Source: Xestospongia bergquistia (taxonomy: Eukaryota; Porifera; Demospongiae; Haplosclerida; Petrosiidae). Taken from it: 64,000 nt of DNA. The translations under genes and the position numbers were made by a program. Where the stretch lies: NCBI GenBank assembly GCA_963965975.1, contig OZ014420.1:6970001-7034000 (forward strand). The letters run 5' to 3'. Position 1 is the stretch's first letter, and the number at the start of each line of letters is the position of its first letter. Below are positions 1-64,000 of the stretch, in pieces. The notes beneath the pieces are model-generated. The model was not told the DNA's origin and did no database searches. It saw only the letters and a program-made list of their open reading frames with translations.

Positions 1-2856
1 GGTAAACCAGTAAAACCACACCCACTAATTAAATTTGATTGCTAATTGTATAGGTCATCATTGAAACTGGACTTGTCGCTAATTTTGGTAGGTGTGGTGG
101 TTTCTGGTTATTAAGTATTTATTAATTGTTATTTATAGAATGAATCAGTACCATTGTTGGCATCTTTCTTACGTAAAAATCATCGTGATTTAAAGTTAGC
201 AACTCTCATTTGTATCAATCAATTGTTGACTTCATATAGTAAGTATTGTGTATTTGTAGTTTTAAATTTACCTTTTTAAAGGTATATCTAAAGATTTAAT
301 TAAGGGAGTATTAGAGGAGTTGCCTCCGTTAATTAGTGATAATGATCTCCATATAACACAGCAAGTATTGACATTGTTGTGTACTGTGATGGAAGTTAGT
401 CCTGACTCCATGACCGTGGTATGTCTCCTCCTACTTCTCCTCCTCTTTCACTATTTTATTGTTACAGATAAAACAGTCTGTATTACCAAATATAATGACA
501 TTACTTCTATCGTCATTACTTCAAGGTAAAGACCACACCCACATAATTAATAATTACTTTATCTATCTATTAGGTAATGCATTGACAACGGTAGCTAATT
601 TCTTTTCTCATTTGGTGAAGTTAAGTCAACCTGGTCTCCAGTTTGAAGACATATTCCAGGTATTGTAGTATGGGTTTCAGTCTATGTGGTATGACTCTTA
701 TCAATAGATGTTAACAGCACATGTCCATGTATCACAGTTAGAGAATATACAATCCTCTCCATTAGTACTTCACAAACAGGTAATGAGTGGTTGTCATGTG
801 ATTATAATGTGGTTGTCATGTGATTATATCATGTATATAGGCATTCCAAAGTCTCTCATGTTGTATTGCTGTGATATGCTCAGCAGTACCAGAAAGAACT
901 GGTCCTGTTGTTGAGAAATTTATAGAAGATATTAAAGTATTTTATTTTATTTTTAAGTTATTTATTTACTCTCCTTGTTAAGTCTCAACATTCAGATGAA
1001 CCTACTAAACTATTAGCACTGTTCTCTATTGGTGAAATAGGCAAGCAAATGTGAGACCACACCCACTAATTATACATACATTTATACACGCGTATTCATA
1101 TAGGGATTTAAGTGGTATTGGTAGTCTCCATGGCGTCATTATAGACTTGTTTGGATCAACTAGTGAGGAAATAAGATCAGCTGCTTCCTATTCATTAGGT
1201 AACCGCAATTACCATATATGGTATGTACTGGTATTGTATTAGGATGTGTTAGTGCTGGTAATCTTACCAAGTATCTGCCGTTCATTTTATCAGAGATCCA
1301 GGGTAATCCAAAGAGGCAATACCTCTTATTACACTCGTTAAAGGAAGTAATTAGTTGTTATAATACTAGAACAGGTTATGATAGTCTTAAACAACATGTC
1401 CCACTGATTTGGTAAGTAATTCATTAGATCATTTGTGTGTCCATTGTACCATTCATGTGTCCATTTAACTATTTATGTGTCCATTTAATTATTCATGTGT
1501 CCATTTAACTATTTATGTGTCCATTTAACTATGTGTCCATTGTACCATTTATGTGTCCATTGTACCATTCATGTGTCCATTTTCTATTAATATTTAAGGG
1601 ACGTATTGTTCCAACATTTTCAAAGTGGTGAGGAAGGGACAAGAAATGTTGTTGCTGAGTGTGTTGGTAAATTAACATTAGCTGATCCTGACATACTCCT
1701 CCCTAAATTAAAAGTAATTTATAATTGTTTGTAGTTACTTAAGAAAAATGTTTTGTTAGGAAAATCTCTTGTCTGACTCCGCCCATGTCAGAGGGACAGT
1801 GATCACAGCTTTTAAATATACTATTTCTGATCAACCACACCCCATTGATGTTCAGCTGCATCAATGTATCGGAGAATTCATGGTTTCCATTAGCGATGTC
1901 GATCTTGTGAGTTGTGTGTTCGTCTTGATAGTTTATAAGGGTTAAAAATTCTTTAGAATGTCAGGCGTGTATCATTGGTAGCATTCAATTCAGCTGCTCA
2001 TAATAAACCATCTTTAGTCCGAGATTTACTGGATACCATTTTACCAAATTTGTACAATGAAACAAAAGTGAAGGTTATCTAAACCACACCCCCTAACTAG
2101 TAGTTTGTTCCTTGTATCTTTATAGAAAGAACTTATTCGTCAAGTTGAAATGGGTCCATTCAAACATACTGTTGATGACGGTCTTGATTTGCGTAAAGCT
2201 GCTTTTGAGTGTATGTATACATTATTGGAGACATGTTTGGATCGACTTGACATCTTTGAGTTTTTAAATCATGTTGAAGATGGACTACGAGATCACTATG
2301 ATATTAAAGTACTTTTTAGTTGTGTGTGTGTGTTGTTAACTGGTTTATAATTCTATTTTAGATGTTGACATTTTTATTGTTAGTTCGTTTATCACATCTT
2401 AGGCCAACAGCAGTTCTACAACGTAAGTTATAAAATGGATGAATAGATAATTTAATGGACAAACAATGGATTAATGGATAGATAGATATCTTCTATATTT
2501 AAATATTGTTATTAATTTATAGGTGTTGATAAATTAATGGAACCATTACGAGCTACTGTACAATCACGAGTTAAAGCAAACTCAGTGAAACAGGAATTTG
2601 AAAAGCAAGAAGAAATGAAGCGATCAGCTATTAGAACAGTTATAAGTCTACTTGCTATTCCGGATGCTGGTTAGTTTGTTGTCCATATATGGTAATATAA
2701 TAACGTACTATATCTGTAGAGAAAAATCCACAACTGATGGAGTTCTTACAGCAAATTAAATCAAGTGCTGATACAGCTGCACTATATGAGTCTATACAAC
2801 AAGATACAAGTCTGTCTACAGCTACTGTTAATGTTGAACCAATGGAACTTAGCTAG
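1..2856 (+). CDS. CAND1: CAND1, cullin-associated NEDD8-dissociated protein (3' half, multi-exon, 5' end outside window)
   Basis: CAND1 is the HEAT-repeat exchange factor that binds un-neddylated cullins and swaps SCF substrate receptors in nucleus and cytosol. Conceptual splicing of about a dozen short exons from position 54 onward gives a chain that follows the C-terminal half of animal CAND1. Landmarks are the segments [49 protein letters not shown] and [12 protein letters not shown], each close to the vertebrate protein. The window opens at the donor of an upstream exon. The stop codon TAG is at 2854-2856. Introns are about 45-75 bp with GT..AG ends, except one of about 190 bp holding a 20-bp minisatellite (1424-1584). 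Identity is very secure; individual exon edges were placed by eye. Confidence 0.95.
1424..1584 (+). repeat. Intronic minisatellite, unit about 20 bp, about 8 copies
   Basis: Units of the type ATTTATGTGTCCATTTAACT vary slightly and fill a CAND1 intron between the donor near 1412 and the acceptor near 1599. The TGTGTCCAT core is shared with the intronic minisatellite of SNRNP40 at 17.4 kb. Confidence 0.9.
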
Positions 2857-3025
2857 AAGAAATGACATTTTTGTATTTACAATAATAACAATAATGTCCC
2901 CTGTGTTTTTGAATTAGTTTGTTTTGAGGCGAGATATTAAAATGGCCTCTAAGGCTCCTACTAATAAAGTGTTAAGCCACACCCAGTTTAGGTTGCTAAT
3001 CATCACTGTCACTGATTTCTCTCTT

Positions 3026-3875
3026 ATGGCTTATCCACACGGTTACGGTCAACAGCCACCACCGGGAGGCTATCCATATGGTCAACCTCCTCCACAAGCA
3101 GGAGGTTATGGCTATGGGGCGCCTCCTCCAGGCCCAGGCTATCCCGGTGGCTACCCTCAACAACGACCAGGCTATCCCCAAGGTAAAAATCATTATTGTT
3201 TTGGTTTTATTTCTTAGTGTTTCAGGTGGACAACCTTATCCTCCTCAACCAGCTGCTCCTGGTGGTTGTCCTCCTGGTGTTGACCCTACTATCTATAGTT
3301 GGTTTCAAGCAGTAGATGCAGACAAAAGCGGACAGATTACAGCGATAGAACTTCAACAGGCACTTACAAATGGAAACTGGTCACATTTTAATCCAGAGAC
3401 CTGTCGTTTAATGATAGGTACCTCATTAAATAGTCAACAATCATTAATTTATTTTCTCCAGGTTTATTTGATCAAGATAATTCAGGAACAATTGATTTAA
3501 AAGAGTTCCAACAACTTTGGACATATATCAATCAATGGAGAGGTGTATTTGATCGATATGATAGAGATAAGTCAGGAAATATTGACGTCAATGAGTTGTT
3601 TACTGGTAAGTTAGCACTTGTACAAGATTATTTTATGACCTTATGTAGCTTACAATGAAATGGGCTTCAGAGTGTCCGTGCAATTTTGTCAAATGATTGT
3701 ACTTCGTTTTGATCGATTGAGCAAGCGTTCTCTCAAATTTGATGATTTTATTCAGACCTGTGTCATGTTACGATCTCTTACAGATGCCTTCAGAGCTCGT
3801 GATACCAACCTTGATGGTACGATACATGTTGGTTATGAAGACTTCATGACAATGGCTATCAGTAATAAGCCATAA
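3026..3875 (+). CDS. Penta-EF-hand protein, peflin/sorcin type
   Basis: Calcium-binding PEF family protein. The first 60 or so residues are rich in Gly, Pro, Tyr and Gln ([19 protein letters not shown] start), as in peflin and ALG-2 relatives. EF-hands follow. The first has the loop [12 protein letters not shown], the next [12 protein letters not shown], the third [12 protein letters not shown], then a degenerate hand and a last one around [14 protein letters not shown]. The gene has four exons: the first ends near 3181, with acceptors near 3226, 3462 and 3647. I chose the ATG at 3026 because the in-frame residues upstream do not look like the family. Peflin (PEF1) is the best guess, from the long GYPG-rich head; an ALG-2 (PDCD6) relative is the alternative. 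PEF proteins act as calcium-dependent adaptors, for example on COPII vesicles. Confidence 0.88.
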
Positions 3876-4147
3876 TACAGACAAAATAATGCTGTATTCA
3901 TTCCTTTTATTTTACCCTGGCAATTAATGTCAGTTGGTCAAATTCAAAAAAAAAGCAAAAATGAAAAGAGAAACACCACCTTTATTAAGGGGGTGTGGCA
4001 TCATGTTATTATTAGTTATTACAAATTCTAATCAATTAATTTGTCAGAACTGGTCATCAAATTGCCCTGAGAAAAAAACCACTAAATTTAGAGCATTTAC
4101 GCAATTTAATATTACATCATCATTACAAGCAATGACATCATAATGAC

Positions 4148-7073
4148 TCACTTTTGTTTAGCAATACGTCTCAACATTTGATTACCAGCTACAAATGTTA
4201 TACCACCTAACACTATAAGCCACTTTAGCGTTTGAAACATATTCTAATATATATACACAATATAATATACATAGTAATTGCTATATTACTAGCTGTATCC
4301 AGAAACAGTAGTATAGGAAGAAGATGCTAGCCAATCCAATATGGAACAGGATAGCCCAGGGACCAGATAAAAATAAATTTGAAATATTAGCACCTAAAAT
4401 TAACCACTGTTAAAATGGAGAACATTAATAATTGGTTACTATGGCAACCTATTAAACTAACTAGTATAAAAAGAATAGCCAATGGCAGAAGAACTAATCC
4501 AGAGAAAGTGGCAGAGACAACAGCTGGAGGACGTTTCTCTGGTATTCTAAACATATGCTAAAGAGAACCACTGTTAATTTATAACTATTAAATATTATAT
4601 GAAGATCATCAGAGGAAAGCTCTAGTTATCAGCATATACCATATTTGGTATTAGAGTTGGATTTATACTCATCATGTGACCTGATCAAACTAGTTTGTCT
4701 TACTTGAATTTCTGGTTTTGGTTTGTTTCTATATTCCCGTTCTTCTGATGTTGTTTCTTTAGGAGTACCTGAGAATTTGAGAGTTAATTTACCAACATCC
4801 CAATTAAAAGGATTTTGAATGGTTGCTCCGCCAACAATTAAAGTCTAAAATGATCAGAGAATGAAGTCACATGACAATCACATGATAACGATACCATTGA
4901 ATAAGTCCCTGATTTTGAGTTAAAGGATTCTTTAGCAGTTTTAGCAACATCTAGTTCAAAAGTATAGGTTTTATCTGGAGTGGGTGTAGCTACAAAAAAG
5001 ATCTCTTCCTCTTCACTAGAAACAAGGCGAACAAATGTCTAAGAGAAAGAGAAGTCAATAATAACATGATTTAGTGTGTGTAGCTATATTACCTGATGGA
5101 GTGTGACTTTATCTTTAGTCTCTTGATTGATAAGGTCAAAGGTCATTTTAAATTTAGAATGATGATCCGCTATTAACACTTCACTAGCTGCCTTGGGATA
5201 CTGCAAACTATAGAAAAGCACTCTCACATTTGTCCCTCTCTACACTGTTACCATGGATACCTTACAGATTTTACAGCAACATTCTGTTCCTTTTCAATAA
5301 CTGCTAATTCTACTGAAGCCACACCCACCAAGAAACTGACAGTCACTTCAAACTATAGTAAAAACACCTTTAATGACATCACATGATTATCACATGACTG
5401 ACCTCTACATTGCTCAATTCTGCTACTACAGAATCACTTTTTGACTCAGTACTATTAAATAAAATGACCTTAACATCATACAAATGTAACTAACCTTAAT
5501 AATACTTTATAACTACCTGGTACTTTGACTTGCTCAGTTAATTGAGTACTATAACTTATCCTGTACAGAACAAGAACTAATTAATTTAATAACAGGGTTA
5601 TACCCATCAGGATCAGCAGTAAACGGTTTGTTTCGAGTTTCTCTCTCTCCCGAAGGATCTGTTACAGTTTTCAATATTACAGTACTGGCTCCAACATTTT
5701 CTCCTAAAATGTTTGTGAGACTTACCTAATTAAGACATTGTTAAGTAGGGGCAAAAATTGCTAATACAAACCGTTAATGAAGGTTCTTTGGCATTAATGG
5801 ATTTGTGATCTGTACGAAGAAGTCCAGCTGGTACAATGAACTAAGAGGAAGTAATTAACACAATAGAATTTATAATTTATTTATTACTTTATTATTAGTT
5901 AAGAGTCTAGCAGTTTGTAGTAAATAAAATGCTTCTTTAATACAATTAGTATATTTACTAGCCACTAAATAATTACCAAACTTAGTAGCTTGCTCCTAAA
6001 CAAGAAAACATCACATGACTGTCATGTGATATCAATATGACTAACAGGAGTAATAGCTGGTGCAGTATTAGCTTTTGTGGCAAGTTGAAATATACTGGAG
6101 AGAGCAATAGAGGTTGTTACTAGTCCTTCTTCAAACTATTATGAAAGTAATTAACAAAACTAACAATAGGGGCTAACTCACATAAAGTGTAGTAGGTGTT
6201 TCATCAGCTTGAGCTACGACATCCTAGAATAAATGATGACATCATAATGACATCGTTACTATTAAAAAATACCTCTACTAAATCCATAAGAGAGGACAGT
6301 GTCCCTGAAAACAGAGCACCAATAGAAAAGGTGTATCCATAACTACCAGATATATAGATACAAGTTATCAACAGCTTATAACATCTACCTTAAAATGGTC
6401 TCTTCTTTTTCGGTCAAGGATACCAAATCGGGCAATGTGATAGATTGTGGTACAGCTAAATGGACAACAAATATTATCTCAGATATGATCTAGATAATGG
6501 TGGAGGTACCTTTTTTAATGTTAGTTAATGATGAGGCTATCCAATAGATCTCAGTCAAATTCCTCTCCATATTCAACATATTATTTAATGTTTTCTCAAA
6601 TTTGTCATAGGACACCTACCACCCACCCACACAAGTAATTAATATTGATGAACAATTATGTCATACTTACATCACATCCAAGAGCTACAGCAGCTGATGT
6701 AGCATAGAAAATATCTGTTAATGAGTCACCAGCTGGAGAGGTTTTCTTCAAATATTGACATACTGCTTGCTTCACCTTATTAAAATTAATTGACTATTAA
6801 TATTATCATATGACAATACCTTTGCATCCTCTTTGCCAAGTGAAGCCACACCCCCTGCTACATAATAGGCTGTCTCAAGGTCTGTCACTAAAGTATTTTG
6901 GAACAAGGTTTGCAATCTTTGCTTATCACGTGATCCAATTATCTCTCTTAATGAAGGAGTACTCTCAGCCGATGTAATTAATGCAATCAAAACTAAAAGT
7001 CCTATTAAAAATATTTAATTAATAAATAATACCATGAACTAAACTCACCTCCTATTCTGGACAACAAATCCAT
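4148..7073 (-). CDS. RPN2: Ribophorin II, oligosaccharyltransferase subunit
   Basis: RPN2 (Swp1 in yeast) is a non-catalytic subunit of the ER oligosaccharyltransferase that N-glycosylates nascent proteins. The start ATG is at 7071-7073. The first exon encodes MDLLSRIG and begins a hydrophobic signal sequence that continues after the intron. The N-terminal luminal segment (ETAYYVAGGVASLGKED) matches the family helical-repeat domain. Near the C-terminus the last exons encode membrane segments, ending with a stretch like FETLKWLIVLGGITFVAGNQ and a basic tail RRIAKQK before the stop at 4148-4150. The gene is split into many short exons. The intron at about 4562-4703 is unusually long for this gene and contains a C/D-box-like motif. 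It is convergent with the penta-EF-hand gene and divergent from UPF3. Confidence 0.9.
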
Positions 7074-7366
7074 TATCTTCTCATGTACTGTGTGTGTACC
7101 ACGCGGTGTATGACGTCACAATTCATCCTCACGTGATCACAGTTCACAAGATCACTCCCCCCTCTCCAAGATAGTATCATTTTGCTGTAGTTATCAGCTT
7201 AAAGTAAGCTTTCTTTTTATTTTATACTACACGTGTATCATTCATTCACCTTTATTTCTCATCTTTACTTCTTTTCTTTATATCAATAGCTACTGAAAAT
7301 ACTATTTAAAGTTCTGATTGTGTAGTACCTATCAATCATCACGTGATCATAATAACTGATCACGTG
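7074..7366. promoter_or_regulatory. Divergent RPN2 / UPF3 promoter region
   Basis: The gap between the two start codons is 293 bp. It holds a perfect CRE-type octamer TGACGTCA at 7111-7118 and E-box octamers TCACGTGA at 7129-7136 and 7339-7346. A third CACGTG lies just upstream of the UPF3 start (7361-7366). CRE and CACGTG are classic bZIP and bHLH-ZIP sites; actual use in this organism is inference. No TATA box was seen on either side. Confidence 0.6.
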
Positions 7367-8623
7367 ATGGCCACTTCTGTCACTGGCCAGGCTATAAAAC
7401 GAGCTGAGAAAGAACTTACACAAACAAAAGTTATCTTACGACGTTTGCCACCAGACTTGACTAAGGATACACTTCTTGAAATATTAGATCCTTTACCATC
7501 ATATAATTACTTTAGTTTCGTATCTGGGAACCCAGCTTTGGGTAAGTCTGGATATTCCCGTGCGTATATAAACTTTGACAACTGCGAAGATATAGTTAAT
7601 TTTAGAGATTGTCATGATGGCCGTTTACTTGAGAGTGCAAAAAAAGATAAATACAGAGTAATTATAGAATATGCACCATTCCAAGCTTGCCCTCATACAA
7701 GACCCAAACCTGATCCACGTTGTGGTCAGATAGAACAGGATTCAGACTATCGAGCCTTCTTAGAGCAGTATGAATCTGTTGTTGTACCATTACCAAGTGT
7801 TGACTTGAGTTACCTAGATACGTTGGAACGAGTTCCTGAAGTCCAGATGACACCTCTTATTGAGTTCCTTAAAGAACGTCGTACACCAAAACCAGGCCGT
7901 GGTGGTCGTAATAAAGTAGTATATATTGCAGACAGCAAGAAAAAGAAAAGGAAAGATAAAGTCAAAGGAGAAGTCAAGACTAAAGGAGAGACTAAAGATG
8001 CTTCACTGAAAACCAAACCAGATCGAGGAGTCAGTAAAGATGACGATACTAAAGGGAAAAAAATTACAGACAAGGGTAGTAAAAGTAAACCAGTAGTTAT
8101 CATACATCATGATAAACATATTCCTAATGGTGACAGTAAAACAAAGACCTCAGAGAAAATTCCAGATGGAGCCTCTAAAATCAGAGAAACAAGAAAATCA
8201 GAAAGTAGCTCTAAACACAGAGAGAGACCTGATCAAGCATTATACAGTGTAAGAAGTGATAAAAGAAAGACTAGCCCAGTTACATCTCGTAAAGATGATC
8301 CTACCTCTTTTACTAAAGATCCTCCTAGATCATCATCACGTTCAAAATATACTAAGTCTTCCTCCAGTTATCATAATGATCGTCATGAGAATTATTATCA
8401 GTTTCAAGAGGATGAAGATGGTTATCAAGGTCCTGATACAGCAAAGGGGCGTGGTCACCAAGAAGGTGGTGGTAGGAGAGGAGGTGGAAAATGGGATGGT
8501 TATCATGGTCGTGATTATGAAGCAGATGATCGAGGAAGTAGCCGTTACCATGGTAACAGAAAAGATGAGCAAGGATATCAAAGTCGTAGAGGAGAGAAGT
8601 CTTCTCGTACCAGCTACAAGTGA
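7367..8623 (+). CDS. UPF3: UPF3, regulator of nonsense transcripts
   Basis: UPF3 links the exon-junction complex to UPF2/UPF1 in nonsense-mediated mRNA decay and shuttles between nucleus and cytoplasm. Residues about 14-170 form the Smg4/UPF3 RNP-like domain (VILRRLPPDLTKDTLLEIL, YSRAYINF, YRVIIEYAPFQ, then DYRAFLEQYE). The remaining 240 or so residues are low-complexity, basic and Ser/Arg/Gly-rich, as in UPF3A/B. I could not recognise the exon-junction-binding motif near the C-terminus with confidence. The ATG at 7367 is the first one; an in-frame GTG upstream is not needed. The gene is intronless, unlike most neighbours, at 418 residues. Confidence 0.93.
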   Translation: MATSVTGQAIKRAEKELTQTKVILRRLPPDLTKDTLLEILDPLPSYNYFSFVSGNPALGKSGYSRAYINFDNCEDIVNFRDCHDGRLLESAKKDKYRVIIEYAPFQACPHTRPKPDPRCGQIEQDSDYRAFLEQYESVVVPLPSVDLSYLDTLERVPEVQMTPLIEFLKERRTPKPGRGGRNKVVYIADSKKKKRKDKVKGEVKTKGETKDASLKTKPDRGVSKDDDTKGKKITDKGSKSKPVVIIHHDKHIPNGDSKTKTSEKIPDGASKIRETRKSESSSKHRERPDQALYSVRSDKRKTSPVTSRKDDPTSFTKDPPRSSSRSKYTKSSSSYHNDRHENYYQFQEDEDGYQGPDTAKGRGHQEGGGRRGGGKWDGYHGRDYEADDRGSSRYHGNRKDEQGYQSRRGEKSSRTSYK

Positions 8624-8878
8624 GATATGGTAGTTGCAACCAACTTTTTCTAGTCAGAAATTATACACCTTAACATAGAATCTCCAGAACTGTATAACAT
8701 ATGACTATCATGTGACATAGATGTCAGGCAGAACTATTGTGTTTCAGATCTTGACCCCTTTTATTGGAGAACACAGCACCTGTTATAATTAACTGATTGT
8801 ATTATTAAACTGTTTTTCTTATAATTTACCACATATTTTCATATTACAATATCAATAATATAATTATTATTACTAATT
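8624..8878. other. Convergent UPF3 / GGT intergenic region
   Basis: This holds the 3' UTRs of two converging genes. It contains the paired motif CATATGACTATCATGTGACA at about 8698-8717 and AT-rich sequence with AATAAA-like stretches. No gene was seen. Confidence 0.6.
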
Positions 8879-11553
<2,675 letters not shown>

Positions 11554-11597
11554 TGCACACACCCTAATACATAGATATACGGAGAAATACAGAAACT

Positions 11598-12557
<960 letters not shown>

Positions 12558-12609
12558 TTTAATAATTTAGTTTCTTTAGTCCTGAGAATATAATCATTAA
12601 TAGTTTAAT

Positions 12610-13425
12610 TTATTTAGAAGTGACAATAGAATCTAGTTGTTTTTCAAGTTGTTTTATTAACTTATGGTTCATAAAAACTAACTGACCATTTGGTAATAAC
12701 AGATGTAATACAGCAGATAGCCACTCCCCTTTCAGCAATATCTATGTCATTAACTAAATATAGACCAGTGATATATATCTCGTGTTACCTCTGCCATTTT
12801 TTGTTCCATATTTATAAAATGATCTCTAATTGTAAGGACAATATACGTTAATACGTTATCTGCTTGTAATCTGTTCTCATCTGAATCACATATCATTACA
12901 AATGCACAACTAAATGGACAAAATGGATACATAAATAAATAACTGATGGATACATAACTCACTTCTCATGTACTGTCCATAATACACTTTTAACAGATAT
13001 AAATGGATCACCAGCTGACAGTCGGAACAGTCCCTTTTCTAATGAATGACTACACCCACCATATTATTATATTACTAATATTGTGATGATACCTGTCACT
13101 GGAGCTATCATCTTTTATGTGTCCTCGTAGTACAAGATGTTTTGTCTCCATTCTAAACCCATACTCTGATTGAACCCGACAAGCAACCTAAAAGACACAC
13201 CCATTTAATTAACTAACTCTTGGCTCCATTTACCTGCATCAACTGTTCCTTTCTAATTTGTCTTAGAGCTTCCACTGGAGTATTCTGTAATTATATAATC
13301 TCTAATATTTCAATTAATATACACACCTCACTAATGGCTTCCTGCATATCATCTCCATATACAACAGAATATAGGATCCTACATGGAGTGGATGAGACAG
13401 AATGACAGAGAAATGCAAAAACCAT
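12610..13425 (-). CDS. AP5S1: AP-5 complex subunit sigma-1
   Basis: The small sigma subunit of the AP-5 adaptor, which acts with SPG11/SPG15 on late endosomes and lysosomes. The N-terminus MVFAFLCHSVSSTPCRILYS matches the human MVHAFLIHT...CRVLYS pattern. It is followed by RKEQ and VACRVQSEYG, aligned with RKEQ and VARQVES. The last exon reads LPNGQLVFMNHKLIKQLEKQ, matching LPHGQLLFLNDQFVQGLEKE. The start ATG is at 13423-13425, the stop at 12610-12612, with about five exons. The family evolves quickly, so similarity is mainly at the two ends, but both ends agree. Confidence 0.85.
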
Positions 13426-13463
13426 CTTATTGAGTCACGTGACTCAGCCACACCTCCAATCCA
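13426..13463. promoter_or_regulatory. 38-bp divergent promoter with 16-bp palindrome TGAGTCACGTGACTCA
   Basis: Only 38 bp separate the AP5S1 and crotonase start codons. At 13431-13446 lies a perfect palindrome combining the E-box GTCACGTGAC (the CLEAR/TFEB-type site by known consensus) with flanking TGAGTCA / TGACTCA (AP-1-type) heptamers. A CCAAT sequence also occurs just before the crotonase ATG. The sequence is certain; regulation by any factor is inference. Confidence 0.7.
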
Positions 13464-14450
13464 ATGGCTGCAACTACATTGAGATACCTTTCTCGTTGTT
13501 TTTCCAGTGCTAGCGGAACATATCAGAATCTTACTGTCCAGGACTATGGTCCAGTTAGAGTAGTAGCTATTAACAGACCTCATGTTAGGAATGCAGTAGA
13601 TACTAAAACAGCTAACGACTTGTTTGCAGCTTTTAACAAATTTGATCAAGACAGCTCTATGTTGGTAGGAATATTGGCGGGTAATGGAGGCAATTTTTGT
13701 GCTGGATATGATCTTAAACAGCTGGCAAGAGCTGACAATGTTAATAGCTTAATACCTCCATATTCCACTGATAGACCAGCACCAATGGTATTATGCTACT
13801 AATCATTACCTAATTAATTGTTATTTCAGGGGCCATCTCGTTTGATGCTCAGCAAACCTGTTATAGCTTGTTTAACTGGTTATGCAGTAGCAGGAGGTAT
13901 GGAGTTAGCTTTGTGGTGTGATTTGAGAGTTGCAGAAGATGATGTCACGATGGGTTTTATGAATCGGAGATTTGGTTAGAACCATTAATTATAATAGCAA
14001 TTAATTTCTTAATTATAGGAGTGCCACTACTTGATGGGGGAACTGTTCGACTACCTGCTTTAATTGGATTATCAAGAGCACTAGATCTCATTCTTACTGG
14101 AAGACCAGTTTCTGCACATGAGGCTCATGACATGGGTACAAGACTTTGTTGTAATTCTATTTAGATATACAGGCTATACAGGTTTAGTAAACCGGTTGGT
14201 ACCAGTTGGGAAAGGTTTAGAAAAGGCAATAGAGCTGGCCAATGAGATTGCAGCTTTCCCACAGAGCTGTATTCAACATGACCGCCAATCTGCCCTTGAT
14301 GCAACTTATCAAGTTACAACACTTTCAGAAGCACTTAAAAATGAGTACAATACCAGTCCAACTGTGTTAGAAGAGTGTGTTAAAGGAGCAAAGAGATTTG
14401 TCAAAGGTGATGGTAAGTCTGGACAATATATGTTTTTAAGAAACAAATAA
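13464..14450 (+). CDS. Enoyl-CoA hydratase/isomerase (crotonase) family protein, probable mitochondrial
   Basis: Crotonase-fold enzyme acting on a CoA thioester. The head MAATTLRYLSRCFSSAS looks like a mitochondrial presequence. The oxyanion-hole strands are GNGGNFCAGYDLKQLA and GYAVAGGMELALWCDLRVAED. Then comes FMNRRFGVPLLDGGTVRLPALIGLSRALDLILTGRPVSAHEA, a pattern I associate with a bacterial-type crotonase subfamily rather than with ECHS1. In the position of the first catalytic Glu of ECHS1 this protein has an Asn-Arg pair, so hydratase activity is doubtful and the substrate is unknown. There are four exons: the first ends near 13787 and the last runs to the stop at 14448-14450. It converges with the GTSF1-like gene. 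Confidence 0.88.
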
Positions 14451-14520
14451 ATAGTGTATGAAAATAAAGTCAAAAAAAAACAATGGATGGCTGGATAAAT
14501 GGATAATGTGACTATTTTGT

Positions 14521-16153
14521 TTATGATACATGACGTCTTCTTTCAAGTAATTCAAGTTCATCTTCAACTCTTTGTAACTGAGTAATGACATCCTCTTTAC
14601 GATTTATTTTAGCAACCTTTATAGTTCAATAGCATCAGGATTATCATTAGTACTTTCTTACCTGTTCAGGTTCTATATTTTGTCCAGCCTTTCTCTTCAA
14701 CTCTATTTGTTCAATCTAAGAGAACACGCAATAACTAACCATGAGTAACATTAACAATATACCTGACGTAACATTTTCTTTAATTTTCGAGCTGTCTTGT
14801 TGAGTTCTTTTGTCTCCTGATAACAGTAACCATGACGATAGCACTAATACTAAGACTTACATCATCACTGGATGTTGCTTCTTGAGGTACTAGACTGTCT
14901 TCTTGTAGAGGTGTGGCTCCTAGCAATGAACTTGACATTAGAGGTGTGGCTTCTGGGAATGTGTTAGCAATTGTGTTAGCAATTAGAGGTGTAGTTCTCA
15001 TCAATGTGCTGTTGGTTTGAGGAGGTATGGCTCCTGGCAATGTAGTTGATATTAGAGGTACAGCCCCTGATAATGTGGTATTGATTTGAGGAGGTGTGGC
15101 TCCTGGTAATATATCTAACATTGGAGGTGCAGCTCCAGAAAATGTGCTGTTGGGTTGAGGGTATGTGGCTTCAGAGAGCTTATGAGGTGGGACAGATGGA
15201 AATTGATTGAAACCTGGAGGAGGCATTGTTACAGACCCTATTAGGATGACATATTAATTAATATATAATTAACAACTGGTTAAGATACCTGATAAACCAC
15301 GTCCTAATCCACTTGGTACCATTGATGGAACAATCCCTTGACCCCATCCTAACATACCCACATGAGCACCACGTCCCCTTCCGCGTCCTTTGACACCTGC
15401 AACAGTAGTTCCCACAGAATATTGATATACCATAGACTCAGTATTTTGTGTTGAACGCGGCATACGAACAATAGGATCTTCTGTGGGTGTGGTTTCTTCA
15501 GGAGGCGGGTGTGGCTGCACACTAAAACAAAATTAATAAAAATTAATAGTAGTAATTAAAAAACTACCTTTTTAGAGTAACAGGATTTTTCTCAAACAAA
15601 CTTTGAACTCTCTCAGGTACGTACACCACATCTAATGAATTATGTTACTATTTATAGAATATTCTATTAATAGCCTTACTGTCGTCATCCCAGCTTTCAC
15701 TGGCCACAGGTGGAGTCCAATCTGTTGAAGGAACTGTCGTGTTACCTTTTTGCTTATATCGAGATGATTCTATATATAACCAGTTAATAACTAGCTAGTT
15801 ATAAATAATGTACCATACCATGTAACATTTCAGCTTCAACTCTACCCTAGAGAACAGGTAGCTATCGATGATGTCATAATTATGTCATCTCTTACTCGAT
15901 AAGGACAATTTTCAATATGAAAGTGAAACTCGGGTCTTGGAATGACATGTTGTGCATTAAATGGACACGTTTTATATTGTTTAGTATTATAGTTCTAACA
16001 AGGAGGATCATTGATCAATAATAAGATATTAATTATTACTATTATCACCTTACGACATTTAACAAGATGTGTTTGCATTCGTTTACGAGCAACTCTATGA
16101 ACAGGATCGTATGGGCATACGAGCAATTCCTCTGGATCAAATGGGTCCACCAT
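14521..16153 (-). CDS. GTSF1-like CHHC zinc-finger protein with long repetitive tail
   Basis: GTSF1/Asterix proteins bind tRNA-like RNA and assist Piwi-directed transposon silencing. The start at 16153 gives MVDPFDPEELLVCPYDPVH, close to the human head. Two U11-48K-type CHHC fingers are clear: C-PYDPV-H ... H-LVK-C, then C-PFNAQ-H ... H-IEN-C. An acidic aromatic stretch (ESWDDD) follows, as in GTSF1. The protein is then much longer than the usual 170 or so residues. It has a Gly/Arg patch (GRGRGRGAH), a tail of roughly 12-13-residue repeats of the type GATPPQINTTLSGA (about 14.86-15.19 kb), and a predicted coiled coil near the C-terminus (LLERRRHVS end). The stop is at 14521-14523. Zinc-finger assignment is strong; the tail function is unknown. 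Confidence 0.87.
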
Positions 16154-16266
16154 TTTAGAAGGAAAAGATCTTGTAAGATAAACAGCACAGCAATTCCCAC
16201 GTGGCTGAAGCGATTTATAATTTTTAACCCTTCCATGACGTAATTGTTTAAAACGTGGTGTCAGTC
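16154..16266. promoter_or_regulatory. Divergent GTSF1-like / SNRNP40 promoter
   Basis: 113 bp separate the two start codons. The segment contains TGACGTAA, a CRE half-site-like sequence, and no TATA box. A degraded copy lies at 20780-20873 as part of the tandem duplication. Confidence 0.5.
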
Positions 16267-18054
16267 ATGGCTTTCCCATTTGTTCCTGGAGGAGCTGTGG
16301 TTCCTCACGAGGGACACCAATTGATAGTTGCTCCACGAGATCCTCAAGCACTTATTCCAACAGTAATGCTATTATAATTGTTTATGTCAGTATATTTCCG
16401 TATATTAGGGCCCACCAAGGACATCCTCATTACAAGCACCCATTATGCGATTATTTGGTCACCAGGTGGGTGTGGTTCAATTAGTTAGTCATGTTGTCAC
16501 TGATTGAATTATTTTATTAATGATAGGGTGAGATCTATGCAGCAAAATTTAACCCCAATGGAGCCACATTGGCATCTGGTTCTTTTGAACGTCTCATATG
16601 TTAGCATATCATTGATCCATTATTTTTGATCATTTGTCCATTTTCTATTAGATTTATGGAACGTATATGGCGACTGTGAGAATTATTCTGTTATGAAAGG
16701 TCATCAAGGTGCCATCATGGATCTACAATATTCTATGGATGGAACGTGAGTAAAAGATTATGTAATTATAAGAGGTCATATTAACTGATATTATAAATAT
16801 ATATATAATTATAATTACATATATATCTGTTCTGATTTTATCTATGTTACTTCAGAATGCTATTTACAGCTGCTACTGACAAACTTGGTTCAGTTTGGGA
16901 CATTGAAGTAGGAACTAGACTTAAAAAACTGAAAGGCCACTCATCTTTTGTAAACAGCTGTGCTGCATCTCAACGAGGGACACAAATTGTTGCCACTGGT
17001 TCTGATGATGGTACAGCTCGGGTGAGTAGTGAATGTAATAACATAATGTCACACATATGTTGTAGGTGTGGGATCTTCGAAGTCGTTTTTCTTCTGAGAC
17101 CCTCAATAATATCTATCAAGTAACAGCTGTGTGTTTTAATAATGGCAGTGAACTGGTGATGACAGGTGGTTTAGATAATATGATCAAAGTACAGTTGTTA
17201 AATGGAGAGGCAGTAAAAAGGATTGTGATGAGTTATTTTCTTTGTTAGATATGGGATTTACGTAAAGAGGAGGTATTGTATACATTAGTTGGTCATAATG
17301 ATACTATTACTGGACTTAGTGTTAGTCCTAATGGTCATTACCTTTGTTCTAATGCTATGGATAATTCAGGTAAGGTTAGTTGTACATCTTTATGTCCTAT
17401 TGTGTGTCCATATTGTCCTACTATGTGTCCATATTGTCCTATTGTGTGTCCATATTGTCCTACTATGTGTCCATATTGTCCTATTGTGTGTCCATATTGT
17501 CCTACTATGTGTCCATATTGTCCTACTGTGTGTCCATATTGTCCTATTGTGTGTCCATATTGTAGTTCGGATTTGGGACATTCGTCCATATACTCAAGGA
17601 GAGAGACAATTAAAAGTATTAATTGGAGCTCAGCATAATTTTGAAAAGGTAAGAGATAGAAATATAAAATTTTAAAATTCAATATCACATTCTTTTTCTA
17701 TATTGGTTGCTTTGTTTGTCAGTAGTATTTCTTAATGTTGTATGTTATCTCAATAAATTACCTTTGTATATAAAAACCATAATTATTAATTAGTAACTCA
17801 GTACTATTGAATCTTACTCTTTTATTGTTAAAAATAAATTTACTCTTCAAAACCATTCCTAAGTTTTTAACCACTTATAAAGAAGCATTCCTAAGTTTTT
17901 AACCACATATAAAGAACTTATTAATGAATCATAATAGTGTATTCTATACTTTTCTATTATTTAGAACTTGTTGAGATGTTGTTGGTCACCTGATAGTAAA
18001 ATGGTGGCTGCTGGATCAGCAGACAGGTTATACCCCTGTTATTAGTTCCTCCTC

Positions 18055-18086
<32 letters not shown>

Positions 18087-18487
18087 AGATATGTGTATAT
18101 ATGGGATACAATATTAGGTCACATTAGATATAAGTTACCAGGTCATCAAGGCAGTGTTAATGATGTCCACTTTCATCCAAAAGAACAAATTTGTAAGAAT
18201 AATTTTTGCAATAATTCTAATCCATTTTGAACATGTACACAATGTAGATGTTGTATACATTTCAATGATCATGTGTAGTGATCCTATTAGTAAACTATTA
18301 TGTACAACATGTGTTCATTTATTGTTTTTGTCAGACTGAGTAATGTAAGAAGTGATAAAAACAACTTTTCAGGGAAAGCTGTTATAATGATTGTATAATT
18401 TACTGGTATTATTTGATAATAATGTTCTGTTCTACAGTACTCTCTTGTTCCAGTGATAAAACTCTTTACCTCGGAGAACTGCAGTAA
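16267..18487 (+). CDS. SNRNP40: U5 snRNP 40-kDa protein (WD40)
   Basis: A WD40 propeller that is part of the U5 snRNP and the spliceosome. The spliced product starts MAFPFVPGGAVVPHEGHQL, and then PPRTSSLQAPIMRLFGHQ aligns with the human PPRCSSLQAPIMLLSGHE. Seven blades follow, for example LLWNVYGDCENYSVMKGHQG, LKGHSSFVNSC, GSDDGTARVWDLRSR, LSNAMDNSVRIWDIRP-like and GSADRYVYIWDT. It ends SSDKTLYLGELQ with TAA at 18485-18487. Introns are longer than usual here. One is filled by a 21-bp minisatellite (17385-17566), and another ends in a CT microsatellite. A damaged duplicate lies at 20.9-23.6 kb. Confidence 0.95.
17385..17566 (+). repeat. 21-bp intronic minisatellite in SNRNP40, 8 units
   Basis: Units of the type CCTATTGTGTGTCCATATTGT alternate with CCTACTATGTGTCCATATTGT, making a 42-bp higher order. 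The array runs up to the 3' splice site: the last unit supplies the terminal TTGTAG just before the exon encoding the VRIWDIRP blade. It is open in several frames because 21 is a multiple of 3; the resulting Cys-Pro-Tyr repeat ORFs are not genes. Confidence 0.95.
18057..18089 (+). repeat. CT microsatellite at SNRNP40 3' splice site
   Basis: A (CT)n run ends in CTAG at the acceptor of the exon encoding YVYIWDT, so the repeat is the polypyrimidine tract. The duplicate copy has a longer run (22656-22709). Confidence 0.9.
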
Positions 18488-18841
18488 TATATACCAACTT
18501 CTGACCTATTTAACTAGTATCTGTTGTTTTAATGATTTATTGTAATTATGTTATAACTATTATTTCAATAATTTATTACATAGCTATTCTGTAAATGATA
18601 ATGTTGAGATCAATTCAAGACAATATTACATTAATTGTCCATAACTAAACAAGATTGTTTTCTTGTTTAGTTTTGTTTCAACAGGAAAACTTTTAAATGC
18701 GAGACACGTGCCAAAATGTATCAGTGCATAACAGCACCAAGCTATAAAAGTTCGCAAAAGAAGACAAGTAGCCATCAGATATTTTCAGACAAGAAAAAAA
18801 TAAACTGATATACTTCATCCTTCCTCCATTTTCTTATAGAA
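18488..18841 (+). promoter_or_regulatory. TGF-beta A upstream region: hairpin, E-box, TATA box
   Basis: Between SNRNP40 and the TGF-beta A start codon there is an 11-bp inverted repeat AACTAAACAAG ... CTTGTTTAGTT (18643-18653 / 18662-18672), whose arms contain forkhead-like TAAACA cores. There is also an E-box CACGTG at 18705-18710 and a TATA box TATAAAAG at 18743-18750, 92 bp before the ATG. All three are repeated unchanged in the duplicate upstream of TGF-beta B. Confidence 0.65.
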
Positions 18842-20060
18842 ATGGCTGTTAGTAGTCTCTTGGTGATACTGGCAACTTGCTGTCTGCTTTCTACAGCTGC
18901 TCCTCTACGTGAACGTAAACCATCGAGGAGAGCACCTGAATTCCTTCTGAAAGTAAACAAATGTTTCAGACTCAAAACTGAAGGAGAGTTGAACAAAGCT
19001 AAGGATTGCATCAAATTTGCAGGAAACGAGTTAGAAGTTGAAAACATTCTTGCAAGTGACACAGTATGGGGATTTGTTGGAAATTGTAAGGAAAAAAATT
19101 ATTGCATTTTATAAGTTTATATGTTTTTTACTAGTATCTATACAGAATTCTGAAGCAAGGATGTCTTTTGATATGAAAAGGAAAACTTTAAATGAAACAA
19201 TACACAATGTTGATCTACAACTTTTTAAGGATCAGCTTTCAGAAGATGCTCTTGAAACATTATCAACATCAACCTGCAACTTGGAACATGGAATAACACT
19301 TATATTAAAAACTATCCATTCAAAGGGTAGTGTTTCTTTTGTGACAAACATCTCGTTAAGTAAAAAGGATCTTATGAAGAAACAATGGATTGGATTTCAT
19401 GGGTTGAAAACATGGTACATACAAACGTTGGAAAAATCTCATGCAAATATCACTACTGCAACTTTAAAGCTGAGTACGTTACCAGAATGTGCTGGTATAT
19501 CTCTAGGAGACTTAGGCATCAAATCACATCCAGGTTATGAGCCTCTGATGGTAGTATATTCGGACGCAAGTGAAATAGAATCTGAAGAAAACTTAAATAA
19601 TTTGCTTAATAAACTTCAACTCGTTGCAAAACGATCAGCACAATTGGAGACAAACAGTAGTTCTGGAGTTGAACCAGATCCAACCATTAGATGTCAACTG
19701 ATCAGTTACAATGTAAGATATATACATATTTTTATTATATTTAAGTACATTTTATCAATACAGGTTTCTTTCGGTGAATTTAATTTTGCCCTACTACCTC
19801 CTGACAATACGTTCAACTTCAACTATTGCAGTGGTCATTGTGTTCTCCCCATACCAGACCATCAAAGTGTCAACCACTCCAAGATAGCTGCAGCTTTAAT
19901 CAGCAGACCCACAGTTACAGACAAACCAAAGGCTCCTTGTTGTGTTCCAGTAAAGTATAAACCGATTTACTTGGCAATATTTGTTCCAGATGGTGCTAAA
20001 GGAACATACAAGTTAGAACCATACTCAAACATGACAGCTTTAAAATGTGGTTGCCGCTAG
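18842..20060 (+). CDS. TGF-beta family ligand A
   Basis: Secreted growth-factor precursor of about 372 residues in three exons (18842-19085, 19135-19712, 19764-20060). A signal peptide MAVSSLLVILATCCLLSTAA precedes the prodomain (N-glycosylation sites NETI, NISL). A basic site LVAKRSAQ comes before the mature region; it is not a perfect RXXR furin site. The cystine-knot domain has the seven conserved cysteines: RCQLISYN, YCSGHC, APCCVP and the terminal KCGCR. The finger-1 tryptophans usual in the family (GWDDW type) are missing; the segment reads SFGEFNFALLPPDN. The last intron splits the knot domain right after the first conserved cysteine. It is the 5' member of a three-ligand cluster. Signalling through type I/II Ser/Thr kinase receptors is family knowledge. 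Confidence 0.92.
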
Positions 20061-20400
20061 AAACTCTTAAAATAGAGAAACTTCTTTATATAGAGGCTAA
20101 TATTTTGTACACTTTATTTGAAACATATTTTGTTGATTACAATTTTCCCACAATTTATTTGTAATATTTAATTTATTTGTCACATATTACACAAAATTTA
20201 TACTATTAATTTTTGTACACATAAGTTGATTTAAACTATAAACTCTATGACCTTGTCATACATTGTTGTTGTAACATTATTTAACTAATAAATTTAGTGA
20301 ACTTTAATCAACTTGTTGTCTCAGTAATTGTGGGTGGGTATATCAACATAGACAGAACAATATAAAAAGGAAATACACAATAGAACACACACAACTAAAG
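20061..20400 (+). other. TGF-beta A 3' region and remnant of the TGF-beta C promoter
   Basis: The 3' UTR carries several AATAAA-like sites. From about 20310 to 20400 the sequence matches 25430-25521, the promoter and leader of TGF-beta C, including TATAAAAAGG at 20361-20370. It is a by-product of the tandem duplication and no longer drives a ligand. Confidence 0.75.
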
Positions 20401-20699
20401 ATAGGACATTATGATGATGAAAGTCCCAAAAACAACAAACACCCCTTTTTATATCTGTACATGTTTCATAAGTCTTAAGATAAATAAATAGGAATAAAAT
20501 AGCTACAGACAACAACTACAGAAAGCGATAAAGAGCTTAGGATTTTCACACAATGTTTCAACCCTGGTAGGTCTTCTTCAGGTGTGAAGAAGATCTACCA
20601 GGGTTGAAACATCATGTGAAAATACTAAGTTCTCTATTACTTCTGTAGTTATTGTCTCCCTATCTATTTTATTCCCATTTATTTGTCTTACAACTAAAG
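20391..20699. mobile_element. Insertion containing a 218-bp near-palindrome, flanked by 10-bp direct repeats
   Basis: Direct repeats ACAACTAAAG (20391-20400 and 20690-20699) flank 289 bp that are absent from the corresponding site near 25521. Positions 20474-20691 form an imperfect inverted repeat with arms of about 107 bp, centred on TCTTCTTCAGGTGTGAAGA at 20582/20583. Outer arm sequence TAAGATAAATAAATAGG mirrors CCCATTTATTTGTCTTA, consistent with a TA-target MITE or foldback element. It encodes no protein. Whether the 10-bp repeats are a true target duplication is inference. Confidence 0.65.
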
Positions 20700-20746
20700 A
20701 GAGCTATAAGACCAGTATAGTTGATATCCTATTGTCTCATATCTCA
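20690..20746 (+). pseudogene. Remnant of TGF-beta C exon 1 at the duplication junction
   Basis: ACAACTAAAGAGAGCTATAAGACCAGTAT aligns in sections with the TGF-beta C leader and start (ACAACTAAAGACAGCTATAA then the ATG), but the ATG is lost. Similarity fades near 20730-20740, where the GTSF1 fragment begins. Confidence 0.6.
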
Positions 20747-20790
20747 TAGCAATTCCTCTGGATCAAATAGATCCGCCATTTTAAAGAAAG
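20747..20790 (-). pseudogene. Truncated GTSF1-like exon 1 fragment
   Basis: The reverse strand reads ATG at 20777-20779 and encodes MADLFDPEELL followed at once by a stop. It matches the start of the GTSF1-like gene (MVDPFDPEELLVCPYD) as far as the duplication breakpoint. It marks the left edge of the second duplicated unit. Confidence 0.8.
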
Positions 20791-21979
20791 TCAACTTGCA
20801 AGCGCAACAATTTCTACATGGGGGGGGGGGAGTAATATTTTAACCCTTTCTTGACGTAATTGTTTAAAACGTTGTGGCTTTCCCGTTTATTCCAGGAGGA
20901 GCTGTGGTTCCTCACGACAGACACCAATTGATAGTTGCTCCACAAGATCCTCAAGCACTTATTCCAACAGTAATACCATTATAATTGTTTATGTCAGTAT
21001 ATTTCCGTATATTAGGACCCACCAAGGACAACCTTATTACAAGCACCCGTTTTGCAATTATTGGTCACCAGGTGGGTGTGGTTCAATTATTCATTACTGA
21101 TTGCAATATTTTATTAATGATAGGGTGAGATATATGCAACAAAATTTAACCCCAATGGAGCTACATTGGCATCTGGCTCTTTTGAACGTCTCATATGTTA
21201 GCATATCATTGATCCATTATTTTTGATCATTTGTCCATTTTCTATTAGATTTATGGAATGTATATGGCGACTGTGAGAATTATTCTGTTATTAAAGGTCA
21301 TCAAGGTGCCATCATGGATCTATAATATTCTATGGATGGAACGTGAGTAAAAGATTATGTAATTATAAGAGGTCATATTAACTGATATTATAAATATATA
21401 TATAATTATAATTACATATATATCTGTTCTGATTTTATCTATGTTACTTCAGAATGCTATTTACAGCTGCTACTGACAAACTTGGTTCAGTTTGGGACAT
21501 TGAAGTAGGAACTAGACTTAAAAAACTGAAAGGCCACTCATCTTTTGTAAACAGCTGTGCTGCATCTCAACGAGGGACACAAATTGTTGCCACTGGTTCT
21601 GATGATGGTACAGCTCGGGTGAGTAGTGAATGTAATAACATAATGTCACACATATGTTGTAGGTGTGGGATCTTCGAAGTCGTTTTTCTTCTGAGACCCT
21701 CAATAATATCTATCAAGTAACAGCTGTGTGTTTTAATAATGGCAGTGAACTGGTGATGACAGGTGGTTTAGATAATATGATCAAAGTACAGTTGTTAAAT
21801 GGAGAGGCAGTAAAGGATTGTGATGAGTTATTTTCTTTGTTAGATATGGGATTTACGTAAAGAGGAGGTATTGTATACATTAGTTGGTCATAATGATACT
21901 ATTACTGGACTTAGTGTTAGTCCTAATGGTCATTACCTCTGTTCTAATGCTATGGATAATTCAGGTAAGGTTAGTTGTA

Positions 21980-22160
21980 CATCTTTATGTCCTATTGTGT
22001 GTTCATATTGTCCTACTATGTGTCCATATTGTCCTATTGTGTGTCCATATTGTCCTACTATGTGTCCATATTGTCCTATTGTGTGTCCATATTGTCCTAC
22101 TGTGTGTCCATATTGTCCTACTATGTGTCCATATTGTCCTATTATGTGTCCATATTGTAG
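21980..22160 (+). repeat. 21-bp intronic minisatellite in the SNRNP40 duplicate, 8 units
   Basis: Same 21-bp units as at 17385-17566 and the same unit number, but a different order of unit variants: the last three read CTACTGTG, CTACTATG, CTATTATG. This shows internal rearrangement since the duplication. Confidence 0.95.
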
Positions 22161-22462
22161 TTCGGATTTGGGACATTCGTCCATATACTCAAGGAGAGAG
22201 ACAATTAAAAGTATTAATTGGAGCTCAGCATAATTTTGAAAAGGTAAGAGATAGAAATATAAAATTTTAAAATTCAATATCACATTCTTTTTCTATATTG
22301 GTTGCTTTGTTTGTCAGTAGTATTTCTTAATGTTGTATGTTATCTCAATAAATTACCTTTGTATATAAAAACCATAATTATTAATTAGTAACTCAGTACT
22401 ATTGAATCTTACTCTTGTTAAAAATAAATTTACTCTTCAAAGGCATTCCTAAGTTTTTAACC

Positions 22463-22494
22463 TCTTTATAAGTGGTTAAAAACTTAGGAATGGT
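22463..22494. repeat. 32-bp micro-inversion relative to the first copy
   Basis: The block equals the exact reverse complement of 17852-17883. In the first copy two CATTCCTAAGTTTTTAACC motifs are direct repeats; in this copy they face each other and form a hairpin. Confidence 0.9.
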
Positions 22495-22654
22495 TCTTTA
22501 TAACTTCTTAATTCTTTGTATTCTATAATTTTCTATTATTTAGAACTTGTTGAGATATAGTTGGTCACCTGATAGTAAAATGGTGGCTGCTGGATCAGTA
22601 AACAGGTTATACCCCTGTTATTAGTTCCTCCTCTGATCTCTCTCCCCTCCCACC

Positions 22655-22655
<1 letters not shown>

Positions 22656-22707
<52 letters not shown>

Positions 22708-22709
22708 AG
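22656..22709 (+). repeat. Expanded CT microsatellite at a pseudogene 3' splice site
   Basis: A (CT)n run of about 50 bp ends in TTTCTAG before the duplicated exon ATATGTGTATATATGGG. The parent run is about 30 bp. Confidence 0.9.
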
Positions 22710-23003
22710 ATATGTGTATATATGGGATACAATATTAGGTCACATTAGATATAAGTTACCAGGTCATCAAGGCAGTGTTAATGATGTCCACTTTCATCCA
22801 AAAGAACAAATTTGTAAGAATAATTTTTGCGATAATTCTAATCCATTTTGAACATGTACACAATGTAGATGTTGTACACATTTCAATGATCATGTGTAGT
22901 GATCCTATTAGTAAACTATTATGTACAACATGTGTTCATTTATTGTTTTTGTCAGACTGAGTAACGTAAGAAGTGATAAAAACAACTTTTCAGGGAAAGC
23001 TGT

Positions 23004-23502
23004 ATTTAAAAGTGTTACTTATGATAGCACCTAATTATTAATTATGTATTGTTTGTACACAATAAGAGGTGTGTTTTTAACGTCATAGCAACCATGACAA
23101 TTTTTAAAATCCTAAAATAACTTAACTAATTCAAGTATCAGAAAAGTAAAGTTTCAAAGAATATAGCTATTTCCATTTATAGTAGAATTAATTTAAACAA
23201 TGTTTTAATTAATTCTACTATTGTTTGTACACAGTAAAAGGTGTGTTTTTAGCGTCATGGCAACCATCCCAAAGTTAGATATTTTAATTGACTCAAGTGT
23301 CAGAAAGTACAAATGTTTTTATTTCAAATTCTATAGTCATTGTCTAATCATTCATATATGATAGATTTAATTTAATGTAATCGACATAAACATTTACTGT
23401 AGATGTTAATGTGTATGTTAATTTTTACAAATTTCAAGAACAACAAGAAAATTAACTGATTTACAATTACAATACAATAATTGTTAATGGAACTATTTAT
23501 TA
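23004..23502. mobile_element. 499-bp segment present only in the second SNRNP40 copy
   Basis: Flanking intron sequence is continuous in the first copy (18382/18383). The segment contains two diverged repeats about 172 bp apart, each starting ATTGTTTGTACACA and including GGTGTGTTTTTAACGTCAT-like sequence followed by GCAACCAT. No ORF and no clear terminal repeats or target duplication were seen. An insertion here, or a deletion in the first copy, are both possible. Confidence 0.55.
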
Positions 23503-23607
23503 TATAATGATTGTATAATTTACTGGTATTATTTGATAATAATGTTCTGTTCTACAGTACTCTCTTGTTCCAGTGATAAAACTCTTTACCTTGGAGAACT
23601 GCAGTAA

Positions 23608-23961
23608 TATATACCAACTTCTGACCTATTTAACTAGTATCTGTTGTTTTAATGATTTATTGTAATTATGTTATAACTATTATTTCAATAATTTATTACA
23701 TAGCTATTCTGTAAATGATAATGTTGAGATCAATTCAAGACAATATTACATTAATTGTCCATAACTAAACAAGATTGTTTTCTTGTTTAGTTTTGTTTCA
23801 ACAGGAAAACTTTTAAATGCGAGACACGTGCCAAAATGTATCAGTGCATAACAGCACCAAGCTATAAAAGTTCGCAAAAGAAGACAAGTAGCCATCAGAT
23901 ATTTTCAGACAAGAAAAAAATAAACTGATATACTTCATCCTTCCTCCATTTTCTTATAGAA
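23608..23961 (+). promoter_or_regulatory. TGF-beta B upstream region (duplicate promoter)
   Basis: Near-identical to 18488-18841. It keeps the forkhead-like hairpin (23763-23792), the E-box CACGTG (23825-23830) and TATAAAAG (23863-23870). Confidence 0.65.
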
Positions 23962-25180
23962 ATGGCTGTTAGTAGTCTCTTGGTGATACTGGCAACTTGC
24001 TGTCTGCTTTCTACAGCTGCTCCTCTACGTGAACGTAAACCATCGAGGAGAACACCTGAATTCCTTCTGAAAGTAAACAAATGTTTCAGACTCAAAACTG
24101 AAGGAGAGTTGAACAAAGCTAAGGAATGCATCAAATTTGCAGGAAACGAGTTAGAGGTTGAAAACATTCTTGCAAGTGACACAGTATGGGGATTTGTTGG
24201 AAATTGTAAGGAAAAAATTATTGTATTTTATAAGTTTATATATTTTTTTACTAGTATCTATACAGAATTCTGAAGCAAGGATGTCTTTTGATATGAAAAG
24301 GAAAACTTTAAATGAAACAATACACAATGTTGATCTACAACTTTTTAAGGATCAGCTTTCAGAAGATGCTCTTAAAACATTATCAACATCAACCTGCAAA
24401 TTGGAACATGGAATAACACTTATATTAAAAACTATCCATTCAAAGGGTAGTGTTTCTTTTGTGACAAACATCTCGTTAAGTAAAAAGGATCTTATGAAGA
24501 AACAATGGATTGGATTTCATGGGTTGAAAACATGGTACATACAAACGTTGGAAAAATCTCATGCAAATATCACTACTGCAACTTTAAAGCTGAGTACGTT
24601 ACCAGAATGTGCTGGTATATCTCTAGGAGACTTAGGCATCAAATCACATCCAGGTTATGAGCCTCTGATGGTAGTATATTCGGACGCAAGTGAAATAGAA
24701 TCTGAAGAAAACTTAAATAATTTGCTTAATAAACTTCAACTCGTTGCAAAACGATCAGCACAATTGGAGACAAACAGTAGTTCTGGAGTTGAACCAGATC
24801 CAACCATTAGATGTCAACTGATCAGTTACAATGTAAGATATATACATATTTTTATTATATTTAAGTACATTTTATCAATACAGATTTCTTTCGGTGAATT
24901 TAATATTGGCCTACTACCTCCTGACAATATTTTAGAGTTCAACTATTGCAGTGGTCATTGTGTTCTCCCCATACCAGACCATCAAAGTGTCAACCACTCC
25001 AAGATAGCTGCAGCTTTAATCAGCAGACCCACAGTTACAGACAAACCAAAGGCTCCCTGTTGTGTTCCAGTAAAGTATAGTTCGATTTACTTGCCAGTAT
25101 TTGTTCCAGATGGTGCTAAAGGAACATACAAGTTAGAACCATACTCAAACATGACAGCTTTAAAATGTGGTTGCCGCTAG
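23962..25180 (+). CDS. TGF-beta family ligand B
   Basis: A paralogue of ligand A with identical exon layout and length (about 372 residues). Signal peptide and prodomain differ from A at only about four residues (for example RRTPEF for RRAPEF, ALKTLS for ALETLS). The mature domain differs at ten. In the finger-1 segment the changes are V/I, F/I, A/G and TFN to ILE. In the second finger KYKPIYLAIF becomes KYSSIYLPVF. All seven knot cysteines are kept. Almost all differences in the mature domain change the amino acid. Expression is probably similar to A, because the promoter is also duplicated. Confidence 0.92.
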
Positions 25181-25483
25181 AAACTCTTAACATAAAGAAA
25201 CTTCTTTATATAGAGGCTAATATTTTGTACACTTTATTTGAAACATATTTTGTTGATTACAATTTTCCCACAATTTATTTGTAATATTTAATTTATTTGT
25301 CACATATTTCACAAAATTTATACTATTAATTTTTGTACACATAAGTTGATTTAAACTATAAACTCTATGACCTTGTCATACATTGTTGTTGTAACATTAT
25401 TTAACTAATAAATTTAGTGAACTTTAATCAACTTGTTAATTGTCTCAGTAATGTGGGTGGGTATATCAACATAGACAGAACAA

Positions 25484-25493
25484 TATAAAAAGG
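25484..25493 (+). promoter_or_regulatory. TATA box of TGF-beta C
   Basis: TATAAAAAGG lies 48 bp before the ATG at 25532. A duplicate lies at 20361-20370, upstream of nothing. Confidence 0.6.
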
Positions 25494-25531
25494 AATACAC
25501 AATAGAACACACACAACTAAAGACAGCTATA

Positions 25532-26874
25532 ATGAAGATCAGTATCATTGTTACTCTGATGTTTTATATTCTAAATAGAAGTGGTATACTAGCAGCCAAT
25601 CTAAGACCACATGCTGAGAGATCTCGCTCACAAGATGATAACAATCTTTTCATCCATCATAAACCTGATAATGATGATCTAGATGAAGAAAGTCAAAAAA
25701 TGCCACAATTTATGGAAACTTTATATGAGTGCTGGCAAGCCAGAGATGATGGTGGCTCTGTGAAGAGGTGCTTACTCTCAGCAGGAGAGAGACAAAAAAT
25801 TGAAGAAATTTCTAACTCTAATACTATCATAGGATTTATTGGAAAAGGTAAGACTTTGAACAAAGAACATTGAATAATGTTGAAACTTTTTTCAGATTCA
25901 CATCAAGTATCAAAAAACAATGGTCCACAATACCAAGAGGTTACATTCAATATTTCATGTACTAGACCAAATGAAACTGTGTACTCATCTGAGATTCGAT
26001 TCTACAAATCAAAAATTAACTCAAAAATTATTGACACACTCAGCTCTGGTCTTTGTCAATTAAATAATGGTGTTGTATTGTCATTATTAGCTGATCTCCA
26101 AGGCAACGGCAGAGACCAAGTTATAGAGAAAGTTAATTTAAGTCGAAAGAGATTGATGCGTGACGAGTGGGTAGTATTCCGTAATTTCAAATCAGCTTAC
26201 ACTCAATGGAAGGCTGACCATGGAAACCTGGAAAACAGGGTTGTTAAACTGGTTTTGGAAGGAGGTTGTGCTAGCATCCACCCTTCTAGTATAGGCCTGA
26301 ATAGTACTGCCAGTAACGAAAAAGAAATGAAAGATCCATTAATGGTTGTGTTCGTTGATACCAATCCTAACAGTGAAGCAGAACAGAAGATGTTACAACA
26401 TATTGTTCAAACAGTAGGAACACTCTCTATAGAACATAAAAAACGCCAAATTGAAAACAATATTGTTATTAACAGTGAAGCAGTCAGTGGTGAACATGAT
26501 ATCACTAATTCTTGTCAACTTCAGAAGTATATTGTAAGTATATAAATTACATTATATCTATTAATACATATTTTATTATTATATAGGTTGACTTTTCAAC
26601 ACTAGGTTGGGACGATTTTATCATTGGTCCAAAATCTTATACTGCTAATTACTGTGCTGGTGGATGTCATTATCCTATATCTGATCATCAAAATGGGACA
26701 CTCCACTCTAAAATTCAAGCTTATACTCACCTTGTTTCTCCTGATCACATTCCAGCACCTTGTTGTGTACCAGTCAAGTTAACGTCACAATCGTTAATTG
26801 TTAAGTTGGATAAACGGACCATTCAAATCAAAACGTTCCCAGGAATGGTTGCAAAGCATTGTGGTTGCCGATAA
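25532..26874 (+). CDS. TGF-beta family ligand C
   Basis: About 413 residues in three exons (25532-25847, 25896-26533, 26587-26874), with intron positions equivalent to ligands A and B, so all three descend from one gene. The signal peptide is MKISIIVTLMFYILNRSGILA. The prodomain resembles A and B only loosely (for example CQLNNGVVLSLL against CNLEHGITLILK). The basic site is EHKKRQIE. The mature domain is more canonical than A/B: VDFSTLGWDDFIIGP in finger 1, YCAGGC, APCCVPVK and terminal HCGCR. It lies head-to-tail with B, 351 bp after the B stop codon. Confidence 0.93.
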
Positions 26875-27010
26875 AGAAACATTTATTGTAACTTCTTATA
26901 AGTTCTTTATTTGAAACACATCATCTGTTTTTAGTATCTCAAAAAAATAATTATGTTACTTATTTTTACACTCTCTATATAATTATAATATTTACATCTA
27001 CATAATATAC

Positions 27011-27043
<33 letters not shown>

Positions 27044-28140
27044 CTATATATATACACTATATATATATATATATATATTTGACATTGTTCTAGATACTAC
27101 CCTTTTCCATTACCAAGTATATTTTCATATGTACTAACACATTTAAATAACAATATGTCAAGTCACGATAACACTAAAAATATTTATAAACAAGTAAACA
27201 TTCATTAGATGCGAGACAATTAAGCTCTTTGTTTATTTAGTAGGAGTTTGTTTGACCACGTACTTGGACTATCTCATGTTCTCAGAAAATTGTAGAGGGT
27301 GTCATATGTAATCACTTCATGTATAATTTGGTTCCTAGACTACTAATGTTATTGAGATATCATCAAAGCATATAACAGAGACATAACAAGTAAAGTGTGT
27401 AGGTCAATAATCAACAATGTTATATGTGGTGTGTGACATGACACACAAATTGACATGTCTCAGAATAAGCTGAGAAATTGGACACATTCCCTTTTTAACA
27501 TCAACAAGAACATTGTTCCATTGTTATTGAGAAACAATAGATTAGAAAGTCTTTTCTAAACACATAGCACAAATACCAAGAATCATTGTTGCCATGGCTA
27601 CTAGTAACATAACATAAACTTCAATTAGAATTGTTGCTATGGCAACTATATCAATCCATGAATTAAAGAACACTTTGAAAAGAAGCAAGACAAACTGTCC
27701 ACAGTCTGGCTTTGAGGCCCACACCTTCATACCTCAGTAATGATTGCATAACGAATGGTTCTATAATCTAACTAGGACGAGAACTAAACTCAATGAGAAT
27801 CCACAAAATGTACTAAATTGAGTTGATCGAAAAACAAAATCGGGAAATTATGACATGATGTTTACAAGTGGGTAATGTTAGTTGGTCAACTTTGGCATAT
27901 AACTTCTTTTGAGAGTTGTTTGTATGTTAATTAATGTAGGCGGTATAGCCCCCGTGTGTACAAACAAAGTAGGAGAAAGCTACCTTATTGAGTGGAATAT
28001 TTAATTAAGAGAGAGTATGTTGGGTTAAGGAAAAATTTACAATAATTTGAAGACAATAAAATAAAACTGAGTGGATAAAACTGAACTGTTAAAGATCAGA
28101 TATGACTGATTTCTGTATTGACATGCTATATCTATTAACT
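26875..28140. other. Intergenic region between TGF-beta C and PASK
   Basis: No gene recognised. It contains the TGF-beta C 3' UTR, an AT/CATA microsatellite at about 27008-27078, and two X-box-like 14-mers at 27588-27601 and 27633-27646. A 62-codon reverse ORF across these motifs has no family resemblance and is probably chance. Confidence 0.6.
27008..27078. repeat. CATA / AT microsatellite
   Basis: A run of CATA units passes into (AT)n interrupted by ACTAT. Confidence 0.85.
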
Positions 28141-36059
<7,919 letters not shown>

Positions 36060-36272
36060 TGACAGCGAGATAATGAGACTAGCTTTGCAAATTTGCAAAC
36101 AATACAAGTTAAAACAAAGTGGAAAGAACCACTGAGCAAAAAATGACGCTGTCGGGTTAAAGTATGAAAGGAGAAGAACACATTCTACACTTCTAGCAAC
36201 TCCACCCAAAGTCAATGTATTGTTTATCCCGCCTCTAAGGTTACATCACGTGATACTATTCCATGTGGGACC
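36060..36272. promoter_or_regulatory. Divergent PASK / PAIP1 promoter
   Basis: 213 bp between start codons, with the E-box octamer TCACGTGA at 36246-36253. A short upstream ATG at 36263 on the PAIP1 strand is out of frame with the gene and stops soon after, a possible uORF. Confidence 0.5.
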
Positions 36273-38247
36273 ATGTCAGATCCAGGGAAAGGTAGAGGTA
36301 GAGGTAGAGGAAGGGGGAGAGGAATTACTAAAAATACCATCGTTCCTAAGCTAACAGATGAACACAGAGCACTGTTTGAACAAAGTGAACCTGGTAAGTT
36401 TTGAATTATACAATTAAATTGTACTCTATAATTGTAGAACAATTTGATAATGCTGAAGAATCATCGCAGGAAGTTTCAGAACCCCCAAACCAGTTCCAAG
36501 AGGCTGAGACTGAATCCTCAGTGGAACAGTTAACAAAAGAGATCAAAAATGTTCAACTTAGTGTTAATAATGTACCTGAACTAAAAAATGGTATTGCTGA
36601 CTCAGATGGTTATGATGACACAGAAGTTGTTCGTAAACCTATACCACAAGATAGAGGGGTGGGACCCTCAATAAGTCCTGTTCATAGTCAATCAAGTGAT
36701 TCCAAGTTAAACCCTAATTCAGATGAATTTGTACCAAGTGGGAGTGGCCTTAATGTTGATGCCCCTGTATTTATTCCAAGATTTCTTGCTACAACTATAC
36801 CTGAAGTGACGTTAATCAAACCTCCACAAAATGTTGGCTTAGAAGAGCCTTTAGATGACTTAACAGGTACACTGACTGTTTCTGATATCATGGAAGGATT
36901 TATTCACAAGAGCTCAGGAGAGGCACCATTGTTAACAGCAACAGCTACAATGTTGCTAGAAGCCTCATTATTTCCAGGCACTTTTGACACCCACTTATCA
37001 ATCTTGTCTCACCTTATGGAGCGAACTCCACCCACAAGTGATGTCATAGAAGATTTAGTGGAAATGCTCGTCGCTTGGGTGAGGGGTGGAGTTTGTTAAT
37101 TAATATTAGTTAATAATACATGTAATTACAGGGTATTGGTGATCCTCACTTGAGATATACAGCTATTAAAATGTGTGACTATTTGTGTAAGTTGCCAGTC
37201 AAAGAAGGTTTTCGTCCAAAATTATTTATAAAGTAAGCTGTCAGTGTGTTATGATTAAATGGAATTTCTTTAGATTACAAGAACGATATGAAACTCAGAA
37301 GAAAAAAGAACATTATTCATCTGAAGAAGAGATTTCAGAACTTGTTGAAGTTGCTGTTTTTATGGCAGAAATGTTTTATCGAGTGAGAGTGGGTAATGAC
37401 CAGGTAGGTGGAGCCTTCTGTGTCACATGATAGTCATGTGATCTGTACTATCATAGGTGGTGTGGGTGTTAGGATCGGCAGTATTTGAACTAATGTTTTG
37501 TCTATTAAATGCACATACAAATGAAGCAATAGTCAGAGCCTGTAACATATTAAAAGTAATATCAATAAGTTGTACAAATTATTTACTGATAATGTTTCCA
37601 GTTAACAGGTTATCTTTTGCAAAACAAAACTCCAATAAATGCAACATTTAATCCCCGTGACAAAATGGAGACGATTTTAGCTGTATTGAGACAGTTAGCA
37701 GTTGACAAGGACCTCAGGTTCCCACCATCACCTCCACCCTCATCTACATCATCACCTCATCAATAAGACATACTATCTTAAATATTATATATTACTTATA
37801 TATTTATCATGTATATATAGTTCTCATACATCTGAAGTTATTATGTCAGTACTGAGCTTATGGGGGAAAGGATGGGGAATGAAAGTATCGGCTCCTTTCA
37901 TACCAATGGTATATTACTACTTAAATGTTTATATAATAATGTTTGTTGTTAATTATAAGTACTTTTGTCTTTAGGCATCACCTGAAGCTCTGGAGGCACC
38001 TGTACAGAATATAGAAGAGTGGGAACAATATGTTGATGAGACTGGTAATGTTATTGAAGGTGTGGACTATGATGAACCTGTAATGTAAGACCTGCCCACT
38101 TTTATATTTATGGTAACGCCTTTTTTCTATAGTATTTTTGATGATCAAGATGATCCCAATATTGATGAAGAAATTATGAGAGAATATGAGAACTTTGTTC
38201 AAGACTTAGAGGATCATTTGATGATGCAAGAGTTTGGACAAACTTAG
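36273..38247 (+). CDS. PAIP1: PAIP1-like poly(A)-binding-protein-interacting MIF4G protein
   Basis: PAIP1 stimulates translation by bridging PABP and the eIF4A/eIF3 machinery. The start MSDPGKGRGRGRGRGRGI is an Arg-Gly head. A PAM2-type motif (SGLNVDAPVFIPRF, matching the S-x-L-N-x-x-A-P-x-F-x-P pattern) lies at about residue 145. The MIF4G domain then runs from LTVSDIMEGFIHKSS through LRYTAIKMCDYLCKL and FMAEMFYRVRV to LTGYLLQN. The C-terminus is strongly acidic (IFDDQDDPNIDEEIM ... DLEDHLMMQEFGQT), like the PAM1 region. Seven or so exons; the stop TAG is at 38245-38247. CTIF is the alternative, but PAM2 favours PAIP1. Confidence 0.87.
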
Positions 38248-38298
38248 TAATAATCATTTCATTAGTCTATTATTACCTTAATTATCAAACAGCCATTT

Positions 38299-39413
38299 TT
38301 ACAGAACAGCTCGTGAAGTACCTCTTGAAAATAAATGAACTCCCTTATCCAGAACCCTATACTGCATAGTATGAGTCTGAGCCTGTGATAGAGTAGAGTT
38401 GGTACCAGCTGGATCTCGCCTTTCAACAGTTAACTATAATAAATGGAACATTGATATTTCTCATGTAGTTTTGGTTAGATACCTCTCCATGGACATCACG
38501 ACTATATCCAGTTAGTAATCCCTCAGTATGTAAATATAGATGACAGAGATGAACCAAATGTATTTCCACAAGATGTTCACTTTCATCCTCAACATCTTTG
38601 TCATTATGTACTCTTGTTATTAAATACCCTAAGAACTATTATTAACTAATATTAGAATGTACTATTATGATGCAACAGTTACTTACATCATTTGTTATAA
38701 GGTGATAGCAATAATTGATAAATATTACAATCTCTTTCAGGGATATCCCCAGACTTAATAAAATACTTAAATCATCAACTACAATACAGACTGGTTTGGA
38801 TGTATTAAAACTTGTTAGTACTTGTTTAACCAGTTGAAACAACTGGTTTAATGAACTAAAAAGAATAACATTATATTATAAATATTATCAAAACATTTAC
38901 CTTTCAATGTAATGCTTTATGTTGCCATGGCAACCTGATTGTTGTACGACAGGCTCAGGTTTGTGAGTGAGACAATCGATAAATACAAATTGTTTTGATT
39001 GTTCTAATTTTTTTAAATCAACACCCTAAAAATAAATAAAATTTAGTCGATAAAAGACTCCATATAAATTTACACTGTCAATAGATTACTAATAGAGATA
39101 CTTACTAGTTTTGCTGCAATAGTTTGGTAATGGGTCAATGATTGAGTAATAGAAATAAGACAAAGTGAGTGACCATCTAAATAAACCAATATGCATTATA
39201 GTAGTATATAACAGTGTTGTTGAACCTTTTAATGATTGAGTGATAAAATAATTTATTATAAAATCTGAGTTGCTCTGTGAATCTGATACCAAAATATACT
39301 GACCCTATCGAAAAAACGAAGGAAAGAGTATCACGTGACATTCATCCTTATAAAACACTTACTAAGAAGTCTTGGTCACTTCTTTTGCTGAGAAGTTCCT
39401 TCAGACCTTCCAT
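38299..39413 (-). CDS. ELP6: Elongator complex protein 6
   Basis: ELP6 is a RecA-fold subunit of the Elp456 ring, which supports Elongator modification of tRNA wobble uridine. The start at 39413 gives MEGLKELLSKRSDQDF. Family segments follow in order: SNSDFIINYFITQSLKG, SLCLISITQSLTHYQTIAAKLG, QFVFIDCL, PVCIVVDDLSILLSLGIS and FINYCYHL. The ending TEGLLTGYSRDVHGELTV ... LFSRGTSRAVL closely follows the human C-terminus. As expected for ELP6 there is no Walker A motif. The stop is at 38299-38301, 51 bp from the converging PAIP1-like stop. Confidence 0.92.
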
Positions 39414-39511
39414 GTGACTTAAAGTTTACTGACGTAACCGGAAACATTCTGAAATTTATTAAGAAATGCAATGGACAAAAAATCCGTAATCTCTCTATTA
39501 AAATATCCAAG

Positions 39512-40685
39512 ATGGCTTCCAGTCTCCAACTACAACAAAGCATGAGTAAGTTTTAACGCCATATGCTAATTTATCTCACACGCATAACGTAGATGTTCGT
39601 GGTTTCATGAACTCAGAGTACGTCTGTGTGGGTACAACAGAAGAGACTGTATTAGAAAATTATTTTGTTATGCTATCAAAATTTAATTTTGAGCGTGCCA
39701 AAGAACAAAGTGTAAGGAATCACGTGACTTGTTCCTATGAATTCAGAGTTTTGTAGGAAAGAGAACGAGACAGCAAGACTGGAGTAGGCGGAGTCAACTG
39801 GTGTGATTTTATGAATTTGTTAGCTCGTCTAGCGACAGCAGAATCAAGTTATTATTCTTTACATTTTGTAGGTCGTACATGGTTAGTGAAGAAAGAGGTG
39901 AGTATGTATTGATTACTCTTAACTATTTATTCATTTTCCATTATAGCAATTAAAAACAACTTATGAAATAATACTTCAAGAGTTTAAAAAAGTTCATGAG
40001 ATCTATTATCATCGCAAAGGTGGAACTGACTTTAATTGGGAGAAAAAAATGACAGAATTACTTACATCAATTATGGAATATGTCATTGCTAGAAAGGAAA
40101 TGATTACATTGTATCCTAACATTGATTATATCAGAGTTTCCTAATATGTATCTTAACAGTTAGTTTTAGCTATCAAAGTTTGGACACACCTGATGGTTGT
40201 CATAGCAACTATTTCCATAGTAACCAATTACTAAAAGAGATACAAGATCATCACAGTGAGCGTTTTCAGCATCATTTTTTAAAACCTGTTCGACTCAGTT
40301 ACTGGTATATAATATAGTCTCCTCTGTCTGTTATTAGTTCTATAACCCATTTAGGTCTGAAGTAAATGTTTTAATAGAATTAATGAAAGCTCAAGAAGAA
40401 ATAGGAAAATGGCAGTTTTTACCAGCTATGTTAGCTTTACAAAGCTCTCACACCAAGCTAACCTCTTGGTGTGGTATTCAACCTCCAGGATTACCAGTAA
40501 GCTCATCATATGGACCATTAACTTCATGTGTTTTTTAAAAGGTATCAGACTCCACCTCTCGTCTTCCATCTATTCGTCCCCGATCTGTCACTCTGACGTC
40601 CTCTCTTCCTGCTTTGTATCAATGGCTGTGCACTTTACATAATACACTTCTTGCTAAAGTGAGGAAAATTTTTTGCAGCATCCAA

Positions 40686-40760
<75 letters not shown>

Positions 40761-41520
40761 GTTTACCCTCTATTTCTACAAAATACTTCAAGATAATAGT
40801 GTTTTAAATGATGCTAAAATAACTGCTAATAAATTTGAAAAAAACTTTGTACAAATGTAAGCAGCACACATTCCATATAAGGTATTGTATGTATTCTTTC
40901 TGTGCAGTTTTTCTGATCTAACAAAACATTCATTGACATCTTGTGTTTGTCTTATATTTGACACTAATGGACTTGAGGGATTTAAAGGACCTGAATATCG
41001 GCTACCAGGATCACCAGCACCTACTTTGATTGGTCTCAATTCCTACCCCATTATGATGTCAATGCCCCAGGTGATAAAATGCAATTAGATATAATCATGA
41101 AGTTAACATAGTCAAACCAAATACAACAGTTCTTATTTCTCTTATAAATGATATTTTGTATAGGACTTTGATTTTTTACCTCATAAAGCTAATATTGTCA
41201 GTATGATTATGTCACAAGGTGCTAACAGTCCCAGTACAGGCATTACAACTCAACATGATTGTAAATTACATTCTTCCTATCGCTTAGCACAAGTTAGTCA
41301 CATGACTATCACATGACAGTTATGTAGGTTTGATTTTAGATTGATCCTCGTGTAACATTAGTAGCTATATTAGTATCTGGTAAGAGCAAGGACCAAGACA
41401 TTTTGACATCAACTCTTGTTGGTAAGTTAGATACTATTGCTATGATGTTTGTATCTTGTCATTTTAGATGTCATTAATCGTTTGAGACTACAATATATAT
41501 TTCATTTATTGAGTCAATAA
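39512..41520 (+). CDS. KICS2: KICSTOR subunit 2 (C12orf66 homologue)
   Basis: KICS2 is part of KICSTOR, which tethers GATOR1 to lysosomes and restrains mTORC1 when nutrients are low. The first exon encodes MASSLQLQQSM. Similarity to vertebrate KICS2 runs through the whole chain: VLENYFVMLSKFNFERAKEQ, SERERDSKTGVGG, LMKAQEEIGKWQFLPAMLAL, SSHTKLTSW, WLCTLHNTLLAKFTLYFYK and CLIFDTNGLEGFKG. The last exon ends HLLSQ, with TAA at 41518-41520. Roughly ten exons; one intron ends in a 70-bp CT microsatellite. Divergent from ELP6 with 98 bp between start codons. Confidence 0.9.
40688..40759 (+). repeat. CT microsatellite at a KICS2 3' splice site
   Basis: A (CT)36 run ends in CTAG at the acceptor of the exon encoding FTLYFYKILQ, so it is the entire polypyrimidine tract. 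Confidence 0.95.
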
Positions 41521-41820
41521 TTATTATTATTATTATTATTATTATTATAATAACTATTTGTGATGTTATTATATATGGATTATTTTCATTTTAATTTCAA
41601 TTGGCCTTTAAACTGCTGTACCACAACGGGACCGGGATAACTACTTTAGAAAGAGCAAATTCGATTCCCTTTTGTAATAAGAGCCGTAGGATTTAAGAGA
41701 GATGAGCAGGTGAGCATCCTCACAACACCTGACGCAACCATCCCTTCCTGGGATGGTCCAATTAATATAAAACAAAGCTGATTTAATCAACTATTGTTGT
41801 TTATACAGCAAGAGATCTCT
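41521..41820. other. KICS2 downstream region with ATT microsatellite
   Basis: An (ATT)n run lies at about 41521-41547. A GC-richer stretch at 41610-41765 contains a TTCGATTCC element resembling a tRNA B-box, but no foldable tRNA or clear SINE could be confirmed. No coding exon recognised. Confidence 0.5.
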
Positions 41821-42357
41821 ATGGATAGTGTAAGTGAACGAGAGAGAGAGACAAATTTCTGTTTTTATAATCATCTTTTTCAGACAAGCAGACTTCAAAT
41901 CAGAGGACGTTATCATTCAGTATGTGATTCACGTTGTTCACGACTCAAACATTCCGATGAAGGATGGGATGAGTTGAAGTTAGTAGTACCAAATTGTGTT
42001 CCAATTGATGCCACAGAAATTGAAGTCTATGTCACAGTAAGTTTAGTAAAAAAATGTCACAAGTATTTATTCATTTAGGTACAATCTGGTTGGCAACCAG
42101 GAGGTGTAAGTTGGATGGCAGAGGTATGTGTTTATACACAACAAGCTATAGAGTGTGGAAAAACCGAAAAGTTTGAGAAGCGTCTTTTATTTCATCCTTA
42201 TGCTAATTGTCCAGTGTGGATTTGCAATTCTGAGAACATGACCCTTCCTTTGACTCAAGAGAGAATTGTACATGTTTATGTCACACCAAATCCTCCAAAG
42301 ATAGTCTACAAATGGGGAATTGATATTTGTGCTAAGATTGTAGGCTATCGTAACTGA
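41821..42357 (+). CDS. Unrecognised small cysteine- and tryptophan-containing protein
   Basis: Not recognised. Splicing of 41821-41829, 41884-42036 and 42079-42357 gives an open frame of about 146 residues with good GT..AG introns of 54 and 42 bp. The start ATG in the tiny first exon is tentative, and more upstream exons are possible. The protein has about eight cysteines (VCDSRCSRL, VVPNCVPI, AEVCVY, IECGK, ANCPVWICN, DICAKI) and several Trp. Alternating hydrophobic strands (ELKLVVPN, EIEVYVTVQSGW, RIVHVYVTP, YKWGIDICAKIV) suggest a beta-sandwich. The closing KWGIDICAKI resembles the W-G-hydrophobic strand seen at the ends of some CUB- or galactose-binding-like modules, but that is only a hint. 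No signal peptide or membrane segment is visible. Confidence 0.6.
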
Positions 42358-42445
42358 ACATTTCATCGAAAATTATACATTATTTTTGTCAGCTTTATCA
42401 TTATTATCATCAATAGAGTCTTATCAGTTATAATAATCCATTTGT

Positions 42446-42528
42446 GTAATTACAGTATAGTCTTTCATAACCAGCCCCACCCTTATGGGAGGGGCTGGTT
42501 ATGAAAAACTAATTACAGGGGCACTCTC
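42446..42528. repeat. Hairpin-forming inverted repeat downstream of RPLP0
   Basis: Arms TTTCATAACCAGCCCC (about 42463-42478) and GGGGCTGGTTATGAAA (about 42490-42505) enclose a 10-12 nt loop. Outer segments TGTAATTA and TAATTACA extend the symmetry. It lies between the unrecognised gene and RPLP0, just beyond both 3' ends. Confidence 0.8.
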
Positions 42529-42634
42529 AACCAATATTATGACAACAGATAAATATGTTATGCTGACATTATCATTTATTGGAAGCAAAAGTGTTAAGAA
42601 ATGACAATAGTTATGAGGGAGTCCCTATCATTCA

Positions 42635-44411
42635 TTAGTCATCATCATCACCAAAAAGACCTTTAAAAAAGATAATAATTATAAAAAACTTATATATCAA
42701 GCTATGTTTGTAAAGGGTTAATTTTTATGTAGCCCACAAATTATAAAAATGTATTATAGAAAATTTAAAAATAGATTTTAATAAAGTGGACACCTCTATA
42801 AATTTAATTATGGTATTGTTTTCATATTTAAATTATAAAATCTATTGTTAAATTTTTTCTTACCCATTCCCATATCTTCGTCACTATCACTGTCACTATC
42901 GGCAGCAGCTGCCTCCTCTTTCACTTCCTCTTTTGTTTCCTCTTCTTGCGGAACTGCAGCTGCTAAAGTTGCAGCAAATGCCGTGGGATCAGCTATAATT
43001 GCTTTAGCCTATTCAAATGATATACATATTACTATATACATAATACAATACTTACCTGTTCAGCTTCTTTAAATGTTATATCTGTTGCTATGGCAACAGC
43101 TAACAAGTTCTATATCACAGATTAAAAGTAATTATAGGGGTACTCTCTATTACCTTGAATCCATTAACAATTGAATGAGGTACAGACGCAACAGTGGGAT
43201 ATCCAATTTGAAGGGAAAGTGCTGCCACTTGAGTCACCCCCTATAATTATCATCCAATTAAAATGTCTTCATACATAATATATTAACTATGATTGCCTCA
43301 TTGTAGGTAAAGGATATGGCATCACGTCATGTGACAGTCACATGACATCAGTTAATACATGCCAATATATAATCATTGGCAGAAACTACAATGCACAAAG
43401 TTAGATACCTCAGCAAAACGTTTTAAGAGGTCCTCGTCACTAATGTCCAATATCTTTGGTGAAAACACTGATCCAGAATCATAAACTATTAAACACAATG
43501 AAATAAAAAGAGAATAATTGAATTGATTACCTTGAGACACAATCAAACCATATGAGAAAGGAAATATTTTCAACATTTGAAGTAAAGCAGCTTCTGAGGC
43601 TCCAACTTTATCTCCTTTCGTGATCAAATGTACTCTATTCTAAACAAGTCACGTTCTATTTATCAATACACTACATACTAATAATATACCAGTATTTCAA
43701 TAGTACCACGAGAAATCTTAGTAGCAATTTGAAGAGCCTGAAAGAATGATGTTTTCTCTGGACCTAATCCAGTATTACCAGGATCTACAAAGACATCAAT
43801 GGGTGCAAGTGCTCCAGCTTTAGCAGGTGCCTTGACCTAAATGATAATATTAGTGGTTAATTAATTAATATTAGTTAACTATTAATAGATAATGCATCAG
43901 AAGGAAGGCAGCAATGGATATTTTCAACACTAATCATCTGTTGAGACTAGCTCCATTTTTTCATCATGTGCATTATGGTAACCATGACAACCATACCTTG
44001 TTGGATTCAATGATGTCTCTGACCTCTTTGAGATCATCATGTGTGAAAACAAAACCAACATTTCCTTTAATGTGAGTTATGAGCCTCTCCAGATTAGGGT
44101 TTGTATCAACTGAGCCTCGAATGATCTTTCTATAATGTCATCTTGGTTACCATAGAAACCATTAAGCCATGCCTACCTAATAGTGGTGTTTTTTCCCATC
44201 AGTAAGGTGGCTCTGTCTCGAAGTGAGATACGAATTTGTTGCATTTGTTTAGAGCCAACATTATCAGCACCAACAATAAATACTTTAGAATATTCACTAA
44301 AAAGTTCCTACATTTAAGAGATACATTAAACATGTACAATACATGATGATATCATACCATGAGACGTTGAGCATAATTTGCCTTCCAAGTAGCTTTATCT
44401 TCCTTGCCCAT
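42635..44411 (-). CDS. RPLP0: 60S acidic ribosomal protein P0
   Basis: The uL10 stalk base protein of the large ribosomal subunit, which carries the P1/P2 dimers and recruits GTPase factors. The start [18 protein letters not shown] matches the human M-x-x-E-D-x-A-T-W-K pattern. It is followed by [32 protein letters not shown] and the P0 domain [17 protein letters not shown]. The Ala-rich hinge and acidic tail end [15 protein letters not shown], close to the canonical MGFGLFD tail. The stop is at 42635-42637. An intron near the start lies in the 5' leader, because the frame upstream of the ATG reaches an acceptor near 44461. One internal intron hosts a C/D-box snoRNA. Confidence 0.96.
43889..43976 (-). 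ncRNA. SNORD83: C/D-box snoRNA in RPLP0 intron, SNORD83-like, guide for 18S rRNA
   Basis: On the RPLP0 strand this intron holds the C box ATGATGA (43961-43967) and D box CTGA (43897-43900). They are closed by a perfect 8-bp terminal stem, ATAATGCA / TGCATTAT (43969-43976 with 43889-43896). Directly upstream of the D box is TTGCTGCCTTCCTT. Its 13 D-proximal bases complement the highly conserved 18S segment AAGGAAGGCAGCA. Counting five nucleotides from the D box puts the methylation on the A of AAGG-A-AGGC, which is A468 in human numbering. From memory this is the known SNORD83 target, and human SNORD83A/B are also hosted by a ribosomal protein gene. A C'-like box GATGATTA lies inside. Expression is inferred. 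Confidence 0.85.
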
Positions 44412-44579
44412 CTTAAAGTATGTGGGATCAGGGATAGCCTCAAAGGGTTTAAAGAATCTAACAAAGATATGATAATAAATAAATATTAATAATGTCTTTA
44501 CGCCTAACCTTAACTACTTAGTTGCACAATAAGTCTGAAAGAACACGTGGTACTGAGCATGCGCAGTATTGTGTGGAAA
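44412..44579. promoter_or_regulatory. Divergent RPLP0 / ESD promoter
   Basis: Contains CTGAGCATGCGCAGTA at 44553-44568, a NRF1-like palindromic core. The identical 16-mer occurs upstream of EEF1A at 52770-52785. An E-box CACGTG lies at 44544-44549. The RPLP0 5' leader exon probably starts near 44535 on the reverse strand (pyrimidine-rich TTCTTTC). Confidence 0.6.
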
Positions 44580-45434
44580 ATGGCTCTTACCTCCATTAGC
44601 AGTGCAAAATGTTTTGGAGGATATCAAAAGGTGTTTCAGCACCAAAGTGATGTCCTCAAGTGTCAAATGAAATTTGGCATTTTTCTCCCTCCTCAGTCTG
44701 AGACAAGCAAAGTTCCTGTCATTTATTTTCTCTCTGGACTCACGTGCACTGAAGTCAACTTCATCACTAAAGCTGGTTCACAGCGTTATGCTGCAGAACA
44801 CGGAGTAGCTGTTGTATGTCCTGACACTAGCCCTCGTGGATGCAATATAGAAGGAGAGGATGATAGTTATGATTTTGGAAGTGGAGCTGGATTTTACATT
44901 GATGCAACTGAGGAGAAATGGAGTACACATTACAATATGTTTTCTTATGTTACTAAAGAGCTACCGGCAATAATTGAATCAAACTTTAATGTGGAACCAA
45001 CACGCAAATCTATTTTCGGTCACAGCATGGGAGGGCATGGAGCATTGATATGTTTCTTGAAAAATCCAGGAATGTATCTTTCAGTCTCAGCCTTTGCTCC
45101 TATTTGTAATCCAATTAATTGTCCGTGGGGTATCAAGGCATTCAGTGGTTATTTAGGTCCTGATAAGGAGTCCTGGAAACAATGGGATGCAACTGAACTG
45201 GTCAAATCCTACAAATCTCCTCTTGTATCTTATATTCTTATTGACCAAGGTACTGATGATGAGTTCCTTTCCAAGAAACAGTTGCTGCCTGAAGCTTTTG
45301 TGGAGTCTTGTCGCGACAATAATATTCCATTAGTACTCCGTAAACAAGATGGCTACGATCATGGTTATTACTTTATAGCTACGTACATGGAAGATCATAT
45401 CAAACATCATGCTGACATACTCAATAAAAAATAG
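44580..45434 (+). CDS. ESD: S-formylglutathione hydrolase (esterase D)
   Basis: Hydrolyses S-formylglutathione in glutathione-dependent formaldehyde detoxification; cytosolic. The start at 44580 gives [19 protein letters not shown], aligned with human MALKQISSNKCFGGLQKVF. Key segments are [18 protein letters not shown], the nucleophile elbow GHSMGGHGA (catalytic Ser), the Asp region [10 protein letters not shown], and the His in [12 protein letters not shown]. It is 284 residues, the normal family length. An in-frame ATG at 44559 lies inside the NRF1-like promoter motif and is unlikely to be the start. The gene has no introns, unlike the vertebrate gene. Confidence 0.96.
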
Positions 45435-45518
45435 TTTTCTAATAACAACTGAATGAATACTTTGTCATGTTAAAAATAAGTGATTTCATGATTTGTGTAG
45501 TGATTTAGTGAATTTGTA

Positions 45519-46329
45519 TTAACGCTGTGTTACCCATAATGATGCTGTATCGTATTGATGTTGGAAAGAGTTGCAAAAACTTTTAGAATTTGGAGAATGA
45601 CAAACAAAATCTAGTATCTCCAATTTCCTTGGCTCGTCCTCATCAGGACCTGTAATGTCCAACGTAACATGATATAAAGTTATAGTAACTTACCAAAAAT
45701 AAAATCAGCTGGATCAAAATAAGATGGATTAGCTGAACGTGGTAAAAGCCACTTTAACATAGCATATTTATCAGCATATTGATCCACTAAGAAACCACGA
45801 ATAATAGCATAATAGATCCCTCCAGAATAATCCAATAACGAAACAACATCACCAACTTCATAGACAATACCCTATTAGCATATTATATACATGTATACCA
45901 GTAATAAAGTAACCTTATATAAAACAGAGTCACTGGTCAGTATATTAGGTTCTGACTGTGGTGCTTTAATAGGCTAACGGTAGAGAATCATAAAGTCTGC
46001 ATATGTATACTACATTGTCTACTCACTTTTCCTTTCATTAAGCTCCGCCTTCCTTTGAAATGGTTGTTTCCACTGTATGGTTGAGCATTAACACTTCCAG
46101 CTCTATTCTTATCTCCACGAGTTGTCTTCTTACCTCCTCGTCTCTTTCGTGTTGTAATGGGAGGTGGAGTTGATACTGGCTCACTGCTTGCCTTCTCCTG
46201 TGTCTCACGTTTTTTTGACACTGTATGACAATCTAAGCAGAGAATATGACCTTCATCACTTCGCCGCCATATTGGACTTGAGGTAGCTTTGCATTCAGAG
46301 CACAAAGGTTCTCCATTGGCAGTAGCCAT
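45519..46329 (-). CDS. GATAD1: GATA zinc finger domain-containing protein 1
   Basis: A chromatin-associated protein that reads H3K4me3-linked complexes in vertebrates. The single GATA-type finger near the start is C-SEC ... C-LDC (PLCSECKATSSPIWRRSDEG, then ILCLDCH). A basic low-complexity stretch (RKRRGGKKTTRG) follows. The conserved C-terminal half then reads PIKAPQSEPNILTSDSVLYKG, YEVGDVVSLLDYSGG, YYAIIRGFLVDQYADK, LKWLLPRSANP, DPADFIFGPDEDEPRKLEILDFVCH. All of this follows human GATAD1. The stop is at 45519-45521. It is convergent with ESD, with 84 bp between stops, and lies 60 bp downstream of the ACOT7-like gene on the same strand. Confidence 0.93.
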
Positions 46330-46388
46330 TATTAATTTCTATTTTCTAAAAAAACATTATTAAGATAATTCGATAGATATACGGTATA

Positions 46389-47711
46389 TCAGTCTTTTGT
46401 GGTCCTCATTCTTTCTTTCTTTCGAGCTTCATATATCCTCTTCATTTCCTCAAACTTATTTTCCTCCTCTTGATTGGACAATTTTAATTTTGGTACATCT
46501 CTAGCCTTCCCGTTTTCATCTATAGACACAAATGTAAAGAGGGCGTGGTTAGTCACTCGACGCGGACTCTCAGAACGTAAACCTTCAGCTTCAACATGAA
46601 CTTCTATTGTCATAGATTTTGCGCTTGTAAATATTATTTCAGCTGTGACAAAAACGAGATCACCATTGAAAATTGGGCTAATAAAATTAATGGCCTCTAA
46701 AGAGATGGTGACAGCTGGTGTTCTGCAGTGACGTATCGAACATATGCCAGCTGCTGAGTCCATCATCTTCATAAGAGCTCCACCCAACATGTGACCACTA
46801 GTAGCACAATCAGATGGTAATACAACATTAGTCAGAGTGGTCTGGGATGCAGGAACACTATGAAGATCATGCATATCGGATTGTGAGTGTTCAAAGTGTC
46901 GTAGTTTATCATTAAGCATTTTTGTTTTTCTTGCTTCTTTCTGCATCTCATATCGTCGTCTACCAGCTTCAAATTCTTCCTTGGATAAAGTACTTAACTG
47001 TGGGACTGGCATTGGCTTTAATGGTTTCTCATAGAGTCCAATATCACTCGTCACAGCTACATACCAAAGTCTGGCTGAGTTTGTATGTCTGCGAACACCA
47101 GTGAGAGTATTTTCAGCCCATACATCCACAGTCACTTCAATAGAATGAGGTGAAGTGTATGTGACAGCCGCTTGTACTTGGCCTATCTCACCAACATACA
47201 TAGGCTTATGAAAATCCATGTGTTCTACTCGAGCGAGTATAGTTGTCAAAGGGACTCTAGACTTGTTGTTAGAGTTACAGTGCCTTGTGGCTACAATGTA
47301 ACCAGCTTGTTCTATAAGTTTTAAGATGGTACCTCCATGAACATTGCCCATAGAGTTAGTATCATCAGGTAACATCATGCGGCTGGTTTCAATGGGCGTG
47401 GACGATGGTAGAATGGGTTGAGAATAGCGGTCATGTCCTATACCTGCATATAGAATATATATATATAACATTACATAATACTGTGAAATAAACGAGCCTT
47501 TTGTAATGTTAGGTAATACTGTAATCAATGATGTCCCAGCACAGAGAGGTCGCCATTGAAAATAAATTCTTCTTCTCCAGTGACTTTGATTACTAAATCT
47601 ATGGAAAGACCTATAGAACAGCAATGAGTTAATTCGACTCGAGGCAGCAATGTATCTAAAACAAGGATCACTAATGAAAGGGACTATTCGCCTAAGTCCA
47701 GCCATTCCCAT
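46389..47711 (-). CDS. ACOT7: ACOT7-type acyl-CoA thioesterase, double hotdog
   Basis: Hydrolyses long-chain acyl-CoA to free fatty acid and CoA. Two hotdog domains occur in tandem. The first has SRMMLPDDTNSMGNVHGGTILK, IATRHCN and LARVEHMDF. The second has VLPSDCATSGHMLGGALMKMMD, SIRHCRTPAVTISLEAINF and the closing FTFVSIDENGKARDVP. The order and motifs follow cytosolic ACOT7/BACH rather than ACOT9. The first 100 or so residues are unlike ACOT7 and Arg/Ser-rich (MGMAGLRRIVPFISDP...), possibly a mitochondrial presequence. The stretch at 47445-47500 (QYYVMLYIYILYAG) may be a short intron read through, although I found no in-frame splice pair. Otherwise the frame is continuous. Confidence 0.88.
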   Translation of the reverse strand: MGMAGLRRIVPFISDPCFRYIAASSRINSLLFYRSFHRFSNQSHWRRRIYFQWRPLCAGTSLITVLPNITKGSFISQYYVMLYIYILYAGIGHDRYSQPILPSSTPIETSRMMLPDDTNSMGNVHGGTILKLIEQAGYIVATRHCNSNNKSRVPLTTILARVEHMDFHKPMYVGEIGQVQAAVTYTSPHSIEVTVDVWAENTLTGVRRHTNSARLWYVAVTSDIGLYEKPLKPMPVPQLSTLSKEEFEAGRRRYEMQKEARKTKMLNDKLRHFEHSQSDMHDLHSVPASQTTLTNVVLPSDCATSGHMLGGALMKMMDSAAGICSIRHCRTPAVTISLEAINFISPIFNGDLVFVTAEIIFTSAKSMTIEVHVEAEGLRSESPRRVTNHALFTFVSIDENGKARDVPKLKLSNQEEENKFEEMKRIYEARKKERMRTTKD

Positions 47712-47751
47712 GCAGAAATAACTAAAGCCACACCCCTTAATTAAATTTAAT
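47712..47751. promoter_or_regulatory. 40-bp divergent ACOT7-like / POLR3K spacer
   Basis: Contains GCCACACCCCTTAATTAAAT, a member of the recurrent CCACACCC + TAATTA motif. No TATA box. Confidence 0.5.
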
Positions 47752-48181
47752 ATGTATCTCTTTTGTCCTATCTGTGGTAATCTGTTAGTAGTTGAAGAAG
47801 GCCCTAAATGTTACAGGTTTGCTTGCAATACATGTCCATACGTACAAGACATTACTGGAAAGGTCAGCTAATAAAATTGTTGATGTAACAGTTTGAAATA
47901 CTCCTTAATTATTATAAAGGTATCGTCCTATCACTATCCTCGTCTCAAGGAAGTTGATGATGTCTTAGGTGGTTCAGCAGCATGGGAAAATGTTGACAAT
48001 ACTGATGGTATGGTTCTATGTGCTTGTAATTTATTTATGCCCATTTTTTACAGAACCTTGTCCTAAATGTGCTCATCCGAAAGCATTTTTTATGCAGATT
48101 CAAACCCGTTCAGCAGATGAACCAATGACTACATTTTATAAATGTTGTAATCAAAGTTGTGGACATAGGTGGAAAGAGTAA
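47752..48181 (+). CDS. POLR3K: RNA polymerase III subunit RPC10
   Basis: The small zinc-ribbon subunit used by Pol III for RNA cleavage, termination and reinitiation. Three exons encode about 107 residues. The N-terminal ribbon is FCPICGN ... ACNTC. The middle [17 protein letters not shown] is nearly identical to human. The C-terminal TFIIS-like ribbon is [11 protein letters not shown] ... [16 protein letters not shown] ... CGHRW, with the catalytic Asp-Glu pair in RSADEPMT. The stop TAA ends at 48181, only 4 bp before the stop of the converging gene. Confidence 0.97.
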
Positions 48182-48185
48182 CTCA

Positions 48186-50491
48186 TTAATCATGTTGCCA
48201 TGGTAACCTTCTTAGTTCTAACCAGTGCTTGCAAAGCTTTGGTGAAGATTGTAATATATTTTCCAACACAAACTGGAAGAAAATTATTATAAGAAAATTA
48301 AGAATTATTCAAAAAAATACTCACTTTAATGGCTCCAATAACTGGCTCTGTACATAAATGATGAGCTGGTATTGACATTACAACTAAACAAAGTTTTTCC
48401 TAATTAAACAAAATCTCGAGTAATACAATATATTTCTTGATGTTGACAATTAGAATTTATGGTATATCATGTGACTTACAAGTACATGAGATACTGCAGT
48501 ACTGGTATCAACCACAGTAAATTGTTTGAGTTTCTTTAACAAATTATGTCCATCTTTTAACAACTTGTCATTCAATGCAGACCGAACCTCTTGTTCCAAC
48601 ACCACAAACCTGTTATTAAAACCAGTTAGACCACCACTATTCCACTTTACAATGCATACCATTTAGGGAGACTGTCCTTTTCTCGTTTCCTTCCTACATA
48701 GATACAATTAGCCTTCTCTCTCATGTCAGTCAATTCTTTATCAGTGTTAGCTCCATACTTTAACTCTTGTAACTTTGTCAATAAATATTCTGATGATATC
48801 CTAATAGACAGAATGTCATAGATAGCTAGTATAACATCAAGTTGACTTTTCTCTCTCTTCAAGTTTTGCCTTGGTTTTCCGACTCAATTCATCCTTTGAT
48901 TGTTGAAATGCTTCATAACAAGTTTGCATTTTTTGATGCAAGTCTTCCTTCCTGTTTTCTATCTAAATCATCTCTTACTAAAAGTATAACTCTACCTTTT
49001 GTCTTCAATATACACAATTTGTATCTGCCATGGAGGTATCGACCTAACCACACACACAAAAATAGACATTTAGTGATTCTTATATTGTACCTGGGAAATT
49101 CCTTCTCTATGACATCAGACCAACGTTTGGCATGCTCTGTTCCATTTGACTCAAGTGATTTCATTGGCTGCTTTGACTCAGCCATTGTAGTACCACTAGA
49201 TCGAGAACATGTGGATTGTGCATGATTCACATCTTTCACTAAAGAGTTATAAGGTCTTTGACTCAAGTGATTCAACAAAACTAATGACAATGGCTCCTAT
49301 GAAATGTATTAGTTCAGTACAGACTTAGTATATAAAGTTCTACCGTTCTTTTTAATTCTTTAGATTTGATGTTGTGAATACAACAGAGAATAGAATAGAT
49401 AGTCTGAAGTTTCATAAGATACTGTAGTTGTAATCCATTTATTGAGCTCCTATAACACTACCCATTATAAGGAAGGACACAGTTTATTAACATACTTCCT
49501 TGAAGATGATCTCCTACTTTTAAAATGTGAAGCAGCTAATGCAACAATGAGATTAGGAAATGCCGTTTTTATATGTGTTCTCATTTCATCAGGATTGACT
49601 GGCTCAAGGTTGTCCTGTAGTTCTGTGGTAGCTCCTTCATTCTTTGCAGTACTAGTGCTATCTGGTTGGTGAGAAACAAGACAACATTTACTTGACGTCT
49701 TGTGAACCATGCTACTAAGATAAATTGATGGGTTATAGACTTCAATTGTACTCCCATATTTATAGAATTTTTTTGGCAACCTTGCCTTCTCAGCATATTG
49801 CTAGAGTTAATTAATATAACTAAATGTGCTTATCTTTCTTAATCATTTTACTTTTCTCAATTTTTCTCTTTCCACAGTATCATTGTAACATGATCCTGCA
49901 GACACTTCATTCTGACGTCTCTCTGAAGACCCAAGTGAAAGATGAATAGAGGACAGACCACCTTGTAAAGATGACCATGTAGACCTCTTGGTTCCTGACA
50001 AAGTTGAAAGTTGAATCTAAACAAATTGTTTATACAAATATATACATACGAAACTACACTACTCACTGCTGCATTAGACCTGGTGTGTGTTGCCAGCACC
50101 CTTTTTTCCTGTTCAGGTAAATTCTTGGACTGTGTGAATATTGTGAGCTCTCTTTCTTTTTTTTTATATGAGTTACCTGATAAATGGGATGATGACGAGG
50201 AGGTGGTTGAATATCAAAATGAAATGATATCCACTCAAAGACATCAGTTTCAGGTAAGGTACCAAATGTTCTGTAAGGTTGATGTTTAGGAGCAAAGAAA
50301 CCAGAGTTGGTTGTACGACCTATTCTTTGGGACTGGTAACCTTCTGTAAGAGGTAGTTCTGAGAGATAAGATGATCGTGTTCTCGTTATAACTGGAGTAC
50401 GAGACGCATTTCTCAATTTTGACGAAGCTAACAGTTCAGGTCGAGCTTCAATCTGAGACTTTATGTAGCGAAAATCATTGCAAAATGACAT
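48186..50491 (-). CDS. Unrecognised multi-exon protein
   Basis: Not recognised. The likely start is the ATG at 50489-50491 (MSFCNDFRYIKSQIEARPEL); an in-frame start ten codons upstream is possible. Exons can be followed through SELPLTEGYQSQRIGRTT, PKKFYKYGSTIEVYNPSIYL, TAFPNLIVALAASHFKSRRS, CSRSSGTTMAESKQPMKSLE, RWSDVIEKEFPRYNIRI and a charged, probably coiled-coil part (LTKLQELKYGANTDKELTDM). Then come LLKKLKQFTVVDTSTAVSHV and a last exon ending LELRRLPWQHD, with the stop at 48186-48188. It appears soluble, with no signal peptide or membrane segment. Length is roughly 480-560 residues. Clean short GT..AG introns show it is a real gene; internal exon edges are approximate. Confidence 0.7.
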
Positions 50492-50521
50492 CTCGCTCGC
50501 ATTTACGCGTCCAGCAACCAA

Positions 50522-50695
50522 AACGCATTATTTGTTAATTATTATTATTATTATTATTATAGGCAGGGCGTAAAGACAAGATTGATTATCGACAAAAAAA
50601 CAGTGTACGTTTTAAATAGCAGTTCACATTTACCGTTATTATACAAAATTAATTCCCTAAAAGATAGATGGTTCCTATGGTAACAGCACCCTGCG
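50522..50695. other. Spacer between EEF1A 3' end and the unrecognised gene
   Basis: An (ATT)n run at about 50536-50560, then the EEF1A 3' UTR with an X-box-like 14-mer at 50671-50684. Confidence 0.6.
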
Positions 50696-52800
<2,105 letters not shown>

Positions 52801-53268
52801 AGGTGTTGTGCAATTCACTATTGCACAATAGTCCTAACTCCCACTCATGTTATTATTAAAAATTGCGGTTATGTGTAACCAAATAATTCCTTATTAAGAG
52901 TGAACACTATTGCTTCTAAAAATAGAAAATTAAATGATTTCACTCCAAGTCCTATTGAGCAGTCTAAGATCAGTATCAACATAATACTATAACATGATAA
53001 TACATAAATATACAACTACTAATAGTACTATATAGAATAAATGATGAAAAGTAGTTAATGTAGTATCATTAAGAGTCTGCATATATCAATTTCATACAAC
53101 TATTGTACAAATAAATTCTATACCAGGAGCTGCCAAGAAGCAGATATGAATTTTAAATAAACTTAACTAGCTCCACCCATGCGTTTCTATGGTTACAATA
53201 TCCATAAACACAGCAATAAAGAAGCCATGATAATAATAGCATTCACTTTCTACTAGAGGAGAGCTGTT
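52801..53268. other. EEF1A-DCDC2 intergenic region
   Basis: No gene seen. An X-box-like 14-mer, GTTTCTATGGTTAC, lies at 53183-53196, about 73 bp before the doublecortin gene start. Confidence 0.55.
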
Positions 53269-55727
<2,459 letters not shown>

Positions 55728-55843
55728 TTAACTATTAAAAATTATTATTAGTTATTAAAATGACATCATACATGATCTAATGTAGTAGTATACATGTGCT
55801 CGTATCATGTGATGTTCCTGTAATTAAGTTAGTCACATGAAGT

Positions 55844-58090
55844 ATGGCCGTCTTAAGTTTCTTTCTTGTTATCCTTTTTATATGCTGTTCTCAAGTTGCT
55901 CAAGGGCAAGACTTGAGCAAAATCCAGCACTTGTATCCTTCTTCTCTACATACTAGTAATGATGTAGATTTGAGTCAGATACAAGAAACTTTGAAGATAT
56001 TATCAGAGAATTTTATAGAAATTCTCATGGACCAGGAGAGTAGCTGCAGTGAACAATGGGTTCAATTGGCAGAGACAAACCATACAGAAACGGTTGCAGG
56101 TCAAACAATTGTGGAAAAAGCTGCTTCTATGGCATATGATGCCTTTGGTAAGCCAGAAGCTGGTATCCTTCGTGGTAACACCCAATTCCGTGGTTCATTT
56201 GATGAGTGTTTTAGTATTAATGTGGATATTGAAATGCAATACTGTTTGATGGGTATGTTAATACAGAACACTTATAATGTATCCATTATGCCAGCATTCA
56301 CTGAAGCAATATGTCTTCCTTCAAATTGTACGTTTGAAGATGTTAAATCAACAGTCAATAAAATCAATGAGCTGTTAGCTATAATAAAATTGAAAATCTT
56401 TGTCAATGAAACACTTGATGGTACTGTCCCATTTTATTACTGCACTCCTGAAGCTAAACCTTCCTATTCAACTGGTGCAATAATCATGTTATTAATCACA
56501 TCAATATTTGGAACATTAGTAATTGTTGGAACATTATTTGATCTGTTACTATATTATTTTAACAAATATATTGAAAACGGACTAGGTTCGATCAACACGG
56601 ATATATTAAAGATGAACAAGGTGAACACCCTTGGTGAGAGGGATAACCTTTTAGGAAGAAACCGACAACCATCAGTGTCAGAACGTATTAAAACTTTTCT
56701 TAAAGAGTCTCTTGTAGGTTTCTCACTATACAAGACTGTACCAACTATATTTTCTACACGTCAGCCATCTTCTGCTATTACTAGTATTAATGGTATTAGA
56801 GTTATCAGTATGTTTTGGGTTATTTTGGGACATACATATGTCTTTTTATTTACGTTTCAAGGTTTTAAAAACCTCTCTCTTCTTGCAATCAACTTTGCTC
56901 CACGATTCTCAGCTCAAGCTGTTTTAAATGGATTCTTTTCAGTCGATTCTTTTTTCTTTTTAAGTGGTGTTCTTGTTTCATATCTTACATTTCGAGAGAT
57001 GGCACGTAAAAGGGGTAAATTCCCTTTCATTACTTATTATCTTCATCGTATCTTACGTTTGACACCAACTTATATGTTTGTTTTATTCTGTTTTTGGTTT
57101 TTAACAGTACATCTTGGACGTGGACCACTATTTCTTGAGTCAACAGGTCCTGATAGTAGCATTGTCAAAAATTGTGAAAGTTATTGGTGGACTAATCTTC
57201 TCTACATCAACAATTTCTATCCAACAAAATTTACTGATCAATGTATGGGCTGGGCATGGTATTTAGCTAATGATATGCAGTTTTTTGTTATATCTCCATT
57301 GTTTCTAATCCTTCTCTATACCTGGTATCCTGCAGGACTTATTGCTATTGCCATCACTTTGTTATCATCATTTGGTGTGACTGGATTTATAGCTGGTTAC
57401 TATGACTACCCTGCTAATATGTTATATGATATATTTGTTGGTATTAAACCTGATCCAAACTTACCTGATGTTTCAACTGAGATCTATGGTAAACCATATT
57501 GTCGTATTGGACCATATCTCATTGGAATAGTACTAGGTTTTATACTATATAATAACTATCGTCTGAACATACACAAAGTTGTGAACTGGTTACTGTATAT
57601 TGTCATGTGGCTAGTAGCTGGTGTTCTAGGTATGGCTGTTGTATATGGTTTTTATCCAACATTTCATGGCCATGCCTTTAGTCAGGTTGAAAACATCATG
57701 TATTTCATGTTCTCTCGTACAACATGGGGTATTTGTTTAGCATTAGTTGTGTATGCTTGTCACTATGGTTACGGAGGAGTCATCAATCGTTTTCTTTCCT
57801 TGCCTTTCTGGGTTCCTTTGAGTCGTCTGACATTTAATGCTTATCTTGTTCATGAGGTTGTATTGGTGGTGATCTTTGGTGATCTGAGAGACACCATTTT
57901 TTATACAGACATCACTATTGCTGTGTACATAATAGCTAATGTTGTCATATCATATGGTATAGCTGGACTAGTGTCTATCTTTGTTGAATTCCCACTCTCT
58001 AACTTGGAGTCAGCTACTTTTAAATTATTTGGTGCTCATTTACGTGAGTCAACTCGACGAGTTAATCAGGAGACAGCAAGTAATAAATGA
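55844..58090 (+). CDS. NRF-6-like acyltransferase-3 membrane protein, copy 1
   Basis: An intact single-exon gene of 748 residues. A signal peptide (MAVLSFFLVILFICCSQVAQG) leads to an extracellular NRF domain with paired cysteines (SSCSEQW, DECFSI, QYCLMG, AICLPSNC, FYYCTPE). A transmembrane helix follows (IIMLLITSIFGTLVIVGTLFDLLLYYF), then a cytosolic stretch. The acyltransferase-3 core of about ten helices starts ITSINGIRVISMFWVILGHTYVF, with the family R-x-x-S/A-x-x-W-V-x-x-G-H pattern, and FFSVDSFFFLSGVLVSY. The family includes C. elegans NRF-6, linked to lipid or drug transport in the intestine. The substrate here is unknown. First of at least four tandem copies. Confidence 0.93.
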   Translation: MAVLSFFLVILFICCSQVAQGQDLSKIQHLYPSSLHTSNDVDLSQIQETLKILSENFIEILMDQESSCSEQWVQLAETNHTETVAGQTIVEKAASMAYDAFGKPEAGILRGNTQFRGSFDECFSINVDIEMQYCLMGMLIQNTYNVSIMPAFTEAICLPSNCTFEDVKSTVNKINELLAIIKLKIFVNETLDGTVPFYYCTPEAKPSYSTGAIIMLLITSIFGTLVIVGTLFDLLLYYFNKYIENGLGSINTDILKMNKVNTLGERDNLLGRNRQPSVSERIKTFLKESLVGFSLYKTVPTIFSTRQPSSAITSINGIRVISMFWVILGHTYVFLFTFQGFKNLSLLAINFAPRFSAQAVLNGFFSVDSFFFLSGVLVSYLTFREMARKRGKFPFITYYLHRILRLTPTYMFVLFCFWFLTVHLGRGPLFLESTGPDSSIVKNCESYWWTNLLYINNFYPTKFTDQCMGWAWYLANDMQFFVISPLFLILLYTWYPAGLIAIAITLLSSFGVTGFIAGYYDYPANMLYDIFVGIKPDPNLPDVSTEIYGKPYCRIGPYLIGIVLGFILYNNYRLNIHKVVNWLLYIVMWLVAGVLGMAVVYGFYPTFHGHAFSQVENIMYFMFSRTTWGICLALVVYACHYGYGGVINRFLSLPFWVPLSRLTFNAYLVHEVVLVVIFGDLRDTIFYTDITIAVYIIANVVISYGIAGLVSIFVEFPLSNLESATFKLFGAHLRESTRRVNQETASNK

Positions 58091-58477
58091 GAAGATGCAA
58101 TAGAGACTACTCATAAGTTATACTTCAATTTATTGAACAACATAATAATTTTAGATATTACTTTGTTCATGCACTATAGTTATGATATCATTCATTAAGT
58201 TACTATACACATCTTCACATAGCATTGTTTTATTAAATGTCAACTTTCCATATGATGTTCCTCAATTAAAGTGATAACTTTGTAAAATTAAAAATATCAT
58301 GTGATATATAAATTTCTTCTCTATTATACATAGGGTATTGTCTGCCATTAGAAGCAAGACAAGTTGGAAACTAATGATAAGGCGAAATCTTCTCATTGTA
58401 AATTTAATATTTATAATGTATATATTTGTATACTATAAAAATAATAATATTCATGAATAGGGAATATCTACTGCACA
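58091..58477. other. Spacer between NRF copies 1 and 2
   Basis: AT-rich, with the 3' UTR and a promoter for copy 2. Unlike the 131-195-bp spacers further on, it shows no obvious similarity to them. No gene seen. Confidence 0.6.
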
Positions 58478-60756
58478 ATGATCGACCTAAGACTTTCTTT
58501 TGTTGTTCTTTTCGTCTGCTGTTCTCAAATAGCTCGAGGACAAGATCTGAGAAAAATCCAGCAGCTACATACTAACAATGATATAGATTTCGAAAAGATA
58601 GAAGAAGCTCTGAAGATATTATCAGAGAATTTCCTCTCTACTCTTAAGGCCCAGGAGAGTAGCTGTAGTGAACAATGGACTCAGTTGGAAAAGGCAAACC
58701 ATACAGAAACAGTTGCAGGAGAGCTACTTGTGTTTGCAGGTGATTCTGTAGCATACGATGCTTTTGGTAAACCAGAAGCTGATATCTTTCATGGTAACAC
58801 CCAATATCGTGGTTCATTTGATGAGTGTTTTAGTATTAATATAAATATTGATATGCAATACTGTTTGATGGGTATGTATATAACAAACAGTTTGTTTGTA
58901 CCCATTTTACCACCACTCACTGAAGCAATATGTCTTCCTTCAAATTGCACGTTTACAAATGTCAGATCAACTATCGATGCAATCAATATCTTGTTAGCTA
59001 TAGCATCTATTGATTTCCGTATTTTTGTCAATGAGACAATTCTTAATGGTACTGTCCCATTTTATTACTGCACTCCTGAAGCTAAACCTTCCTATTCAAC
59101 TGGTGCAATAATCATGTTAACAATCACATCAATATTTGGAGCATTAGTAATTGTTGGAACATTATTTGATCTGTTACTATATTATTACAAAAATAGAAAT
59201 AAGAAGAATGCCTTGGGCTCCCTCAATCCGGAAATATTGAAACTAGACAAAGGAGAGAGTAATGACATTATTGGAGAGAAAGACAGCCTTTTAGGAAAAA
59301 GTCAAAAGCTATCAATGTCAGGACGTTGTCATACATTTTTTAAAGATTCTCTTGTAGGTGTCTCACTATACAAGACTGTACCAACTATATTATCTACACA
59401 CCAGCCATCTTCTGCTATTACTAGTATCAATGGTATTAGAGTTATTAGTATGTTCTGGGTTATTTTGGGACATACATATGTCTTTCTTTTAGGATATAAT
59501 GGTTACAAAAATTCTGCTTATATAATTTCTACATTTCCTGCACGATTCTCAGCTCAAGCTGTTTTAAATGGATATTTTTCAGTCGATTCTTTTTTCTTTT
59601 TAAGTGGTGTTCTTGTTTCATATCTTACATTTCGAGAAATGGCACGTAAAAAGGGTAAATTCCCTTTCATTACTTATTATCTTCATCGTATCTTACGTTT
59701 GACACCAACTTATATGTTTGTTCTATTCTTTTATTGGTTTTTAACAGTACATCTTGGACGTGGACCACTATTTCTTGAGTCAACAGGTCCTGATAGTAGC
59801 ATTGTCAAAAATTGTGAAAGTTATTGGTGGACTAATCTTCTCTACATCAACAATTTCTACCCAACAAAATTTACTGATCAATGTATGGGCTGGGCATAGT
59901 ATTTAGCTAATGATATGCAGTTTTTGTTATATCTCCATTGTTTCTAATCCTTCTCTATACCTGGTATCCTGCAGGACTTATTGCTATTGCCATCACTTTG
60001 TTATCATCATTTGGTGTGACTGGATTTATAGCTGGTTACTATGACTACCCTGCTAGTCAGTTTTATGATACATTTGTTGGTATTACTCCTGATCCAAACT
60101 TACCTGATGTTTCAACTGAGATCTATGGTAAACCATATTGTCGTATTGGACCATATCTCATTGGAATAGTACTGGGTTTTATACTATATAATAATTATTG
60201 TCTGAAGATACGTAAAGTTGTGAACTGGTTACTGTACATTGCCATGTGGCTAGTAGCTGGTGTTCTAGGTATGGCTGTTGTATATGGTTTTTATCCAACA
60301 TTTCATGGCCATGCCTTTAGTCAGGTTGAAAACATCATGTATTTCATGTTCTCTCGTACAACATGGGGTATTTGTCTAGCATTAGTTGTGTATGCTTGTC
60401 ACTATGGTTACGGAGGAGTTATCAATCGTTTTCTTTCCTTGCCTTTCTGGGTTCCTTTGAGTTGTCTGACATTTAATGCTTATCTTGTTCATGAGGTTGT
60501 ATTGATTGTGATATTTGGTGATCAGAGAGAACCCTTCTTTTATACAGACATCACTATGGCTGTATATATAATAGCTAATGTTGTCATATCATATGGTATA
60601 GCTGGACTAGTGTCTATCTTTGTTGAGTTCCCACTCTCTAATTTGGAGTCAGCTACTTTTAAATTATTTGGTGCTCGTTTACGTGAGTCAACTCGACGAG
60701 TTAATCAGGAGACAGCAAGTAACAAAAGAGAAGACAAGATAGAAACTAATATGTAG
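58478..60756 (+). pseudogene. NRF-6-like acyltransferase-3, copy 2, interrupted
   Basis: Full-length relative of copy 1, with its own divergent signal peptide (MIDLRLSFVVLFVCCSQIARG), an intact NRF domain and the first half of the acyltransferase core. The frame is broken by two nearby lesions. A TGG-to-TAG change ends translation at 59897-59899 (after MGWA), and a T is lost from the run in CAGTTTTTTG near 59921-59926. The downstream frame (59938-60756) is otherwise intact to a TAG. The truncated 473-residue product would keep the NRF domain and a few helices. It could be a recent pseudogene or an assembly or allelic defect. Confidence 0.85.
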
Positions 60757-60887
60757 TAAAAAAGTTTTTATTGTTTAAAAATATTTTGTGTAGTAAAATA
60801 CTATTCACAGCTATCTATATCTCATGTCATGCATGTGACTCTAGTGATGAGCTGATATCAATGTGCTGAGTTAGGACATTTGAAATT

Positions 60888-63110
60888 ATGGTTGCCCTTA
60901 GTATCATTTTTGTTGTCCTTTTTATCTGTTGTTCCTCTCAAGTTGCTCAAGGACAAGACTTGAGCAAAATCCAGCACTTGTATCCCTCTTCTCTACATAC
61001 TAGTAATGATGTACATTTGAGTCAGATACAAGAAACTTTGAAGATATTATCAGAGAATTTTATAGAAATTCTCATGGACCAGGAGAGTAGCTGCAGTGAA
61101 CAATGGGCTCAATTGGCAGAGACAAACCATACAGAAACAGTTGCAGGTCAAACAATTGTGGAAAAAGCTGCTTCTATGGCATATGATGCCTTTGGTAAGC
61201 CAGAAGCTGGTATCCTTCGTGGTAACAATCAATTTCTTGGTTCATTTGATGAGTGTTTTAGTATTAATGTGGATATTGAAATGCAATACTGTTCGATGGG
61301 TATGTTAATACTGAACAGTTTTTATGTACCAATCATACCACCACTCACTGAAGCAATATGTCTTCCTTCAAATTGTACGTTTGAAGATGTTAAATCAACA
61401 GTCAATAAAATCAATGATCTGTTAGCTATAATGAAATTGTATATCTTTGTCAATGAAACACTTGATGGTACTGTCCCATTTTATTACTGCACTCCTGAAG
61501 CTAAACCTTCCTATTCAACTGGTGCAATAATGATGTTATTAATCACATCAATATTTGGAGCATTAGTAATTGTTGGAACATTATTTGATCTGTTACTATA
61601 TTATTTTAACAAAACAGAAGATGAAAATGAGTTGGCTACAATTAACATTAAGAAAAAAACAGAAGAAAATGATGTCATTGGTGGAGAAAGGGAAAGTCTC
61701 TTGGGAAGAAGCCCAAAACCATCACGTATTAAAACTTTTCTAAAAGAGTCTCTTGTAGGTTTCTCACTATACAAGACTGTACCAACTATATTTTCTACAC
61801 GTCAGCCATCTTCTGCTATTACTAGTATCAATGGTATTAGAGTTATCAGTATGTTTTGGGTTATTTTAGGACACACCTACTTCTTTTTATTTATTTTAAG
61901 TGGCTTTAAAAATCAATCTCGTCTAATCACTAACTTTGCTCCACGATTCTCAGCTCAAGCTGTTTTAAATGGATTCTTTTCAGTTGATTCTTTTTTCTTT
62001 TTAAGTGGTGTTCTTGTTTCATATCTTACATTTCGAGAGATGGAACGCAAAAGGGGTAAATTCCCTTTCATTACTTATTATCTTCATCGTATCTTACGTT
62101 TGACACCAACTTATATGTTTGTTTTATTCTGTTTTTGGTTTTTAACAGTACATCTTGGACGTGGACCAAAATTTCATCTGGTAGCTGGTCCCGATAGTAG
62201 TTTATACAAAAATTGTGAAAGTTATTGGTGGACTAATCTTCTCTACATCAACAATTTCTATCCAACAAAATTTGCTGATCAATGTATGAGCTGGGCTTGG
62301 TATTTAGCTAATGATATGCAGTTTTTTGTTATATCTCCATTGTTTCTAATCCTTCTCTATACCTGGTATCCTGCAGGACTTATTGCTATTGCCATCACTT
62401 TGTTATCATCATTTGGTGTGACTGGATTTATAGCTGGTTACTATGACTACCCTGCTAGTCAGTTTTATGATGCATTTGTTGGTATTACTCCTGATCCAAA
62501 CTTACCTGATGTTTCAACTGAGATCTATGGTAAACCATATTGTCGTATTGGACCATATCTCATTGGAATAGTACTGGGTTTTATCCTATATAATAATTAT
62601 CGTCTAAACATACGTCAAGTTGTTAACTGGTTACTGTATATTGTTATGTGGCTAGTAGCTGGTGTTCTAGGTATGGCTGTTGTATATGGTTTTTATCCAA
62701 TATTTCATGGCCATCCCTTTAGTCAGGTTGAAAACATCATGTATTTCATGTTCTCTCGTACAACATGGGGTATTTGTTTAGCATTAGTTGTGTATGCTTG
62801 TCACTATGGTTACGGAGGAGTCATCAATCGTTTTCTTTCCTTGCCTTTCTGGGTTCCTTTGAGTCGTCTGACATTTAATGCTTATCTTGTTCATGAGATC
62901 GTATTAGGAGCTATATTTGGTGATCAGAGAGACACCATTTTTTATACAGACATCACTATGGCTGTATATATAATAGCTAATGTTGTCATATCATATGGTA
63001 TAGCTGGACTAGTGTCTATCTTTGTTGAGTTCCCACTCTCTAACTTGGAAACAGCTACCTTTAAATTATTTGGTGCTCGTTTGCGTGAGTCAACTCGACG
63101 TGTTAATTAG
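60888..63110 (+). CDS. NRF-6-like acyltransferase-3, copy 3
   Basis: Intact single-exon gene of 740 residues with the same domain order. The NRF domain is nearly that of copy 1, but the cytosolic linker differs (TEDENELATINIKKKTEENDV) and the loop after GHTY reads FFLFILSGFKNQSRLITNF. The C-terminus is shorter than in copies 1 and 2 because CAG has become TAG after ESTRRVN. The downstream bases still encode a degenerate tail. Loss of ten terminal residues after the last helix is probably tolerated. Confidence 0.92.
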   Translation: MVALSIIFVVLFICCSSQVAQGQDLSKIQHLYPSSLHTSNDVHLSQIQETLKILSENFIEILMDQESSCSEQWAQLAETNHTETVAGQTIVEKAASMAYDAFGKPEAGILRGNNQFLGSFDECFSINVDIEMQYCSMGMLILNSFYVPIIPPLTEAICLPSNCTFEDVKSTVNKINDLLAIMKLYIFVNETLDGTVPFYYCTPEAKPSYSTGAIMMLLITSIFGALVIVGTLFDLLLYYFNKTEDENELATINIKKKTEENDVIGGERESLLGRSPKPSRIKTFLKESLVGFSLYKTVPTIFSTRQPSSAITSINGIRVISMFWVILGHTYFFLFILSGFKNQSRLITNFAPRFSAQAVLNGFFSVDSFFFLSGVLVSYLTFREMERKRGKFPFITYYLHRILRLTPTYMFVLFCFWFLTVHLGRGPKFHLVAGPDSSLYKNCESYWWTNLLYINNFYPTKFADQCMSWAWYLANDMQFFVISPLFLILLYTWYPAGLIAIAITLLSSFGVTGFIAGYYDYPASQFYDAFVGITPDPNLPDVSTEIYGKPYCRIGPYLIGIVLGFILYNNYRLNIRQVVNWLLYIVMWLVAGVLGMAVVYGFYPIFHGHPFSQVENIMYFMFSRTTWGICLALVVYACHYGYGGVINRFLSLPFWVPLSRLTFNAYLVHEIVLGAIFGDQRDTIFYTDITMAVYIIANVVISYGIAGLVSIFVEFPLSNLETATFKLFGARLRESTRRVN

Positions 63111-63304
63111 GAGACACCAACGGAAGACAAAACTAATATATAGTAAAATTTGTTTTATTGTTTAAAAATATTTTGTGTAGTAAAATTATTGTTTAAAAAT
63201 ATTTTGTGTAGTAAAATACTATTCACAGCTATCTATATCTCATGTCATACATGTGACTCTAGTGATGAGCTGATATCAATGTGCTGAGTAGGACATTTGA
63301 AATT
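63111..63304. other. Spacer between NRF copies 3 and 4, duplicated from the copy 2-3 spacer
   Basis: Matches 60757-60887, including TGATGAGCTGATATCAATGT. It contains an extra tandem duplication of about 30 bp (ATTGTTTAAAAATATTTTGT plus 10), absent from the earlier spacer. Confidence 0.75.
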
Positions 63305-64000
63305 ATGGTTCCCCTTAGTATCATTTTTGTTGTCCTTTTTATCTGTTGTTCCTCTCAAGTTGCTCAAGGACAAGACTTGAGAAAAATCCAGTACTTGTAT
63401 CCCTCTTCTCTACATACTAGTAATGATGTACATTTGAGTCAGATACAAGAAACTGTGAAGATATTATCAGAGAATTTTATAGAAATTCTCATGGACCAGG
63501 AGAGTAGCTGCAGTGAACAATGGGCTCAATTGGCAGAGACAAACCATACAGAAACAATTGCAGGTCAAACAATTGTGGAAAAAGCTGCTTCTATGGCATA
63601 TGATGCCTTTGGTAAGCCACAAGCTGGTATCCTTCGTGGCAACACCCAATTTTTTGGTTCATTTGATGAGTGTTTTAGTATTAATGTGGATATTGAAATG
63701 CAATACTGTTTGATGGGTATGTTAATACTGAACACTTCTTATGTACCCATTCTACCACCATTCACTGAAGCAATATGTCTTCCTTCAAATTGTACGTTTG
63801 AAGATGTTAAATCAACAGTCAATAAAATCAATGAGCTGTTAGCTATAATGAAATTGCAAATCTTAGTCAATGAAACACTTCTTAATGGTACTGTCCCATT
63901 TTATTACTGTACTCCTGAAGCTAAGCCCTCATATTCAGCTGGTGCAATAATGATGTTATTAATCACATCAATATTTGGAGCATTAGTAATTGTTGGAACA
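63305..64000 (+). CDS. NRF-6-like acyltransferase-3, copy 4 (partial, runs off window)
   Basis: The start ATG is at 63305-63307 (MVPLSIIFVVLFICCSSQ). The open frame continues to the window edge through the NRF domain (SSCSEQWAQLAETNHTET, AICLPSNCTFED, FYYCTPEAKPSYSAGA) into the first membrane helix (MMLLITSIFGALVIVGT). No lesion was seen in the visible 232 codons. It is closest to copy 3. Confidence 0.9.
   Translation, partial: MVPLSIIFVVLFICCSSQVAQGQDLRKIQYLYPSSLHTSNDVHLSQIQETVKILSENFIEILMDQESSCSEQWAQLAETNHTETIAGQTIVEKAASMAYDAFGKPQAGILRGNTQFFGSFDECFSINVDIEMQYCLMGMLILNTSYVPILPPFTEAICLPSNCTFEDVKSTVNKINELLAIMKLQILVNETLLNGTVPFYYCTPEAKPSYSAGAIMMLLITSIFGALVIVGT

Follow-up and report, generated by a model that had tools for sequence, protein, structure and literature searches.

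Duplicated genes that are kept alike by gene conversion while retaining divergent stretches are already known from other gene pairs, and two reports describe a peak of divergence within converted duplicates as a mark of selection (PMC3924837, PMC3728101). The red and green opsin genes are tandem duplicates with near-identical introns and an amino-acid divergence peak in one exon (PMC3924837), GOT1p1 and GOT1p2 of Tigriopus californicus contain highly divergent regions despite gene conversion (PMC3728101), and in the tandem paralogues TLR1 and TLR6 one part is homogenised by conversion while another diversifies (PMC2077338). The two TGF-beta-type ligand genes described here, ligands A and B, share the tandem arrangement, the near-identical introns and a peak of amino-acid divergence in one exon, and probably the homogenisation by conversion. 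They differ from the opsins, for which the orthologues of several primates and the function are known, in coming from one genome; from GOT1p1/GOT1p2, which is a metabolic enzyme with population data; and from TLR1/TLR6, where large domain blocks are involved instead of two short patches. A further parallel is offered by the BMP-2 variants S85R/A86P, since substitutions at BMP-2 positions 85 and 86 are reported to shift the affinity for the type II receptor BMPR-II (PMC1802081). A and B differ at both aligned positions (K-P in A, S-S in B), although the BMP-2 variants belong to an engineered human ligand. Our partial survey of the literature on TGF-beta ligand paralogues, the tandem duplication of nodal in Xenopus and gene conversion found no such case, and one may already be in print.

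A tandem unit with two ligand genes

We analysed a window of 64,000 nt from Xestospongia bergquistia (GCA_963965975.1, contig OZ014420.1, 6,970,001-7,034,000, forward strand), to which all coordinates refer. The locus comprises the following features.

16121..20400, plus strand: copy 1 of the unit, a U5-40K (SNRNP40)-like WD40 gene and then ligand A, as aligned to 20747-25523
20747..25523, plus strand: copy 2 of the unit, a broken U5-40K-like copy and then ligand B, as aligned to copy 1
18842..20060, plus strand: ligand A, 372 aa, three exons (18842-19085, 19135-19712, 19764-20060)
23962..25180, plus strand: ligand B, 372 aa, three exons (23962-24205, 24255-24832, 24884-25180)
25532..26874, plus strand: ligand C, the nearest other paralogue, 46% identical over mature residues 18-98

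The two copies lie head-to-tail and each carries private insertions, among them a fold-back insertion confined to copy 1 and one of 499 bp confined to copy 2. Ligand C is located only after B, and not after A. The splice signals of the two ligand genes are identical. The U5-40K-like gene matched U5-40K chains in the PDB at about 1e-43 over the entire 96-aa query; in copy 2 it is broken, with a stop at 21323-21325 and loss of the aligned start codon. Matches to the intron-repeat peptide were confined to both units.

The assignment of A and B to the TGF-beta family is based on the Pfam TGF_beta model, which scored 56.4 bits for A and 51.1 bits for B (cut-off 27) over residues 267-371. In ligands of this superfamily seven cysteines form the knot and the dimer bond, and seven cysteines are present within the last 105 residues of A and of B. 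The TGFb_propeptide model gave 12.7 bits for A, under its cut-off of 25.8, and left B unmatched up to an E value of 1. A furin-type cleavage motif, RxxR, precedes the mature domain in this family; inspection of A and B by eye revealed no RxxR ahead of the mature domain and a dibasic K-R at 247-248. The best PDB matches were an activin A/BMP-2 chimera for A (2.7e-10) and BMP-3 for B (7.3e-9), with other BMPs and GDFs scoring just below these and artemin only weakly.

Clustered differences in the mature exon

Exons 1 and 2 (274 codons) contain five differences between A and B, of which four are nonsynonymous (A31T, D55E, E122K, N130K) and one is synonymous. Exon 3 contains 14 nucleotide differences, 13 of them in ten replaced codons (V275I, F282I, A283G, T290I, F291L, N292E, K340S, P341S, A345P, I346V) and one synonymous (19937), corresponding to 12.5 nonsynonymous (N) and 1.5 synonymous (S) differences with Nei-Gojobori path averaging. 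The first 274 residues therefore hold four changes and the last 98 hold ten. Most of the exon 3 differences fall into two patches.

19764..19817, plus strand: patch 1 (finger 1) of ligand A, 8 of 54 nt unlike B
19960..19977, plus strand: patch 2 (finger 2) of ligand A, 5 of 18 nt unlike B
24884..24937, plus strand: patch 1 of ligand B, counterpart of A 19764..19817
25080..25097, plus strand: patch 2 of ligand B, counterpart of A 19960..19977

A single difference occurs in the 142 nt between the patches and none in the 83 nt downstream of them. In the introns and flanks near the ligand, 6 of 898 sites differ: 1 of 459 in the 5' flank (18383-18841), two substitutions in intron 1 (plus two 1-bp indels), none in intron 2, and three substitutions in the 3' flank up to 20401 (plus three indels). 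These tallies were recounted by hand from the difference list, with borders taken from the exon models. An earlier note on this DNA had reported about four residue changes on the prodomain side, ten in the mature domain and one synonymous change there, clustering in two short patches, and near-identical promoters, introns and prodomains; all of these observations were borne out by our counts.

The nonsynonymous differences in exon 3 exceed the rate in flanks and introns (Fisher p 6e-6), and eight differences within 54 nt were reached in 0 of 5,000 permutations across the unit's interior, for patch borders drawn post hoc with the data already seen. When the differences were collapsed into a few mutation events, the excess over the flank rate gave p 0.02 with five events and p 0.001 with seven. 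Within exon 3 itself, the excess of N over S was not significant (Fisher 0.14, binomial 0.149). The positive selection proposed in the earlier note is favoured by the excess over the local rate and not by the comparison of N with S. As a control we used the first two of the four ligands in the C8 tandem array of the same genome. The 5' side of this pair shows 7 differences in 881 sites and the 3' side 91 in 1,468; their mature domains differ at only three sites, one of them N, and the contrast with A/B for N gave p 0.0007, using an estimated number of N sites for C8. Column variability among the genome's paralogues did not distinguish the changed sites (p 0.81).

We judged the fit of each residue in A and B against seven other ligands of the same genome. 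At the six patch 1 columns A fits the other ligands better (at 275 hardly so), whereas at position 340 B clearly fits better, which suggests that both copies may have changed. A is the better fit at 345 and, slightly, at 346, so that a change in A alone would not account for patch 2.

With respect to known ligands, residues 340 and 341 align with BMP-2 positions 85 and 86; the K-P of A aligns with R-P of the activin A/BMP-2 chimera, whereas the S-S of B corresponds to S-A in BMP-2 and to S-S in BMP-3. By alignment, this part of the finger 2 patch lies on the type II receptor knuckle. At position 345 the HMMER alignment has a gap against BMP-2 and the chimera and none against BMP-3 and BMP-6, and the mapping of the finger 1 positions onto known ligands is uncertain owing to indels. 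The suggestion that the changes lie in receptor-facing fingers therefore holds for 340 and 341, by alignment, and is uncertain for finger 1. AlphaFold2, run on exon 3 of A together with B and C, reached a mean pLDDT of 38.8, too low for use. Selection on the receptor specificity of A and B appears likely. Candidate type I receptor genes of the animal are marked by two matches to the GS box on C13.

Mosaic divergence and its possible causes

Across the whole unit the two copies differ at 67 of 3,875 compared sites, and in the interior at 34 of 3,362. Three stretches stand out.

16121..16530, plus strand: diverged 5' edge, 26 of 313 compared sites (8.3%), with 16148-16225 and gap columns excluded
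16727..17343, plus strand: 615 successive compared sites with zero substitutions, introns covered, probably a homogenised tract
17852..18057, plus strand: second non-homogenised stretch, 5 of 111 at 17941-18057, with 17852-17940 poorly aligned and uncounted; a U5-40K-like exon lies inside

Divergence falls to 3.5% at 16531-16730, 1 of 660 at 16731-17392 and 0 of 283 at 17564-17851, and is 0.9% at the 3' end, so that clear divergence is limited to the 5' edge. The longest identical runs (615, 483 and 459) exceed the permutation means of 271, 214 and 186, with p 0.0006 for the longest and 0 and 0 of 20,000 permutations for the next two. These data, which compare a single edge with the interior of the two copies, suggest that the pair is older than it appears and has probably been mostly homogenised through gene conversion. 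The nearly frozen background of the ligand genes would then reflect homogenisation and not youth, contrary to the history of a young duplicate under fast positive selection implied by the earlier note.

The clustered amino-acid differences, the mosaic divergence, the lack of a donor found in the assembly and the position of part of the finger 2 patch on the knuckle are best explained, with about an even chance that the explanation is correct, by conversion that homogenises A and B while selection retains the two patches of the mature exon. One TGF-beta-type ligand would have been duplicated in tandem, carrying the U5-40K-like gene along, and repeated conversion between the copies would have overwritten the promoter and introns, the prodomain and the mature-domain core, making the copies look young. 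The persistence of the two patches would most likely be due to a loss of fitness in copies equalised there. Conversion would thus account for the mosaic, selection for the retention, and receptor specificity would be the selected trait, with A and B diverging in the type II receptors, perhaps the type I receptors, or the antagonists that they favour. Against this explanation stand the non-significant N versus S comparison in exon 3, the post hoc patch borders, the restriction of clear divergence to the 5' edge, the survival of a second non-homogenised stretch in the U5-40K-like gene, the small number of mutation events that the changes may represent, and a data set of two sequences with no orthologue; one scan each of genome contigs and viral contigs yielded no homologue.

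A conversion mosaic formed without selection, in which the patches are old divergence still awaiting overwriting, is rather unlikely but has several points in its favour. The stretch at 17852-18057 lies in a gene whose second copy is broken, indicating that such stretches also persist without ligand function; the N:S ratio of exon 3 is again not significant; and when neutral conversion was simulated in 1,500 runs under each of 10 settings, of which 605 to 1,314 runs were kept, a peak of eight within 54 nt arose somewhere in 6/1,302 to 16/626 kept runs (0.5-2.6%). Such a peak must, however, also land in the mature exon, which makes up 297 of the 3,362 interior sites, and the peak together with 14 differences in 214 nt was obtained in 0/1,314 to 15/870 kept runs. 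Patch divergence, at 15% and 28% for borders set post hoc, also exceeds the 8.3% of the edge. A recent duplication with little conversion, after which positive selection rapidly altered the receptor fingers, was the reading of the earlier note; it would fit the high N rate of exon 3 relative to flanks and introns and the absence of the pattern from the single C8 pair compared, but leaves the diverged edge beside 615 identical sites in one unit unexplained, and we regard it as unlikely. Equally improbable is the placement of the patches by short conversion tracts from a lost or unassembled ligand or a diverged allele. Entire codon runs are exchanged, with five changes inside 8 nt, as an external donor would predict. 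The earlier note had raised another paralogue as a source, but no donor was found: the DNA of B exon 3 matched only B and A in the assembly, the four patch patterns (both patches, both copies) matched only themselves with up to three mismatches, and the next ligand is the 46% identical ligand C. A 21-base pattern had 12 matches including B itself, versus 21 for the reversed control. In addition, patch 1 looks derived in B and 340 in A, a weak indication by which an external donor would need more than one event. An assembly or haplotype artefact, with A and B as alleles set in tandem, would account for their high identity, and heterozygous insertions could imitate part of the copy-specific features; it is very improbable given the head-to-tail unit, the fold-back and 499-bp insertions each confined to one copy, the broken U5-40K-like gene in copy 2 and the presence of ligand C after B only.

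A more specific version of selection against conversion can be put forward tentatively. A and B would form a conversion-resistant specificity pair, kept identical in all but two receptor-contact patches, in which selection maintains two receptor-binding faces, B having changed mainly in finger 1 and A at 340-341. With an activin-like pair of residues in A and a BMP-like pair in B at the type II knuckle, a switch like that engineered in BMP-2 would have evolved within one locus. If selection does retain the patches, A and B would represent a TGF-beta ligand pair in which selection prevails over gene conversion within individual receptor patches. About ten residues would then be singled out as setting receptor choice.

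The ligand locus and its duplicated unit

A PF00019 search of the genome (146 Mb, 21 contigs) found at least 12 TGF-beta domains, namely ligands A, B and C in the window, four in an array on contig C8 and five elsewhere. A and B lie in tandem repeat units of about 4.3 and 4.8 kb, each together with a WD40 gene, and C, the closest other paralogue (46%), directly follows B. The window corresponds to G000:C10:6970001-7034000, and positions within it are those of the forward strand:

16121-20400, unit copy 1 (WD40 gene and A)
18842-20060, ligand gene A (three exons, 372 residues)
20747-25523, unit copy 2 (broken WD40 copy and B)
23962-25180, ligand gene B (three exons, 372 residues)
25532-26874, ligand gene C
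19764-19817 (A) and 24884-24937 (B), patch 1, in finger 1
19960-19977 (A) and 25080-25097 (B), patch 2, in finger 2

The WD40 gene is likely U5-40K (SNRNP40)-like. A peptide joined from two exons matched U5-40K chains over 96 of 96 residues (~1e-43). Higher scores went to two Tako8 sequences and a single WD-40 repeat protein, and such cross-matches are common among repeat proteins. Used as a genome query, a single exon matched the two unit copies and, at 44%, contig C5 only. Copy 2 of the gene (20747-23620), with a stop at 21323-21325 and the aligned start codon missing, is probably a pseudogene; it is still identical to copy 1 across hundreds of bases. Within the gene, 17852-17940 aligns badly and is seemingly partly inverted between copies. 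A fold-back element at 20401-20689 (83% self-inverted match at 20476-20690), with ACAACTAAAG on either side, occupies the 3′ flank of copy 1 and is missing from copy 2, and 499 bases at 23004-23502, with internal repeated segments by eye, are private to copy 2. A second tandem repeat, whose units are about 82-93% similar, spans 55852-64000 and runs to the window end.

Distribution of differences between A and B

A and B differ by four nonsynonymous and one synonymous change over the 274 codons of exons 1 and 2, and by 13 and one over the 98 codons of exon 3 (12.5 and 1.5 with path averaging), where 13 of the 14 differences fall inside patches of 54 and 18 nt. These counts bear out the earlier note, which had described about four prodomain residue changes, one synonymous change in the mature part and clustering of the mature differences in two short patches. 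Flanks and introns differ at 6 of 898 sites (hand count, computed exon borders). The nonsynonymous excess of exon 3 was significant against flanks and introns (p 6e-6), against nonsynonymous changes of exons 1 and 2 (p 2e-5) and against all synonymous sites (p 0.002). Compared with exon 3's own synonymous sites it did not reach significance (p 0.14), so that the positive selection proposed earlier is backed by the first of these comparisons and not by the last. At 19960-19962, AAC in A faces its reverse complement GTT in B, perhaps one complex mutation rather than three, and at 19812-19823 A has TTCAACTTCAAC and B TTAGAGTTCAAC, where a local copying event could yield three patch-1 differences in one go.

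The C8 array (G000:C8:309000-350399, genes L020-L023, spacing about 10.4 kb) provided a control pair, its first two copies, with the remaining copies compared by BLAST only. The 5′ sides of this pair differ at 7 of 881 sites and the 3′ sides at 91 of 1,468; the 303 codons hold six nonsynonymous and five synonymous changes, of which one and two lie in the mature part (102 codons). Copies 2 and 3 are identical across 9,915 bases, which would reflect either a recent duplication or an assembly duplication.

Origin of the mosaic and of the patches

The unit copies were aligned in two parts, up to 18382 and the remainder, and binned for divergence, leaving out 16148-16225, 17393-17563 (a 21-base repeat), 17852-17940 (badly aligned), 18052-18090 (a microsatellite) and gap columns. 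From the 5′ edge inward, divergence is 8.3% in the first stretch, 3.5% in the next 200 bases and then 1 in 660 sites, and identical runs exceed permutation lengths. At the 3′ end, to 20401, divergence is 0.9%, hence the edge argument comes from the 5′ side only. Gene conversion inside an older duplication would be the simplest cause of this mosaic. Part of it could stem from uneven mutation or constraint, but a 615-site identical run takes in introns of the U5-40K-like gene, which is broken in one copy.

Conversion that was purely neutral might itself have left the patches, and the stretch 17852-18057 is a caution that leftovers arise without ligand function. However, when neutral conversion was simulated from a starting divergence of 8.3% or 15% with mean tracts of 50 to 1000, keeping only runs with totals of 24-46, a 54-nt peak of at least 8 anywhere appeared in 0.5-2.6% of kept runs, and such a peak plus 14 in 214 nt in 0-1.7%. 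This rarity, together with the share of the interior that the mature exon takes up (297 of 3,362 sites), makes a purely neutral mosaic unlikely. The donor paralogue with B-type patches suggested as an alternative in the earlier note did not emerge from genome searches, in which B exon 3 DNA matched B and A only and the patterns of both patches, from A and B with up to three mismatches, returned self-matches only. We also scored A and B residues against seven other ligands from this genome, with a single copy standing for the near-identical C8 genes. A scored above B at the six patch-1 columns (hardly so at 275), at 345 and slightly at 346, while B scored clearly better at 340 and slightly at 341; residue 345 is unusual in both, being I, L, V or M in 7 of 7 other ligands. 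With outgroups this distant, the fit weakly suggests that B is the derived copy in patch 1 and A the derived one at residue 340, a combination that a single donor event would not give and that counts, if weakly, against such an event having placed the patches.

Receptor side and known parallels

Counting from the double cysteine, we take residues 340/341 to be positions 85/86 in BMP-2 numbering, and 345/346 presumably to be 90/91 if ungapped. In HMMER alignments, K340-P341 of A faces R-P in an activin A/BMP-2 chimera, and S-S of B faces S-A in BMP-2 and S-S in BMP-3; the alignments support the ungapped placement of 345/346 for BMP-3 and BMP-6, but for BMP-2 and the chimera 345 has no partner. 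According to PMC1802081, BMP-2 Leu90 sits in the pocket for Trp60 of the receptor. BMPR-II affinity was reported to rise with S85R, with A86P and with both changes combined (relative KD 0.12, 0.50 and 0.19), while binding to ActR-IIB and ActR-II altered little (0.85 to 2.6), Ser85 and Ala86 being termed not critical for ActR-IIB. The finger-1 changes lie ahead of the second mature cysteine, in a stretch with indels in A and B relative to the other ligands, so that their residue numbers are uncertain. On another contig (G000:C13:5661390-5663818), two matches to the GS box of type I receptors lie on opposite strands with 2.3 kb between them and are possibly a divergent receptor pair.

The pattern resembles the opsin divergence peak reviewed in PMC3924837, which cautions against reading the effects of conversion as positive selection, as well as GOT1 (PMC3728101) and, more loosely, TLR1/6 (PMC2077338). 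Most likely, A and B are an older tandem pair that conversion has homogenised and that is kept apart at two patches, of which at least one would be receptor-facing by alignment, and we infer that selection and receptor choice may be at work there.
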